Source: Indolivaga macrotermitis (GTDB lineage: Bacteria > Bacteroidota > Bacteroidia > Bacteroidales > Dysgonomonadaceae). From it: a DNA stretch of 55,545 nt. The notes below the pieces were generated by a model, which was not told the DNA's origin, ran no database searches, and was given only the letters and a program-made list of their open reading frames with translations. The stretch is taken from contig NZ_FQUC01000021.1 of NCBI RefSeq assembly GCF_900128985.1, forward strand, positions 1-55,545, given 5' to 3'. Both the position numbers and the translations under genes were made by a program. This document shows, one piece after another, positions 1 to 55,545 of this stretch. The first letter of the stretch is position 1; every line of letters starts with the position of its first letter.

Positions 1-413
1 ATATCAGCTAGTTCTTCTTTGTTTATACCTTTCCATAGCTCTGCTGCGGTTTTAGCAGCTTCTTTATAGCGTCCTTTATCTTCGTCTTTCTCGAATATCG
101 ACTTTATTTCTACCATACACATTATAATAGCAGCTCCTATCGTTGCGTATGGAATGTTACTCGGATTGATCTCTGAAATAATAATTAGTGAATCCACTAG
201 GCTAAAAGCCAATAATAGATTATACCTCTTTCGCAATTTATCCAAAGTCCTGTCAAGTCCATAAGTATGAGTATATATACCTTTTGCCTTTGATTTACTT
301 ATACCGGACCATAGATCAGCAATTACAGCCAGTAAGACTATTATATACGCAAACAGAACTTTATATATCGCTGGTAGATATGGGTCTAGTATTTCTCGAA
401 CTATTTCTTTCAT
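1..413 (-). CDS. Phage holin-like membrane protein (3' part missing)
   Basis: This leftward reading frame is open from an ATG at 413 to the window edge, so the C-terminus is missing. The first 25 residues are followed by a hydrophobic stretch (VLFAYIIVLLAVIADLW) and a second one near residues 75-100, with charged residues between them. That layout fits small phage holins, which make the inner-membrane lesion that releases the endolysin. The start overlaps the stop of the upstream gene in an ATGA, which implies translational coupling. The endolysin is presumably beyond the left edge. The holin call rests on topology, family resemblance and position after the tail genes. Confidence 0.6.
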   Translation of the reverse strand, partial: MKEIVREILDPYLPAIYKVLFAYIIVLLAVIADLWSGISKSKAKGIYTHTYGLDRTLDKLRKRYNLLLAFSLVDSLIIISEINPSNIPYATIGAAIIMCMVEIKSIFEKDEDKGRYKEAAKTAAELWKGINKEELAD

Positions 414-757
414 TTGGCTTTCTTATTTATAGATAAATACTTTATGAATTCAAACCTTTTTCGGACACCTAAATATCCCATATCAACCTGATTACTATAT
501 GCCTCCCTTTCGAATGATATATTGTAATAAGCGGCTTTAGCATTCCGGTATTGGATCAACCTAACAATCCATTCTACACCGTACCAGAGATAGAAGAATA
601 AGTATAAAAGCTCTTTCATCTGTCTGGTGTGAATTTGTTCATGGTTAATAGTGGTATCCGATATCGGTTTATACTCTTTCCGAGCAAAGATGATCCCGAA
701 AAGATTAATCGCTATATACCCTTTGATTGGCAAAATGGTGTTGTAGATTATTTTCAT
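410..757 (-). CDS. Small membrane protein with HExxH motif
   Basis: A 115-aa protein with a hydrophobic N-terminal third, HEQIH at residues 39-43, a hydrophobic aromatic segment at about 50-68 and FEREAY at about 82-87. HExxH followed by a downstream glutamate is the gluzincin zinc-protease layout, and the motif sits at the membrane face. I recall similar short proteins in Bacteroidales prophages without assigned function. It overlaps the holin start by 4 nt, so it belongs to the lysis cassette. A role in cell-wall or membrane protein processing during lysis is inference. It is far shorter than known proteases, so the motif may be structural. Confidence 0.6.
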   Translation of the reverse strand: MKIIYNTILPIKGYIAINLFGIIFARKEYKPISDTTINHEQIHTRQMKELLYLFFYLWYGVEWIVRLIQYRNAKAAYYNISFEREAYSNQVDMGYLGVRKRFEFIKYLSINKKAK

Positions 758-815
758 CTGGTTATTTATCCTAAAATATAAAGAGGCTGCTTATTTTTAT
801 ATTAAAGGTAAAGAC

Positions 816-846
816 ATAAAAAATGCCTACCATGTAAATGATAGGC
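816..846 (-). terminator. Probable leftward terminator
   Basis: On the minus strand GCCTA and TAGGC pair across a 12-nt loop and are followed by six T residues. It separates the lysis genes from leftward transcription out of the cargo region. The rest of the interval 757-1095 holds only AT-rich DNA and the promoter listed next. Confidence 0.5.
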
Positions 847-1057
847 TAGGGATAAACAGAACGATATATGTTTGAATATCATCCCTATATTTGTTGAATA
901 ATTATTATATTAAATTAGAAAGTGATGGTAGAAGTGTGTTTTTTTTTGTATTCAGAAGAACTTAATGTCAACTTTTGATGTTCTTACTATATCTTATAAC
1001 ATCATGTACTATAAGATTTTTTAGCTTTATTTTTTATTTGTAATTGAAAAATAATTG

Positions 1058-1065
1058 TAGTTTTG
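1058..1065 (+). promoter_or_regulatory. Bacteroidota-type -7 box (TAGTTTTG)
   Basis: TAGTTTTG matches the Bacteroidota -7 consensus TAnnTTTG and lies 30 nt before the ATG at 1095. A TTG at 1038-1040 could be the -33 element, although the 17-nt spacing is slightly short. It would drive the two rightward genes and insulate them from the leftward phage operon. Confidence 0.5.
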
Positions 1066-1094
1066 CACAAAACACGTGAACAAACTAAATAACT

Positions 1095-1307
1095 ATGAGT
1101 ATGGCAAATATATTCAGTCGTATATCTTCCAGAAAATCCGAAAGAACACAAGAGGAACTTACTATGCAGTATAAGAGACAATTAATGGAAGCCTTAAGCA
1201 TAGACAAGCTAAACGATGCTTGGCAAATAGCAAAAAAAGAAGTTGAAGAAGAAGAGGCTCAGAAAGAGGAATCAGAACATAAACGATTATCTTTAGCTGT
1301 TAAGTAG
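1095..1307 (+). CDS. Hypothetical small charged protein
   Basis: A 70-aa protein that I do not recognise. It has a basic N-terminal third, followed by a helical segment (LMEALSIDKLNDAWQIAK) and a strongly acidic glutamate-rich tail. No signal peptide or membrane segment is seen. It is followed 9 nt later by the next gene and has its own promoter, opposite to the phage late operon, so it is likely cargo expressed in the lysogen. Confidence 0.55.
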   Translation: MSMANIFSRISSRKSERTQEELTMQYKRQLMEALSIDKLNDAWQIAKKEVEEEEAQKEESEHKRLSLAVK

Positions 1308-1316
1308 TAAGATAGC

Positions 1317-1814
1317 ATGGAAAAGCAAAACGACACAAATCCGATACAGACAAAATCTCCCCACTTTTACGACAACCTTACAGCCTCCTTAGATAACGAA
1401 ATTTTAATAGCTTTGGCCTACGACCGGTATAAGCGTGAAAAAATAAAGGTAATCAAAGACTTCAGGGATTCCGGAATGAATAGTAAGAATATCGATAAAA
1501 AGATGAAGGAATGGCAAAAGACCGAATGTAACAAAGTGGATTTATACATAGACAAAGCTACAAGTACCTACGCTAAATCTATGCAAATAGCGTTAGAGGG
1601 TCCCTCTAAAGAGCTAGCTGAAGAAAGGAATGCCTTTAGGAATAGCGTAGCTCATTTTTGCCCCAAAAGAGAAACCCGGACCTCATCTTTTTTGTGGTCA
1701 GTTGGAGCTTCTGTTGTAGCATGGCTCATAACTATATTAATTGTGTTGATAGCATGGGTGTCTCGTTTGCCTAAGGGTACATCTGATAGATTGATAGCTC
1801 TTATTTCGGGATGA
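1317..1814 (+). CDS. Hypothetical tail-anchored membrane protein
   Basis: A 165-aa protein with a soluble, charged, helical N-terminal region of about 120 residues and one strong C-terminal membrane segment (VVAWLITILIVLIAWV, about 134-150), so the bulk of the protein should face the cytoplasm. I do not recognise the family. It is the second gene of a two-gene rightward unit ending at the terminator at about 1850. Membrane-anchored cargo expressed from a prophage often concerns superinfection exclusion, but nothing here proves that. Confidence 0.55.
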   Translation: MEKQNDTNPIQTKSPHFYDNLTASLDNEILIALAYDRYKREKIKVIKDFRDSGMNSKNIDKKMKEWQKTECNKVDLYIDKATSTYAKSMQIALEGPSKELAEERNAFRNSVAHFCPKRETRTSSFLWSVGASVVAWLITILIVLIAWVSRLPKGTSDRLIALISG

Positions 1815-1845
1815 TAATGGTGTTTTAAAGATAGTATAGTAGAAA

Positions 1846-1876
1846 ATAAAAATCCCGACGATAATCGGGATTTTTA
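1846..1876. terminator. Bidirectional terminator
   Basis: AAAAATCCCGA and TCGGGATTTTT pair around a short loop, with an oligo-T run on either strand. It ends the rightward genes 1095-1814. On the other strand it would end any leftward transcript that passes through the CRISPR array. Confidence 0.75.
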
Positions 1877-1910
1877 TTTGAAATACATCATTTTTTGGAA
1901 TCCTAATGAG

Positions 1911-1934
1911 TTGTGATAGTTGTTGAATTACAGC
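1911..1934 (+). repeat. Partial inverted CRISPR repeat, left flank
   Basis: GTTGTGATA at 1911-1919 is identical to the first nine bases of the CRISPR repeat but lies in the opposite orientation to the array. It is followed by TTGAATTACAG, which resembles the repeat end TTGAAATACAG. It looks like an inverted repeat copy with an internal deletion. On the minus strand it is followed by CAACTCATTAGG. Confidence 0.45.
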
Positions 1935-1951
1935 GTATTATCTATACATAT

Positions 1952-2458
1952 ACTGTATTTCAAGGAACTAAGATACAAAATTGAAAGCTTATCACAACAA
2001 CGGTTTACTATCGTACACGACTTCTAAACTGTATTTCAAGGAACTAAGATACAAAATTGAAAGCTTATCACAACCGCATGGAGCTGGCACCATTAGTACT
2101 CTTTACTGTATTTCAAGGAACTAAGATACAAAATTGAAAGCTTATCACAACAATTGTATTGCTTTTAGTTTAGCGTTCTTGACTGTATTTCAAGGAACTA
2201 AGATACAAAATTGAAAGCTTATCACAACTGCCTCACTCTTAGCTTTGCTTATTATAGACTGTATTTCAAGGAACTAAGATACAAAATTGAAAGCTTATCA
2301 CAACAAGTAACATACAGCATTCTTCTGATACTTCACTGTATTTCAAGGAACTAAGATACAAAATTGAAAGCTTATGACAACATTTAATTTATTGTTATTA
2401 AATAAAAGTAAACTGTATTTCAAGGAACTAAGATACAAAATTGAAAGCTTATGACAAC
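1952..2458 (-). CRISPR. Type II-C-like CRISPR array, 7 repeats, 6 spacers
   Basis: Seven 47-nt repeats lie at 1952-1998, 2028-2074, 2105-2151, 2182-2228, 2258-2304, 2335-2381 and 2412-2458. They are separated by unrelated spacers of 29 or 30 nt. Five repeats are identical. The two rightmost carry one shared change (ATCACAAC to ATGACAAC). Read on the minus strand the repeat begins GTTGTGATAAGCTTTCAA and ends GAAATACAG, close to the 47-nt repeats of Bacteroides type II-C systems as I remember them. That sets the crRNA strand as minus. No cas gene is in the window, so Cas9 would have to come from elsewhere. The array starts 33 nt downstream of a leftward gene and is followed on that strand by a terminator. 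Confidence 0.95.
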
Positions 2459-2468
2459 TACATTAATG

Positions 2469-2482
2469 GAGTTGTCATAACT
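2469..2482 (+). repeat. Partial inverted CRISPR repeat, right flank
   Basis: GTTGTCATAA at 2471-2480 equals the first ten bases of the variant repeat in inverted orientation, 12 nt outside the last repeat. With the repeat end ATGACAAC at 2451-2458 it forms a perfect 8-bp hairpin. It carries the same one-base variant as the neighbouring repeat, while the left flank carries the standard form. Confidence 0.5.
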
Positions 2483-2490
2483 CTATATAT

Positions 2491-2814
2491 TTATGCGATT
2501 GATATTATATTCATTCTCTTAAATGATCTGAAAGCTTCTTTTTCAGTGTCCCAGTAGGTAAAAAGAAGATCATTCGATTTTCTCTCTGTGCCTTTTATCT
2601 TATCAGCTATTACATCTTCTTTCAAAGTGCCGAATGCTTGACGAATCGAACCATCGATCTTTTGAAAATAAAACTTAGCGATACCCTTACGCATTGCTTT
2701 CGCTAATTTGAATAGTTGCCATGCCTTTTTAAGACATTCTGCGAATGCTTCGCCTGTTACCTTGAATAGTCGCCATGCTTCGCTCATTATTCTGCTTAAA
2801 TCTGTAGTTTTCAT
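2491..2814 (-). CDS. WYL_2 / SH3-barrel family protein (copy 1)
   Basis: A 107-aa protein with a helical N-terminal half (AWRLFK and AWQLFK elements) and a C-terminal stretch reading FYFQKIDGSIRQAFGTL, then a segment ending in a tyrosine- and phenylalanine-rich strand. This matches small Bacteroidales proteins annotated as SH3-barrel or WYL_2 (DUF2693), whose function is unknown. A paralogue lies at 22801-23121 in an equivalent cassette. It is the last gene of a leftward trio (3533, 3181, 2814) controlled from the divergent region at about 3540-3690, and the CRISPR array lies directly downstream on the same strand. Confidence 0.7.
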   Translation of the reverse strand: MKTTDLSRIMSEAWRLFKVTGEAFAECLKKAWQLFKLAKAMRKGIAKFYFQKIDGSIRQAFGTLKEDVIADKIKGTERKSNDLLFTYWDTEKEAFRSFKRMNIISIA

Positions 2815-2857
2815 AATCTTTATTTTTTTATGCGGGGCTTTCGCCCCGATTGGTTAT

Positions 2858-3181
2858 TTAATTTACGTTATCTTCTATCTCGTAATCACATGAACCATTA
2901 CATCGAGTAATCTCAGCTACTGCGATGCCGGTTATATCTACATACATACAGAAGTTGTCTACTTCTACGATATGCCAGCCATCATTGTAACGTACATATC
3001 CATCTTCATAGATAGTTTGTATAAGTGTACGGCCGTCAGGCATTTCATAAGATGCCAGTTCACAAGGATTTTTGATAGTGCCATTATTATACTCGCTAAT
3101 GTCGGACATAGCTTTTAGGACTCTATTAGCTAACTTTCTTTTAGTATCGAATTTGTCTGTATATATATGTGTTGCTTTCAT
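2858..3181 (-). CDS. Hypothetical accessory protein
   Basis: A 107-aa soluble protein that I cannot assign. Its middle reads like a beta-sheet protein (MPDGRTLIQTIYEDGYVRYN). It starts MKA-, as do other members of both accessory cassettes, and lies between the WYL_2 gene and a second hypothetical gene with gaps of about 40 nt. A GC-rich inverted repeat lies in each gap (GGGGCTTTCGCCCC near 2835 and CCCCGAAGGGG near 3201), perhaps mRNA-processing or attenuating hairpins. Confidence 0.6.
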   Translation of the reverse strand: MKATHIYTDKFDTKRKLANRVLKAMSDISEYNNGTIKNPCELASYEMPDGRTLIQTIYEDGYVRYNDGWHIVEVDNFCMYVDITGIAVAEITRCNGSCDYEIEDNVN

Positions 3182-3218
3182 ATGTGTGTATTTGAAGCCC
3201 CCGAAGGGGCTGTTTGTC

Positions 3219-3533
3219 TTATGCTGTCATTAATTCGCTCATATATCTCTCATATTCATTGTACGCTTTTATACTCATTTCGAGAAGCTCAAATTTGCCA
3301 TCTCTTTGAATACATACAAAGTCAACAACTACACCTACTTGCTTAGTTAAGAAAAGCATATAGTCAACACCTTCTACTTTTATTAATTTAGGCATATCCT
3401 TAGAAGATAGATTGTAATTCATACGTACAACTTCACATACATCTTCAGGTCTGCAATAAGAGCAATAAGGGTTATAATCTTCTTTTTTTAAGCCCTTAAT
3501 GAAGTTTACTTTGTTTGAATCGTTTGCTTTCAT
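3219..3533 (-). CDS. Hypothetical accessory protein, first gene of cassette 1
   Basis: A 104-aa protein with a cysteine pair (CSYC) near residue 24 and a C-terminus ending ELMTA. The protein at 23140-23526 in cassette 2 ends ELMTAHF, which hints at a common origin, though the rest of the two proteins differs. The function is unknown. It is the promoter-proximal gene of the leftward trio. Confidence 0.6.
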   Translation of the reverse strand: MKANDSNKVNFIKGLKKEDYNPYCSYCRPEDVCEVVRMNYNLSSKDMPKLIKVEGVDYMLFLTKQVGVVVDFVCIQRDGKFELLEMSIKAYNEYERYMSELMTA

Positions 3534-3688
3534 ATGTGATATTTAAATTATAAAATATGTTGTTATAATTATATCACAAATATAAAAATATATTTTATAT
3601 TACGCAAGCTTTTATAAGAAATTATTTTATATTTGTATGTTTTTATAAAATGTATTCTTATATTTGCTGTATAATTAATACTTTACTT
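3534..3688. promoter_or_regulatory. Divergent promoter/operator region of XRE cassette 1
   Basis: This very AT-rich interval separates the leftward trio from the rightward XRE gene. TATATTTG boxes, which fit TAnnTTTG, occur at 3628-3635 and 3659-3666. The second ends 22 nt before the ATG at 3689. Several TATAAAAT/ATTTTATA elements (around 3551, 3578-3597, 3623 and 3641) form imperfect palindromes and are plausible operators for the XRE protein. Confidence 0.5.
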
Positions 3689-3970
3689 ATGTTCAGAATT
3701 AAGGAGATTATAAAAGAGAAAAATTTAAAAGTCAGTGATATTGCTGATAACATGGGAATTGCTCAGCCAAGCTTAAGTAATCTAATAAATGGGAAGACGA
3801 AACCATCTCTAGATATGCTCGAAAGAATTGCGGAAGCATTAAATGTTCCCATTAAAGAGTTATTTGCAAATGATGGGATTACCGGCTTTATTAAAATAAA
3901 AGAAGATATTAGAGAAATAAATTCAATACAGGATATTGAAAAATTATTAGAAGAAATAAAAGGAAAATAG
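3689..3970 (+). CDS. XRE-family transcriptional regulator (cassette 1)
   Basis: A 93-aa protein from the ATG at 3689. An in-frame upstream ATG at 3650 would lie before a promoter box, so I prefer the later start. Residues 1-65 are an XRE helix-turn-helix: VSDIADNMGIAQPSLSNLI is the classic pattern, followed by KPSLDMLERIAEALNV. The short helical C-terminus may dimerise. It is divergent from the trio 2491-3533, the usual geometry for an autorepressor controlling both directions. It is followed by the zinc-ribbon gene 46 nt downstream. Confidence 0.8.
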   Translation: MFRIKEIIKEKNLKVSDIADNMGIAQPSLSNLINGKTKPSLDMLERIAEALNVPIKELFANDGITGFIKIKEDIREINSIQDIEKLLEEIKGK

Positions 3971-4016
3971 AAAGGAATGTTTAGTTTTGTGTAAACAAAC
4001 AAAACTATATAATGCT

Positions 4017-4757
4017 ATGGCTCTGATCAATTGTTCTGAATGCGGTAAGCAAGTTAGCGATAAAGCTGTAAGTTGCCCCACCTGTGGAAATCCAATAAAC
4101 AAACACACTACATCTAATGCGATATCTTCATCCAATGATATAATGAAATGTCCTAAATGTAATTCCACAAATTTAACAAGTGATAAAAAAGGGTTTAGTG
4201 GACGGAAAGCTGTTGCAGGTGCTGTTCTTACAGGGGGGATAGGATTGTTAGCTGGCACCATAGGAAGTAATAAAATGATGATTACTTGTCTGAACTGTGG
4301 ATATAAATATAAAGCAGGAGAATACCATTCTGAAAAGCGAAAATTTGACAATGAAAGAGCTATAAATAGACGCATTGCGAACGGAGAAGAATCTTTTGCC
4401 GGACTTATAATAGTGGGATTTATATTTAGTATTGTCGGGGCTATTATATCCTATAATTTATATCAAAGCGATTGGGATTTCTTAGGGACAATATTTACTA
4501 TAGCTACATTTATATGTGTTGCTTTCACAATATTAGTCATATACTCAGAGAATAATAAAACTTTGACTAAGAATAAGCCCGCAAATAAAAATAATACTAA
4601 TACTTTATCTGATAATCAACTTGATAATATTTTAAAAGATTATATTCGAAAGGGGCAATTATTGCAAGCCGTAGACTTTTATAGGTTAAGGAAGGGTATT
4701 GAATTTAACGAAGCAAAAGACTATATAGATAATTTAGCTTCAAATATTAATAAATAA
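4017..4757 (+). CDS. Zinc-ribbon membrane protein
   Basis: From ATG 4017 the protein has 246 residues. It starts with a zinc ribbon (CSECGKQ and CPTCGNP), then a second pair of CxxC motifs (CPKCN and CLNCGYKY) flanking a glycine-rich hydrophobic insert. Two membrane segments follow at about 125-145 and 150-170. The C-terminus contains a motif like the L7/L12 C-terminal domain (EFNEAKDYID). The start is chosen because the ribbon begins immediately after it. Such proteins occur as prophage cargo and in host genomes without known function. It shares direction with the XRE regulator and a lipoprotein gene. Confidence 0.65.
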   Translation: MALINCSECGKQVSDKAVSCPTCGNPINKHTTSNAISSSNDIMKCPKCNSTNLTSDKKGFSGRKAVAGAVLTGGIGLLAGTIGSNKMMITCLNCGYKYKAGEYHSEKRKFDNERAINRRIANGEESFAGLIIVGFIFSIVGAIISYNLYQSDWDFLGTIFTIATFICVAFTILVIYSENNKTLTKNKPANKNNTNTLSDNQLDNILKDYIRKGQLLQAVDFYRLRKGIEFNEAKDYIDNLASNINK

Positions 4758-4771
4758 AATCACCAACTAGG

Positions 4772-5188
4772 ATGAAACAACTACTAACTATCCTATTTGC
4801 AATAACATTATTCGCTTGCAGTAGCGATGAAAATGAACCAATAGTTACACAAGATTATACCAGTTTTACGATCGCTCGTGAAACTGACAATTCTATAACA
4901 TACAATTGCGTTATCGGCTATCAGGGATCAGACGGTATATGGATTCGTGTCGCATCTCTTGGAGATATTAAAGGAAAAACGGAGTCCAAAGAAATAATAG
5001 TTGATTACGCCAAAATTAAAGAGGTTTATATGTTTCAAGATTATTATGAGAATGGAGCATATAAAGAAACATTAATTGCTGTTAACCCATTTGTTTTAAA
5101 GGAAAATATTAAAAATACATTTATCATATCTAATAATTACAGCATCAGAACCGTAAACAAAGATGATCCCAAACAATACCCGATATGA
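4772..5188 (+). CDS. Putative lipoprotein
   Basis: A 138-aa protein whose first 17 residues form a lipoprotein signal peptide (MKQLLTILFAITLFACS, lipobox LFAC with Cys16). The acidic residues after the cysteine (SSDENEP) fit the surface-export tendency known for Bacteroidota lipoproteins. The mature part looks beta-rich and is not recognised. It follows the zinc-ribbon gene by 14 nt and ends at a strong terminator. Prophage lipoproteins often block superinfection or alter the cell surface. That role is only inferred here. Confidence 0.65.
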   Translation: MKQLLTILFAITLFACSSDENEPIVTQDYTSFTIARETDNSITYNCVIGYQGSDGIWIRVASLGDIKGKTESKEIIVDYAKIKEVYMFQDYYENGAYKETLIAVNPFVLKENIKNTFIISNNYSIRTVNKDDPKQYPI

Positions 5189-5198
5189 TCTAATTATT

Positions 5199-5233
5199 AA
5201 ATATCCGATCTAGGAAGGATCGGATATTTTTTT
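5199..5233. terminator. Bidirectional terminator between cargo and tail genes
   Basis: AAATATCCGATC and GATCGGATATTT pair over about 11 bp with a 7-nt loop, flanked by oligo-T on the plus strand and A/T on the other. It lies between the converging lipoprotein gene and the tail-tip gene. Confidence 0.75.
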
Positions 5234-5236
5234 ATT

Positions 5237-8200
5237 TTAATATTTATATTTGCTCAGTAACCATACTTTTACTTTAACATCATCTACCAGTCTATCATCA
5301 ACACATACAACCGTAGCCGTCTCTCCCTCGACAATATCAATATAAGTACTCTCGGTACTGTTCTGATATAACTTATGACCTGTAGGAGGTTGTAACCTTA
5401 TAGAACCGCTCATCCATTGCTTCAACTCGAGTTTTAAACCGATATAAGCGTCAGCAGGCAGCGTAACGGTTTGCTGTACGGTCGAATCAGAGAAAATATA
5501 AGTATCGGTTGTTAATAGTTCGGTGTTTTGGTCGGTTGTTCCGGATATCTGTTTTACCTTTAATATTAACCCATTCACTCGAAGCTTATCGAACCAACCA
5601 CCATAAGCAGGAGTTACATCCGAAGCATTCACATTTGAAGCAGTTCCGTAAACACCTATCGTACCTTTATAATTCTCTCCAGTATTTATTGCGCCCCGAC
5701 CTAACGCTGAAACAGAAGATAGGTAAGTATTACCATCAACGGCGGAACTAACATAACTACCCCTGCTTGACACATTCAACCCATTAGCCGAAAGGCGGGA
5801 ATTATTATTTGTATTGTATGCATAAATACCATAAGACCCAGGATCGATCTCTATCGTTTCCTGTCCTTGCAGTTCCGGCGAGTCCCAAAGCTTTTTGACC
5901 CTGAATATACCGTTAGTACCATCCAGTAGTATTTTAGGAGTGCCATCCGTATTTTGAGCAATAGAGCTGAACTTGTCATTATCGATAATCCACCCGGCAA
6001 ATAAAGCCTCACCGAATACTTTTAATGTTTCGCGAATTACAGCATTGGCCAGAGTCAAAGTGTTCTCTTCTGTCACATTCCAATCTAAGCCCGGCACTTT
6101 AAACTGATTATCCAACAATCGCCACCAACTATTCCCGTCGCTCGAATAAATATTATCGACAGTCATTTGTCCGGGCAGAATCTCGGTGTATCCGTACACG
6201 GTTCGAAAAGAACGATCCCCTTCAAATTCGGAACTCAGATAACCGACCCATAAGCAATAATAGCCATCAATATCATAAAGCCCTATACCCTCAGAGGATA
6301 TAAAGAATTCACCGGTACCGATCATTAAGCCATCCGTCTCGTCAAATGATTTAGAGCATTTCATATAGACATAATATCCCTGATCTGTTTCAGTGAGAAC
6401 ATCAGTCAAATATTGAGTAACACTCCAGTACTTGTACTGGTCAGGCTGCCGGTTCGGCTGCATCGTATCAATGTCAAGAGTCATATGCTTCACATTACTC
6501 GCCGGTAAGAGGAATTTCTTCGTTTCCGGATCAAAAGCAAAAGCCGGAGTTTGAACAGTCAGCCAGTCGGCCGCAACAAATTGATATTGCAGGGTTTCAT
6601 CACCAAATAAAGCCATCATCGAATGAATAGATACAGAACTTAGAAGCTGTTCAACAAAGCTACCCGATGGATCACGCATTGCATTTAATAACTCCATCGA
6701 TTGGGCCCAGCTTCTTTTAGCGAATCGTATCACCTCCTGTTGTTTCCGGTCAACCGTCTGCTCATTATTCTCTACCTTATTGACGACTGATGTGTTGAAT
6801 GAAGTACGGGTAACACTATTCGATAATTCAATCTTAGGCATTCTCGGCTTATTGACAAACCGTGTAGTCGCTGTTATCCGGATATCAGCACCTTCAGGTA
6901 AGAAATGAGGATCGGTAAGGTGGATAAAGTAACCGATATTCAAACGGTCACCGATAACACCCCAATTCTCTTTAGCATACTTCTGGTCCAAAGTAACCGA
7001 ATAAGTATATTGAGGCTGTTCATTCTCGTACAGATAAGCGACAACCTCATTCAAGGCTTTCTCTTCCGCTTCATCTATGTACTCCTGAGGTAATTTAATA
7101 TGAAATACAGCATACTTATCACCAACTGCAGGGATAATAGTACCTTGAGGATATACCAAGCCATTCTCTGAAATAGGCTGAATACGGAACCGTTTTGTCG
7201 TATGGTCGTAAGCGAAAGTAAATTCTTTTTCCGATCCGGCCAGTTCACCTGTTTGAAAGATAATAGCAGCCGTTTCTCCGGCAATCGCCAGCTGATTGTA
7301 GTCGATTACATTATCAGCATCAATAAATGCCCATAAACCCTTGCTGTCGTCTATTTCTTCAACGCCGGTAATAGTACCTTCATGTGACGGGTAAATCTCG
7401 GTAACATCGAGTGTTTCCTCAGGAGGAACAGCAACATCCCTCAGTGGTACTGCACGCTCAATATAAGAACCTGTAGAATCGGTTACATATTCAATTCCTT
7501 CGTAAACAATAGTCCTGCTTTTCGGCAGCCGTAAAGTATCATTACCATACGAAGCAAAATCAATATTCCGGTCGGATGATTCGATCCAGACGCGCGAGAT
7601 AGGTGTTTTATAAATCTTTCTCTCAAGACCATACAGAATACCGTTTCCTTCACCATAAGCAAGTGGGATAGGAGGGAAGTCTTTTCTCTCTACTTTCTTT
7701 AAATGAACCGTTTTACCTTCAACATTGAATTCGGTCTTATACCTGTCAGCGACATCACCCAAGAATTCATAACAGAACATATCGTTTATGTCGATAGTCA
7801 TTTCAACACCATCAATACACTCTCCTTTAGTCCATCCCCTGTTACGGTCGTTATAGTTCATACAATCGATAATCATATCCAGAAAGTCGGAAGGAGTACC
7901 ACGCAATGAATATTTAATCTTCGGTGGAGCGTTTAACTCGATACTTCCATCCGGCTCTTTATTCAGTGTAATGAACTTAAACTTTGTTTTCTTCATATAA
8001 GCAACAGGAGCCTCAAGAACTAAAGTGTATTCGTAATTCCTGTTACCCGATTTCTTGAAGTTATTCTCGCTGACCAGATAATACATCATGTTCTGGAATA
8101 CACAGTACATATCAATAGGCATATCTATATACTGTGTCAGGTTGAAATACAAACTCAGGTCGTCACGATTCATTATCGAATTATAAGCGTATGATTCGTC

Positions 8201-8251
8201 CGATACTTCAATGTCGATCAAGGGTGTAGTATTTGGATTATATAGTTGCAT
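5237..8251 (-). CDS. Tail tip / tail-associated structural protein
   Basis: A 1004-aa protein following the distal tail and fibre genes. The N-terminal 400 residues resemble baseplate-hub or tail-endopeptidase-type proteins (DIEVSDESYAYNSIM and a region of mixed strands). The middle has a helical segment (QQEVIRFAKRSWAQSMELLN). The last 350 residues are beta-rich and contain receptor-binding-like repeats (GIYAYNTNNNSRLSANG) and a C-terminal barrel-like module rich in hydroxyl residues. It is the likely host-recognition tip of the tail. The gene is 4 nt from the upstream fibre gene. I see no clear peptidase motif, so the enzymatic label is avoided. Confidence 0.65.
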   Translation of the reverse strand: MQLYNPNTTPLIDIEVSDESYAYNSIMNRDDLSLYFNLTQYIDMPIDMYCVFQNMMYYLVSENNFKKSGNRNYEYTLVLEAPVAYMKKTKFKFITLNKEPDGSIELNAPPKIKYSLRGTPSDFLDMIIDCMNYNDRNRGWTKGECIDGVEMTIDINDMFCYEFLGDVADRYKTEFNVEGKTVHLKKVERKDFPPIPLAYGEGNGILYGLERKIYKTPISRVWIESSDRNIDFASYGNDTLRLPKSRTIVYEGIEYVTDSTGSYIERAVPLRDVAVPPEETLDVTEIYPSHEGTITGVEEIDDSKGLWAFIDADNVIDYNQLAIAGETAAIIFQTGELAGSEKEFTFAYDHTTKRFRIQPISENGLVYPQGTIIPAVGDKYAVFHIKLPQEYIDEAEEKALNEVVAYLYENEQPQYTYSVTLDQKYAKENWGVIGDRLNIGYFIHLTDPHFLPEGADIRITATTRFVNKPRMPKIELSNSVTRTSFNTSVVNKVENNEQTVDRKQQEVIRFAKRSWAQSMELLNAMRDPSGSFVEQLLSSVSIHSMMALFGDETLQYQFVAADWLTVQTPAFAFDPETKKFLLPASNVKHMTLDIDTMQPNRQPDQYKYWSVTQYLTDVLTETDQGYYVYMKCSKSFDETDGLMIGTGEFFISSEGIGLYDIDGYYCLWVGYLSSEFEGDRSFRTVYGYTEILPGQMTVDNIYSSDGNSWWRLLDNQFKVPGLDWNVTEENTLTLANAVIRETLKVFGEALFAGWIIDNDKFSSIAQNTDGTPKILLDGTNGIFRVKKLWDSPELQGQETIEIDPGSYGIYAYNTNNNSRLSANGLNVSSRGSYVSSAVDGNTYLSSVSALGRGAINTGENYKGTIGVYGTASNVNASDVTPAYGGWFDKLRVNGLILKVKQISGTTDQNTELLTTDTYIFSDSTVQQTVTLPADAYIGLKLELKQWMSGSIRLQPPTGHKLYQNSTESTYIDIVEGETATVVCVDDRLVDDVKVKVWLLSKYKY

Positions 8252-8255
8252 GCAG

Positions 8256-10742
8256 TTACCAGTTTAATTGAAAGTCCCGTTTATCATTTGTAAAATCGTT
8301 CACCCCGATTTGCCATATAATCAGGTCGATTGTACTTAATGAACCTATTACCTCAGATTTAAATATACTAGGGTCGCCGCCCGTCATTGTATTGCCCGTA
8401 TCAATCCCGTCGAGATTAGTAGCACGTAAGGTCATACCTGAACCTCCGCTTATCGTAACAGTAGCCCCAAGAGCCACGCAAGCCCGACGTAAGAATTGCG
8501 CCCACGCAACACCGCCCCAGTCGTTATAAGTAGCTCCGACTGTGATCGAGTCCCCGACCAACTTAACACGCATACCCGTCATATCGCCGTATATGGAACG
8601 CAATTGCCCTGTTAGTAATTGCGTTAACAGGTTCGCCAAAGCTTGCGATCCGTCATCCATTCCCGGATGTAGCCCGTCCGAAGTCCAGTTCATCAGGTTG
8701 TTGACAGATGTTCCATCACTATTTACATTCTTTGCGAAATTTGTCAGCCCTGAAATAGCAGCCAAGTCTATGAATGGAATATTCCGATTCTTACATACTG
8801 CTCTCTGAGTCGCAATTAAAGCTTCTATTTCGGGGTAGTTTACAAAATGACCAACAAAGCAATGCAATGCCTTTTCTTTACTTGCATATACCTGATCTAA
8901 ACAGGTATTGAATGAACCGACAAACGAGTTTAACCCTCGCATATTTATATCATATTTAGCGATGGGCGTTTCACCGTCATAGATTTGATCCGATGATACT
9001 CGCAGATTTGGTAAAGTATATAGTGTATCGCTATCCGGAAATACACCGACATCTTTCAGATCGCCACCCTTAATTGATACTTCAAGTCCGGTTTCTTCTC
9101 CTGAATCGCTATCAGGATCTTGATATATCTTCCAGAATCTGTAATCACGCTTTTCCGGCAGGTCTTGATCGTAAGTTGTCTTGAACGAAGATACGTTCGC
9201 AATATTGAATCTTACGAACTTACATCCAAGGCCTCTGGGTATTAAACCTGTTTGCACCCGTGCGTAATATGAATTTGGAATATTGGTTTGCGTAAATACA
9301 ACAGCCGGAGGCGCCATAGGCACACCTAGTGTCTTATCACCCCAAGGTATTTCCTTTTTATTCTCATCATACATGATAAACGGTATCAACGTATTACCAT
9401 CTGTCATAGTGGTGTAGTTGGTAAAGCTGGGAATATAAAACAATCCGCCGTCACCGTCTACTTCAAAATAAAAGTCAAGGTAACCGAGATTATTGCCTCC
9501 CGTTGTTGGCGCTGCCGTGGGTAAACCTCCGGTCGCCTCTAAAATAACATTGGGAACAATAGGTAAATCACTGGATGTTGGATATTGAGGCCTTAAATCC
9601 GTTACAAATCTATTCTTCAGGGTAGTCGATGAACCACCACCGGATGAACTCGATATCCCTTTTATTTTTGTTACAGTGTCGCTGACTACATTTTCAAAAT
9701 CGAAACTCTGTAATTCATTGCCGGAAACATCAGTAAGAGCCGCCGCCGAACCTGTCGTACTACTGCCTGCATACTCGTACAGTTCAATCTCATTTCTTAT
9801 ATCGAAGCGGAACCAGTCCATTTTTGTCGTTAATATTGCTCCTGAATTGGTAAAGAAATTTGCATCCGAACAAAACACGGGTACAACTAACCACAACTCG
9901 ACATTTGGAGTAGTGAACTTAAACGGATTGCCCCATTCAGGATAAGCAACATACGACGGATATGCCGTTGTTCCCGTTACAGGTTCAGTTCCGGAAGCTG
10001 CCGAAGCAAACAGCAATACGGATGCCATGTGCCGTTGAGTCACGTTCTGATACGGGGCGGTATTGTCATACACCCACAAATTATTAGCAGGAGCAGGAGC
10101 ATCGGGTATCGATCGCTTCGTAAAGTCCATTGCTGCTGATTCCGGATCATAATCCACAATTGGCGGAAATAAGTCCTGATATCCGGTCTTTACGTTCCGA
10201 AGTTCATACGTTGTCGCCGGCTTTAACTTCATCATTAAAAATCGGTTCGTATTAGTCGATGTTGTTTTCTGAATGAATACGCCAACACCTGTAAGGGTCG
10301 AACCGATACCGTTGAAATACCAGGAATTATATCCGGAGAATAAATAGCCGTTTGCAGCCCCTGTTTCGGTTGCCCGGAAAGCAGTTGTCAGGTCGGTTGC
10401 TCCGCTCGATCCGTCGTTGCTATCGACGGCAGGTTTGAAGTAAGCGGCGGCTTGAGTCTCCGAATTTACTTTATCAGCTTTGGTCGCCAATTGCACAAGT
10501 GTTACTTCTCCGTCAGCTCCTTTTGACGGATTACCGGAATCAACCCCATCGATAAGCCAGTTACCATTCGCCCCGACAGTTACGACAGGCGAATGTCCGT
10601 CTGCTCCTTTGTTCCCTTGGAGTTGCTCAAGAGTAACTTTAACCGAATTATTATTTGCATCAACAGCAGGAACTAGTAGGCCAGGGGTGAGAGTCCCATC
10701 CGGAAAGTCCGATATCTTTATCGTTTTATATTTATCAGCCAT
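8256..10742 (-). CDS. Tail fibre with circularly permuted SGNH hydrolase domain
   Basis: An 828-aa protein. The N-terminus carries a short collagen-like GADG/GKGADG segment and a coiled linker, typical of phage fibres. The middle (about 100-580) is beta-rich. The C-terminal part contains the signatures of an SGNH/GDSL esterase in unusual order: block V (TSDGLHPG, catalytic Asp/His) at about residue 686, then block I (VKLVGDSITVG, nucleophile Ser) at about 730, then block III (GVND) at about 811, ending 10 residues later. Normal enzymes run I-III-V. It probably deacylates surface glycans during adsorption. The gene is 3 nt downstream of the distal tail gene. Confidence 0.75.
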   Translation of the reverse strand: MADKYKTIKISDFPDGTLTPGLLVPAVDANNNSVKVTLEQLQGNKGADGHSPVVTVGANGNWLIDGVDSGNPSKGADGEVTLVQLATKADKVNSETQAAAYFKPAVDSNDGSSGATDLTTAFRATETGAANGYLFSGYNSWYFNGIGSTLTGVGVFIQKTTSTNTNRFLMMKLKPATTYELRNVKTGYQDLFPPIVDYDPESAAMDFTKRSIPDAPAPANNLWVYDNTAPYQNVTQRHMASVLLFASAASGTEPVTGTTAYPSYVAYPEWGNPFKFTTPNVELWLVVPVFCSDANFFTNSGAILTTKMDWFRFDIRNEIELYEYAGSSTTGSAAALTDVSGNELQSFDFENVVSDTVTKIKGISSSSGGGSSTTLKNRFVTDLRPQYPTSSDLPIVPNVILEATGGLPTAAPTTGGNNLGYLDFYFEVDGDGGLFYIPSFTNYTTMTDGNTLIPFIMYDENKKEIPWGDKTLGVPMAPPAVVFTQTNIPNSYYARVQTGLIPRGLGCKFVRFNIANVSSFKTTYDQDLPEKRDYRFWKIYQDPDSDSGEETGLEVSIKGGDLKDVGVFPDSDTLYTLPNLRVSSDQIYDGETPIAKYDINMRGLNSFVGSFNTCLDQVYASKEKALHCFVGHFVNYPEIEALIATQRAVCKNRNIPFIDLAAISGLTNFAKNVNSDGTSVNNLMNWTSDGLHPGMDDGSQALANLLTQLLTGQLRSIYGDMTGMRVKLVGDSITVGATYNDWGGVAWAQFLRRACVALGATVTISGGSGMTLRATNLDGIDTGNTMTGGDPSIFKSEVIGSLSTIDLIIWQIGVNDFTNDKRDFQLNW

Positions 10743-10744
10743 TA

Positions 10745-11749
10745 TTATATTTCTATTAAAAAGTTATCATCTTCTGTTACAAACATCAGTTTATCCTCGG
10801 TACCCAGTACCTTAACCGTTGTCTTCGGTCTGGATTTGGTAAATACCAGAACCAAGTTGAACTGACATAAAATATAGGATGGGTGCATTTCTATCTTAAA
10901 ATTCGAAGAACTTTTATAGTGACATTCGAATGTATCATTCATATAGTCGACACCCAGTAACCTTTCATCCGGTGCAGTTAAAGCCGAAAAGAAAGCGGTA
11001 TAGTTATTCCAGAACATATCTATATTCTTTGTCAGAAAGCTGCATTCAAGAGTAACCTCTTTGCTCTTGAATACATTGAATGATGTATCATACTGAACAC
11101 TATCCTGAGAACCGATATTCACTTCCAGATTCGTTTTCAGATCAGGAATTTTATATATCTCAGCCCTGCCTTTATTGACGATTAAGCCATATTTAGAAAA
11201 TGAAATACCATCAAGCTGGTACTCTGACAAAGGCATATTCATACCATGCCCCATAGCTGAGGTAGAACTATTCGACATGTCGATGAGGTATTGACCGTCT
11301 TCAGTAATAAGCAGATCTCCGCTTTCCGTACCCAATACATAAGGGTATATCAATAATAAGTCTCTGGGAAAATCATCATAAAATTGCAAGGTGAACTCCT
11401 GAGCTTCACGCTCTACATTCCTGGCAGACTCTTTATTCAACCTTAATCGATATGAACGTCCAAGTGAAGTGAAAGACAGTGTCCGGTATCCGGGTTCCGT
11501 CAGGAATATGATAAAATCATCGATCTTCTCATTGTCACGGGTGACGCATGAGAAAGTTAAATCGACAGCCTCATTATTTAGTTTAATTTCTGAAAGGTCA
11601 ACATCAATGCCATCGCTTTCTGGCCAGTCATTATAATAGAGTTCTTTAATTGAAGGGAATGTAATAAGCCCTCCAAACCCGTCTCTGGATATTCCTATAC
11701 CGTATTTAGCGTATATATCTATTCCGTCTATGTACCAAAGTCCTGTCAT
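10745..11749 (-). CDS. Distal tail protein (Dit-like)
   Basis: A 334-aa protein made of two similar halves. Each begins with a GIxxYAKYG/GISFSKYG-type element and contains a central strand set ending VDLTFSC or VTLECSF. Each half ends with a TEDGQYLI or TEDDNFLIEI tail. It sits between tape measure and fibre genes, where Dit joins the tail tube to the tip complex. The call rests on synteny and on the two-domain layout. The gene starts 1 nt before the tape-measure stop. Confidence 0.65.
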   Translation of the reverse strand: MTGLWYIDGIDIYAKYGIGISRDGFGGLITFPSIKELYYNDWPESDGIDVDLSEIKLNNEAVDLTFSCVTRDNEKIDDFIIFLTEPGYRTLSFTSLGRSYRLRLNKESARNVEREAQEFTLQFYDDFPRDLLLIYPYVLGTESGDLLITEDGQYLIDMSNSSTSAMGHGMNMPLSEYQLDGISFSKYGLIVNKGRAEIYKIPDLKTNLEVNIGSQDSVQYDTSFNVFKSKEVTLECSFLTKNIDMFWNNYTAFFSALTAPDERLLGVDYMNDTFECHYKSSSNFKIEMHPSYILCQFNLVLVFTKSRPKTTVKVLGTEDKLMFVTEDDNFLIEI

Positions 11750-11750
11750 G

Positions 11751-14700
11751 TTATCTTAATGATATGCCGTTATCCCTGATCTCTCTTAATATAGAAGTTG
11801 TGGCAGCCGTATTAGCTGCTATCTGCCTTTGAAACTCCAGCTGGTCGTTAAAAACCTGTTTATAGCTATTGACAGCATCTTTCACGTCCGACAAGTGTCC
11901 GTTCTGAATTTTCAGATAATCCTGATTTTGTTTATTGATATTGCGGATATCATTAACCGATTGACGCAGGGCATAGAAATTGGCGTTAATCTCATTCGCT
12001 GAATCCTGAGTAATAGATGCCGCTACACCGGTTATTCCGTTTATGTCAGAGTTTTCTTTACTGACACCCATAGCATCCAAAGCTGAATCATACAGGCTTT
12101 GAGCTTTGTTATATGCTTCCTCATACATTTTTTGAAGCTCAGCCTTTTCACCGGATGTTAAGCCGAAAGTATCATCTGTGCTACCGGATTCGGCATATTC
12201 GGCAAACTTATCATACCAGTCTTGTAAGGCATTGGTCAGGTAACTGCTCTTTGTGAATTTGAGAGCAGCTGTTCTCATATGATCATTGAATGAATCCCCA
12301 ACATCGCTGAATATCGTATCGGCTGATTTTACCAGATCATCCAAACTATCTTTCAGACTATCGAATGTGATACCTGTTACAGCCTCTTTGACAGATTTTT
12401 GTATATCCTCTATCTTTTCGCTTCCGTCAATTATATTTTGAAGATATTCCTTAGTTTCATCATTTAGCTTCGCCCAAAGCGTAGGGGCTTCCTCCTTCAA
12501 CCTTTCTAACTGTTCGGCGGTCAGGTCAAATAAGCCTGTCATTCTTCCCGTAGTGACAGAACTATAAAGAGAATCGGATATATTGTTGTTTTTCTTCCAT
12601 GCCTCCAAATCTGCCCAGTCATCACTATCGATCCTTCCTTGCTGGCGAACACCCCACGACTTTCCTCCTTTGTTTTGAAAGGAGTTTAAAAAAGATTTAC
12701 CTAATTTCCTATAAGACTCAATGCTTTTTTCGACCAGGGATTCGGCTTCTTTACCAACCCTTACAGCTTCTTCTCCATAGGATATGGATAGGTATTCTTT
12801 CTTTTTATCGATAAGTTGGTCCCAAACCGCATTGAGCCTGTCGTATTGCTCTTTTAGTTTTATGTACTGTTTGTTATCGCCTCCTCCGAACATTCCGAAA
12901 ATTCCGGCTACGGTTTTACCCAGACCGGTTATTGTTTTCACCGATCCCGATATGATAGAGAATGGCTTGGTTAGGTCAATTGATTCAAGGCCTGACATCA
13001 TTTGCCCTACACCCTCGAGAGCCTTTTGGAATTGTTCGGGAACTTCCACCCCGAAATCGTTAAGCATGTCCAGTATATCGTTACCTGCATTGACAATTTC
13101 AGTACCTTTCCGTCCTGCGTCATTGATGGATTTGGACATTTTCTTCAGGGCAGCAACTCTGGCGTTTTCAGCATTGGCTAGGTCTTTTTTGTATTTGACA
13201 TAATTAACATCATTCTCTTCAAGTGAATTCAGATTTGCCTTTGCTTTTGCAACATCATCGATTGCTCTCTTGTAATCGGCATAGCCTTCTTTAAGTTCGG
13301 TTAGAGGCTGCTTATTTGCTAGTTTTTCGTCAATACCCTCTATCGCTTCACTTACAGCTTTTAAGTCTTGTATATTAATATTATCTCCGGCAGCCTGTAA
13401 GTATTCTCTTAGTTTATCGCGAAGGTCTTTCAGTGCATCAGTCGAAACTTTATCAAGGTCTCCAAAAACCTGTTCCCAATTGATCTTTTCTTTAAAATCA
13501 TCAAGGCTAAGAGCAGATGTTTCTTTCTTCTCAGCTTTATTTAGATTTTCAATCAATTGGAGATTTCCAGATTCCATAGCTTTAGCCCGGAGATCGATAT
13601 ATTTTAGAGCTATCTTATTTTGCTTTTCTTCAAATGTTCGATATTCTTCCAAAGCATCATCAAATACATCCTTACGTTGTAGTTTAGCTATATTATTAGA
13701 ATTGTTACTCCATGATGCATATGCCTGATCTTCTTTTTTATTGGTTTGTTCATCAATATACTTAGTCTCCAGTTCTTCAGGTAGAGCTTTTTTACCAAAC
13801 TTCTCGATGAAATCAGCCTGCTCTTTTAGTTTCTCGTCATTGAACTCTTTTATTTTTTGTAGTTCTTTCCGGTAATTGAGGTCATTCTGTTCAAACTGTT
13901 TTTCATAAGAATCTTTTTTCAGGTCGAGTAGAGCTTGCTCATTATCTAATTCAGCCTGGATAGCTTCATTGGTTAGCTTTTTACGAAGATCGGATTCTTC
14001 TTTTGAGATTTTTTGAGCTTTTTCGGCATCTTTTATATTCTTTTTATTTTCAGCATCTTCTTGCTTTGAAGTTTTACCCTTCAAAGTCTTAATTTCGTCT
14101 TGTTTAGCCTTTATCTTGCTATCTATATCTTCAAGTTGCTTTTTTAGTTGATCTTCACTTAACTTCGCATCATTCTGTTCTATTTTTTTTCTTTTATCTT
14201 GTAATATCTTCAGATCACTATTATATTGTTTTTCCCATTCGATGTAACTTTTTACAGGAAGCTTTCTTTTATTTAATTCAGCGGTTAAAGCGTCAGTTTG
14301 TTGCTTAATCTGGTCAGCATTAAAATCACCATCAAGAACTCCACCTTTGGTTGTTCCTAACTTTGCATCCTTATATTGCATCTCTGCTTGTAGCCTTTGA
14401 CGTGCAGCTAACTCAGCTTTTATCTGAGTATCGGTCATTTTATTAATGCCTGATATAAAAGAGTTTATTCGATCGTTCTGAACCTTCGATTCATGATCTT
14501 CTAAAATCTTATTGGCATAATCCATTTTATTTTTAGCATCAGCAAGAGCTATATCATATCCTTGCCATGCAGCATTAGTATTCTTGAGACTATTATAGTA
14601 TTTTGTAGCCTTATCTGCTTCAGCTTTCGCTTTATCATAATCAGATTTATTTGTTTTTACTTTTTCTCCAGAATCAATTTCAGCTATTTGTTTTTTTATA

Positions 14701-16031
14701 GATAGGATATCCGCCAATTTCAATGTCTCAATGTCGTACTTTGCAAATATCTGAGGGTATTTTTGCTTTAATTTCTCAAGTGCATCGGTACGTTCGAGAT
14801 CTGCTAAAGCTTGATTTGTTGATGAAGTAATTAATTTCTCAATCTCATTCCTATGTTCTTCTTCTTTTTGAGCAGCTTCTTCTTTTATTTTATTTAGGTC
14901 TGCTTGTGCTTTCTCTGCTCCCGTTGTGCTATCTCTTAAAGCCCACATAGTTGCTACTAAGCCAATAATAGCAACAGTGACAGCTACATAAGGATTAGCA
15001 AGCATAACTTTATTTAATATAGATAATGCCGCACTCCATTGTCTAGAAGCAACAGCTCCTAATTGTTGAGAAGTTGTTAATGTCGCATTTGCTAAAGCTG
15101 CTTGTAGTGCCATCTCAGCTTGCACTCTCATTATAACATTATTCAAAATTATTGCAGTTCTGTATGCTCCATAAGTAGCAACTAAAGCAAGTAATACTTT
15201 ACCCAGCTTCTCATAATTAGCTACGAGAAGATTAAGCCCATCCATAGATGAGTAGATAATACCTTCACTGCTTTTACCTATGGAATTGAATACAGCATCT
15301 ATATTGTCTTTTAGTTCCTCCCAACGTCCACCGATGGATTTAGATTGCTCAGCCATCAGGCCACCGTACATACCTCCGGCAGTTGTCATATTCTTGAAGG
15401 CTTGCTCAACTTCTGGAAATCCTACTTTTCCGGCAGAGACAAGTTCGTTAACTTTACCTTCAGCGACACCAAGTACTTTTGCAAGTTCTGCATAAATAGG
15501 AATTCCACGTCCGGCAAACTGGCGTATATCCATTAAATAGGCACGACCTTGCATTCTAAGAGTTCCATACAGATAAACAAGATCACCTATTTGCTGACCG
15601 GTGCCGGCTGCCACATCTCCGAGCATAGTCATTTCTTTAATGACATCTTCAGCTTTGGATCCGTAAGCGATCAGCTGTTTAGCTCCAGATGATGCAGATT
15701 CAAGGCCGAAAGGAGTATTTGCAGCAAATGTTTGAAGTTCCGACATCAGCTTTGTTGCTTTTTCGGTACTCTTCAACATGGTACCAAAAGCAATCTCTAA
15801 TTGTTGGAACTGATTGCGTACCTGAACAGTTTTACTAATAAGTTCTTTTACTCCGAATGAGATTCCAAACATGCCAGCTGCACGTGACATCTTGTTAAAC
15901 ATCAATTCAATTCTGTCACCTTCAGAGATAACATTATTTGAAAAGGTGTTAACCGCGCGTCCTGATCTATTGAGAGCATTAAGAAACTCCCGATCATTTG
16001 CTGTTATGTTAAAGCCTAAACCTGTATTCAT
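11751..16031 (-). CDS. Tail tape measure protein
   Basis: A 1426-aa protein. Residues about 60-230 contain the tape-measure domain (FQQLEIAFGTMLKSTEKA, TPFGLESASSGAKQLIAYG, MDIRQFAGRGIPIYAEL). Hydrophobic segments follow at about 280-360, then a very long lysine- and glutamate-rich coiled-coil region and a further hydrophobic segment near 1040. It sets tail length. At about 0.15 nm per residue the tail would be near 210 nm, which indicates a long-tailed siphovirus. It follows the chaperone pair, as usual. Confidence 0.92.
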   Translation of the reverse strand: MNTGLGFNITANDREFLNALNRSGRAVNTFSNNVISEGDRIELMFNKMSRAAGMFGISFGVKELISKTVQVRNQFQQLEIAFGTMLKSTEKATKLMSELQTFAANTPFGLESASSGAKQLIAYGSKAEDVIKEMTMLGDVAAGTGQQIGDLVYLYGTLRMQGRAYLMDIRQFAGRGIPIYAELAKVLGVAEGKVNELVSAGKVGFPEVEQAFKNMTTAGGMYGGLMAEQSKSIGGRWEELKDNIDAVFNSIGKSSEGIIYSSMDGLNLLVANYEKLGKVLLALVATYGAYRTAIILNNVIMRVQAEMALQAALANATLTTSQQLGAVASRQWSAALSILNKVMLANPYVAVTVAIIGLVATMWALRDSTTGAEKAQADLNKIKEEAAQKEEEHRNEIEKLITSSTNQALADLERTDALEKLKQKYPQIFAKYDIETLKLADILSIKKQIAEIDSGEKVKTNKSDYDKAKAEADKATKYYNSLKNTNAAWQGYDIALADAKNKMDYANKILEDHESKVQNDRINSFISGINKMTDTQIKAELAARQRLQAEMQYKDAKLGTTKGGVLDGDFNADQIKQQTDALTAELNKRKLPVKSYIEWEKQYNSDLKILQDKRKKIEQNDAKLSEDQLKKQLEDIDSKIKAKQDEIKTLKGKTSKQEDAENKKNIKDAEKAQKISKEESDLRKKLTNEAIQAELDNEQALLDLKKDSYEKQFEQNDLNYRKELQKIKEFNDEKLKEQADFIEKFGKKALPEELETKYIDEQTNKKEDQAYASWSNNSNNIAKLQRKDVFDDALEEYRTFEEKQNKIALKYIDLRAKAMESGNLQLIENLNKAEKKETSALSLDDFKEKINWEQVFGDLDKVSTDALKDLRDKLREYLQAAGDNINIQDLKAVSEAIEGIDEKLANKQPLTELKEGYADYKRAIDDVAKAKANLNSLEENDVNYVKYKKDLANAENARVAALKKMSKSINDAGRKGTEIVNAGNDILDMLNDFGVEVPEQFQKALEGVGQMMSGLESIDLTKPFSIISGSVKTITGLGKTVAGIFGMFGGGDNKQYIKLKEQYDRLNAVWDQLIDKKKEYLSISYGEEAVRVGKEAESLVEKSIESYRKLGKSFLNSFQNKGGKSWGVRQQGRIDSDDWADLEAWKKNNNISDSLYSSVTTGRMTGLFDLTAEQLERLKEEAPTLWAKLNDETKEYLQNIIDGSEKIEDIQKSVKEAVTGITFDSLKDSLDDLVKSADTIFSDVGDSFNDHMRTAALKFTKSSYLTNALQDWYDKFAEYAESGSTDDTFGLTSGEKAELQKMYEEAYNKAQSLYDSALDAMGVSKENSDINGITGVAASITQDSANEINANFYALRQSVNDIRNINKQNQDYLKIQNGHLSDVKDAVNSYKQVFNDQLEFQRQIAANTAATTSILREIRDNGISLR

Positions 16032-16034
16032 TCG

Positions 16035-16316
16035 CTAAAAATTAAACTGCTCAAAGTGAGTGTATTTTTGCTTTTGTCCTGTATTTTTTCTCGGTGTCTG
16101 ACCTTTAGTATCATTTGAACTACTTCTGTATGGAGGTATTACATTTAAGAGTTGTACCATATTCGCATAGCTTAGTTCATTCCTGATCTGGTCCCGTGTA
16201 TATCCGGGGTATGTTTTCATGAAAACCGATTCGATCATCCAAGGGCTGTCTGATCTGTCTCTTTCGTCGGTTTTATCTGATTGATTCCTTTCAGGATAGT
16301 GATACAATCCTGATAA
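16035..16316 (-). CDS. Frameshift extension of tail assembly chaperone (GT-type)
   Basis: This frame has no convincing start of its own. Its 5' end runs back to a run of nine T residues (minus strand) inside the upstream chaperone gene. A -1 slip there joins 134 codons of the upstream gene to 93 residues here, giving a product of about 227 aa. The extension is polar and basic (QTPRKNTGQKQK). This is the lambda G/GT arrangement, in which the longer product recruits tape measure and tube protein. The stop lies 4 nt from the tape-measure start. Confidence 0.75.
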   Translation of the reverse strand, partial: LSGLYHYPERNQSDKTDERDRSDSPWMIESVFMKTYPGYTRDQIRNELSYANMVQLLNVIPPYRSSSNDTKGQTPRKNTGQKQKYTHFEQFNF

Positions 16317-16717
16317 AAAAAAACATGAGAATTAAGGAATAGCTGTCCTGTAACATTATGAATCTCTTTGATTGAAGCTTCTCTATAAGCTAATTCAAAT
16401 ACTTTCTTTCTAGCTCGGTTATTAAGAATGCTTTTTATCCATTTGGGAAACTTAAGCTTAGACTTATATACTGCTGATATAGAAATGATCTCAGCCAGTG
16501 TTTTAGAATATTTCAATTCTTTTATCACAGGAGGTAATGCAATATGATCAGGTGTCCCTTGTGGATAAATCTCAGGTATTGGAAGATCAGAAGTTAAGGC
16601 ACTTATTTGTTGCATATCAGAAAGTGTGGCAGGACGCAGATATACTGTTTCACCTCCTAACTGTATAGAGAATTCCCTTTGTTCAAGGACTTCAATAACT
16701 TTCTTTTCTTCAGTCAT
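16235..16717 (-). CDS. Tail assembly chaperone (G-type)
   Basis: A 160-aa protein from ATG 16717, preferred to an upstream TTG. It starts MTEEKKVIEVLEQREF and has LRPATLSDMQQISAL, typical of Bacteroidales phage tail chaperones. It lies between the tail tube gene and the tape measure, separated from the tube by a tRNA. The last 24 codons overlap the -1 frame extension. Its role is to keep the tape measure soluble during tail assembly. Confidence 0.75.
   Translation of the reverse strand: MTEEKKVIEVLEQREFSIQLGGETVYLRPATLSDMQQISALTSDLPIPEIYPQGTPDHIALPPVIKELKYSKTLAEIISISAVYKSKLKFPKWIKSILNNRARKKVFELAYREASIKEIHNVTGQLFLNSHVFFYQDCITILKGINQIKPTKETDQTALG
16315..16324 (-). other. Programmed -1 frameshift site (GTTTTTTTTT)
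   Basis: On the minus strand G is followed by nine T residues. The zero frame reads GTT TTT TTT TAT and the -1 frame reads TTA TCA after the slip, a form of X XXY YYZ with all T. Both frames are open on the needed sides: zero frame to 16235, -1 frame to 16035. Confidence 0.7.
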
Positions 16718-16738
16718 AATCAATAAATTTGAATTAGT

Positions 16739-16807
16739 GGCGGGAAAAGGATTCGAACCTCTATCTTCAGGTAATGAGCCTGAAATGCTACCATTACAAC
16801 ATCCCGC
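16739..16807 (-). tRNA. tRNA-Met (CAU)
   Basis: Minus strand GCGGGAT pairs with TTCCCGC (six pairs plus a T-T mismatch). The anticodon arm TTCAGG-CTCATTA-CCTGAA gives anticodon CAU, and the T arm contains GGTTCGAAT. The D arm is short (GTAATGGTAGCAT). CCA is not encoded. It lies within the late operon, between tail tube and chaperone genes. Whether it is elongator Met or an Ile isoacceptor (modified CAU) cannot be told. Confidence 0.85.
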
Positions 16808-16848
16808 GATATTTTAAAAGGCATCGTATTTTGACGCCTTTTATGGTT

Positions 16849-17394
16849 TTAGATGGCTTTTTCCCGATAACCTCTGATCTTATTACCTGCTGCATCGTAG
16901 TTTGGCTGACGTGTAACAGTAAAGGTGTACTTACCGAGGTTATTCTTTCCGATAGATCCTGTTTCCTTAGTTTCAACTAATACAGGAGTATACTGTTTGA
17001 TTTTAGCCGGATATGCACCAAGAGCTTTAGTCTTGATTTGCATTGCCAGTGTTTCAGTATCATCATGATCGGGATCTTCAACTGTCCAGCCTTCATCATC
17101 AGAACTAGCAGTACCTGCTTTCATCCCTTTGAAATATTTTGCTATTGTATTTGATTTATCCGATGTTGTAAACACTATGGTTTTAACTCCTTTAGTTCCC
17201 GGTAAACGCAAGTTATCTGCATTTTCAAACTCAATATCTACATTACTGTTAGATTCTTCGGTTGGTTCAACGGAATCGATATCTATCATTTGAATCGCTA
17301 TTCTGTCCGGATCTGTATCGAAATCTGGAAATGCACCATCTGCTGCTAATGGAGCAAATACTATTTCTTCTATGCCATAATCTATTTCTGCCAT
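16849..17394 (-). CDS. Major tail tube protein
   Basis: A 181-aa protein with an acidic N-terminal half and a C-terminal strand set (YTPVLVETKETGSIGKNN, YTFTVTRQPNYDA), typical of siphovirus tube proteins. It follows the tail terminator and precedes the tRNA and chaperones, the standard position. No sheath gene is present, so the tail is non-contractile. Confidence 0.75.
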   Translation of the reverse strand: MAEIDYGIEEIVFAPLAADGAFPDFDTDPDRIAIQMIDIDSVEPTEESNSNVDIEFENADNLRLPGTKGVKTIVFTTSDKSNTIAKYFKGMKAGTASSDDEGWTVEDPDHDDTETLAMQIKTKALGAYPAKIKQYTPVLVETKETGSIGKNNLGKYTFTVTRQPNYDAAGNKIRGYREKAI

Positions 17395-17405
17395 TGTTTT
17401 AAAAT

Positions 17406-17831
17406 TTAGGATTTAACACTTTTTGTTTCACATATGAGTGAGTAATAAAAATATCTGTTAGTTGAATCACTGACCAACTGAGGAGCAATCGAGGTGATTG
17501 CTGTATCATCGAATATCGCATCATTAAGTACTGGCATGATCTTTTTTACAAGACTATCCAGTGTTGATAAATCAGGTTGTGTTTGATCATCATCCTGTTG
17601 AATATTTTTAGCATAGATGCAAACTTCGAGTGTACCATCTACATCTACATTACCAATATCAAGAAAGCTTCCAACCGTCTTAACCAGAATGAAAGTATCA
17701 GGTAGATTCTTATTCGGATGAATAAGAGAATATATCTTCATAGAGGACAATGCAATATCAGGCTTTGCTAGTTCCTGTAATAAAAACTTACGGGCTGATA
17801 ATATGATTCCTGTATTTACGATATTTTTCAT
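17406..17831 (-). CDS. Tail terminator / completion protein
   Basis: A 141-aa protein with a mixed alpha/beta pattern (DTFILVKTVGSFLDIG, LEVCIYAKNI) like the tail terminators that cap the tube at the head end. The assignment is by position between the gp10-like connector and the tube, and by size. The start overlaps the upstream stop by 4 nt. Confidence 0.6.
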   Translation of the reverse strand: MKNIVNTGIILSARKFLLQELAKPDIALSSMKIYSLIHPNKNLPDTFILVKTVGSFLDIGNVDVDGTLEVCIYAKNIQQDDDQTQPDLSTLDSLVKKIMPVLNDAIFDDTAITSIAPQLVSDSTNRYFYYSLICETKSVKS

Positions 17832-18283
17832 TTACTGAATTGACTAAATAAGCGTTTAGCTATTGCTTTAGATTCCGCTTCTGTTGATTTTAGAACATCA
17901 TAACCTCTTTTCTCTACATAAGGAGCATATACTTCACCTGCAACGAATATCAAGACATATCCGGATGAAAAGCTTTTTAATTGCTCTAATGCAAAATGAA
18001 GTCCGTCTTGTGCACCATCTTCACCCTCAGTTCCGCTATTCGCGTTCGGATTAAATCCGCCTTTCTCTTTAGTCGTTCCATCTTTTGCGATAATATAACC
18101 GACAGAGCTTCTAAGATTACCGGTTCTATCTGTATAACTTCCATGTTCACGGGCATAAGCTAGTCCATATTCGCCAATATATTGAAGTACTTGAAGTATC
18201 TTATTTTCCATTCGAATTCTAGCTTCTTCAATTGCTCTGAATACATCATCCCGGCTACTTCTATTTTGAGGTCTTATACCCAT
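17828..18283 (-). CDS. HK97 gp10-like head-tail connector
   Basis: A 151-aa protein with a long N-terminal helix (DDVFRAIEEARIRMENKIL) and then YGLAYAREHGSYTDRTGNLRSS, the typical DRTGxLRxS element of the gp10 family. The C-terminus has YAPYVEKRGYDVL, also characteristic. It forms part of the neck between portal and tail. It overlaps the upstream gene by 10 nt and the downstream gene by 4 nt. Confidence 0.75.
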   Translation of the reverse strand: MGIRPQNRSSRDDVFRAIEEARIRMENKILQVLQYIGEYGLAYAREHGSYTDRTGNLRSSVGYIIAKDGTTKEKGGFNPNANSGTEGEDGAQDGLHFALEQLKSFSSGYVLIFVAGEVYAPYVEKRGYDVLKSTEAESKAIAKRLFSQFSK

Positions 18284-18600
18284 AATCTGGAATGTTTTAC
18301 ATCTTTACCGCTTGGACGTTTTACTTCGCCTTGAAGCCTTACAGTCTTATCGTCTTTTTCCCTTACCTCTATTTGGGTACCTGATAGTATTTGTTCGACA
18401 CCTTGAGGTAAAAAGATTTGAGAAGAAAAGACATACATAGATCCATTACTCAGCCTTATTTCGTTACCACTTCCATTAACCTGTTCATAGCAGTTACTAA
18501 CAAAAACAAATTCTTTATTTCCAGGTATTGTTTGACCGTAATCATTTTCTGTTTCATCTGTAACGACTACTTTATAAAGCTTATGGGGATAACGGTCCAT
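18274..18600 (-). CDS. Head-tail stopper/adaptor protein
   Basis: A 108-aa beta-rich protein (HKLYKVVVTDETENDYGQTI, NGSMYVFSSQIFLP) consistent with a head-closure protein. The assignment is by size, fold pattern and position between adaptor and gp10-like genes. It overlaps the downstream gene by 10 nt and abuts the upstream one. Confidence 0.6.
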   Translation of the reverse strand: MDRYPHKLYKVVVTDETENDYGQTIPGNKEFVFVSNCYEQVNGSGNEIRLSNGSMYVFSSQIFLPQGVEQILSGTQIEVREKDDKTVRLQGEVKRPSGKDVKHSRLWV

Positions 18601-18911
18601 TATCGAAATGTTACGGTCGGTTTAGGTGATAATTGATCTTTAAGTCCATATAACTTGCATAAGTATGAATAGTAATCTTTTACACCTTGAGAATTATAAG
18701 ATTCAGACATATCTCCTTGAGACCAATTAGCCCGTAGGAGCAGAGCAGGAATAAATCCTGCCATAGATATCTCAACGGCTCTTTTGTTTTCATTAGATAT
18801 CTCACTTTCAAGATCTATTTTTGTACTCAAGGTTATATCTACCAAGTCAGCCTCCGATAATGAAATACCGAAGGACTGAAACTTAGTTGATATGTAATCT
18901 TTTACTTTCAT
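18600..18911 (-). CDS. Head-tail adaptor (gp6-like)
   Basis: A 103-aa helical protein (MKVKDYISTKFQSFGISLSE, GVKDYYSYLCKLYGL). Similar short proteins follow the capsid gene in Bacteroidales prophages and are thought to be the adaptor ring bound to the portal. It overlaps the capsid stop by 4 nt. Confidence 0.55.
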   Translation of the reverse strand: MKVKDYISTKFQSFGISLSEADLVDITLSTKIDLESEISNENKRAVEISMAGFIPALLLRANWSQGDMSESYNSQGVKDYYSYLCKLYGLKDQLSPKPTVTFR

Positions 18912-19987
18912 CCTAAATCAGACAAGTCAAGAATTGCCATTTTGGTAGGTTTCTCAATAGATACAATACCTTCCATTCCATACTCCATAAAACGACCTTC
19001 TTCTGTACGTTTAGAAGCAATAAACATCTTACCATCTTCAAGAGATGTGTACTGTTTACCGGGTACGTTATCAACCATCTCATAAGGACGTTTCCACATC
19101 AGACGACCGATCTTACCGGCAGGAACGAATGATATCTTATCATCCGGTACAACATTTACAGACGTATCGGGACTTGTTTGAATCCATTCTTCACGGATTA
19201 CGATACGTGGAATTCCGGCAACGGATAGTACAGGATTAATAAGCTCAGGAGTAAGTAAAGTGAACGGATTGACTTGATCTTGTTTGATACCCAAACGATA
19301 CTTATCTTTAAACTCGCTTGATCCTAAAATACGGTTCTGAAACGTGTTAAGATTCATCTCCATGCGATCAAAAGAACAACCTTTTGGACGTAGTGCATTA
19401 ATCACTTTGTCTCGAATGAAAGTTACCAGATTGTTCTTATCCCCGACTGCTGCTTTGATGTTATTAATCGGAATCGTGATATCATCAATTGTAACACCTT
19501 CGTTATTTGCATTAGCAGATACTTTTGCTGTACCCGTAAAACGAAGATCTGCATTCATCTTATCAAAAGCCTTATGTGGGGCTAGAGTACATTGACGAAG
19601 ATCATCTACAAGGAAGTCAACAATCTCATTGATAACAGTAGCATTGGGCGTTCTATTATATGTATCAATCAAAATTTGGAGTTTTTCCAAACGTTCGTTA
19701 GTCATTTGATACGCATCTCCCAAACAAGCGACCTCTCCGATGCCACTACCTAAAGAATGACGTTTACGAATAGGTTTATTTGAATATCGATCAATGAATG
19801 TACCAACAACAACCCCTGTTTGATTTCCTATGAAGGTTTTGAATGTTCCATCCGGATTGGCTTGATCGTAATCCAGATAATCACGCCAATGTACACGGTC
19901 GGCTTCTGTCGCTGTTACAACAGATCGGTCAATTACCGCTTTTACAATTTGCGGATTGCTCAATAATAAATCAATAGTAAGTAACAT
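18908..19987 (-). CDS. Major capsid protein
   Basis: A 359-aa protein, the main shell subunit by position: downstream of scaffold and decoration candidates and upstream of the connector genes. Features include an N-terminal arm (RVHWRDYLDYDQANPDG), a central helix-rich domain (NERLEKLQILIDTYNRTPN) and a C-terminal segment GRFMEYGMEGIVSIEKPTK, all consistent with an HK97-fold capsid of the Bacteroidales phage type. No protease gene is seen nearby, so maturation cleavage is not evident. Confidence 0.8.
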   Translation of the reverse strand: MLLTIDLLLSNPQIVKAVIDRSVVTATEADRVHWRDYLDYDQANPDGTFKTFIGNQTGVVVGTFIDRYSNKPIRKRHSLGSGIGEVACLGDAYQMTNERLEKLQILIDTYNRTPNATVINEIVDFLVDDLRQCTLAPHKAFDKMNADLRFTGTAKVSANANNEGVTIDDITIPINNIKAAVGDKNNLVTFIRDKVINALRPKGCSFDRMEMNLNTFQNRILGSSEFKDKYRLGIKQDQVNPFTLLTPELINPVLSVAGIPRIVIREEWIQTSPDTSVNVVPDDKISFVPAGKIGRLMWKRPYEMVDNVPGKQYTSLEDGKMFIASKRTEEGRFMEYGMEGIVSIEKPTKMAILDLSDLG

Positions 19988-20001
19988 ATATCCTCCTTTC
20001 T

Positions 20002-20595
20002 TTAAATAAACATGAATAAATGTCCCAAGGCTTCTTTATCCCATTTAGAGATTGGGAGATATAGATCTTTCTCTTTTATCTCGAACACTTGACCGATTGC
20101 CGTAAGAGTTTGTCCGGCTACAGCGACTTTATTGCGTTCATAATTCAGTTTGTTAGCTACATTTTTAGGTGTAGGATCAGTTGCAGAAGTAGCTTCAGTT
20201 AAAACCTGACCTTCTTCTATTGCATTTTCAAGAGCAGATACAGTTATAAGATCAAAAGATTCGTCGGACGTATCAATGGAATTTGCATCAGAACCAACAG
20301 ATATTACTTTCTCTCCATCACTTATATTGAATGATTTTTCAATAAGGCTTCCTTTCTGTATTTTTATTGAAGTGGCACCAACGGCAGCAACTTCAACAAC
20401 CTTTACATTTTTCACCAACACGGCTTTCTGCGGGTTGTGTGTTACTTTGATCGGTGCTAGAAAAGGAATCTTATAGCCCGCAGGTAAACCGGTAATATCC
20501 CAGTTAAAACCTCCAATCATTCGATAGATAGTCTGCTCATTGCAAAGCTCTCTTTCGACTTCGGGGGGCATATTGTACTTTATTCCAGGAGGCAT
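20002..20595 (-). CDS. Putative capsid decoration / head fibre protein
   Basis: A 197-aa protein located between scaffold and capsid genes. The first 60 residues (GIKYNMPPEVERELCNEQTI) may bind the capsid. The rest is rich in valine, alanine and threonine, suggesting a beta-sheet surface domain. The function is inferred from position. Confidence 0.5.
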   Translation of the reverse strand: MPPGIKYNMPPEVERELCNEQTIYRMIGGFNWDITGLPAGYKIPFLAPIKVTHNPQKAVLVKNVKVVEVAAVGATSIKIQKGSLIEKSFNISDGEKVISVGSDANSIDTSDESFDLITVSALENAIEEGQVLTEATSATDPTPKNVANKLNYERNKVAVAGQTLTAIGQVFEIKEKDLYLPISKWDKEALGHLFMFI

Positions 20596-20598
20596 AAT

Positions 20599-21288
20599 TT
20601 ACTTTTTATTTTGTTCGACAATTTTTTCAGTACCGGCGGTAATGGTTGCGACAAAAGAGTCAACTTCTTTGACTTCACTATCTCCACCACTTGGAGGTAC
20701 AGTTTCTTTGAATCCGTTATTAACAAGTTCCTGTTTAGCTGATGCCCATTGAGAATTTAGATCTTCGACAAAAGAATCAACTTCAGCTTCATCCTTAAAA
20801 GTTCGTCCTGAAATGGCGGGATTAGCAAAGTATGAAGGGATGTTTTTTTCTTTGATAGAATCAACAAGTTTTCTCGATAGGGTTGTTTGGAGTTTTTCTC
20901 CTTGCATAGCAGATAATGAACCGGTCAATGTTTCGACATTTTTTGTCAAAGCGTCAATGGCTTTTTGCCATTCAGGTACATCTTTAGGTGGATCTTGCTT
21001 TGTTGTATCGGGTTTTGATTTTTTCAAATCCTCGATTTCTTTTTCATACTTCGTTTTCAACTCGGATTCTTTAGTTGAAGTTGAAGTAGCAGCAACACTA
21101 TTAATATTCGCTTGTACTGCTTTTAATGCAGGAACAAACGGTTTAATAGCTTCTGCTATCTGGCTTTCGTCGGTGATTTTTTCAGCGTCGATAAGACCAA
21201 CATAAATGTTTATCGTATCATCTGACACAGAGGTTTTTCCTCCGATCAGAATTGCGTCTTTAAATGCTTTGAAGATTTTTTCTTTCAT
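20599..21288 (-). CDS. Putative scaffolding protein
   Basis: A 229-aa, highly charged protein with a long predicted coiled coil (TKESELKTKYEKEIEDLKKS) and a low-complexity middle. It is the first gene of the head-to-tail block, immediately before the decoration and capsid genes, as expected for a scaffold that guides capsid assembly. No protease motif is seen. Confidence 0.6.
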   Translation of the reverse strand: MKEKIFKAFKDAILIGGKTSVSDDTINIYVGLIDAEKITDESQIAEAIKPFVPALKAVQANINSVAATSTSTKESELKTKYEKEIEDLKKSKPDTTKQDPPKDVPEWQKAIDALTKNVETLTGSLSAMQGEKLQTTLSRKLVDSIKEKNIPSYFANPAISGRTFKDEAEVDSFVEDLNSQWASAKQELVNNGFKETVPPSGGDSEVKEVDSFVATITAGTEKIVEQNKK

Positions 21289-21513
21289 TGCTTGTAAATT
21301 CGTTAAACTTATTTTAAGCTAAGTTACAGATAACAAGCAGGGGTGTGAAGTATTTTGAGGGTAGGGGATAAACAGTTTTAATTCTGTTTGTGAGTAGGTC
21401 GAAAGGTGGGTAGAAAACTACTTATTGACAGGTCGATAAGTTTTCGTATTAAGTGCAGTAAATTAAAATATTTTCTTATACTATTGCATCTTGTTTAAAT
21501 AAAATTAAAGAAA

Positions 21514-21687
21514 ATGGAACAAGATTTTAGACCTTTAGAATTAATGAATTTTGGCAAGAAAGAGTTTTATTCAGCTATAGCACTCCATGCTATATTAACT
21601 GCAAATCCGAACAAATCTTATCATTACAAAGATGCAGCGGAGGAAGCTGTAAAGTATGCAGAAGCGTTAATTAAAGAATTAGAGTAA
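21514..21687 (+). CDS. Small hypothetical protein
   Basis: A 57-aa rightward gene from the ATG at 21514, running opposite to its neighbours. The product is helical and acidic (MNFGKKEFYSAIALHAILTA, EEAVKYAEALIKEL). A bidirectional terminator follows 8 nt after the stop. The interval 21288-21514 upstream is AT-rich and presumably holds its promoter. I see no other gene there. Confidence 0.55.
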   Translation: MEQDFRPLELMNFGKKEFYSAIALHAILTANPNKSYHYKDAAEEAVKYAEALIKELE

Positions 21688-21694
21688 ACAAAGT

Positions 21695-21726
21695 AAAATA
21701 GCCTACTTTTCGGGTAGGCTATTTTT
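21695..21726. terminator. Bidirectional terminator
   Basis: AAAATAGCCTAC pairs with GTAGGCTATTTT around a 7-nt loop, with oligo-T on the plus strand and A-run complement on the other. It ends the small rightward gene and the leftward accessory block 23759-21733. Confidence 0.85.
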
Positions 21727-21732
21727 CATATC

Positions 21733-21918
21733 TCACTCTTTTATGTATTCGTTATAAAAAATACTGATTGTTGTATTTCTATCACTCTCTGATTGCAGGA
21801 TGTTAAGAATTAAACATTTACCATCTTTAGTTTCTCTTAATAACCATTCGTTGATTTCGGCTTGAAGCATATCTCTGCCATTGCCGCTGAAAATCTTTAC
21901 TTTTAATTGATGTGCCAT
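21733..21918 (-). CDS. Hypothetical protein, accessory block 2
   Basis: A 61-aa protein that I do not recognise. It has an amphipathic helix in the middle (MLQAEINEWLLRETKDGK) and a C-terminal strand. It is the last gene of the leftward run that begins at 23759 and ends at the terminator near 21710. Confidence 0.5.
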   Translation of the reverse strand: MAHQLKVKIFSGNGRDMLQAEINEWLLRETKDGKCLILNILQSESDRNTTISIFYNEYIKE

Positions 21919-21937
21919 GATTGTTTATTTTTAGTTA

Positions 21938-22186
21938 TTACAAATAATTTCCTATTTTACCCTTTTCAGGATCTAATGATAATTGACCTTTATTTAACAG
22001 GTGATAGCCTGTATTGAGACTAAAACCGACCTGACCTCTATTGCCTTTTTCAGTGTAATACGCATACTGAATTGTATTTGTATACTTATTGTATTTAGGT
22101 CTGAAAGAACCTATCTTTTGACTACCCTTTACCATGATAGAGCCGTAAAGGGTAGGTTTATTTTGAAGTATATCGAGTAGAGTCAT
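21938..22186 (-). CDS. Hypothetical protein, accessory block 2
   Basis: An 82-aa, basic, strand-rich protein (LYGSIMVKGSQKIGSFRPKY) with no recognised family. It overlaps the upstream gene by 4 nt, so it is probably co-translated. Confidence 0.5.
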   Translation of the reverse strand: MTLLDILQNKPTLYGSIMVKGSQKIGSFRPKYNKYTNTIQYAYYTEKGNRGQVGFSLNTGYHLLNKGQLSLDPEKGKIGNYL

Positions 22187-22374
22187 TGTTCAGATTTTAT
22201 CACATCGTAATTATCAGGCCATACAGAACATGAATATATCCATCCCATATGATGTACATCAAAATTAACAACACCGTTTACTTTGCCCGGTGTTGTATGG
22301 CTTGCAATCTCATCACTGACCTTTAACCCCAAACGGGTTAACTCATAGTCTAATTCACCTTTTAACTTTATCAT
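22183..22374 (-). CDS. Hypothetical protein, accessory block 2
   Basis: A 63-aa protein from the ATG at 22374. A longer in-frame extension upstream would overlap the previous gene, so I prefer this start. It reads MIKLKGELDYELTRLGLKVS and then a cysteine- and tryptophan-containing C-terminus. The family is unknown. Downstream coupling is by a 4-nt overlap. Confidence 0.5.
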   Translation of the reverse strand: MIKLKGELDYELTRLGLKVSDEIASHTTPGKVNGVVNFDVHHMGWIYSCSVWPDNYDVIKSEQ

Positions 22375-22390
22375 GATTATATACTTTAGT

Positions 22391-22576
22391 TTAATAATAT
22401 TCAGGATACTGCTCTCTGAACGCTTCATCAGCATCGTTTATGAATGAATAATAGAATCTTCTCGGGCTTTTAAATAGTAGCTTATAACTCACGCATTTAC
22501 CGTTTTCTATTATTGCTTGTGCTTTAGCGGTATTACCATCTATTTCTGGGTATATCAAAAAGTCTATTGTTTCCAT
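22391..22576 (-). CDS. Hypothetical protein, accessory block 2
   Basis: A 61-aa protein, strand-rich at first (AKAQAIIENGKCVSYKLLFK) and ending in an acidic tyrosine-rich tail. It is not recognised. It lies 16 nt upstream of the next gene in the same leftward run. Confidence 0.5.
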   Translation of the reverse strand: METIDFLIYPEIDGNTAKAQAIIENGKCVSYKLLFKSPRRFYYSFINDADEAFREQYPEYY

Positions 22577-22586
22577 ATCTCAATAA

Positions 22587-22790
22587 TTAATACCAATAAC
22601 TGCTCTGTGCCCTGCACACATTATAATCCTCAACATTAGCATTGACGATGCTGGCAAAGTTCTCGTCAGTTGGCTCAACACCATTCGTAACTTCTAGATA
22701 GAATTCATCAAATGAATCTAAAATCAGCTCACTTGGGTCTTCAAACCAATTAGGGTGTAGAATTGCCTTTAATTCTTCTTTTGTTATCAT
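22587..22790 (-). CDS. Hypothetical acidic protein, accessory block 2
   Basis: A 67-aa acidic protein (EELKAILHPNWFEDPSELIL) with no recognised domain. Its strong negative charge and small size are like those of phage inhibitor proteins, but that is only a general likeness. It lies 10 nt downstream of the WYL_2 gene. Confidence 0.5.
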   Translation of the reverse strand: MITKEELKAILHPNWFEDPSELILDSFDEFYLEVTNGVEPTDENFASIVNANVEDYNVCRAQSSYWY

Positions 22791-22800
22791 AGCTGTATAT

Positions 22801-23121
22801 TTATGCGATTGATACTAAATTAGCTTTCTTAAAACAGCGATATTCTTGTACCTCTGTATCGAAATAGGTTTGAACTGTGTCGTTTGGCTTTCTTTCGCCT
22901 TTTGTTTCAGGCAAAACAGATTCTTGAAGAGTGCCATAAGCTTCACGTAAACTACCATCTACCTTTTTGAAGTAGAACTTTACGATTTTGCTTTTCATGG
23001 CAATTCTAAGTTTTATATTCTGCCAGGCTACATGTAAAGCTTCACTCATTGAAAAGCCATTTCGCTTAACGAATTGCCAAGCGAGTTTGAATACTGATCT
23101 TAATACTTCTTTTGTTTTCAT
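22801..23121 (-). CDS. WYL_2 / SH3-barrel family protein (copy 2)
   Basis: A 106-aa paralogue of the protein at 2491-2814, with the same AWQFVK/AWQNIK helical half, then FYFKKVDGSLREAYGTL and a YFDTEVQEYRCFK end. The two are clearly related and clearly diverged, so this is not a recent duplication. The leader TCACACACGACAATG precedes the start, a motif shared with several other genes in the prophage. It belongs to a leftward run divergent from an XRE gene, as in cassette 1. Confidence 0.7.
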   Translation of the reverse strand: MKTKEVLRSVFKLAWQFVKRNGFSMSEALHVAWQNIKLRIAMKSKIVKFYFKKVDGSLREAYGTLQESVLPETKGERKPNDTVQTYFDTEVQEYRCFKKANLVSIA

Positions 23122-23139
23122 TGTCGTGTGTGATTATAA

Positions 23140-23526
23140 TTAAAAATGTGCTGTCATTAATTCATTAAACTCTTTGCCATTATCAGTCAATGTTTGCTCT
23201 TTATCAACAGTCCAACCAATATGGAATCTATAACCACCTCTATAACCTGAGTATAATATCACGTCAAACATTTTACCATCTCGGTAGTAGTTAAGGTTCT
23301 GCTTACAGCTTATATAGCTTTCTGAACCTGTTTTGACATTGAGAATCTCGCGAGCGATGCGAATATCATCATGTTGATGTGATTCGTAGTCGTTTATGCC
23401 GATTAATGAATTATTTTTATTGATAATTACATTTGCCTTTTCACTAAATATTTGTAGTGATGCCTTTTTTATTGCATCTAACAGTACATCTAATTCTATT
23501 CTGTCGTAAAGATTCATTGCTTTCAT
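23140..23526 (-). CDS. Hypothetical accessory protein, cassette 2
   Basis: A 128-aa protein of alpha/beta appearance with no recognised family. The C-terminal ELMTAHF echoes ELMTA of the 3219-3533 product. The start is preceded by CACACGATATG, the recurrent leader. It lies between the WYL_2 gene and a short promoter-proximal gene. Confidence 0.55.
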   Translation of the reverse strand: MKAMNLYDRIELDVLLDAIKKASLQIFSEKANVIINKNNSLIGINDYESHQHDDIRIAREILNVKTGSESYISCKQNLNYYRDGKMFDVILYSGYRGGYRFHIGWTVDKEQTLTDNGKEFNELMTAHF

Positions 23527-23570
23527 ATCGTGTGTGATGTTGTACAGGGCTTTCGCCCTGCCAGTTGTTA

Positions 23571-23759
23571 TTATATTACTTCTACTGATTCTACTTTATA
23601 AGAGTCAGCTACATAACAACCTGCCTCTTTATCATTTTGCTCTAATTCGGCAATTACCTCAATTGCTTCGCCTTCGAATCTGAAAGGGTCTGTAACTTCG
23701 TTGCCTGTAATTGTATCAATTACTACAAATCTTACTTTTATTGAATTAGCTACTTTCAT
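23571..23759 (-). CDS. Hypothetical small protein, first gene of cassette 2
   Basis: A 62-aa protein with two strand-like segments (SIKVRFVVIDTITGNEV, EGEAIEVIAELEQ). The family is unknown. It is the first leftward gene after the divergent XRE operator region. A GCAGGGCGAAAGCCCTG hairpin lies in the 44-nt gap to the next gene, similar to the hairpins in cassette 1. Confidence 0.55.
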   Translation of the reverse strand: MKVANSIKVRFVVIDTITGNEVTDPFRFEGEAIEVIAELEQNDKEAGCYVADSYKVESVEVI

Positions 23760-23802
23760 ATCTTTTGTTATTTAGTTATGTCTAATATTTCTATGACACA
23801 AA

Positions 23803-23910
23803 TGTAATACATATATATTACAAAACAATGATTCAAAAGTTAAATATTGTTATGTATTCATATTACATAACCTTAAATAGTGTAGTATATGTATTTGTCT
23901 TTTATATTTG
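23803..23910. promoter_or_regulatory. Divergent operator/promoter region of XRE cassette 2
   Basis: Two palindromes lie between the divergent genes: TGTAATA...TATTACA at 23803-23822 and GTTATGTA...TACATAAC at 23849-23871. A TATATTTG box at 23903-23910 fits TAnnTTTG and ends 22 nt before the XRE start at 23933, exactly the spacing seen in cassette 1. The palindromes are likely XRE operators. Confidence 0.6.
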
Positions 23911-23932
23911 TACTCATTAAAATGTATGTAGC

Positions 23933-24232
23933 ATGAATATTATACGCATAGAAGAGATAATGAAAGAAAAAAATATAGGGGTAACAGAGCTAGCTTCTAT
24001 AATGGGGGTTAACCGGCAAACAATATATTATTATATCAAGCAGGATGATAAAAATTCAATATCTCAGCTTCAGAAGATTGCTGATGCTCTAAGTGTCTGC
24101 CTTTCAGAACTCATTAGCCATCAAGAACCAGATAACTCCATCACTTGTCCCAATTGTGGCAAAAAGTTCATAATGGAAGATTCACATATCCCGGATCATG
24201 CTAATATTAGAGGTAAAGAATATTATAAATAA
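23933..24232 (+). CDS. XRE-family regulator with C-terminal zinc finger (cassette 2)
   Basis: A 99-aa protein. Residues 1-60 form an XRE helix-turn-helix (VTELASIMGVNRQTIYYYI, then ISQLQKIADALSV), and CPNCGKKF at about 73-80 begins a zinc-finger-like tail. It is divergent from the run 23759-21733 and is the likely autorepressor. The HTH is related in layout to that of cassette 1, but the tail differs. Confidence 0.8.
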   Translation: MNIIRIEEIMKEKNIGVTELASIMGVNRQTIYYYIKQDDKNSISQLQKIADALSVCLSELISHQEPDNSITCPNCGKKFIMEDSHIPDHANIRGKEYYK

Positions 24233-24239
24233 CCCACCT

Positions 24240-24755
24240 ATGAATAAACCCAATTACATTGCAACCGCAAAGAGCGATTTTAGCATTAAAGACTATCCGT
24301 TCTCCCAAGGGGTGAATTACCACTTTTATATAGAAGATTTATCTACAAAGTATTTTAAATCGTGGATTATCGGAGAATCTGAATACTTCCTGATAAATAA
24401 GGATCTGTTCGATATTAGACCTGTCGAAGACCGGGCTTTGACATTTAAAGAAATTGAAGCTTTGACAAACGAAAAGTTATCTATCCCGAATGATAAAGAG
24501 ATAGTTGAAACGAAAGCAATATTAGAACAGAAGTTGGATTATAAACCTATCAACCGGTTGGATAATCTAGGTGTAAAGGAAGGATATTCAGAAGCTATCA
24601 ATGTCCTTGATTCTAAGATCAAAGATTATAATAAAACAAATATCAATGATTTGAAAACCGATCAGGGACGAGCTATTGTTATGCTTGCTATTGATTACCT
24701 GAAAGGTGAATGTAGTCAGAAAATGTTGTGTAATGTTCCGATAAAAGATAGATGA
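24240..24755 (+). CDS. Hypothetical protein downstream of XRE regulator
   Basis: A 171-aa protein from ATG 24240, which lies 7 nt after the XRE stop. An in-frame start at 24198 inside the XRE gene is less likely. The N-terminal half is strand-rich (GVNYHFYIEDLSTKYFKSW) and the C-terminal half helical (EGYSEAINVLDSKIKDYN). No family is recognised. It is co-oriented with the regulator and converges on the MuF-like gene. Confidence 0.55.
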   Translation: MNKPNYIATAKSDFSIKDYPFSQGVNYHFYIEDLSTKYFKSWIIGESEYFLINKDLFDIRPVEDRALTFKEIEALTNEKLSIPNDKEIVETKAILEQKLDYKPINRLDNLGVKEGYSEAINVLDSKIKDYNKTNINDLKTDQGRAIVMLAIDYLKGECSQKMLCNVPIKDR

Positions 24756-24767
24756 TTATTCATCGGA

Positions 24768-25685
24768 CTAAAGTACCGGTATCTCCGGCTCTTTAACCTC
24801 TACAACTTCACCATTTACAATCCGTATCATATCAGCTTCGGAACATAAGACTGGCGTTGCAGTGCAAAGACAGCCTACATGTATTCCTATGAATTTATGC
24901 GACTTAGGAAAAACAGTTCCGTTCATTCTTGCACAAATATCGCAAACGGTCGCTTTTCGTTCAGAATTTCGAAGTTTATAACCGGTAACAAAAGGCATTT
25001 GAGACCATCTCAAATGATCTGCTTCACGATAAGCCCTATTGATAGTCTCTTTAACCAATCGCAGTGCATTAGCTTGAGAGTTGCGATATACGCCTTGCCC
25101 AGGATTATAAGAAAGAGCGTTCTTTGAGGGTTTTAAGTTTCCAAACTTATCGCGTACCCTGCGAAATCTCATATCAGGTTTATTCAGGTACTTCTTAATG
25201 TCTTTAGCGAGAGATTTAGCTGATTGACCTTTCTCTAAACCTGCACTGAGTGCTGATTCAAGCTCTTGTCTAAGATTTGCATTCGAACTCCACACACGAT
25301 CAGACAAAGTCAAACCTTTAATCTTACTTTGCCTGAATGTTTCCAGAGCTTTTTCATTATGCGATTTTAAGCTATCTGTCGCAATTTTATCATACTTACT
25401 GAATGTTTGGTCGATTAGATTGTCATTCTTCAAATTTGACAAGCTCCAGACATTAGAAAGCTGATTATTTATATATAGATTCAACTTAGTACCGAGATTT
25501 TTTATCAGTTCATCAGCTTTTTTCTTTAGAGTAGGGTAATTCTTGAAGTAAACATATTCATCAAGCGGAAGATCCAGTATCGATGTAGCCGAAACAAGAT
25601 CTTCAACCATTTCGCTGTACATCTTTTCTAAATCTAGTCTTATACGGAGTTGCTTTTGTTTGTATTGCTTATCGTATTTATTCAT
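24768..25685 (-). CDS. MuF-like minor head protein
   Basis: A 305-aa protein downstream of the portal. The C-terminal third has the MuF/SPP1 gp7 pattern: KETINRAYREADHLRW, then CDICARMNGTVFPKSHKF and HVGCLCTATPVL, where cysteine and histidine residues probably bind metal. The N-terminal part is helical. Such proteins enter the capsid with the portal and may be ejected. A fused toxin, common in this family, is not seen. Confidence 0.85.
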   Translation of the reverse strand: MNKYDKQYKQKQLRIRLDLEKMYSEMVEDLVSATSILDLPLDEYVYFKNYPTLKKKADELIKNLGTKLNLYINNQLSNVWSLSNLKNDNLIDQTFSKYDKIATDSLKSHNEKALETFRQSKIKGLTLSDRVWSSNANLRQELESALSAGLEKGQSAKSLAKDIKKYLNKPDMRFRRVRDKFGNLKPSKNALSYNPGQGVYRNSQANALRLVKETINRAYREADHLRWSQMPFVTGYKLRNSERKATVCDICARMNGTVFPKSHKFIGIHVGCLCTATPVLCSEADMIRIVNGEVVEVKEPEIPVL

Positions 25686-25783
25686 GATAGTTCGTCATTT
25701 AGGTACAGTTAAAAAGCAAGAAGGTCGGAGTTGCAGCCCCAAACCTTCTCTATTAATCCCATAAACTGAAAAAATGAGAGTTA

Positions 25784-25915
25784 TTATTTGATAATAGCTC
25801 TCACAAACTCTTTCAGCCATAGCCAAATAATATACCGTTTACGAGGGCGAATATTCACTGACAAGCTATTGCCTATTGATGGAGCTTGTGATACTTTGAA
25901 TTTTAACTTGTTCAT
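25784..25915 (-). CDS. Small basic hypothetical protein
   Basis: A 43-aa protein (KVSQAPSIGNSLSVNIRPRK, then a tryptophan-rich C-terminus YIIWLWLKEF). Its ATG overlaps the stop of the zinc-ribbon gene in an ATGA. The coupling supports translation. The function is unknown. Confidence 0.45.
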   Translation of the reverse strand: MNKLKFKVSQAPSIGNSLSVNIRPRKRYIIWLWLKEFVRAIIK

Positions 25916-26088
25916 ACTTCTATTTTATTTCCACAACTGCGATTCGGGCATTTAACAAAAGTTTCATTCCGTCCTTGCATTTGGATGTCTTTTCTTTCAT
26001 ATTGAAATACACATCCACAGATCGGGCATTTTTTTTCGAATAATTCAGGATGCTGCAACATGTCCTTTCCTTGTTTAATAACTATCAT
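25912..26088 (-). CDS. Small zinc-ribbon protein
   Basis: A 58-aa protein with CPICGC and, 22 residues on, CPNRSCG, a compact zinc ribbon similar to Com-type translational regulators of Mu-like phages and to small phage zinc-finger proteins. It lies between portal and MuF-like genes. The role is not known. Nucleic-acid binding is likely from the fold. Confidence 0.6.
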   Translation of the reverse strand: MIVIKQGKDMLQHPELFEKKCPICGCVFQYERKDIQMQGRNETFVKCPNRSCGNKIEV

Positions 26089-26149
26089 ATTATATAATTT
26101 GGAATAATTATTGTAATTTATTGTATATAATTATTGCAGAAAATTGTAT

Positions 26150-27643
26150 TTATTCTTCTTCTGATAATCCTATCGGATAATCTACCATTTCGTTTCTTTT
26201 TTTCTCATCAGCTTCTATAGCTTCCAGTTCCTCTTCTATATTATCTTCTTCAACCAATCCGGCTAATATGATACCTGTTTTACGGGAAGCAATACCTCCG
26301 GTAACAGCATCAGAAGCATTCTTAATTTTATCAGCTATATCGTTTATCATATATGGGACTATCTCGACATCAATATCTATTGTCTCGGCAGCATCCGCAT
26401 AAGCAGTATTAACGGATCCGATAGCTGACACAAGAAAGTTATACCGGCGCTGTAAATGTTCTCCTAATGTTTCGGCATGCATTTCAACGGCCATGTGAGC
26501 TCCCATGAAAGCATATTGAAAACTAACACCCGAAAAAGCATTACCAAGGCCTTGAAGATTCTCAAAACTGATACGTGGTGTATTTGTGAGAGAATAAGCC
26601 CTTTCAGTTAAGGTATCAATCTCAAGCTTTGCAGCTTCAGGTGTTTGCTGCCAGGATAAATATTTGAGGTCTGCACCATCTTCTAACTGAACTAATCCCC
26701 CACGTGCCGCTTTCGGATTATTCCCTACAATACCACCAGTCGCAACAAGCTTCGGGAAGAAGTTGTAATCAATACAATCACCATAATTAGATATAATTGT
26801 TTCAAGCCTGTTTCTTATTGGACGTATCTTTTCACACAGAGCTTTATCTCTCCACGAATAGATTGTCGGATTCTTCTCGAATTGATGTTTAAATGGATAT
26901 CCTGTCTCATCCTGCCATGAAGCTCCACCCTGTTTCCACAAATAAACATTATCGTCATCAACAAATTGGAAATAGGTAATAAAAGTGCCATCTATCTGCT
27001 TTACTTTGTATTCACGTCCAAGACCTTTATAGTCATTTACATCATCAAAGAAAGGAAACAGAATATCTCCACGGAAAGGAGACCATATGGCGCATTTGAA
27101 TTTACGTGTAGCATTTGTTTTAATTCCAAAGACAGATTTAATTTTATTAAGAATCAACTTCCAGAAACTTTTATCTTCAACAGTGTACCAATATTCAGCG
27201 ACCTCTTTTTCCGAGAGCCATGAACGAACGACACGTTTATTGAGATACTTTACCTTGTTTTTCCGGTCAATAGTTTTTATTACCTTGAAAAGTTCTTTTT
27301 CTTTATTATCATCTGTCTCACATGTAAGATTCGGTTCTGTACCAACAGTAAATGCAGTGTGAATATTCACGATATCTTGTTCTAAGGGTAGAGGGATCCT
27401 ATTAACCGGTTCTGGCTTCGTAATGGCAGTTTTTGTTACTTTGCCTGTGAGAGGATCTCTTTCTTCCGGGCTGATAACTTTTATTTCATCCGGACGTTTT
27501 TCAGGATCCATCACATCATGCTTCTCAGGCTCCCAATCTGCACGGAGCTGATCCACATTTGGTAGAGGTGTTTTTCTTGCTTGCTTGATATATCTTATTC
27601 TTTCGGATATATCTTCTATTTGTAATATCTCTTGTATTGTCAT
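26150..27643 (-). CDS. Portal protein (SPP1 gp6-like)
   Basis: A 497-aa protein from the ATG at 27643. An upstream in-frame extension overlaps the terminase and is rejected. It has an N-terminal crown-side region, the segment GASWQDETGYPFKHQF, and a stem-helix region around LSWQQTPEAAKLEIDTLTER. The C-terminus is acidic (EEELEAIEADEKKR). This is the SPP1 gp6-type portal, the twelve-subunit DNA channel. It follows the large terminase by 11 nt. Confidence 0.88.
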   Translation of the reverse strand: MTIQEILQIEDISERIRYIKQARKTPLPNVDQLRADWEPEKHDVMDPEKRPDEIKVISPEERDPLTGKVTKTAITKPEPVNRIPLPLEQDIVNIHTAFTVGTEPNLTCETDDNKEKELFKVIKTIDRKNKVKYLNKRVVRSWLSEKEVAEYWYTVEDKSFWKLILNKIKSVFGIKTNATRKFKCAIWSPFRGDILFPFFDDVNDYKGLGREYKVKQIDGTFITYFQFVDDDNVYLWKQGGASWQDETGYPFKHQFEKNPTIYSWRDKALCEKIRPIRNRLETIISNYGDCIDYNFFPKLVATGGIVGNNPKAARGGLVQLEDGADLKYLSWQQTPEAAKLEIDTLTERAYSLTNTPRISFENLQGLGNAFSGVSFQYAFMGAHMAVEMHAETLGEHLQRRYNFLVSAIGSVNTAYADAAETIDIDVEIVPYMINDIADKIKNASDAVTGGIASRKTGIILAGLVEEDNIEEELEAIEADEKKRNEMVDYPIGLSEEE

Positions 27644-27654
27644 TAAAAATCGTA

Positions 27655-28896
27655 TTAATAAAATACTCCTGTTAAATCTATATCCTGTTTGATTCGTCCC
27701 ATTATCGCACCCATAACCCAATATCGAGCAGCATCAATAATATGATCATCTTGACCTTCCGGTACTTCATTGACGAACTTATTTAGTTTATCATCAAAGC
27801 GCCAAGTATAATTTCTAAATTCTTTGATTGCGTTGATACTTCTTTCTGTCACACAGATTTTATATCCTTGCATCACCGAAATACCTGCATTAACGCTCCC
27901 CGGGCCTTTCTTGACTGAATATATATCTATCCCTGCATTCTTGATTTCCTTAACAAGTCTTTCATCTGCACTTTCAGACATAACTTTCATTGGAGGCAGC
28001 TTTTTATGTTTATTAATTATATCTGCTGATACCATATGTGTGCAATAGCATTTTTCATCGATATACAAAGTCTTAGTTGCTTCAACGAATGCACAATCAA
28101 CAATAGCTGTAGGATCATTCGTATATCCAAAGTCCTGTCCATATCCACGCTTCATAATGCCTTCAGGTATTTCTTTGACGATACTCCAATTTGAAAATAT
28201 CAGACCTTCGAGAGTAGCACGCTTGCCCAATCCGTATATTTCCCATTTACGCTTATCGACAGTACCATTCTTTCTGTTTTCTTCAGTATCTTGATAAGAA
28301 AGAATCTGTTCTTTAGCATTATCTGGAATAAGAGGATTATCGAGCATGGTAGAGTGCATATAGCACGTCTTTTTTCGCTTGCAAATCTTATCATATATCC
28401 AGTGCTCATCATAAGATGGGTTATAGTCTAGAATAGCAAAACCGGAACACCGTTGCATGAGCTGTGCGTAATCATCGAAGCTGGCTTCTACCGCTTCATT
28501 TATCCAGAACGCATCGGACTTCATACCGTGAATACGTTGTTCATCGTCCAATCCTAAAAACCAGAACTCTGTATCATACAATTTGTATATACCAGCTCCT
28601 ACGGATTTATTATGATTCTTTTTATCATACAGTCCGTAATCTTTCAATATATCAATAAAGTCTTTGACCACTGTGGCTGTTAGCCATGTCGCTTTAAGAC
28701 GGGAGACGATAACACGCTTGTTACGGCCTTTATTTTTTTCTGCGTATGTTATCCAGAATTGGCATATTGAGTGAGTCTTACTTGACCGGGAGCCGCCTTC
28801 TAGGACAAATACGTTATATCGTTTACACTGATAGGCAACATTAAGTTTCTTGTATACCGGAGTCAGTGCTATCTTCCTCTGTACTACTGTTGCCAT
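27655..28896 (-). CDS. terL: Terminase large subunit
   Basis: A 413-aa packaging motor. The ATPase has Walker A GGSRSSKT at residues 34-41 and Walker B FWINEA at 130-135. The nuclease domain has DFGYTNDPTAIVD near 250, SESADERLV and a closing DDHIIDAARYW. All key acidic residues appear to be present. The start overlaps the small-subunit gene by 56 nt, an unusually long overlap, so the true start may be a little further in. The first 30 residues fit the family, however. Confidence 0.95.
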   Translation of the reverse strand: MATVVQRKIALTPVYKKLNVAYQCKRYNVFVLEGGSRSSKTHSICQFWITYAEKNKGRNKRVIVSRLKATWLTATVVKDFIDILKDYGLYDKKNHNKSVGAGIYKLYDTEFWFLGLDDEQRIHGMKSDAFWINEAVEASFDDYAQLMQRCSGFAILDYNPSYDEHWIYDKICKRKKTCYMHSTMLDNPLIPDNAKEQILSYQDTEENRKNGTVDKRKWEIYGLGKRATLEGLIFSNWSIVKEIPEGIMKRGYGQDFGYTNDPTAIVDCAFVEATKTLYIDEKCYCTHMVSADIINKHKKLPPMKVMSESADERLVKEIKNAGIDIYSVKKGPGSVNAGISVMQGYKICVTERSINAIKEFRNYTWRFDDKLNKFVNEVPEGQDDHIIDAARYWVMGAIMGRIKQDIDLTGVFY

Positions 28897-29401
28897 TCTG
28901 TATATTTTTTATTTCTTCAAGATCTTTATCGGATAGTGGAGTATCTGCAAATACTAACTGCACACCGACAGTTTCACCATTAGATGTAACATCCAGTTTC
29001 TTTCCATCAATAACCGATTTGCGCCATTCTTCATCGTGATTGAATAACCATTGCGCCAATACACTCGGATTAGGGGGTAGCTCTGTTTCGGTTTCCTGAA
29101 TGACATCACCATCCATCAATGATCCATCTTCAATTTCAACTTTCCGGCGAGTAACAGTTCTTGTTTTGATGCCTCCTAAACCTATGGAGAGATATTTTTG
29201 ACGCACAATCGCATTGATTTGTACGCGTGCGCGTGTGAGTGCTTCGGACAATTCGGGCACAGCTTCTTTCTTCTCACTAAAGTAAGTCGGATTTAAACCC
29301 ATAGAAAAAGCTATTTCTTTATCGGTTAAACCTTTCTTAGCCAGACTTTCAATCTGATCTAAGAACTCTTTACTCTTGTAATTATATTTAGGCTTTGCCA
29401 T
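28841..29401 (-). CDS. terS: Terminase small subunit
   Basis: A 186-aa protein with an N-terminal helix-turn-helix (LAKKGLTDKEIAFSMGLNPT) that binds the packaging site. The central helical segment (ALTRARVQINAIVRQKYL) would form the ring. The C-terminal tail (IQNGNSSTEEDSTDSG) is acidic and disordered. It sits immediately upstream of, and overlapping, the large subunit. Confidence 0.85.
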   Translation of the reverse strand: MAKPKYNYKSKEFLDQIESLAKKGLTDKEIAFSMGLNPTYFSEKKEAVPELSEALTRARVQINAIVRQKYLSIGLGGIKTRTVTRRKVEIEDGSLMDGDVIQETETELPPNPSVLAQWLFNHDEEWRKSVIDGKKLDVTSNGETVGVQLVFADTPLSDKDLEEIKNIQNGNSSTEEDSTDSGIQET

Positions 29402-29408
29402 AGTTTTA

Positions 29409-30149
29409 TTATTCTACACGTTCAATCATGTTTTCAAATACTTCTCCTTTCAGGAACTTTTCTCTAGCATCAAAACCGAATCTTTCCATAAAAGCAGCTT
29501 TAGTTTTATAATCTTCGAATGAAATCATCACATAAGCTTCCATATTTTCGGCTTTATCTTGAGCTTCTTGCATCACCTGAGCTTTGACTTCTTTATTATG
29601 GGCGATCTTTTCGGCTTGAGACAATTCTTTCTTGGCTTGTTTTATGGCTTCTTTCTGATTCTGAACAGGACCAATGAGGTTGTTTATTTCATTGGTGATG
29701 CTTTGTTCTGTTTCTGTCTGGAACGTGAAGTCAATTCCAATAAGTTGTAAATCATCACCTGTTAATCCGGCATTCTTATAATCAATGTCCGGAATGATAG
29801 TAGATAGAATATCGAGGTCGAATTGCGTTCTTGACTGGGTTTGAAAGATATTCTGTTCTTTCTCTGTTTTCAGGTCAAGTTCAATCTTTTCTACTTTTAC
29901 TTCATAATCAGTATCAGGTGTGCCATCGTATTTATTCAGAATATCTAATGCCATAACTCTTTTATGTCCGTCGATTAGATTGCCTGTAATAACGTTCCAC
30001 ACTATACCGCCTAAAAAAGCAACTCTTTTGATATTCTTTTTTATCTCATTGATTTGCTCTTTAGTATGATTCTTTGGATTGTAAGGGGCAAAGTTGATCT
30101 GACTTCGCTTGATTACAACTGTTTCGCTTTGTTTGTATAGGTCACTCAT
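29409..30149 (-). CDS. ParB/Srx-fold protein (IbrB-like)
   Basis: A 246-aa protein from ATG 30149. Residues about 10-75 form the ParB/sulfiredoxin-like domain (INFAPYNPKNHTKEQINEIK), with the DGHKR motif in the position of the family's GHxR. The rest is a charged coiled segment. It overlaps the preceding PAPS-reductase-like gene by 8 nt. That pair matches the IbrA-IbrB combination known from E. coli and many phages. The biochemical role in phages is not settled. Confidence 0.75.
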   Translation of the reverse strand: MSDLYKQSETVVIKRSQINFAPYNPKNHTKEQINEIKKNIKRVAFLGGIVWNVITGNLIDGHKRVMALDILNKYDGTPDTDYEVKVEKIELDLKTEKEQNIFQTQSRTQFDLDILSTIIPDIDYKNAGLTGDDLQLIGIDFTFQTETEQSITNEINNLIGPVQNQKEAIKQAKKELSQAEKIAHNKEVKAQVMQEAQDKAENMEAYVMISFEDYKTKAAFMERFGFDAREKFLKGEVFENMIERVE

Positions 30150-30828
30150 GTTGTAGCATTTGTTTATTATCATAATCCCATAGAATCTTTTCAGACATGG
30201 GGAATGCTTTCAATATCTTCTTTAAATCTTCAGGGTGATTTTCTCTTAGCCATAAATAGCATTCGAGATTAAAACCAACACCACCGCTTGCTTTTTTTGA
30301 GTATCGTACAGGTATAGGCATATTCTTTTGATTGACATAAGCCAATACCTCTTTATTTGTCCAATCTGATAAAGGATATACTTTGTTCGTTTCGGATATA
30401 GGAGTATCACCATATGAACTCAGCATCAATCTGCGATTCAGGCTATCAGCTTTTTTCATTCCGAAAAATGAATAACTAATGCCTGTTTGCAACCTGATTG
30501 ATTCGTCTATATCTGCAAGTTTGAGAAGTTTGATTTTGGGATTGGGTACGCAATATGTACCACCTCTAAATATATAAGTTAAATTCCAATGTGGAACTTG
30601 AAGTATCTTAATGTTTGGGTATTTCGATTCAGCCCAACGAATATATCTGTTTATATGTTCAAGATCTCTCACGAAATACATGAACACACAAATAATCTCT
30701 TTGAAATAAGGTGCCATTAAATCAAGCAAAGCCAGTGAATCTTTACCACATGAGTAAAATAAAATAACCCGATCAGCCTTTTGACTAACGGTTTCAATTA
30801 TTCTATTTGCGATTTGGATTTTACTGAC
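30142..30828 (-). CDS. PAPS-reductase / PP-loop family protein (IbrA-like), start unclear
   Basis: The frame is open from 30828 and encodes about 228 aa. The PP-loop SCGKDSLALLDLM lies at about residues 25-37, so a start near 30729 would remove it and cannot be right. Other features are FMYFVRDLEHINRYIRW and a C-terminal zinc-like or core segment (FNLECYLWLRENHP). Upstream of the PP-loop there is no ATG, GTG or TTG in frame before a TGA. The expected start position reads GTC AGT AAA. Initiation is therefore non-canonical, or the 5' end is damaged, or a +1 shift joins it to an upstream frame. Confidence 0.7.
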   Translation of the reverse strand, partial: VSKIQIANRIIETVSQKADRVILFYSCGKDSLALLDLMAPYFKEIICVFMYFVRDLEHINRYIRWAESKYPNIKILQVPHWNLTYIFRGGTYCVPNPKIKLLKLADIDESIRLQTGISYSFFGMKKADSLNRRLMLSSYGDTPISETNKVYPLSDWTNKEVLAYVNQKNMPIPVRYSKKASGGVGFNLECYLWLRENHPEDLKKILKAFPMSEKILWDYDNKQMLQHE

Positions 30829-30834
30829 TCAGCT
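30824..30834. repeat. 11-bp direct repeat, copy 1 (CTGACTCAGCT)
   Basis: This site contains the 9-bp palindrome CTGACTCAG and lies exactly where the PAPS-reductase-like frame lacks a start codon. An identical copy lies 215 bp away. Confidence 0.6.
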
Positions 30835-30875
30835 TTGATTTTTTGATAAATAATAAAGTGATCTGTTTATCTGTG

Positions 30876-31043
30876 TTAACCAGATGACATACCAAATGAT
30901 CGACGCAAGTCTCCATAACGTTGCCTTCTGCTGATAAACTGACCACCTCTACCTACTGCACCACCTGAACTGGTTGATGCTGCACGGGTACCACCCCGGT
31001 AACCGCTTGTAGCATTTAATGTTCTTCTTTGTCTACTTCTGAC
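30876..31043 (-). pseudogene. Gly/Ser/Arg-rich small open frame without a start codon
   Basis: This frame encodes 55 residues of ordered-looking composition (RQRRTLNATSGYRGGTRAAS, then GGAVGRGGQ and RRQRYGDLRRSFGMSSG), resembling small basic phage proteins. It has no ATG, GTG or TTG near its 5' end. Immediately upstream is TGA within the 11-bp repeat. It could be a broken gene, a gene with non-standard initiation, or chance. The remaining DNA between 30730 and 31064 is otherwise featureless. Confidence 0.4.
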
Positions 31044-31049
31044 TCAGCT
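31039..31049. repeat. 11-bp direct repeat, copy 2 (CTGACTCAGCT)
   Basis: This is identical to the copy at 30824-30834 and in the same orientation. On the minus strand it reads AGCTGAGTCAG and sits at the 5' end of the glycine-rich frame. Confidence 0.6.
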
Positions 31050-31064
31050 AAATAAATTAAAGGA

Positions 31065-31424
31065 TTAAACATTCTTATTTAGAACCTTACCCAGATCGTA
31101 AACGATTTGAGCTGCGGTATAGATCTCACCCTTGTGTTCATATTCGATAAATTCACCTTTATCATCGACCAATAATTCGATATTTGAACCTGTAATTTCA
31201 ACAAGAGCATTTACCCGGTCTTTATTATACCCAACATAAAATTGAATAGCATCATAAGGACGGGGGATAAGTATACCATCTTCTTCTTCAGGATATCCTT
31301 CATCATCCAATTTACAATATTTGTTATTGCTGTTTGGCCGGATCTCTCTAAACTCTTGTGTCTTGGTCCCGTCGATGATCTCATCGAAAAATTTCTGCTT
31401 AATAATTAAAGTAAGAATCTTCAT
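31065..31424 (-). CDS. ASCH-domain protein
   Basis: A 119-aa protein with the small ASCH layout: KILTLIIKQKFFDEIIDGTK, EFREIRPNSNNKY, then YDAIQFYVGYNKDRVNALVE. ASCH proteins are beta-barrel RNA- or nucleotide-binding domains related to PUA. Some phage-related members act on modified nucleosides. Upstream lies the leader motif TCACACGACA, 15 nt before the ATG. Confidence 0.75.
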   Translation of the reverse strand: MKILTLIIKQKFFDEIIDGTKTQEFREIRPNSNNKYCKLDDEGYPEEEDGILIPRPYDAIQFYVGYNKDRVNALVEITGSNIELLVDDKGEFIEYEHKGEIYTAAQIVYDLGKVLNKNV

Positions 31425-31567
31425 ATAATATAAATTTGTCGTGTGAATTCTAATTAAATTTACGAAAAACAGACGAGATATACAAATAATTTACAGCCAA
31501 AAATGAACGATATTTTATCACCGAAACTAACGAGTATATCTCATATATCCTTTATTTATCAGTTAGT

Positions 31568-31640
31568 TGCGGGGGTAGGGCTCGAACCTACGACCTCCAC
31601 CAAGTCAAAGTGGCAAGCTACCAACTGCTAACACCCCGCG
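31568..31640 (-). tRNA. tRNA, anticodon ambiguous (GAC or UUG)
   Basis: The minus strand folds into a full cloverleaf: acceptor GCGGGG with CCCCGC, D arm TAGC-AGTTGGTA-GCTT, T arm GTAGG-TTCGAGC-CCTAC and a 5-nt variable loop. With a regular 5-bp anticodon stem (CCACT/GGTGG) the loop is TTGACTT and the anticodon GAC (Val), but position 37 is then T, which is unusual. Shifting the stem gives UUG (Gln). CCA is not encoded. It is a phage tRNA in an otherwise non-coding gap. Confidence 0.8.
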
Positions 31641-31642
31641 GT

Positions 31643-32089
31643 CTATCTTAATCCATTCAGTTCAATTCTGAATAAAATCTCACTATAAAGGTAGTCAAGT
31701 GATACCTGAAAATCCCGGTAAAACCTGTACCACGAACAAACAGAACGTAAACTGTTTGAAACATGAGAAGGGGATATCTGTAAGACCTCCGCTATCGAAT
31801 CTCGTTTACCTCTTTCAAGAAATTGCCCTGCGAATATTCGAGGTGAATAAAGCAGGGCAGCTACGATTAGAAAGTAATGTTTTTCGTTATATTGCAATGT
31901 GTTGATATCGTCTCTGTTTTTACAGAGCTCGAATGTCCAATCATAAATAGTATAGATGGTTGATATATCTTTCAGCTCCGATTTTAGTACTACTTTTTCT
32001 ATTTCTCGAAGCTTATCTAATTGTTTTTGATATTCTTCAATATCATCAATTCTTTTTCGAAGTATACCTTCAGTTTTTGTCTTTTCCAT
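31643..32089 (-). CDS. HTH DNA-binding protein, possible late regulator
   Basis: A 148-aa helical protein. A helix-turn-helix can be read at about 95-118 (RDSIAEVLQISPSHVSNSLR), preceded by a coiled N-terminus. The family is not recognised with certainty. It lies at the boundary between replication genes and the packaging/late genes, where late-transcription regulators often sit. That placement, not homology, suggests the role. Confidence 0.55.
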   Translation of the reverse strand: MEKTKTEGILRKRIDDIEEYQKQLDKLREIEKVVLKSELKDISTIYTIYDWTFELCKNRDDINTLQYNEKHYFLIVAALLYSPRIFAGQFLERGKRDSIAEVLQISPSHVSNSLRSVCSWYRFYRDFQVSLDYLYSEILFRIELNGLR

Positions 32090-32156
32090 TGCTCCGATAT
32101 ATTAAATAAAACATTATCTTTGTGATATATCGGTAAGTTCTCCGGAGCTTACATAT

Positions 32157-32190
32157 TAAGAGTAACCTTAGTCGTGTGGGGTTGCTCTTA
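32157..32190. terminator. Inverted repeat, possible terminator
   Basis: TAAGAGTAACC and GGTTGCTCTTA pair over 10 of 11 positions around a 12-nt loop. The plus-strand side is followed by a T-rich tract. It overlaps the stop of the leftward gene 32188-32868. A second inverted repeat (CCGATATAT/ATATATCGG) lies at about 32094-32132, in the same gap. Confidence 0.5.
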
Positions 32191-32868
32191 TTTATTTTGA
32201 TTAGGTTTGTCGATCAGTTCATAATCATACACCCATACCCAAGGGTTGTTATCCCAAGTATCTTTGCCATCAATCGAATTAATAAGAGCTTTGTAAGCTT
32301 CACGAGGAGTTAAAAAGAGTAAATAATCAAAACCATTCACAAATAGTTCATTGTTTGATATTGCCGGAGCAATTCCCTCTTTAAAGCAATCCTCATTAGA
32401 AATATCCTGCAATCTTTCGGCTCTTACAGCTATAATCTTAATGTAATGACGGGCACACCAAGCAGGCATAAATAGTTTATTCAACCAACCAGACTTAGAT
32501 TTTTCCTGCTGAATACACAATTTTTCTAATCCTTTGTGTCCCCAGGAGAATGGAAGTTCTATCTTCTGTTCATCAAACTTATAATTGACATACCAGATAT
32601 TATGCGAATGGGTTATTTTATATGGTTCCTTGAGATAGAGAATATCTCCAACTTTGTACTTGGGTTTTACTAACCATTCTGAACCGTCTTTCTTTTCGCT
32701 TCTCTCATTTTCATCGAGAGCCACAATACGAATAACCTTTCCATCCTTTAAATGAGCTTGCAAACCACCGTAAGCATTTGGCGGACAAGCAACGATTCTT
32801 CTTGTCTGAATTTTTATCTTTTTGACCGTTTTGCCATGCAATGGTGGTATAAAACATATTCCTTTCAT
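32188..32868 (-). CDS. ASCH-like phage protein
   Basis: A 226-aa protein with the pattern of larger phage ASCH proteins: KIQTRRIVACPP near the start, YKVGDILYLKEPYKIT in the middle, then MPAWCARHYIKIIAVRAERL and QDISNEDCFKEGI, ending with NPWVWVYDYELI. It is probably an RNA/nucleotide-binding beta-barrel. It is the second ASCH protein in 2 kb. Confidence 0.75.
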   Translation of the reverse strand: MKGICFIPPLHGKTVKKIKIQTRRIVACPPNAYGGLQAHLKDGKVIRIVALDENERSEKKDGSEWLVKPKYKVGDILYLKEPYKITHSHNIWYVNYKFDEQKIELPFSWGHKGLEKLCIQQEKSKSGWLNKLFMPAWCARHYIKIIAVRAERLQDISNEDCFKEGIAPAISNNELFVNGFDYLLFLTPREAYKALINSIDGKDTWDNNPWVWVYDYELIDKPNQNK

Positions 32869-32945
32869 AATTTTATTGGATTTATTATGTATAAAATTTT
32901 GGTTTTTCTATATATGTTCTGGTTGATATGTATAGAGAATCATGT

Positions 32946-34406
32946 TTAAAAAGGGACATCATTACTAAACCTCTCCGATTGAATTTCATATACAGGTATT
33001 TCATGTTTGTAGTTATAATCAAAGAATTTAGTCATACCTATATTATGTTTGAATTTCACAGTACCAGTAGCTCCATTTCTGTGTTTAGCTATAATTAGTT
33101 CTCCATAATTTGATTCTTTAACTCCATTCTTATCAGTCACTTCAATACCATAATACTCCGGTCGGTGAATGAATATTACCATATCAGCATCTTGTTCTAT
33201 AGCTCCCGATTCTCTTAGATCTGATAATAGAGGTTTCTTATCAGATCTGGATTCATTTCCACGATTTAACTGGGATAACAGAATAAAAGGCACTTCAAGC
33301 TCTTTTGCTATTTTCTTAGCCGTACGTGACATCTTTGCAACTTCCTGTTCACGGCTTCCGCTTTCTTCGTCATTTTCGGCAAGCTGCAAATAGTCGCCGA
33401 CAATTAAACCTAATTGGCCTTTCTTTTTAAGCAGACGGCACTTAGCCCGGATATATCCCATAGATGCACATGGATTGTCATCCACATAAATGGGTAATTT
33501 CCATAGAGTGCCAGCGGATTTCTCTATTAAATCGATTTCTTCATTCGATAGATATCCTGATTTAAACTTTTCAGGATCAACATTAGCCTCAGACAATATT
33601 AAGCGATTTGCCAAACTTACATCTGACATCTCCAGAGAGAAAAATGCAACCGGTATACCTTGCAGAGCCGCTGATTTAGCATGTTGTAGAGCTACGGCCG
33701 TCTTACCCATGGCAGGGCGTGCGGCTTCAATAATAAGATCTCCAGGTTGCCAGCCATTAGTATATTTATTTAAGTCTGCAAATCCAGTATTGACTCCCGA
33801 TCTAATACCTTGACGCGCAAGTTTTATGCGATTATGCATTTCTTCAAGTGCTTTCTTGATTGGGACAGATACATGATCTCCATTTGCTCTACCAATCAAA
33901 GCCTCTTGCAGTTCTTCAATTTTCTTACCAAATCCGAAAAGAACATCTGATATATCAGAATTCAGCATGATTTGCTGTGTAATTTCACGGCCAATAAGAA
34001 TTGCTTTACGCTCTATCGATTTTTGCTTGATGATATTAGCATGAAAAGCAATATGGGCAGCAGAAGCTACTCTTTCGGTTAATTGGGCAATTGCCACTGG
34101 ACCTCCTATTTCTTCGAGTTTATTATCGTTTCGTAAAGATTCGACAACAGTCATCATATCAATAGGTTTACTCTCCTTGTTCAGCCGTCGAATAGAATTA
34201 AAAATAATCTGATGCTGATCTGTATAGAAATCGTCCGGTAGAAGTATTTCTTCAACTAAAGAGAATGCTTCCTTTTCTATCAGAATGGCACCAAGAACGG
34301 CTTCTTCCAACTCTAAAGCTTGAGGAGGAACAAAACCTATATCCGGATTAATCGGGGATAACATAGGTTTGTGCTGGCTTTTCTTGTTGTATTTTGTTTT
34401 TTCCAT
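32946..34406 (-). CDS. dnaB: Replicative DNA helicase, DnaB family
   Basis: A 486-aa helicase. The N-terminal domain starts at about 30 (LELEEAVLGAILIEKEAFSL). Walker A ARPAMGKT is at 229-236, Walker B includes LIVGDYLQL, and HRPEYYGI lies near 420. It unwinds phage DNA at the fork. It overlaps the initiator-like gene by 59 nt, so the start may be at a later ATG. The family length and the overlap are both acceptable. Confidence 0.95.
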   Translation of the reverse strand: MEKTKYNKKSQHKPMLSPINPDIGFVPPQALELEEAVLGAILIEKEAFSLVEEILLPDDFYTDQHQIIFNSIRRLNKESKPIDMMTVVESLRNDNKLEEIGGPVAIAQLTERVASAAHIAFHANIIKQKSIERKAILIGREITQQIMLNSDISDVLFGFGKKIEELQEALIGRANGDHVSVPIKKALEEMHNRIKLARQGIRSGVNTGFADLNKYTNGWQPGDLIIEAARPAMGKTAVALQHAKSAALQGIPVAFFSLEMSDVSLANRLILSEANVDPEKFKSGYLSNEEIDLIEKSAGTLWKLPIYVDDNPCASMGYIRAKCRLLKKKGQLGLIVGDYLQLAENDEESGSREQEVAKMSRTAKKIAKELEVPFILLSQLNRGNESRSDKKPLLSDLRESGAIEQDADMVIFIHRPEYYGIEVTDKNGVKESNYGELIIAKHRNGATGTVKFKHNIGMTKFFDYNYKHEIPVYEIQSERFSNDVPF

Positions 34407-35196
34407 ATTCCTTTTTAGCCCAGTTTAATACAGTCCGGTATAGATTTGTGTAACGTTTTCTTAAATCTTTACGATTCTCGATTTGCTCCACTGTATCTGC
34501 TATTTGCCGGCTTGTATAATCTTCTTTTAGTTTAAAAAACTCCTTTTCTGTAATTTGTGATGGGAAATTTTTAGTGTTGCTGCAATAGGGAGCAGCTTTC
34601 TTTATCCATTCATTAAATTTTTCAAAATCGGGGTGAGTGGGTGAAGAAACTTCTGTTTCTTTCTTATCTCCGTTAGGAGATTCTTTAATAGAATTATTAT
34701 TCTCTTTCTTTACTTTCTTATTATTTGTGCCCTTGCTGTGCCCTATCTGTGTCTTTTGATGTGTTCCTATCTGTGCCTTTAATTCCTGTAACTCTTTTAA
34801 TATCATAGATATATCTGTGTCCTTAACTGTGTCTTTTGCTGTGTCCTCGATATATTCTGTCGAATTGTATTTATCAAATTTACAGAGAGTTATCACATTC
34901 ATCCCTTGGGAAGAATCAGTCGTTATAGATCCATCTTTTTTTAATTCATCCAAAAACGCCCGAACTTTCTTTTCTCCCCATGTCCATTTTTTAGCAAGAA
35001 ATCTTATAGATGCAGGATATTGACCACGTCCGTATTTTATTTCCCGACCATCGATGTACTCAATTGTTACGGCTCCATCATATCGTGCTGATTGTATTAA
35101 ATCTATCCACGCTTCGAACTCCGAAAGTACCCGTGCTTTTGTCCAGAATTTATGAGCAAAGCTTTTACGGTTTAGTTTTATAAATCCCTTATCCAT
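34348..35196 (-). CDS. Phage replication initiator-like protein
   Basis: A 282-aa protein. Residues 1-115 look like a winged-helix domain (FLAKKWTWGEKKVRAFLDEL), followed by a low-complexity lysine/asparagine linker and a C-terminal helical domain (FNEWIKKAAPYCSNTKN, EKEFFKLKEDYTSRQI), the DnaD-like layout of helicase-loading initiators. It is immediately upstream of dnaB, which supports an O-protein or DnaD-type role. Confidence 0.7.
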   Translation of the reverse strand: MDKGFIKLNRKSFAHKFWTKARVLSEFEAWIDLIQSARYDGAVTIEYIDGREIKYGRGQYPASIRFLAKKWTWGEKKVRAFLDELKKDGSITTDSSQGMNVITLCKFDKYNSTEYIEDTAKDTVKDTDISMILKELQELKAQIGTHQKTQIGHSKGTNNKKVKKENNNSIKESPNGDKKETEVSSPTHPDFEKFNEWIKKAAPYCSNTKNFPSQITEKEFFKLKEDYTSRQIADTVEQIENRKDLRKRYTNLYRTVLNWAKKEYGKNKIQQEKPAQTYVIPD

Positions 35197-35378
35197 TATT
35201 TGAAATCTAATTCGTTTTGACCTCTCTTTTGAAGCTCATTTCTATATTCTTTTAGAGCTTCTTTTACCATTGTCTCATTACGCATTAATCCAAAAGGAAG
35301 AATACCGGACAATCTAGCCTCGCAACGGGCTATCCCGTATCTAAGTTGTTCATTTGTATAATCTTTAATTGTTTTCAT
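35196..35378 (-). CDS. Small hypothetical protein
   Basis: A 60-aa protein from the ATG at 35378, which overlaps the methyltransferase stop (35375). It is helical and charged (YGIARCEARLSGILPFGLM). The stop shares its last base with the start of the initiator gene. The family is unknown. Confidence 0.55.
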   Translation of the reverse strand: MKTIKDYTNEQLRYGIARCEARLSGILPFGLMRNETMVKEALKEYRNELQKRGQNELDFK

Positions 35379-37525
35379 ACAACAGCCATTTGATGTTTGT
35401 ATAATTTTCGGGCATTGGCTTCGCATATTACACGAGCCATATTAACTTCTACGGCATTACCTATATACTTTTTCTGCTCGGCTTGAGTACCTATCAAAAT
35501 ATAATCTTTAGGAAATCCCATTATCATTTTGAGTTCAGGAATACGAAGCATTCGCATTTTTATATCGAGAATACCATACATCGCCATAAACTCTTTTATT
35601 TCTTTCATTTTGGGAGAGTCATCTTTATATATTTCATAGATAATAGTATTATCAATAGTTTTGATGAAAGAAGGTGCATGCTTTTGCTCTGTAGATGCTT
35701 CGATTAAATATGGAGGTGTTTTATCCATTCTTGCAATCAAGGTAAAACATGGACTTTCAATGTCTTTTCCTATCCTTCTATATTGAGCATCCATTAAATA
35801 ATGCCATTTTCGGTTTGCTGTGACAGTAGGCGAAGGTTCATCTAATGAAGAACCTACATTGCCGAAATTGGTATTCATTAACCAGTTACGGCAAGTAACA
35901 AGATTGTATTTTGGATTTGCCGTTATTCCTCCTAATGGATTATTGATACTTGCGGCCTTCGATTGTCCGAATTGTTGGTCAACAAAATGACATTGTACTA
36001 AATTCTGCTTGGGATTAGTCATTATTGCTGGACATGGTTTATTGACAGAACTTATTTGACCTCCACCCGAATAGTTGTTCATGAAAAATGGGGATATAAG
36101 AGAAAATCGATCTTTGGTTAATACTGTAGGGCATGGAGATTCCAAATCTTTAGGTTCATCTTTGTAGTTGTATGAACATAAGAATTTGGGACTGACAAAA
36201 GCTAACCTATCCTTAGTTGTTACAGTCGGCGATGGACCTTCAATAGAGTGATTGTGACCATTTCCATAATATGCAGAAAGGAATGACGGTGTTACTAATG
36301 ACTGACAATCTTTTGTCCTCAAAGTAGCTGCCGGATCATTTATATCTGAAATCATTTGATCGGGATTACCTGAATAATATTTTGTCAAGAATGTAGCATT
36401 GACAAAAGAATGATGATCTACTCCAGTAATTGTGTGGGCGGGTCCTTCTATACTTATATTCTTACTATCAGGATGGCCGGAATAGTGTTTACACAAAAAT
36501 GCTTGGACTAAACCGAACCTATTATTGGTTGTAACCGTATTACATGGATCATTGATTGATTTAACCCTGTCATTTCTTTGATTATATTGGACTAAATATT
36601 TTGTCGAAATTAACTGTAATCGACCTTGAGTACTTATTGTTGGACAAGGATCCTCAATTCCAGGAGCGTTATATTTCCCATTTTGGCTCATCGAATTGTA
36701 TTTTAATAGAAACTTATCTTTTCCTCCTGCTACAAATTTTATAAGTCCGGATAATATCCTATCGAGAGTAGCTTCTACCAAAGGTTTTTTTCTGCCGAAT
36801 ATAGACTCACCTTCATCTGAGAAATTAAGACATTCTTTTACAGGTTTCCATTTCAGGAGACTATTAAATAAATCTTTTGTACCTGTTTTACTATGAGTTT
36901 GACTTGGCCATGTAATAGGTAAATCTTTTCGGGCGAATATTCCAAAAAAACGCTTTCTACTTGTATATGCACCATAATCAGCAGCATTAAGTATTCGATA
37001 ATCGAAATTGTAGCCATATTTTTTGACCTCATTTATCCATCTGCGATAATGCTTTCCATTAGTTGAAGAAATAGGTTTTCCTCTCTCATCAAGATCTCCC
37101 CACGACATGAACTCTTCTACATTCTCTATTTGTATATAGTCCGGTTCAAGATTATGAATGTATCTGAATAAATGTTCCGCTAAGGTACGGCTATCAGCAT
37201 CTCTGGGTAAGCCACCTTTTGCTTTACTAAAATTTGTACATTCTAAAGAAGCCCAAAGAACAATTTTTGCATTTGGATATTGTATTTTATTAAGTTTAAT
37301 ACATAACCATATTTTAGTAAGATCCAGCGTTCTTATATCTTCTGTGAAATGTAAAGCTTCAGGGTGATTTTCTGCATGTGAAGCTATTGCATTGGCATCA
37401 TGGTTTACACATGCTATTACTTTAGCGCATTGTTCCCCTTTCAGACGGGCATTTTCTACACCTGTCGATGTACCTCCAGCTCCGCAAAATAGATCTATAT
37501 ATAGGAATCGTATATTATCCATCAT
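35375..37525 (-). CDS. C5-cytosine DNA methyltransferase with ten tandem internal repeats
   Basis: A 716-aa enzyme. Motif I FCGAGG is at 13-18, the motif IV region SLECTNFS holds catalytic Cys96, and ENV is at 134-136. The final motif GNAVEVN is near the C-terminus. Between about 271 and 620 lie roughly ten degenerate units of 33-37 residues, each with an F-L-x-x-Y start, an SI-x-x-P-x-P-T-V-T-T-x-D-R centre and an L-V end. Ordinary family members have one or two. It transfers methyl to cytosine, probably protecting phage DNA. It overlaps its neighbours by 4 nt at each end. Motif IV lacks the usual proline (LEC rather than PPC). Confidence 0.9.
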   Translation of the reverse strand: MMDNIRFLYIDLFCGAGGTSTGVENARLKGEQCAKVIACVNHDANAIASHAENHPEALHFTEDIRTLDLTKIWLCIKLNKIQYPNAKIVLWASLECTNFSKAKGGLPRDADSRTLAEHLFRYIHNLEPDYIQIENVEEFMSWGDLDERGKPISSTNGKHYRRWINEVKKYGYNFDYRILNAADYGAYTSRKRFFGIFARKDLPITWPSQTHSKTGTKDLFNSLLKWKPVKECLNFSDEGESIFGRKKPLVEATLDRILSGLIKFVAGGKDKFLLKYNSMSQNGKYNAPGIEDPCPTISTQGRLQLISTKYLVQYNQRNDRVKSINDPCNTVTTNNRFGLVQAFLCKHYSGHPDSKNISIEGPAHTITGVDHHSFVNATFLTKYYSGNPDQMISDINDPAATLRTKDCQSLVTPSFLSAYYGNGHNHSIEGPSPTVTTKDRLAFVSPKFLCSYNYKDEPKDLESPCPTVLTKDRFSLISPFFMNNYSGGGQISSVNKPCPAIMTNPKQNLVQCHFVDQQFGQSKAASINNPLGGITANPKYNLVTCRNWLMNTNFGNVGSSLDEPSPTVTANRKWHYLMDAQYRRIGKDIESPCFTLIARMDKTPPYLIEASTEQKHAPSFIKTIDNTIIYEIYKDDSPKMKEIKEFMAMYGILDIKMRMLRIPELKMIMGFPKDYILIGTQAEQKKYIGNAVEVNMARVICEANARKLYKHQMAVV

Positions 37526-37731
37526 TTCATCAATTTATATCCATCCATATAATTACCAACCCGATAAGATTTAACTACATTATTTTCGGATATAATACCC
37601 AGTACATGAAGTTCATTCGTCGATCTCCAAAACTCAGATTTACTCATATCGGCCATATTATGACAAAGGAGATAACTGTGTATCTCCTTTATTCTTGCTT
37701 CAATTTGTTCTTTATTTCGTCTCATAATCAA
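37522..37731 (-). CDS. Small hypothetical protein
   Basis: A 69-aa basic protein (RRNKEQIEARIKEIHSYLLC, SEFWRSTNELHVLGI), probably helical. It is coupled to both neighbours by overlaps (4 nt downstream, 20 nt upstream). It is not recognised. Confidence 0.55.
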   Translation of the reverse strand: MIMRRNKEQIEARIKEIHSYLLCHNMADMSKSEFWRSTNELHVLGIISENNVVKSYRVGNYMDGYKLMK

Positions 37732-40234
37732 TCATATCAAATAAGGTTGGCATACTTAATTCATATTCAAGCGACTTTAAATAGAAAAGCCCATCATCGT
37801 AATATTCAGGCTTCAACTCAGTAGATACAGCTTTTCGCTTCATCTTAAGAGACATATAAGCAGTTGAGAATAAACCTCCGAACGGATCATCTACCGTATC
37901 ACCCTGATTGGTAAACCGGTTAATCAAACGTTCAATAATATCAAGCTGAAGCGGACAAATATGTTTTTCTTTCTTCCGGTTAGCCTGATTGGCATTGAGT
38001 GTATTCATCCGGTTAATATCCGTCCAAACAAGATCATTCGAAGATGTAGGCGGGATCATCATAAATTCTTTAGATAACCGGCCGGATTCCATCAGATCAT
38101 TACACACCCTCAAATGTTCCTGAAAATTATACACATGCGTTTTATCGAACTCTTTCCACATATTGCAGATTGTACTAGGCTCGAATGTTTTCAGTTCATC
38201 ATACGATAAAAACCTGTTACCGTTAGATTTCCAATAAGCATGTGCATCTAATTGCCAAAGAGAAAGAAGGTATTCATCGATTTTCTTTACTACCGGATCA
38301 TCAGCATAGGCATTTGACCTGTCAGTAGGTATTTTTCTAAACAGATATACATATTCAGGTAGACCAACTCCCATTTTAGTACCGTCTTTACGTTGTTCGC
38401 TCCAACCTAAACGGTATGTCTGGTTGTTTTCACGAACTACATCGGTCGTTATGGTAATCTTACCTACTAAAATAAATCCGTGCTTTCTGAAATGGTAAGA
38501 TACATCCGCAGCAAAGTCTTCAATAGAAGTAAAACCCGTTCCAGTCTGATAAGAATACCGGATGCGGTCTTTAATATGAATCGCAGCTATCCGACCGGGC
38601 TTTAATGTTCGAAGTAAATTTGGTGTCAGATAATCCATTTGTTTAAAGAATTCCTGATTCCCATTGTTGTGTCCGAAATCGTTGTAATTATCAGAGTATT
38701 CGTAGTGATCACCAAAAGGTATTGATGTCAGAATCATCCCTGTGCGGTTATCTTCCATCTCCTGATGTATAACTACCGTATCATCATTATATACCATCGC
38801 ATCACCGACCTTGTGTGATCGACGGCCATTAAATATTTGTCTTTTCATGTCGTGTGTAATTTTACTTGAGTTCAACCCGTATTTTCTAACCAGGTTAATC
38901 ATGTTCTCCTGAAGCTTTACGTGATTTCTCCATTTCTCAAAGAGAGTTTTTAATACTTCCCTTTCATTTTGGGTATAAATGATGTAAACATGTACTTCAT
39001 TTACCTGCCTGAACCTGAATACACGGTGCAGGGCCTGTATAAAATCATTGAACTTGTAGTCTATTCCTACAAATACCATATTATGACATACATGCTGAAA
39101 ATTACATCCGGATCCCGCAATAACAGGCTTAGTAGAAAGTACCTTGTATTTACCATTCGAAAAACCGATAAGTAAATCTTCTTTGTCCTGATTCTTTTGA
39201 GAACCATAAACCGAACGAAGATCAAAACTTTTAAATTTCTTCTCAATGGCCGTGCGTTCCGATTCTCTGTGATGCCATAGAATCCAATTCTTATCAGGCT
39301 CTTTGCTTACAATTTCTAAAGCCTTGTTAACCCTTAATTCTACTGTTTCCGATTTCTCACGGCTTACATCAACTAAGCTCTTGGTATTATCCTTAAATAG
39401 AACAGGTTCACCTTTTTTATTGAGAATAACATTATCAGTCAGATATTCAACTTCTATCTCGTGGATATGAAGCTTAGGTAAATTATAGCCTTCATCAGAG
39501 AATCCGAGATCAGAAGGTTTATTAATAAATACAGCCCATGTAGATACCCATTGCCAGAACTCCTGCTCTTTGTTTTCATAAAGGGTTAGGTTGCCGGCCG
39601 TTGTGCTATCTCGCTTAAAAAAGCGTGTCAAAGCATGCCCACGATCAATTACTCCCAGAAAGTCAGCATAATTGAGAATCTCAATATAATCGTTCGGGGT
39701 AGGGGTTGCAGTTGCAACAAACCTGTATTGTATCTTTTTAAAGAAAGTAAGTACATAACTCGTCGTTTCAGTAGAAAGATTCCTGAGAATAGATGCTTCA
39801 TCAAAAGACACCCCACAAAACTTAGAAGGATCGATATCTCCTTTTCGTACACGTTCGTAATTGGTAACATATATCTTTACGTCGTAACTACTTATGCTGT
39901 CAGTATCGGTGATATACTCAAGATCCAGTTCCGAATGAAAGAATTCTTTATTATCCCGCTTAAATTCACCAACAACACCCAATGGCATACAAATAAGAAA
40001 AGGCTTATTCTCTTTGCGGATGCATTGGTAAGCCAGTTCAAGTTGCATAACTGTTTTAGTTAGTCCGAATGATGCGAAAATTGCACGACGACCGCCTTTT
40101 AAACACCATTGCGTGATAGCTTTGGCATGAGGTAATAAATCTCCGATAATACCATCCGGCTCAAAACCATATTCTTCTGCTATAACTATTTTATTTTCGA
40201 GAAATTCTACATACTCTTTATTTTTAGTTTCCAT
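37712..40234 (-). CDS. SNF2-type helicase fused to DNA methylase
   Basis: An 840-aa two-part protein. Residues 1-460 are helicase-like: ASFGLTKTVMQLE at the Walker A position, FDEAS as a DEAD-like box, SATPTPND and a C-terminal QALHRVFRFRQ motif VI. Residues 463-840 are an N4/N6-type methylase with TSIPFG (motif IV-like) and DPFGGLFST (motif I). In related phages I recall two separate genes. Here the junction is in frame, and at residue 463 an ATG is preceded by TTACACACGAC, the leader motif used elsewhere in this prophage. The methylase could therefore also be made alone. It is likely part of DNA modification. Confidence 0.85.
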   Translation of the reverse strand: METKNKEYVEFLENKIVIAEEYGFEPDGIIGDLLPHAKAITQWCLKGGRRAIFASFGLTKTVMQLELAYQCIRKENKPFLICMPLGVVGEFKRDNKEFFHSELDLEYITDTDSISSYDVKIYVTNYERVRKGDIDPSKFCGVSFDEASILRNLSTETTSYVLTFFKKIQYRFVATATPTPNDYIEILNYADFLGVIDRGHALTRFFKRDSTTAGNLTLYENKEQEFWQWVSTWAVFINKPSDLGFSDEGYNLPKLHIHEIEVEYLTDNVILNKKGEPVLFKDNTKSLVDVSREKSETVELRVNKALEIVSKEPDKNWILWHHRESERTAIEKKFKSFDLRSVYGSQKNQDKEDLLIGFSNGKYKVLSTKPVIAGSGCNFQHVCHNMVFVGIDYKFNDFIQALHRVFRFRQVNEVHVYIIYTQNEREVLKTLFEKWRNHVKLQENMINLVRKYGLNSSKITHDMKRQIFNGRRSHKVGDAMVYNDDTVVIHQEMEDNRTGMILTSIPFGDHYEYSDNYNDFGHNNGNQEFFKQMDYLTPNLLRTLKPGRIAAIHIKDRIRYSYQTGTGFTSIEDFAADVSYHFRKHGFILVGKITITTDVVRENNQTYRLGWSEQRKDGTKMGVGLPEYVYLFRKIPTDRSNAYADDPVVKKIDEYLLSLWQLDAHAYWKSNGNRFLSYDELKTFEPSTICNMWKEFDKTHVYNFQEHLRVCNDLMESGRLSKEFMMIPPTSSNDLVWTDINRMNTLNANQANRKKEKHICPLQLDIIERLINRFTNQGDTVDDPFGGLFSTAYMSLKMKRKAVSTELKPEYYDDGLFYLKSLEYELSMPTLFDMIDYETK
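38846..38858 (-). promoter_or_regulatory. Internal leader motif before an in-frame ATG
   Basis: Minus-strand TTACACACGACATG lies inside the helicase-methylase gene, with ATG at 38848. The same ACACACGAC motif directly precedes the starts of at least six other genes. This suggests an internal initiation site for the methylase half. Confidence 0.5.
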
Positions 40235-40344
40235 TTTAATGTAAGTTTAACCGGGCCCGATTGGTTAATACTCTTCGTAACTGGTGAGAAACTCGACCTC
40301 TCACACAAATACCACCTCAAAAGAGGATTATTTACAGCTATTGG

Positions 40345-42003
40345 TTATATATTCTTACTTAATAAATTAATAACTCCACTTTGTACACTCATCTCAACAT
40401 CATCACGTGCCCCGGTAATCGCATTTGATACAGAGCGTTTTTTATCAATAATATCATATATATGTTCGTCTATCGTGTCTTTTCCAAGGAGATAAACACA
40501 ACTGACAGAATCAACCTGTCCGATCCGGTGAGCTCTGTCCTCACATTGTTCACAATCTGCCGGATGCCATGGTAATTCGAGAAAAGCGACACGGCTTGAT
40601 GCGGTTAGAGTAATACCCACACCGGCAGCTTTGATAGAACAGATAATTAACTGCACTTTCGGATCTTTCTGAAACTTATCGACATTAGCTTGACGAGTTT
40701 GTGTATCATCATCTCCAAGGATAGTCACAGCAGCCGGAAATGATTTTTTTATCATGTCCTGAACCTCTCTTAAATGGGTAAATAAGATTAGTTTTTCGCC
40801 TGAATCAATTACATCAGAGATATATTCGATTGCATCTTTGATTTTACCACGAGCCGAAATATTTTTGAGTATTCCTATACGGACCATGATTTCTCCTTTC
40901 ATGGACTTCTGGATCTGGGTATCCGTAGCTTGTCTGTAACGCTTCAGGTAATCTTCCAAATCAGCCAAGGCGTCATTGTATTCTTTACGAGTAGTGATGT
41001 TGCAAAGAACGATCTGTCTCATTTTAGCAGGTAATTCTTTTAGTACATCGGCTTTCTCTCTTCTGTAAAAGCAATTCTTTTTTAGCAGGTAATTAAGTTC
41101 ATGATATCTATCACTACTATCGCAATAAGATGAAACGAAATTTTTATAACCTCCGAAATCTTCCATACGATCCAAAATCCCAAGTTGGGATATTAAATCA
41201 TTTGGCTTGTTAACGACAGGTGTACCAGTAAGCAGATATACATATTCTTTTCCAACAGAAATACCTTTAACAAACTTTGTTGTTTGAGTTTTGATATCTT
41301 TCACTCGGTGACTCTCATCACATACAATAGATTTAAATAACTTTATCTTTGATTTGAACTTGATGTGATTAAGCCGTAATGGGACTTTCTTTCCATCTTC
41401 ACCGATAGGCTGTTTAATTTCAGCTACGAAATACTTCTTTAGACTTTCATAATTGACGATAAATATATCAGCATATCGCATTTGATAAAGCATATCCCAC
41501 GTATCCTTGATGCTATCAGATAGAATTGTGGCTTTATGATTGCCCCACATATCAAACTCTCTTTCCCAGTTTATTTTAAGAGAAGAAGGACAAATCACTA
41601 AGCATGGAAAAGCCTGTGCTGCAATTACAGTCGCTATAGCCTGAGCCGTCTTTCCAAGCCCCGGCGCATCTCCTAAAATTGTTTTTTTGTGAATTAGGTT
41701 ATAAGCAACACCTTGACGTTGATATCCGAATAGTTGACGTTTCAAAGGTATATCCTGTTCGAGTATTGGCATTTCAGGGATTCTCATATTGGAGATAGGC
41801 TTTGGAGCCGGTTTATCTCCTATTTGAAATCGGTGAGTTTTCGCGAACTGATTAATATACGATCTACTCGATATCGGTACGAACCATGATTTATCCTGAT
41901 AATTGAATTGTCTGCCAGGTATAAGTTTTATATCATTTACTATATTTTGATTATAGTCGAATAAAATATTAAAACCTCTAGGTGTCTCTATAATTTTACG
42001 CAT
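40345..42003 (-). CDS. SNF2-family DNA helicase (HARP-like N-terminus)
   Basis: A 552-aa helicase. The N-terminal 60 residues resemble a HARP-type domain (FNYQDKSWFVPISS). Motif I GLGKT is at about 118-122, motif II is DESHR, motif III is LLTGTP, and motif VI is DRAHRIGQ. It is a double-stranded DNA translocase probably acting in phage replication or recombination. It overlaps the nuclease-like gene by 16 nt. Confidence 0.9.
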   Translation of the reverse strand: MRKIIETPRGFNILFDYNQNIVNDIKLIPGRQFNYQDKSWFVPISSRSYINQFAKTHRFQIGDKPAPKPISNMRIPEMPILEQDIPLKRQLFGYQRQGVAYNLIHKKTILGDAPGLGKTAQAIATVIAAQAFPCLVICPSSLKINWEREFDMWGNHKATILSDSIKDTWDMLYQMRYADIFIVNYESLKKYFVAEIKQPIGEDGKKVPLRLNHIKFKSKIKLFKSIVCDESHRVKDIKTQTTKFVKGISVGKEYVYLLTGTPVVNKPNDLISQLGILDRMEDFGGYKNFVSSYCDSSDRYHELNYLLKKNCFYRREKADVLKELPAKMRQIVLCNITTRKEYNDALADLEDYLKRYRQATDTQIQKSMKGEIMVRIGILKNISARGKIKDAIEYISDVIDSGEKLILFTHLREVQDMIKKSFPAAVTILGDDDTQTRQANVDKFQKDPKVQLIICSIKAAGVGITLTASSRVAFLELPWHPADCEQCEDRAHRIGQVDSVSCVYLLGKDTIDEHIYDIIDKKRSVSNAITGARDDVEMSVQSGVINLLSKNI

Positions 42004-42359
42004 GATGACGTCGTGTTATTTATCATTTGTAATACTTTCAGGTGTTCTCCTCGCTTTAGCATTTGATAGGTAAACTGAAGTACCTTATATCCGTGAATTT
42101 GAGCGAGGTTTATTTTGACCAAATCATTCTCATAACCGTCACCGCCCCTTGTATGACGACCACCTGTAAATTGACCGCCATTAACCTCTATAATAATTTT
42201 AAGTACAGGCATTAAGAAGTCAGCCCGGAATTTTCTTTTTGTAGGTAAGAAATGAGAGAAAGGTACTTCCGGCATTGTGAACCGATCTACTTCTTTGAGC
42301 TTTTTGTGAAGTTCAGAATATAGAACCTTTCTCTCGATATTTCCTGATAGTTTCATCAA
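41988..42359 (-). CDS. DUF559/VSR-like endonuclease
   Basis: A 123-aa protein with a PD-(D/E)xK-like core: FRADFLMPVLKIIIEVNGGQF, followed by GYENDLVKINLAQIHGYKVL and a FTYQML strand. This pattern fits DUF559/VSR-type nucleases. A second ATG one codon in (42356) is equally possible as the start. It is coupled to the SNF2 helicase and may act with it on branched or mismatched DNA. Confidence 0.7.
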   Translation of the reverse strand: MMKLSGNIERKVLYSELHKKLKEVDRFTMPEVPFSHFLPTKRKFRADFLMPVLKIIIEVNGGQFTGGRHTRGGDGYENDLVKINLAQIHGYKVLQFTYQMLKRGEHLKVLQMINNTTSSCVKL

Positions 42360-42835
42360 TAGACGGTTTCGGATTCGTCCATTTCTGCGGGTTCCGCTTC
42401 CGGTTCTTCATCTGTTTGAACTTCGTTTGTGTCAAACTCATTAGCTCCATCGGCTTCTTCTTGAAGTTTTTCCTGATACTGATTAAATAGATTGTGATCG
42501 TATTCAGTCATATTCTCAACGAAGCTTTCGTCTGTGTCAGAACGGGTAATAAGTTTTTTGTTTTTAGTGGGTGTATGCCACTGAACGGTACATTCAATAT
42601 TACGGTATTCATAACCTGCTGCAATTTTGTCGGATAGGCTGTTAATTGATTCAGCTTTTTCGTTGATCTGGCTACCATACTGGGATGTCACAGCTTTCTT
42701 TTGATCTTCAAGTCTGCGTTTGTTTTGAGTTTCAACTGCTAATTGTTGAGACATCTGCATCTTTTCATCATCTGTAAAATAATACTCCAAATTGCGTTGA
42801 CAAGTCTCATACTGACTTTTTTCTAAATCGTTCAT
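42356..42835 (-). CDS. Hypothetical coiled-coil protein
   Basis: A 159-aa protein with an N-terminal coiled coil (QQLAVETQNKRRLEDQKKAV), a short strand region and a long acidic C-terminus (DEEPEAEPAEMDESE). It lies between the nuclease gene (4-nt overlap) and the NinB-like gene. It is not recognised. A recombination-related role is suggested only by its neighbours. Confidence 0.6.
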   Translation of the reverse strand: MNDLEKSQYETCQRNLEYYFTDDEKMQMSQQLAVETQNKRRLEDQKKAVTSQYGSQINEKAESINSLSDKIAAGYEYRNIECTVQWHTPTKNKKLITRSDTDESFVENMTEYDHNLFNQYQEKLQEEADGANEFDTNEVQTDEEPEAEPAEMDESETVY

Positions 42836-42846
42836 AAGTTTAAATT

Positions 42847-43260
42847 TTAAATGAAATTTTTATATTGTTGATAGAATTCATCCCAATAAAGATCTTTGGG
42901 GTCGGGTAGGGTAATACCAAGCTCAACACTTGCAAACTCCTGTATTCGATCTAAATAATTTTTGAATTGAAGTGTATCGAGCTTAGTTGTGGTATTTGGC
43001 AGATAAAAATGATGTCCGAAACATTGGCGTTCATCTACACCCAAAAACTTTGTTTTGAAATACTCATGTAGATTATCTTTATTTTCTCCGGTTTCATTCA
43101 TCAAACAAGAAAGCCAAAGCCAGTAAAGAGCATTCTGATCAATGGACCGTCTTTCTCTTGCGACTTTGACTTCTACGATATATTTTTTATCCGCTTTCAG
43201 ATCATCTACATAGGCTTTAACCTTGTCTTTATCTTTAGGGGTTCGGATGTGTAGAAGCAT
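42847..43260 (-). CDS. NinB-like recombination protein
   Basis: A 137-aa protein with the NinB/Orf-type signature RRSIDQNALYWLWLSCLM, followed by helical segments and YWDEFYQQYKNF at the end. Lambda NinB (Orf) binds single-stranded DNA and replaces RecFOR functions. It lies next to the nuclease and annealing genes, as expected. Confidence 0.75.
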   Translation of the reverse strand: MLLHIRTPKDKDKVKAYVDDLKADKKYIVEVKVARERRSIDQNALYWLWLSCLMNETGENKDNLHEYFKTKFLGVDERQCFGHHFYLPNTTTKLDTLQFKNYLDRIQEFASVELGITLPDPKDLYWDEFYQQYKNFI

Positions 43261-43265
43261 TTATA

Positions 43266-43472
43266 TTACAATTTTTCAAACTCCTTTTCTTTTTCTTCCA
43301 CATATTCACTCAATGCTTTAAGTAGTTTTGAGGTCAGTAATTTATCTGGAACTATTTTTATATCTCCAAATGAGACCTCGCAAAGACCAGCACCAAGTTT
43401 TTTAAATGCTGAACTAGCTTTAGATGAATTTTCCCTAATGTTTTGGGCTTTCAAATAAGTTTGTATATCCAT
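43266..43472 (-). CDS. Small hypothetical protein
   Basis: A 68-aa protein from ATG 43472. An upstream TTG would overlap the exonuclease gene and seems less likely. It is charged and helical at the C-terminus (LSEYVEEKEKEFEKL). It follows the exonuclease stop directly. The family is unknown. Confidence 0.5.
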   Translation of the reverse strand: MDIQTYLKAQNIRENSSKASSAFKKLGAGLCEVSFGDIKIVPDKLLTSKLLKALSEYVEEKEKEFEKL

Positions 43473-43473
43473 A

Positions 43474-44121
43474 TCAATGTTCTCTTTTCCACTCACCAAA
43501 CATTAAATAATGTCTATAAGCGAGTTCGTTATACTTATTAAATCCATCTTTAAAAAAAGAAGAATCACGGGTGATATTTATTCGAAATATCTTTAGATTC
43601 TTCTTGCTTATACCTATCAGTACATCACGGTCAGAATTAGCGATCATCATATACCATGCACGTTGGCGATCATAATCAAAGTACCTTGCAGCTTCTTCAA
43701 ATTGCTTTTGCGTTTCAGCTGTCGTACTTTTTATATCACCGCCCCAATTCCAATCTTCACGCCATAAATCCCATTTACACCGGGTATTAAGAGAAAAAGA
43801 AAAACCTTCAAAATTGAAGGCTTTATATTCTCTCATTACTTTTTGACCATCTGCTTTTTCAGCGATTAGCTTGCAAAAATCATCTCTCCAGAAGGCTCGC
43901 TTCATATCTTCAGCTAGCTTGAATTCATCTACAGTATATTGAATATCATCTAGTGTTCGATTGAAGTAATTAACCCTTTGAGGTTCGGTAATCATTGCAT
44001 CTATCAGAGAGCCGAATTTATAAGCATTGGTAGGATCCGGCATATCACGAGGGTATAGCTGTTGTTTTAACCACGATAAATCAGAATTTGAAACATCGGG
44101 TAATGAGTAATAAGGATCCAT
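43474..44121 (-). CDS. RecE/RecB-like exonuclease
   Basis: A 215-aa nuclease of the PD-(D/E)xK type: GSLIDAMITEP near 38, RCKWDLW (catalytic Asp) near 112-118, GGDIKSTT (Asp and Lys) near 127-134 and YFDYDRQRAWYMM (motif QxxxY-like) near 148. This is the RecE/exonuclease VIII pattern. It resects double-strand ends for the RecT annealing protein encoded nearby. Confidence 0.8.
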   Translation of the reverse strand: MDPYYSLPDVSNSDLSWLKQQLYPRDMPDPTNAYKFGSLIDAMITEPQRVNYFNRTLDDIQYTVDEFKLAEDMKRAFWRDDFCKLIAEKADGQKVMREYKAFNFEGFSFSLNTRCKWDLWREDWNWGGDIKSTTAETQKQFEEAARYFDYDRQRAWYMMIANSDRDVLIGISKKNLKIFRINITRDSSFFKDGFNKYNELAYRHYLMFGEWKREH

Positions 44122-44129
44122 CTTATTGG

Positions 44130-45329
44130 CTATTTTGCTTTGTATTTTGGTTCGTAAATAATTGCAGGATTCTTGATAAACTCGTCGTTTTTCTTAGCGT
44201 AATTCTCGCAGAACGCCTTTACCCGAGCAAAAGTGAACTTTTCGAACTTATCTTGAGGTAATTCTTTACCCTCTTTTTCAAACCAAAATTGAACTAACAT
44301 GAGATAACCGGCAATGTTTGATAACTTAATTTCGTAAGATTCAACTACTTTAGGTGCTCCAAATAATCCAACTTGCGCATCTACTAATACCGCGGCTTGT
44401 TCACCTGCCGCTTTTACGGATGCAGCGGTTTCAGCTTCTTTGCGTTTATTATCCGCTTCTTGAGCAATGCGATCAGCTTCATCTTTCTCTCTGACTTCTT
44501 TTTCTTTGAGCAGACGTTCTGTTTCTGCTGCATCTGCCAAAGCGAGTGTTTGAAGTTCTGCTTTTTTAGAGGGTATCTTATCGACTAATTCTCTCAACTG
44601 AGATTGTATTTCAGATTTGAATTGAGATTTCTGAGACGAATAATCAGCGTCTATAAACTCTCGTCTAATAGATCCCAGAGTATCTTTATCTAAAAGAGAA
44701 TTATCCGGAAATGTAAAATTTACTCCTTCGTAGAAATAATTGTCAAAATTCGATGTGGTACTTTCAAATCCAGCCTTATCTACATTTTCGAGGGTTAAGC
44801 CATTGAAATGTTCAAGAAACTGTTTTTTTATTTTTGATGCACATTCAGCAAAATAAGAGGAAACGGCAATTTCGCAGGCTTTACGATATTCTATAATCTC
44901 CTTCTCTTTAGCTATTTTTAATTGAGCTTGGCGATCTTCTTCTTGCTTCATCTTCATCTTTTCAGTAGCGTAAATATTTCGCCTATTCTGAGCCTTATCA
45001 ACTACTATCTTGAGGTCACTTTCAATCGAAGTAAATTCCTTCTTGATAAGATCAATCATTTGAGTGACAGGTTTTCGCCTCTCATTCATCGCAGTAATCG
45101 TTTTTTTACCTTTTTCAACGAATTTAGCAAGTTCACTATCATAAAAGTCAGACATTCCATTATCAGCAATCAGGTTTTCTATTGTCAGATACACTTCTGT
45201 TGCTTTCGACTTGCTCGTTTGATTCTGCATGAGTATTTCAGGTGCAGAATTTAAAATAACAGGCAAGTCGTTAAACTCGCCTGATTCAGTATTTTGCTGT
45301 ACTTGTAGTGAAGTATTATTTTCTTCCAT
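44130..45329 (-). CDS. DUF1351-like coiled-coil protein
   Basis: A 399-aa protein with an early LAKFVEKGKKTITAMNERRK segment, a long coiled coil rich in glutamate, lysine and alanine, and a C-terminal folded part (VESYEIKLSNIAGYLMLV). It lies between exonuclease and RecT genes, where DUF1351 proteins occur. The start is preceded by TTCACACGACA, the recurrent leader. The function is unknown, probably accessory to recombination. Confidence 0.65.
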   Translation of the reverse strand: MEENNTSLQVQQNTESGEFNDLPVILNSAPEILMQNQTSKSKATEVYLTIENLIADNGMSDFYDSELAKFVEKGKKTITAMNERRKPVTQMIDLIKKEFTSIESDLKIVVDKAQNRRNIYATEKMKMKQEEDRQAQLKIAKEKEIIEYRKACEIAVSSYFAECASKIKKQFLEHFNGLTLENVDKAGFESTTSNFDNYFYEGVNFTFPDNSLLDKDTLGSIRREFIDADYSSQKSQFKSEIQSQLRELVDKIPSKKAELQTLALADAAETERLLKEKEVREKDEADRIAQEADNKRKEAETAASVKAAGEQAAVLVDAQVGLFGAPKVVESYEIKLSNIAGYLMLVQFWFEKEGKELPQDKFEKFTFARVKAFCENYAKKNDEFIKNPAIIYEPKYKAK

Positions 45330-45353
45330 TGTCGTGTGAATTAATTATTTATT

Positions 45354-46265
45354 TTACCAGGGTTCATCGCTATCATTTATAACAGATGTTACACTTCCGT
45401 TCTGTGGTGTAGTCTCATTTGGTTGATTATTAGTCGGTGCGTAAGACTGAATATTTGCAGGGGCTTCATATTCTTCATCTCCTTCAAAAGAAACAGTGTC
45501 GCTAACACGAAGTTTTGAATAGGCTCGCATAGCGTGTTTGATCGTTTTAGCTTCCAGAAATCCCGGATCTATTTGTCCGTTATTAGAAGAATACAAAACT
45601 GCGGCTTTTGGATTAGGATTTTTATCAGTTACTTTGGGTTTGCTGTATCCCGCAAGCCTTTGTATATCATCTTCGAGCAGCCATTTGAAGTCATACTGAT
45701 TCTTTGGCAGGACAATACACACATAGCAGCCAATAATATGATTTGTTTTCCGAGGGATGGCAGGCGCATAGTCTACAATCAAAACTCCCTGTTCGTTGGT
45801 TTTGGGTTGAAATCTGTCACCTTCATAAATAACCTGAGGATTATTCATTCGAATGATTTGGCCTGCACGGATCCTCATATTCAACTCACCATAAGCAGTT
45901 ATAACAAAACTTGCGACATTGATTTTTTTTTCTTTTCCTGTTTTCGGATCCACAACATTGCCTCCATATCGATATTGCAAAAAAGCTTCCGATTTACTAC
46001 CGGGTTGAATAGATAATCCGGTAGTCGCTATTTCCAAGAATGCACTATATAGAGATATACCAGTGCATATCGCAAATTCATTATTTCCTGTAATTGTCTT
46101 TTTAGAATACAGCAACTCCTTTTCGTAGATCATTTCGGCATCACCTTCACTTTTGCCGTGAATCTTCATTAATACATTGATGAAAGATTCTTTAACTCTA
46201 GGATGCTCTAGCAAATCTATAGCCGGTAACTCCCAGTTCATTTTTTCAGTTTCTTTTGTTTCCAT
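45354..46265 (-). CDS. recT: RecT-family single-strand annealing protein
   Basis: A 303-aa RecT: RVKESFINVLMKIHG, ICTGISLYSAFLEIATTGLS and EAFLQYRYGG, then GYSKPKVTDKNPNPKAAV and FLEAKTIKHAMR. It anneals complementary strands after exonuclease resection. The C-terminus ends NDSDEPW, an acidic tail with a final aromatic like the SSB C-terminal peptide. The start is 6 nt from ACACACGA on the minus strand. Confidence 0.92.
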   Translation of the reverse strand: METKETEKMNWELPAIDLLEHPRVKESFINVLMKIHGKSEGDAEMIYEKELLYSKKTITGNNEFAICTGISLYSAFLEIATTGLSIQPGSKSEAFLQYRYGGNVVDPKTGKEKKINVASFVITAYGELNMRIRAGQIIRMNNPQVIYEGDRFQPKTNEQGVLIVDYAPAIPRKTNHIIGCYVCIVLPKNQYDFKWLLEDDIQRLAGYSKPKVTDKNPNPKAAVLYSSNNGQIDPGFLEAKTIKHAMRAYSKLRVSDTVSFEGDEEYEAPANIQSYAPTNNQPNETTPQNGSVTSVINDSDEPW

Positions 46266-46285
46266 AAATATATCGTGTGTAAGAA

Positions 46286-46696
46286 TTATACAATTAAAGG
46301 TTCTATCTCCAAATCAGAGCGTCTCGATCTCTTTGCTTGTTTTTCGATACTAAATCTTGTATTCATTTGATATACATCTGTCATGTTTATATATATATCA
46401 TATGACATTGTAAATAATAAGATCAAAGCCATAACTCCTTGCTTAAACTCATGAAGGTTTACTTTTCGAGCTATATAAATTCGAGCCCGTTTTATTGCTA
46501 TTCGCTTAGCATAGAGTATTGAGAGTTCGCTTCTGTTTCTGATGCCTAATACTTCAAAAGCCTTCATTATTTGGTTATTTACTGTACATAAAGCTTTAAA
46601 GTTTTTGTCTGCAATTTCCTGTTTCTCCATGCCTGTAGCATACTGTTGAGAAACAAAATCCACTCTTTCTGTAAGTTCTGTAAATACCCTGTCCAT
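46286..46696 (-). CDS. Hypothetical helical protein
   Basis: A 136-aa helical protein, weakly hydrophobic at 88-100 (GVMALILLFTMSYD), with a basic middle (AKRIAIKRARIYIARK). The start is preceded by AACACACGACAA, the recurrent leader. It is not recognised. Its helical content is compatible with a DGR accessory protein (Avd), but I see no Avd motif, and it is separated from the reverse transcriptase by two genes. Confidence 0.5.
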   Translation of the reverse strand: MDRVFTELTERVDFVSQQYATGMEKQEIADKNFKALCTVNNQIMKAFEVLGIRNRSELSILYAKRIAIKRARIYIARKVNLHEFKQGVMALILLFTMSYDIYINMTDVYQMNTRFSIEKQAKRSRRSDLEIEPLIV

Positions 46697-46718
46697 TTGT
46701 CGTGTGTTAGACAGGATA

Positions 46719-46985
46719 TTAAACAGATTCTACCTTTGTGTTGTCAACATATCGAATTGTTGTATATCCTTCTTTTTCGGTAACAATAACAGAATACTTT
46801 AATTCATGCTGACTAATTTCATTAAGCATACGAGCATATTTATTTTGCCTTGTAGCTTCTTGACTGATAGATCGGGCTTTTCGCCGTATCTCATCTTTTA
46901 CATGGAGAATATCTCCTGGCTTTTTTAGTTTTTTGAACAGGCCTACAATGGTATCACCTTCTTTCATTTCAATTGTTCGTACCAT
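46719..46985 (-). CDS. Hypothetical protein
   Basis: An 88-aa protein, strand-like at both ends with a basic helix in the middle (IRRKARSISQEATRQNKY). The family is unknown. It lies in an evenly spaced leftward run between DGR and RecT genes. Confidence 0.5.
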   Translation of the reverse strand: MVRTIEMKEGDTIVGLFKKLKKPGDILHVKDEIRRKARSISQEATRQNKYARMLNEISQHELKYSVIVTEKEGYTTIRYVDNTKVESV

Positions 46986-47016
46986 ATATTTATTATTTGA
47001 TATTAATATTCAAAAG

Positions 47017-47334
47017 TTATGTTAGATAAAATGTTTTACCACTACCAGAACCAAATTTCTGTTGTCTTATTGTAGCAGTGAATGGAAACTCACTCTTTGG
47101 AATTTTATCCAAAGCATCTTTAATCGGAGTTGCATTAGTGAAAAATTTACTTTCAACACCTTCACTTTTTATCTTAACAACATATCTATTCTCACCATGA
47201 GAGGTTTTTACACCTGATTCATAGTCTAAAATTTCTATTTCACAGTTTAAGACATCCGTGATAGATATCTTAGGTACTGGAAATACATTTTTATTATCTA
47301 GGGTATTAATCCCAAAGTCTGAGAACTTTTTCAT
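47017..47334 (-). CDS. Hypothetical OB-fold-like protein
   Basis: A 105-aa protein with alternating strands (CEIEILDYESGVKTSHGENR, YVVKIKSEGVESKFF, FTATIRQQKFGSGSGKTFYL). The pattern resembles an OB-fold DNA-binding phage protein, but this is only visual. Its first 29 nt overlap the reverse transcriptase gene, so the two are probably co-translated. Confidence 0.5.
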   Translation of the reverse strand: MKKFSDFGINTLDNKNVFPVPKISITDVLNCEIEILDYESGVKTSHGENRYVVKIKSEGVESKFFTNATPIKDALDKIPKSEFPFTATIRQQKFGSGSGKTFYLT

Positions 47335-48304
47335 ATTTAATAACCTTTCTGATTAAATGTCGAGAATTACAATGTTTTGCCCATCCGAGATAAGAGCATA
47401 TACCTATCTTATATTCTTTAGGGGATATTTTTTGTTTGTTTAGTTTTGATGCCCGTTTGCATAGGTTTTTCTTTATTCGCTTTCGCATCAGAATATGATC
47501 ATGAAAGAAAACATAGCCGACAAAGTCGATACCTCTTGCATCTACCGGAAATATCTGGTAATTGCTTTTAATATCTAGTTTTAAATTGTTTCTTAAATAA
47601 TCATGTATTTCTTTTTCTAAAGAATGCAAGTAATCTTTACTATCTGATAGAATGATCATATCGTCAGCATACCGGAAATAATACGGAACCTGTTTGTACT
47701 CCTTTAGCCAATGGTCAAAGTAAGATAAATACAGGTTTGCCAGAAACTGCGATAAATAGTTTCCTATAGGAACACCCGGAGCTGATTCTATAATACCATC
47801 CAAAAGACTAAGTAGTTTTCTGTCTTTTATTTTCTTTCGGATAATCATTTTCATTACCTGATGATCAATCGACGGATAGAATTTTCTCACATCCATTTTT
47901 AGGCAATATAATGTACCTTCTTTATCTTTTAAAGCTTTCTTCAAGTGGATTAATGCCCCGTTAATACCCTTACCTTTAATGCTTGAATAAGAATGAGAGA
48001 TGAAAACAGAAGTCCAAATATTTTCTAATACATTCATAATAGCATGGTGTATCACCCTGTCACGAAAAGGCAACCGGTATATTATCCGTTCTTTCGGATC
48101 ATGAATTGTAAATACATCATATTCGGACGTTCTGTATGTTTCATCAGTCAACTCTTTTTGTAGCTGAAGGATATTCTCACTTAAGTTCTTATCGAATGAC
48201 AATACACCATATGTCTTGCTTTTACCATGTTTTGCATTACTATATGCCAGATATAAATTGTCTAGTTCGTAAACTTTATCATATAAGTTTCCTATCCGTT
48301 TCAT
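47306..48304 (-). CDS. DGR reverse transcriptase
   Basis: A 332-aa reverse transcriptase. It has LKMDVRKFYPSIDH (catalytic Asp) near 135-148, IGNYLSQ at 180-186, which matches the DGR-type IGxxxSQ motif, and YADD at 212-215. It copies the template repeat RNA with errors at adenines. The template repeat lies 118-193 nt upstream on the same strand and the two target genes lie beyond it. The length is close to the usual 300-400 aa. No Avd is recognised beside it. Confidence 0.93.
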   Translation of the reverse strand: MKRIGNLYDKVYELDNLYLAYSNAKHGKSKTYGVLSFDKNLSENILQLQKELTDETYRTSEYDVFTIHDPKERIIYRLPFRDRVIHHAIMNVLENIWTSVFISHSYSSIKGKGINGALIHLKKALKDKEGTLYCLKMDVRKFYPSIDHQVMKMIIRKKIKDRKLLSLLDGIIESAPGVPIGNYLSQFLANLYLSYFDHWLKEYKQVPYYFRYADDMIILSDSKDYLHSLEKEIHDYLRNNLKLDIKSNYQIFPVDARGIDFVGYVFFHDHILMRKRIKKNLCKRASKLNKQKISPKEYKIGICSYLGWAKHCNSRHLIRKVIKYEKVLRLWD

Positions 48305-48421
48305 TATATCAGCCTTTGCTTTCTTATAGGAGCTTTCGAATAAGTTCTACCAGCACCGTTTGAATCGTTATTTTCAACCAAGAGGTTAGGCCTTGTCTTT
48401 TATTTTTATATCTTAAGCTTA

Positions 48422-48497
48422 GGTGGGAACTGGACCCTGCATTCGCATTCGAGTTATCGTAATTCGTATCGTTGAACGCGAACCCCGAAGCAGAGCC
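48422..48497 (-). repeat. DGR template repeat (TR)
   Basis: A 76-nt stretch rich in adenines on the minus strand (GCGTTCAACGATACGAATTA is its core). It aligns without gaps to the VR regions at 49037-49112 and 48608-48681. Against the first VR the differences fall almost only at TR adenines (AAC to GGC, AAT to TTT, AAC to TAC, AAT to CTT). It lies between the second target gene and the reverse transcriptase in the gap 48304-48528, as in other DGRs. Confidence 0.92.
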
Positions 48498-48527
48498 AGA
48501 ACAAAAAGGCAACAGCCTGTTTATTTT

Positions 48528-48932
48528 TTAGAAGAGCTGAACTTTTTCCCAGATGTCAAGGAAAGTTTCACCTAGATACTCACATGTGATCTTGCTTAAA
48601 ACGCGAAGGCGGGAACCGGACCCCGCAAACGCACGCGAGTAATCGAAATCCGTAAAGGCGAAAGCGAACCCCGAAGCAGAGATTCTAAACCAGGGTATCC
48701 ATTTCCATTGACTGTAGTCTGTCCAATCTAATTTTTCATCCGAGCCGTTCTCGATTTCAATCTTTCGGGCAGCTTCAATAAGAACTATTACATTATACTC
48801 AGCTTCACGGTTTACCCTTAAATCTTCAGGATAGAAAGAAAAGTCTATTTTTGGACGGCCTGTTTCTTTATAAGCATCCTCTACTGTTTTAAGCCTTTCG
48901 CTTAGTTGCTTCTTTAAGTTTTTCGTATTCAT
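48528..48932 (-). CDS. DGR target protein 2
   Basis: A 134-aa soluble protein with no signal peptide. It starts MNTKNLKKQLSERLKTVEDA, has ETGRPKIDFSFYPEDLRV and WKWIPWFR in the middle, and ends with the variable segment ASGFAFAFTDFDYS and AGSGSRL. It shares this layout with the neighbouring target gene and with conserved Bacteroidales proteins I recall as DGR targets. The variable residues lie near the C-terminus. The binding partner is unknown, and nothing suggests a virion role. Confidence 0.85.
   Translation of the reverse strand: MNTKNLKKQLSERLKTVEDAYKETGRPKIDFSFYPEDLRVNREAEYNVIVLIEAARKIEIENGSDEKLDWTDYSQWKWIPWFRISASGFAFAFTDFDYSRAFAGSGSRLRVLSKITCEYLGETFLDIWEKVQLF
48608..48681 (-). repeat. 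DGR variable repeat 2 (VR2)
   Basis: A 74-nt match to the TR with changes at most adenines. Two differences are not at TR adenines (GCG to GCT and the first base of GAT to TTT). The 3' part GGGTCCGGTTCCCGCC is identical to VR1. Confidence 0.88.
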
Positions 48933-48956
48933 TGTGATGATTTTTAGTATTATAAA

Positions 48957-49436
48957 TTATGATTCTAAATATTCACGCATAATATCAATGTGTTTAGTCC
49001 CAATAACCTTTACCGACTTTTCGCTTTTTAAAGCAAGGCGGGAACCGGACCCCGCACTCGCAAGCGAGTAATCGTAAAACGCACCGCCGAACGCGAACCC
49101 CGAAGCAGAGCCATTTGTACGAAACCAAGGAAAATGTCTGTAAATATTAGTATTGTAGATATCCATTTTTTCGCCTTGATTATAAGCTTCATTCATAACA
49201 ATGACTCTATAGTATTTTTGAAAGTGATCTCTTAAATCTTCCGGTAGGTCAACAAACTCAGGTACATCGGGACGTCCTGTTTCTGCCATCATATCTTCCC
49301 ATCCATCAATTCTGTCATTTACGTCCTGAGAAAAGAATTTTTTACCGTAATGTCTTTCGAGAATTCCTTTCCATTCATCATTCGAAGTTTTATACAACTT
49401 CCTTGCTTCTTGATCTGTGATTTGTAATGTTTTCAT
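48957..49436 (-). CDS. DGR target protein 1
   Basis: A 159-aa paralogue of the neighbouring target: MKTLQITDQEARKLYKTSND, then FVDLPEDLRDHFQKYYRV, HFPWFR and the variable end SGFAFGGAFYDYS...AGSGSRL, with a conserved tail (IDIMREYLES). It is soluble, with no export signal. Two targets plus one RT make a small multi-target DGR. An imperfect hairpin (GCGTACAGG/CCTGCACGC) lies in its 5' leader around 49460-49500. Confidence 0.85.
   Translation of the reverse strand: MKTLQITDQEARKLYKTSNDEWKGILERHYGKKFFSQDVNDRIDGWEDMMAETGRPDVPEFVDLPEDLRDHFQKYYRVIVMNEAYNQGEKMDIYNTNIYRHFPWFRTNGSASGFAFGGAFYDYSLASAGSGSRLALKSEKSVKVIGTKHIDIMREYLES
49037..49112 (-). repeat. DGR variable repeat 1 (VR1)
   Basis: A 76-nt match to the TR. 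In the core AACGATACGAAT becomes GGCGGTGCGTTT, every change at a TR adenine. Only the last few bases at the 3' end do not fit the rule and probably mark the VR boundary. Confidence 0.9.
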
Positions 49437-49526
49437 ATATTTGTATATTAATGATTCGTGCGTGCAGGTTGACTTACTTTTGGGGTCGCCTGTACGCTAT
49501 TTTTTATTCCAATAATTATGTCGTAG

Positions 49527-49544
49527 AATTGAAAGCTTAACAAC
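49527..49544 (+). ncRNA. Candidate CRISPR anti-repeat (tracrRNA-like)
   Basis: The plus strand reads AATTGAAAGCTTAACAAC. It could pair with the 5' end of the crRNA repeat (GTTGT-GA-TAAGCTTTCAATT) over 13 + 5 bp with a 2-nt bulge, the shape of a type II repeat/anti-repeat duplex. The plus strand continues AATTATAAAAAAGCGAGC into a hairpin. Alternatively it is a degenerate orphan repeat on the minus strand. I see no nexus hairpin or plus-strand terminator of the usual kind. Confidence 0.4.
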
Positions 49545-49550
49545 AATTAT

Positions 49551-49587
49551 AAAAAAGCGAGCTACATCTGTCACAGACTGGCTCGCT
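49551..49587 (-). terminator. Terminator after tRNA-like gene
   Basis: Minus strand AGCGAGC and GCTCGCT pair, with an inner TCTG/CAGA pairing, followed by TTTTTT. It would end transcription of the tRNA-like gene at 49639-49785. Confidence 0.75.
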
Positions 49588-49638
49588 CTACTTAACACAA
49601 ACTTTACAAAACTACACATACCTATTAAAGGCATATTG

Positions 49639-49785
49639 TGGAGTAAACAGGATTCGAACCTGTATGTATCGGAGCTACAATGTTTCTTCTTCGCGTAATC
49701 GCTATCTTTGGCATTGTACGCCTCTCTACCTCGATACTAAGACTTACGTTATCTCATTAGCGTCTACCAATTCCGCCACTACTCC
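49639..49785 (-). tRNA. tRNA-Leu-like RNA with enlarged core (147 nt)
   Basis: The ends are tRNA-like: acceptor GGAGTAG with TTACTCC, a Leu-type D arm (GGCGGAATTGGTAGACGC) and a T arm ACAGGTTCGAATCCTGT. About 90 nt lie between D and T arms instead of about 35. They contain TATCG/CGATA, TACAATG/CATTGTA and GCG-ATTA-CGC pairings and a weak CTAA/TTAG stem with a 16-nt loop, where no standard anticodon loop can be read. It could be a tRNA with a small insert, a structured decoy or a decayed gene. Confidence 0.65.
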
Positions 49786-49794
49786 TTTACCCCT

Positions 49795-49983
49795 TCAAAA
49801 ATTTGCTCCCGGATAGCGAACCAACGCACACCGGGATATATTGTTATCATGGCAATGCCATGAATTAATATATTCATTTAGCACAGGGTTACTTTTCCAC
49901 CATACCCCGAAGTCATTTAGCTTTTTAAAGCGTGCTTTTACTCTACCCATATAGAGCTTTTTATTTATAGACGATTCTATCAT
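49795..49983 (-). CDS. Possible small protein
   Basis: A 62-aa reading frame (MGRVKARFKKLNDFGVWWKS and then a histidine/cysteine-containing end). It lies alone between two tRNA-like genes, so protein-coding status is uncertain. The last part of the frame overlaps a 6-bp hairpin TCCCGG/CCGGGA that could be RNA structure. Confidence 0.35.
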   Translation of the reverse strand: MIESSINKKLYMGRVKARFKKLNDFGVWWKSNPVLNEYINSWHCHDNNISRCALVRYPGANF

Positions 49984-50030
49984 ACTTTGCTTCGAATGCG
50001 TCTCAATATGTCAAAAATCTCTTTTCAATG

Positions 50031-50108
50031 TGGACGGTGACAGAATCGAACTGTCCTCTTTTCGTTGGTGCACCTCAGAAATGTTTCAGCCAAGAATACT
50101 AACCGCCC
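50031..50108 (-). tRNA. tRNA-like RNA with unreadable anticodon arm
   Basis: The acceptor GGGCGGT pairs with ACCGTCC and the T arm GACAG-TTCGATT-CTGTC is normal. The region between does not give a standard D or anticodon arm. A palindrome GGTGCACC and a TTGG/CCAA pairing are present instead. It may be a decayed tRNA or a tRNA mimic. It lies directly downstream of the early genes. Confidence 0.55.
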
Positions 50109-50116
50109 TATTGGCA

Positions 50117-50332
50117 TTAATAGCCGATTATGTCTTCAGCAAATTTTACATCCCTATTTTGGGATCTATGATAATTCTCAATATTTGCCTTTTCAACCTG
50201 TTCAGTAAGATTATCGCCTTTATTCATGCGTGCAGTGACAATCAGCATAATGATATAAGCTATGACTATTGAAGCCGCTATAGCTAATACCTTCAATAGT
50301 GTAATAATTGGTGAGATCAATTTCTTTTTCAT
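50117..50332 (-). CDS. Small membrane protein
   Basis: A 71-aa protein with one N-terminal membrane segment (LLKVLAIAASIVIAYIIMLI) and a charged C-terminus (NLTEQVEKANIENYH). Its ATG overlaps the stop of the upstream mini-gene. The function is unknown. A membrane protein in the first early operon could act in lysogeny or exclusion. Confidence 0.6.
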   Translation of the reverse strand: MKKKLISPIITLLKVLAIAASIVIAYIIMLIVTARMNKGDNLTEQVEKANIENYHRSQNRDVKFAEDIIGY

Positions 50333-50448
50333 AGATTATCTATTAAGGAGCAGATCAGACCTGCTATGATTGTACCTGTTATTATTGTGTAGATCTTGAC
50401 TGCTAAGTTTAATCTTCTCATTTTGCGTTCTTCTTTTTCGATATTCAT
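50329..50448 (-). CDS. Very small membrane protein
   Basis: A 39-aa protein: a charged start (MNIEKEERKMRRLNLAVKIY), then one membrane helix ending LICSLIDNL. Start and stop overlap both neighbours by 4 nt (ATGA), which supports real translation in a coupled early operon. Confidence 0.55.
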   Translation of the reverse strand: MNIEKEERKMRRLNLAVKIYTIITGTIIAGLICSLIDNL

Positions 50449-50603
50449 AAAGCTTTAGGTTTAAATAATTCAGCGAAATGTTCAAATAGGTCTTTATCTT
50501 CGTAATAGCGTTCTTTTGCCCGTTCTTCATCATAGTTATAAGAGTCATCTTTTTCTTCGACTCTCTCAAAAGCAGCATTCCAAAGTATTTCCTCTGTTGT
50601 CAT
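50445..50603 (-). CDS. Small acidic early protein
   Basis: A 52-aa protein (ILWNAAFERVEEKDDSYNYD, then YYEDKDLFEHFAELF). It is acidic and helical. It starts 3 nt after the stop of the HTH gene and overlaps the next gene by 4 nt. It is preferred over an overlapping frame of similar length because of this coupling. It is not recognised. Confidence 0.6.
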   Translation of the reverse strand: MTTEEILWNAAFERVEEKDDSYNYDEERAKERYYEDKDLFEHFAELFKPKAL

Positions 50604-50605
50604 GG

Positions 50606-50893
50606 CTAGATAAGTTTACGTAGTTTGTCGAAATCTGTTTTTAGGATATCAGATAATCTGAATTGTAGGTTACTTCTTGATGAAGTGCGTTCAATAACCG
50701 GCAATAAACCTCTTTTTACATATCGTGTTACAGTAGCCTCACTCACATTATGTATTTTACATACCCATGAAGAAGGTACTATCACACCGTGAAACCTTTC
50801 AATTAAAGATTCTTCTTTAGTTAATAGGAGCTCTTTAAGCTTTTTATCAAGGCTTTCATCTGATAACACATGATATATTACTGTCCCATTCAT
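50606..50893 (-). CDS. HTH protein (MerR/excisionase-like), first early gene
   Basis: A 95-aa protein with a helix-turn-helix (SSWVCKIHNVSEATVTRYVK, followed by RGLLPVIERT), the wing pattern of MerR-like and excisionase-like DNA-binding domains. It is the first gene of the leftward operon controlled by the operators at 50976-51027. A role as Xis, Cro-like or early regulator is inferred from position. Confidence 0.7.
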   Translation of the reverse strand: MNGTVIYHVLSDESLDKKLKELLLTKEESLIERFHGVIVPSSWVCKIHNVSEATVTRYVKRGLLPVIERTSSRSNLQFRLSDILKTDFDKLRKLI

Positions 50894-50975
50894 ACCCTAA
50901 ATGATATTTATATATTATTGCTTCTATCTGCTTAAAAATTTTATCTTTGTAGTGTATTGTTACATAACCACAATG

Positions 50976-51027
50976 CAAATATAGTGAAGTAATTCACAAT
51001 TTGATTTATATAAGTGAATTTATTCAC
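50976..51027. promoter_or_regulatory. Repressor operators O1, O2 and early leftward -7 box
   Basis: Two 14-bp inverted repeats, GTGAAGTAATTCAC (50984-50997) and GTGAATTTATTCAC (51014-51027), have centres 30 bp apart, about three helical turns. On the minus strand TATATTTG (50976-50983) directly adjoins O1 and fits TAnnTTTG, so O1 would overlap the early leftward promoter. The same core recurs before the repressor gene. Confidence 0.75.
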
Positions 51028-51079
51028 ATGATTAACTTTATTTAATAGTGTGCTAGCTTTAATGTTAAAATAGTAGGGT

Positions 51080-51421
51080 ATGGAATTAGAGGAGTTTGTA
51101 AAGAGCACGATTGAAAATATAACAGATGCTGTAGCTAAATTGCAGGAACAAAACACCACATCAGGACGTGTTAACCCAATCGGGATTAAAGGTGGCGATC
51201 ATATAATGATTCCATCTGGATCTGGGCTTGAAGGAGTAAGAGTTGTGAATGTCGAATTTAATGTTTGTCTAGAAGAAACCGAAAAAGTGGGAGGTAAGAA
51301 ATCTATAGGGGTATTCTTTAAAGAGTCTGGTATTGGCATAGATAAAAAAATAGAGAACAATACAATATCATATACCAGTGTAAAATTCTCTATTCCTATA
51401 ACGTTGCCTATAAAACCTTAG
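51080..51421 (+). CDS. Trypco2-like protein
   Basis: A 113-aa protein. A short N-terminal helix (MELEEFVKSTIENITDAVAK) is followed by the strand pattern VRVVNVEFNVCLEETEK, KKSIGVFFKESGIGI and NTISYTSVKFSIPITLP, as in the trypsin-co-occurring domain 2 proteins I recall from bacterial conflict systems. No protease is adjacent. It starts 53 nt after operator O2, so the repressor probably controls it. Confidence 0.6.
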   Translation: MELEEFVKSTIENITDAVAKLQEQNTTSGRVNPIGIKGGDHIMIPSGSGLEGVRVVNVEFNVCLEETEKVGGKKSIGVFFKESGIGIDKKIENNTISYTSVKFSIPITLPIKP

Positions 51422-51582
51422 GAAAATGGACGTTTGACGCCATGTTTTATGTATGATAAGATAAATTCGGCTTCTTGAGATACTAATCTCACATCTATAT
51501 CAGTAGACTTAGAGTTAAGAATCAACATTACAATTTTCAATCTTAATTTCCGATCTCTTATTTTTTTAATCTTGTCAAACAT
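51418..51582 (-). CDS. Small hypothetical protein
   Basis: A 54-aa protein from ATG 51582 (MFDKIKKIRDRKLRLKIVML, then VSQEAEFILSYIKHG), helical and basic. Its stop overlaps the Trypco2-like stop. It lies opposite to the flanking genes, upstream of the repressor palindrome. The function is unknown. Confidence 0.45.
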   Translation of the reverse strand: MFDKIKKIRDRKLRLKIVMLILNSKSTDIDVRLVSQEAEFILSYIKHGVKRPFS

Positions 51583-51643
51583 GGCGAAAATAATTAAATA
51601 AATATTAAAACATAGATGAATACAAATATAGAACAAAATATAT

Positions 51644-51667
51644 AAAATGTGAATTAATTCACATTTT
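51644..51667. promoter_or_regulatory. Repressor operator O3 (24-bp perfect palindrome)
   Basis: AAAATGTGAATTAATTCACA plus TTTT is a perfect palindrome with the same GTGAATTAATTCAC core as O1 and O2. It lies 15 nt before the repressor ATG, so it probably gives autoregulation. Confidence 0.75.
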
Positions 51668-51681
51668 TAACTTCTGATAAG

Positions 51682-52320
51682 ATGGAACTTAATATAAAAG
51701 AATTAAGAGATAAGTTTAATAAGTCTCAGCAAAAGGTTGCTGACGAAACAGGCATATCTAGAGACAAGATAGCAAAATGGGAAACAACTTCGCATAAGCC
51801 TAAAACTGAAGATTATATTAAACTAAAAAATTATTTCGAATCTCTTGCTAAAGATATTGGAGATAGTAGTGTATCTCTCAAATTTTCGCAAACGGAATCA
51901 CAAGGTCAGCCAATTCTTGATATACGAGTTTGTGCCGGTCATGGCATAGGATTAGAGGGTGATGAGAATAAAGTTATTGAATGGGTGAATATCCCAAAAT
52001 TCGATGGTTGCTATGGTGTAACAGTTTATGGAGATAGTATGTATGATCGGTTTAAGTCAGGAGATGTAATATTTGTGAGGCTAATTCAAGGACGAAATGA
52101 TTTTGATTTTGGTCAATGCTATGTAGTGATAACTAATGAAGATCGATATATTAAAAATATATATCAGAGTGGGAGAGGAGACGAGTATGTAACAATGACC
52201 TCTTATAATACAGAAGTAAATCCGGATGGTAGGCGAAAATTTCCTGATAGAGATATTCTTATAGATGATATTAAGTTTCTGTATAAGGTTGCAGGGAAAT
52301 TACGGAGAGATCAATTGTAA
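51682..52320 (+). CDS. CI/LexA-type repressor with S24 peptidase domain
   Basis: A 212-aa repressor. Residues about 5-52 are an HTH (KVADETGISRDKIAKWE). The linker has CAGHG with the Ala85-Gly86 cleavage site. The S24 peptidase has Ser119 in YGDSMYDRFKSGD and Lys158 in RYIKNIY, the catalytic dyad. All residues for RecA-stimulated self-cleavage are present. It maintains lysogeny through the operators at 50984, 51014 and 51649. Confidence 0.9.
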   Translation: MELNIKELRDKFNKSQQKVADETGISRDKIAKWETTSHKPKTEDYIKLKNYFESLAKDIGDSSVSLKFSQTESQGQPILDIRVCAGHGIGLEGDENKVIEWVNIPKFDGCYGVTVYGDSMYDRFKSGDVIFVRLIQGRNDFDFGQCYVVITNEDRYIKNIYQSGRGDEYVTMTSYNTEVNPDGRRKFPDRDILIDDIKFLYKVAGKLRRDQL

Positions 52321-52379
52321 CACAAATAAAAAATAATCATGTAAATATATTCCAAAAAACTTTATAAAAATTATACACT

Positions 52380-53465
52380 ATGGATTTTAAAGATCAGATT
52401 AAACAGCTATCAGAAAGGATCGAAAAACTAAAAGATAGCATAAAAACGGAAGAAGCTACAAAAAATGCATTTATCATGCCGTTTATTCAATCATTAGGAT
52501 ACGATATATTTAATCCTTTAGAAGTCGTTCCTGAGTTTACTTGTGATATAGGTATAAAGAAAGGAGAAAAGGTTGATTATGCTATTTTTAAAGATGGAGA
52601 ACCCAGTATATTGATTGAGTGTAAATATTGGAATAGTAGGTTAGATTTATATGATAATCAATTATTGAGATATTTTCATGTTACCAATGCAAAATTTGGG
52701 ATTCTGACAAATGGTATTATTTATAAATTTTATACTGACTTGGAAGTTCCAAATAAGATGGACGAAAAGCCATTTCTTGAAGTGAATTTACTAGATGCAA
52801 AATCAACTCAAATAGAGGAGATTAAGAAATTCCATAAAGCATATTTTGATATAGAAGATATTTTGAGTTCTGCTAGTGAGTTAAAGTATACAAGTGAATT
52901 AAAATCTATATTGAATCAAGAATTTACAAATCCTAGTCCTGAATTTACCAAATATTTAGTAAAACAAATATTATCAGGTATGATAACCTCGAAAATAATA
53001 GATCAGTTTATTCCACTTGTAAAGAAATCTATTTCAGGAATAATTAGCGATGCAATATCTGATAGGTTGAAGACGGCATTAAATACAGAGGAATCAGTCC
53101 AAGAAAAACAAGTAGAACAAGAATTGAAAGAATCTGTAATCAGTGAGGATGACAATAAGGTAATTACAACAGAACAAGAATTGGAGTCTTATTACATCAT
53201 AAAATCTATATTGAGAAAAATATTTCCGGCAGAAAGAATATTTTATCGAGATGCCCAAGCATATTTTACTATAATTGTTGACGATAATAATAGAAAAACG
53301 ATTTGTCGTTTATATTTGAATTCACCTTCTAATTGGCAAATCGCATTTATTGGAGATGACAAAAAGGAGGTTAAATTTAAAATAAATTCGTTAGATGATA
53401 TTTATAATTATTCTGAAGAGCTGATAGGAGTAACTGGGCGATTTATAAGTTTAGAAGAAGATTAA
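52380..53465 (+). CDS. HsdR_N-type nuclease-domain protein
   Basis: A 361-aa protein. A coiled coil at 1-30 is followed by a nuclease-like domain (FIMPFIQSLGYDIFNPLEVV) with Asp66 (KVDYAIF) and Glu80-x-Lys82 (LIECKYW), the PD-(D/E)xK triad of type I restriction HsdR N-termini. The rest is helical and then strand-like, with no helicase motifs. Such stand-alone proteins occur near prophage repressors. A defence or exclusion role is inferred. Confidence 0.75.
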   Translation: MDFKDQIKQLSERIEKLKDSIKTEEATKNAFIMPFIQSLGYDIFNPLEVVPEFTCDIGIKKGEKVDYAIFKDGEPSILIECKYWNSRLDLYDNQLLRYFHVTNAKFGILTNGIIYKFYTDLEVPNKMDEKPFLEVNLLDAKSTQIEEIKKFHKAYFDIEDILSSASELKYTSELKSILNQEFTNPSPEFTKYLVKQILSGMITSKIIDQFIPLVKKSISGIISDAISDRLKTALNTEESVQEKQVEQELKESVISEDDNKVITTEQELESYYIIKSILRKIFPAERIFYRDAQAYFTIIVDDNNRKTICRLYLNSPSNWQIAFIGDDKKEVKFKINSLDDIYNYSEELIGVTGRFISLEED

Positions 53466-53467
53466 CT

Positions 53468-53884
53468 ATGCTAACTCTATCTTTCGGAAAATCCACATCT
53501 CCACGATACAATAATGCTATAAAGCTAGCAGATAAATTTTCTCTTGTTGAAAAATCAGAGAACGTTATTACTGTTACTTTACCGGTTAAAGAGGTTTTTG
53601 AGAAATGGGAGCATTTTAATACCCTGTTTTGGATGGTTGTTGATTGGAAAGAGACTGTTTTATCTTATGAGGGTATGAACTACCAATCACACATTGATAA
53701 AACCCGTATATTTTACGCATTGCAAAATTCTCATTGGAAATGGATGAGTTATGTAGAAGAAAGAATTTCGAAGGTTTATAATACAACTCTTGAAGAATTA
53801 GATATATCTAATTTAGATACACAAAATATAGATGATACTACCGCTGATTTATTGATCGACTTATACACGTTTAATAAGGAATAG
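53468..53884 (+). CDS. Hypothetical protein, last prophage gene on the right
   Basis: A 138-aa protein (LADKFSLVEKSENVITVTLP, then FEKWEHFNTLFWMVVDWKET and a helical acidic end). It is not recognised. It is 2 nt downstream of the HsdR_N-like gene and probably co-translated with it, so the two may form one functional unit. Confidence 0.6.
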   Translation: MLTLSFGKSTSPRYNNAIKLADKFSLVEKSENVITVTLPVKEVFEKWEHFNTLFWMVVDWKETVLSYEGMNYQSHIDKTRIFYALQNSHWKWMSYVEERISKVYNTTLEELDISNLDTQNIDDTTADLLIDLYTFNKE

Positions 53885-53922
53885 TATTTAGCTGTTCCAA
53901 ATAGCGTTCCAATAAAAACAAT

Positions 53923-53957
53923 AAAGGCAGTATAATCAATTGATTTATACTGCCTTT
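53923..53957. terminator. Bidirectional terminator
   Basis: AAAGGCAGTATAA pairs with TTATACTGCCTTT around a 9-nt loop, with oligo-A/T flanks. It marks the end of the rightward immunity genes and of the host tRNA unit from the other side. Confidence 0.8.
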
Positions 53958-53970
53958 TATTAAAATAATG

Positions 53971-54054
53971 TACACACGAGGGGATTTGAACCCCTACGCC
54001 CTTGCGAGCACTACCCCCTCAAAGTAGCATGTCTACCAATTCCACCACGTGTGC
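53971..54054 (-). tRNA. tRNA-Leu (GAG)
   Basis: A regular class II tRNA: acceptor GCACACG/CGTGTGT, D arm GGTGGAATTGGTAGACAT, anticodon arm GCTAC-TTTGAGG-GGTAGT giving GAG, a long variable arm and T arm AGGGG-TTCAAAT-CCCCT. Its 3' end points toward the prophage, a common attachment arrangement, although no att repeat can be shown here. Confidence 0.93.
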
Positions 54055-54064
54055 GTACGTATTT

Positions 54065-54094
54065 AGAAAAAAAAATGTGACCATTGCCACATTT
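54065..54094 (-). terminator. Terminator after tRNA-Gly
   Basis: Minus strand AATGTG/CACATT stem with an 8-nt loop, followed by nine T residues. It would end the tRNA-Gly transcript before tRNA-Leu. Confidence 0.6.
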
Positions 54095-54095
54095 G

Positions 54096-54168
<73 letters not shown>

Positions 54169-54316
54169 GATTACGGGTGCAAATATAGAAGCATTTTTTG
54201 TTATTCACAAATTTTTATCAAAAAGATTTCAATACCTTTGAATACAAAATTGGGGACAAATATTTCACTCATATATTTCAACAAATATATGTTTAGATTA
54301 TACTTAAAAACAAACA

Positions 54317-55435
54317 ATGAACGATTATTCAGCAAAGTTACTGTATAGAATTGCATTAACTCAAATCAATGGAGTGGGTGATATATTGGCTCGTAATCTT
54401 TTAGACGAAATAGGTGATGAAGAAGCTATTTTTAAATCTACAAAAAAGGAGTTGATGTCTATAAAGAACTTCTCGGTACACTTAGCTCAGGAGATATTAA
54501 ACCCGGAAGTATTGAGGAAGGCTGAGAAAGAACTGGAATTTGTAAATAAGAATAATATTCAGACATTTTTTTATATGGACGAAGATTATCCTTACAGGTT
54601 AAAAGAATGTGCCGATGCTCCGATTCTACTATATTACAAAGGAAAGGCAGACCTGAATGCCAGAAAAATAATAAGTATTGTTGGCACCCGTAAATCGAGT
54701 TCATATGGAACCGATTTCTGCGATCGGTTTATAGAGGATATAGCATCTGTGTTTCCTGATATATTAATAGTAAGTGGCTTGGCATATGGGATAGATATTC
54801 AGAGTCATAGAGCAGCGGTTAAGGAAAATATCTCTACAGTGGGAGTACTTGCTCACGGATTAGACCGTATATATCCGGCAGTTCATCGTAAGACAGCTGT
54901 GGAAATGTTGGAAAAGGGAGGATTACTTACTGAATTTATCAGTGAAACAGAACCCGATAAATTTAATTTTGTTAAACGCAACCGTATTGTAGCAGGAATG
55001 TCAGATGCTACGATTGTAGTTCAGACGGATATGAAAGGAGGATCTTTGATAACCGCGGACCTAGCAAACTCATATGACAGGGAAGTCTTTTCTGTTCCGG
55101 GACGTGTAACAGATAGGGATTCAGCCGGATGCAATATGTTAATAGAACAGAATAAAGCGATACTTTTACAATCGGCAGAAAGCTTTATTAAACATATGCA
55201 ATGGGATCTGAAAAGTAAAATTCAACCAAAACAACAAGAGTTATTCCTTGACTTGACTAAAGAGGAACAAGCAATATTTGATCTGTTATCTGGAGAAGAC
55301 TCACTTCATGTTAACTTTCTATCAGCACAAACAAGTATAACTTTATCTTCTCTATTATCGACTTTACTATTGATGGAAATGAAAGGGTTGGTAAGAGCTG
55401 TTCCCGGAGGAAATTATCAGTTAACAAATAGATAA
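54317..55435 (+). CDS. dprA: DNA processing protein DprA
   Basis: A 372-aa host protein. The N-terminal helix-hairpin-helix region (ALTQINGVGDILARNLLDEI) precedes the Rossmann-like DprA domain with VGTRKSSSYGTDF, SGLAYGIDIQSHRAAV and AHGLDRIYPAVH, and there is a short winged C-terminus. It binds single-stranded DNA taken up by transformation and loads RecA. It lies to the right of the tRNAs and marks chromosomal DNA. Confidence 0.97.
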   Translation: MNDYSAKLLYRIALTQINGVGDILARNLLDEIGDEEAIFKSTKKELMSIKNFSVHLAQEILNPEVLRKAEKELEFVNKNNIQTFFYMDEDYPYRLKECADAPILLYYKGKADLNARKIISIVGTRKSSSYGTDFCDRFIEDIASVFPDILIVSGLAYGIDIQSHRAAVKENISTVGVLAHGLDRIYPAVHRKTAVEMLEKGGLLTEFISETEPDKFNFVKRNRIVAGMSDATIVVQTDMKGGSLITADLANSYDREVFSVPGRVTDRDSAGCNMLIEQNKAILLQSAESFIKHMQWDLKSKIQPKQQELFLDLTKEEQAIFDLLSGEDSLHVNFLSAQTSITLSSLLSTLLLMEMKGLVRAVPGGNYQLTNR

Positions 55436-55453
55436 ATAAAAAGCCGGAAGATT

Positions 55454-55545
55454 TGAAGTGCCCCCCCAAAGTTGGACAATAAATTATTAACTATATTTAG
55501 ATTGAGTTCGGTATTTTACCGGGCTCAATCCGTTTAAAGACAGTT
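55454..55545. mobile_element. Edge of an IS3-family insertion sequence
   Basis: From 55454 the sequence TGAAGTGCCCCCCCAAAGTT (then GGACA) resembles IS3/IS150-group terminal inverted repeats, which end in CCCCCAAA-GTTGGACA-type sequence. The rest of the element lies beyond the window. It begins 19 nt after dprA. Confidence 0.75.
55487..55545 (-). CDS. IS3-family transposase, C-terminal fragment
   Basis: The last 18 codons read LSLNGLSPVKYRTQSKYS and a stop. NGLSPxxYRT is the standard end of IS3-family integrase-type transposases. The upstream part is cut by the window edge. Confidence 0.8.
   Translation of the reverse strand, partial: LSLNGLSPVKYRTQSKYS

Follow-up and report, generated by a model that had tools for sequence, protein, structure and literature searches.

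Virus-borne CRISPR arrays as such are already known, and several kinds are described in the excerpts of the literature on which this comparison draws. The Sulfolobales viruses SPV1 and SPV2 carry mini-CRISPR arrays (Medvedeva et al. 2019, PMC6858448), which resemble the locus reported here in their position on a virus, the lack of cas genes, a host-like leader, spacers against competing viruses and a presumed use of the host machinery. The mini-arrays of phages and prophages of Faure et al. 2019 (as related in PMC7099407, PMC6858448 and PMC11656645) are similar in their host-like repeats and in the lack of cas genes. According to the same excerpts, phage mini-arrays contain one or two spacers directed at related viruses (PMC11656645, PMC7099407), and their leaders are absent or unlike that of the host (PMC6858448, PMC7099407).

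Type I-B arrays of C. difficile are likewise situated inside prophages, with toxin-antitoxin genes nearby, and exclusion of competitors has been proposed as their role in the excerpted text (PMC6079278). Arrays of huge phages are compact (median of six repeats), have host-like repeats and may use host Cas proteins; among the targets of their spacers are structural genes of other phages and intergenic regions of bacteria, a feature shared with the array considered below (PMC7162821, in part). Solitary repeat units, or RNA anti-CRISPRs, are described as phage-carried CRISPR repeats without cas genes (PMC10651486, in part). The CRISPR-invader network of B. fragilis includes a Microviridae phage, as stated in the excerpt of PMC9367070.

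The locus reported here lies in the window, i.e., the whole stretch of DNA that was analysed (55,545 nucleotides), which is the entire contig C12 of the Indolivaga macrotermitis assembly (4.66 Mb, 49 contigs). Its features are collected in Table 1. The repeats start at positions 1952, 2028, 2105, 2182, 2258, 2335 and 2412 (period 76–77) and enclose spacers of 29, 30, 30, 29, 30 and 30 nt in array order. Regular, near-identical repeats and unique spacers of constant length thus identify a CRISPR array, precisely where the initial annotation had placed seven 47-nt repeats with 29–30-nt spacers.

Table 1. Features of the window and matches of the spacers. G000 is the host assembly; C7, C10 and C26 are its contigs.
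Feature	Position	Strand	Remarks
Holin-like gene, open at contig end	3–413	−	PHROG 20732 (function unknown), 7e-22; Pfam phage holin weak, E 0.025, below cut-off
Zincin-protease-like phage gene	410–757	−	Relatives in 130 phage records
Two small ORFs, function unassigned	1095–1307 (70 aa), 1317–1814 (165 aa)	+	Between lysis genes and leader
Leader	1842–1951	+	110 nt; includes terminator-like hairpin 1844–1879
CRISPR array	1952–2458	−	Seven 47-nt repeats and six spacers; sense from host anti-repeat
Spacer 1	1999–2027	−	29/29 to Microviridae prophage major capsid gene, G000:C7:33380-33408
Spacer 2	2075–2104	−	26/30 to microvirus Rep gene, C7:35592-35621; 4/4 differences synonymous
Spacer 3	2152–2181	−	No match above chance level
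Spacer 4	2229–2257	−	25/29 to microvirus pilot gene, C7:35141-35169; 3/4 differences synonymous
Spacer 5	2305–2334	−	Best 23/30, microvirus contig L066; not clearly above chance
Spacer 6	2382–2411	−	30/30 to host chromosome, C26:203481-203510
Three small ORFs right of array	2491–3533	−	Two match phage families: PHROG 1086 / WYL_2, PHROG 32495
Tail module	5237–16031	−	Tail protein 10745–11749 and tape measure 11751–16031 recognised
S24/HTH-type repressor	51682–52320	+	
Right attachment site	53954–53984		31-nt core identical to G000:C10:171399-171429, beside integrase
tRNA-Leu (gag)	53970–54054	−	Likely integration target; then tRNA-Gly, dprA

Repeats 1–5 are mutually identical, and repeats 6 and 7, at the leader-distal end, have one common change (TTATCACAAC to TTATGACAAC). 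The changed base is used in a 10-bp inverted repeat at 2449–2480, which spans the boundary of the array, from the end of its last repeat into the adjoining DNA (TTATGACAAC ... GTTGTCATAA). Within the CRISPR repeat, GTTG-N18-TATCTTAG resembles a Bacteroidetes promoter, and each unit may carry a promoter of its own.

The 110-nt stretch left of the array aligns to leaders of cellular type II arrays, and a hairpin of the type found in this leader comes after cas2 in the host locus. A similar leader and repeat adjoin cas2 in the host and in other genomes of the family, which argues against a chance repeat, as does the match of spacers 1 and 6 to the genome across the spacer length and no further. 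Over the 110-nt alignment, the leader of the prophage is 86% identical to that of family genome G018, 82% to that of G090 and 79% to that on contig C38 of its own host. The best two of these values belong to other genomes, which makes a related bacterium, and not the current host locus, the probable source of the array. Between the leader and the lysis genes, the two small ORFs gave no PADLOC match and only weak matches, below cut-off, in the other family searches. The longer one ends in a hydrophobic segment (judged by eye), and no relative of it was found among the other 100 family genomes searched.

The proposal that the array is phage cargo between lysis and tail genes was borne out. Holin-like and zincin-like genes lie on its left, small phage genes and the tail module on its right. 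Most phage-record relatives of the zincin-protease-like gene are named after Bacteroidota hosts or crAssphage. In the tail module, the part at 5237–8251 matches phage families of unknown function, and no phage family was matched in the ORF region 8256–10742. The left edge of the prophage is absent from the window and was placed on contig C10, where the second copy of the attachment core is followed by a tyrosine integrase (PF00589, 1.1e-13; PHROG integrase, 3.3e-23). Beyond the integrase, C10 contains a tail-fibre-like gene and further ORFs up to the contig end at 177032; its last ORF, which is cut off there, resembles an endolysin by eye. From this gene order we infer that C10 precedes C12, the two contigs being without overlap. 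In this order the prophage comprises 5,634 + 53,984 bases plus a gap, and the array is situated about 7.6 kb from its left edge. With phage genes on both sides and an attachment copy at either end, the array is cargo of the prophage, given the inferred order of C10 and C12. A left boundary to the right of the array was not found, and a host array that merely adjoins the prophage was ruled out by the attachment site and integrase on C10, ahead of the window by the same order.

The sole other copy of the locus is the IMG/VR record 2651869758_000002, which corresponds by coordinates to 96–53953 of the window, covers the array and stops one base before the attachment core. It is identical to the window over the compared stretches of 21,002 and 10,877 bases and is probably derived from the same isolate. 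The nearest related prophage, in G016, is interrupted by a contig start within its tail genes. A second tailed-phage large terminase is present in the host (G000:C15:41535-42650; 34% identical to that of the window).

The prophage bears other cargo as well. A diversity-generating retroelement at 47306–49110 consists of a reverse transcriptase (47306–48304), a template repeat (approximately 48421–48498) and variable repeats (approximately 48606–48681 and 49035–49110) in the ORFs 48528–48932 and 48957–49436; 26 of the 28 differences between template and copies start from A. The regions 35375–42003 and 52380–53465 contain genes for a cytosine methylase, an ORF combining SNF2-like and N6/N4-methylase parts, an SNF2 helicase and an HSDR_N-domain gene.

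Genome-wide, HNH_4 (Cas9) and Cas1 were matched on contig C38 only, with nothing in the window, in agreement with the earlier remark that no cas genes accompany the array. C38 (8.7 kb) carries a cas9-cas1-cas2 locus with the one cas9 and the one cas1 of the genome. Cas9 (1488 aa; TIGR01865, 414 bits against a cut-off of 100) looks full-length, its nuclease residues having been viewed by eye, and Cas1 is of type II (TIGR03639). The ORF list of this contig contains no further recognised cas gene, neither csn2 nor cas4. A tracrRNA-like element lies upstream of cas9 on the opposite strand and comprises an anti-repeat and a terminator-like hairpin. With cas9, cas1, cas2 and a tracrRNA complementary to the repeat, the latter predicted from the sequence, the host locus belongs to type II-C. 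The II-C-like character ascribed to the repeat is therefore upheld by the host locus and also by its resemblance to the B. fragilis II-C repeat (PMC9367070, as excerpted).

The first host repeat differs from the prophage repeat by one mismatch, so that a host Cas9 with a matching repeat, which had been named as a thing to look for, is present. Prophage repeats 1–5 pair with the tracrRNA-like element at −30.7 kcal/mol, as does the host's own repeat; repeats 6 and 7 pair less well (−24.3 kcal/mol). The sense of the crRNA deduced from the host anti-repeat is the minus strand of the window, the direction of the tail and lysis genes. HNH_4, Cas_Cas1 and anti-repeat searches of the window revealed no cas9, no cas1 and no tracrRNA of its own; outside the array the host anti-repeat found nothing better than 16/21. 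The host array on C38 has its own leader, one intact repeat, one spacer (best match 21/30) and a truncated repeat. The array in the prophage is thus not the main array of the host with cas genes just beyond the window, an outcome that the initial annotation had set against its own proposal.

Three of the six spacers match another virus, a single microvirus, as would be expected of a virus-borne array for interviral conflict. The suggestion of rival phages or plasmids as targets holds for spacers 1, 2 and 4; spacers 3 and 5 have no clear match, and spacer 6 corresponds to host DNA. An exact full-length foreign match was found for one of the six (spacer 1), those of spacers 2 and 4 being partial. 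The target is a resident Microviridae prophage on contig C7, which occupies 6,057 bp, is bounded by 20-nt direct repeats and has genes for capsid, pilot, Rep and M15-peptidase/endolysin. Its capsid protein has 219 matches in phage records, all below 60% identity (top listed 47.8%); every named product among the 30 matches listed is capsid or VP, and many of the records are labelled Microviridae or microvirus. Microviruses of this kind were encountered in only 2 of the 101 family genomes. The target presumably belongs to a virus realm other than that of the tailed carrier phage.

Spacers 1, 2 and 4 match three different genes of this microvirus in the same strand sense. The number of matches expected by chance is 8e-11 for spacer 1 and 3e-9 for spacer 6 (with an assumed base composition), and both matches end at the spacer ends without extension into the repeats. 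The site of spacer 6 is situated between two genes: it begins at the final stop-codon base of a 76-aa ORF, ahead of a radical-SAM gene. In the host-genome search, spacers 2 and 4 gave weak matches in the resident microvirus (E 0.005 and 0.002). Random 30-mers of the phage (3000) never scored above 23 on this microvirus, and shuffles of spacers 2–5 (3000) never above 22. Against 86 microvirus sequences (454 kb), 9 of 400 random 30-mers reached 23, 1 reached 24 and 2 reached 25; a score of 25 is therefore rare for the single resident microvirus and less so over the 86 sequences. For the resident microvirus, chance as the source of the matches of spacers 2 and 4 was ruled out by these scores and by differences that follow the reading frame. 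With 7 of the 8 differences synonymous, relatives of the resident virus are the very probable source of the two spacers.

Spacers 3 and 5 reached at best 21/30 and 23/30, respectively, among the 86 microvirus sequences. BLAST of the array against phage and plasmid collections yielded nothing convincing among the best 20 of 38 and the best 20 of 52 matches, and an exact scan of IMG/VR with spacer 2 found it only in the record of the prophage itself. An exact match for the leader-proximal spacer 1 and diverged ones for the older spacers 2 and 4 agree with what insertion of new spacers at the leader end would produce. In a comparison with cellular arrays, 1 of 238 spacers reached 25/30 (in a phage region) and none matched a microvirus in a target set of about 810 kb. 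These spacers were taken from ten arrays in nine other genomes, two arrays of G033 being possibly parts of one, and the exact hits of spacers on the arrays from which they came (L189, L190, L202 and L203) were disregarded. The comparison is a weak control, as neither of the two microvirus-bearing genomes supplied spacers.

The 3' flank of the spacer 1 protospacer (TCAAATCG) fits a candidate PAM, NNAA. Seven protospacer flanks were compared, namely those of spacers 1, 2, 4 and 6 and of three G090 spacers (25, 26 and 24 of 30); in a shuffled-spacer control for the latter, 1 of 200 reached 24. The motif, chosen after looking, fits five of the seven (spacers 1 and 2 and the three of G090) and does not fit spacers 4 and 6 or two G001 protospacers (27/30 each; the G001 Cas9 is only 56% identical), so NNAA is suggestive only. 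Spacers 1 (29/29) and 6 (30/30) have exact matches in the carrier genome itself. Since both sites should be cut by an active Cas9, silence, inhibition or blockage by the PAM is probable for the system in this lysogen. Survival could be explained by silence of the array in lysogeny, by an inhibitor, by a wrong PAM or by a system switched off in this isolate.

Prophage-borne immunity against microviruses that depends on the host Cas9 is the best reading of the locus, and it is considered moderately probable. Transcripts of the minus strand of the array would pair with the host tracrRNA and then mature into crRNAs of the form spacer + GUUGUGAUAAGC... (from the minus strand of 1952–2458), which would be loaded into the host Cas9. 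The guided enzyme could cut the double-stranded replicative DNA of arriving microviruses. Host Cas1-Cas2 would have inserted the spacers at the leader end, and the lysogen, hence the prophage, would gain protection from a competing virus family. A wider proposal is put forward tentatively and is held to be possible but rather doubtful: the phage could act as a carrier of the host's adaptive immunity, i.e., of an updatable, leader-driven Cas9 memory that is written by host Cas1-Cas2, where the host array has collapsed to one spacer, is aimed across realms at integrating ssDNA microviruses and spreads horizontally by infection.

The tolerance of two exact matches to the resident genome could also be explained if the array is a captured one that formerly worked and is now inert, leader and array having been gained by recombination with the locus of a related bacterium and the spacers being an unused, unexpressed fossil record. 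The closer relation of the leader to G018 and G090 than to the host, and the drift of repeats 6 and 7 with their weaker pairing, would agree with this, as would the arrays or array remnants of G033, G011 and G030, for which no cas genes were recognised in the stretches examined. Nevertheless, five repeats are identical and the leader is conserved, and three spacers against one virus type are unexpected of a mere relic. The matches of spacers 1 and 6 to their own genome point to acquisition probably in this host lineage, recently enough for zero mismatches, and an inert array is accordingly judged unlikely.

The same two exact matches, one in a resident prophage and the other in an intergenic site of the host ahead of a radical-SAM gene, would suit guides with which Cas9 represses, or acts on excised DNA only, thereby keeping the microvirus prophage in check and modulating the gene near spacer 6. 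Regulatory roles have been suggested for phage spacers against bacterial intergenic regions (PMC7162821, in part). Such control is nonetheless quite improbable, as the spacers are full length, the Cas9 on C38 looks full-length and nothing specific favours non-cutting guides; the fit of spacers 2 and 4 to other microviruses is better explained by defence. A further reading is that of a Racr-like decoy, in which repeat RNAs soak up host tracrRNA or Cas9 and the spacers are incidental. Its support comes from the lone repeats of further loci that are prophages or phage-like (L044, L197 and L241) and from Racr candidates reported for almost all CRISPR types (PMC10651486, as excerpted). A decoy, defined by repeats without spacers, has no need of seven regular repeats, a leader and six spacers of true length, three of them against one virus type, and a host array of a single spacer leaves little to inhibit; this explanation is regarded as very unlikely. 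Defence by means of the host Cas9 is retained as the preferred reading.

Stray repeats of the same kind were observed in other genomes. A lone repeat at L044:5425-5470 (G001:C18; 46/47 to the repeat of G001 itself) is situated in a prophage-like region, flanked by a phage Rha gene and a HigB-toxin/HTH pair, with a terminator-like hairpin beside it. Another (L197:3529-3575, G023:C246; 45/47 to the prophage repeat) has a HigB-like toxin/HTH pair as its neighbour, and the region around it may stem from a phage. A HigB/HTH pair also follows the remnant of the host array on C38 (L007:531-1240), so that stray repeats and HigB-type pairs co-occur at three places. On the viral contig L241 (IMGVR_UViG_2585427864_000002), at most 1.4 kb from the left end, a truncated II-C repeat at 409–450 retains about 30 nt, the tracrRNA-pairing half; a terminator-like hairpin follows directly and an HTH gene is nearby. 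This repeat could be a candidate RNA anti-CRISPR. Five contigs of G026 (C203, C145, C229, C188 and C2; L192–L196) bear one or two degenerate repeat copies each, and neither cas genes nor relatives of the window phage (tblastn) were found in the stretches examined.

Among the 2.9 million contigs of IMG/VR, a 30-base pattern covering four Bacteroidales II-C repeats was present in two stretches only (exact matching misses variants), namely the prophage array and a contig with a single repeat followed by terminator-like sequence. In G033, contig C38 was rejected as a second phage-borne array, since its leader and array adjoin chromosomal-looking genes and only a lone degenerate repeat touches a phage remnant. 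The small arrays of G011 and G030 were likewise rejected, since tracr-like DNA lies beside them and they seem, by eye, to be left over from chromosomal loci. A 44-nt match (H91) connects the G090 array with a 4.6-kb phage record, and the array segment in it extends beyond the spacer into the repeat. A chromosomal G090 spacer (spacer 109, L207) matches 25/30 a G016 prophage related to the carrier (L040:7339), so that CRISPR may in turn target viruses akin to the carrier. In G018 (L206, contig C68), Cas1 and Cas2 are 93% and 96% identical to those of the host and the repeat family is the same, and Cas9 is strongly diverged (pieces of 25–49%), which suggests a cas9 exchange.

What is new in the present locus is the combination of type II-C, a leader, six spacers and an unrelated ssDNA target. 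A conserved leader (79% identity to the host, 86% to a relative), six spacers and a target presumably of another virus realm set it apart from the mini-arrays of Faure et al. The one or two spacers and carrier-related targets of the printed descriptions do not apply to it, as its six spacers include those for a microvirus and not for a tailed phage. SPV1 and SPV2, as far as they are portrayed in the excerpts, are archaeal and have one or two spacers with closely related targets, whereas here a bacterial tailed prophage carries six spacers of the II-C (Cas9) type, and the virus targeted, an unrelated ssDNA microvirus, resides in the same genome as the carrier. The C. difficile arrays are of type I-B rather than Cas9-based, occur in many copies per genome and are directed at clostridial phages (PMC6079278, in part). 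Solitary repeat units are single inhibitory repeats, in contrast to this regular array with targets (PMC10651486, in part). The huge phages exceed 200 kb and are metagenomic, as excerpted from PMC7162821, while here an integrated prophage of about 60 kb, the host cas locus and the target are found in one assembly.

Our searches of the open-licence literature found no account of a II-C array in a prophage with microviruses as its targets. Because carrier, host cas locus and exact target occur together in one assembly, inter-virus immunity by a borrowed Cas9 is directly testable, and so is the survival of a lysogen with perfect self-matching guides, whether by silencing, an inhibitor or the PAM. 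The virus-borne arrays described so far, in the excerpts compared, are tiny (one or two spacers), lack a host-like leader when carried by phages and are directed at close relatives, and the array of this prophage differs from them on each of these points.
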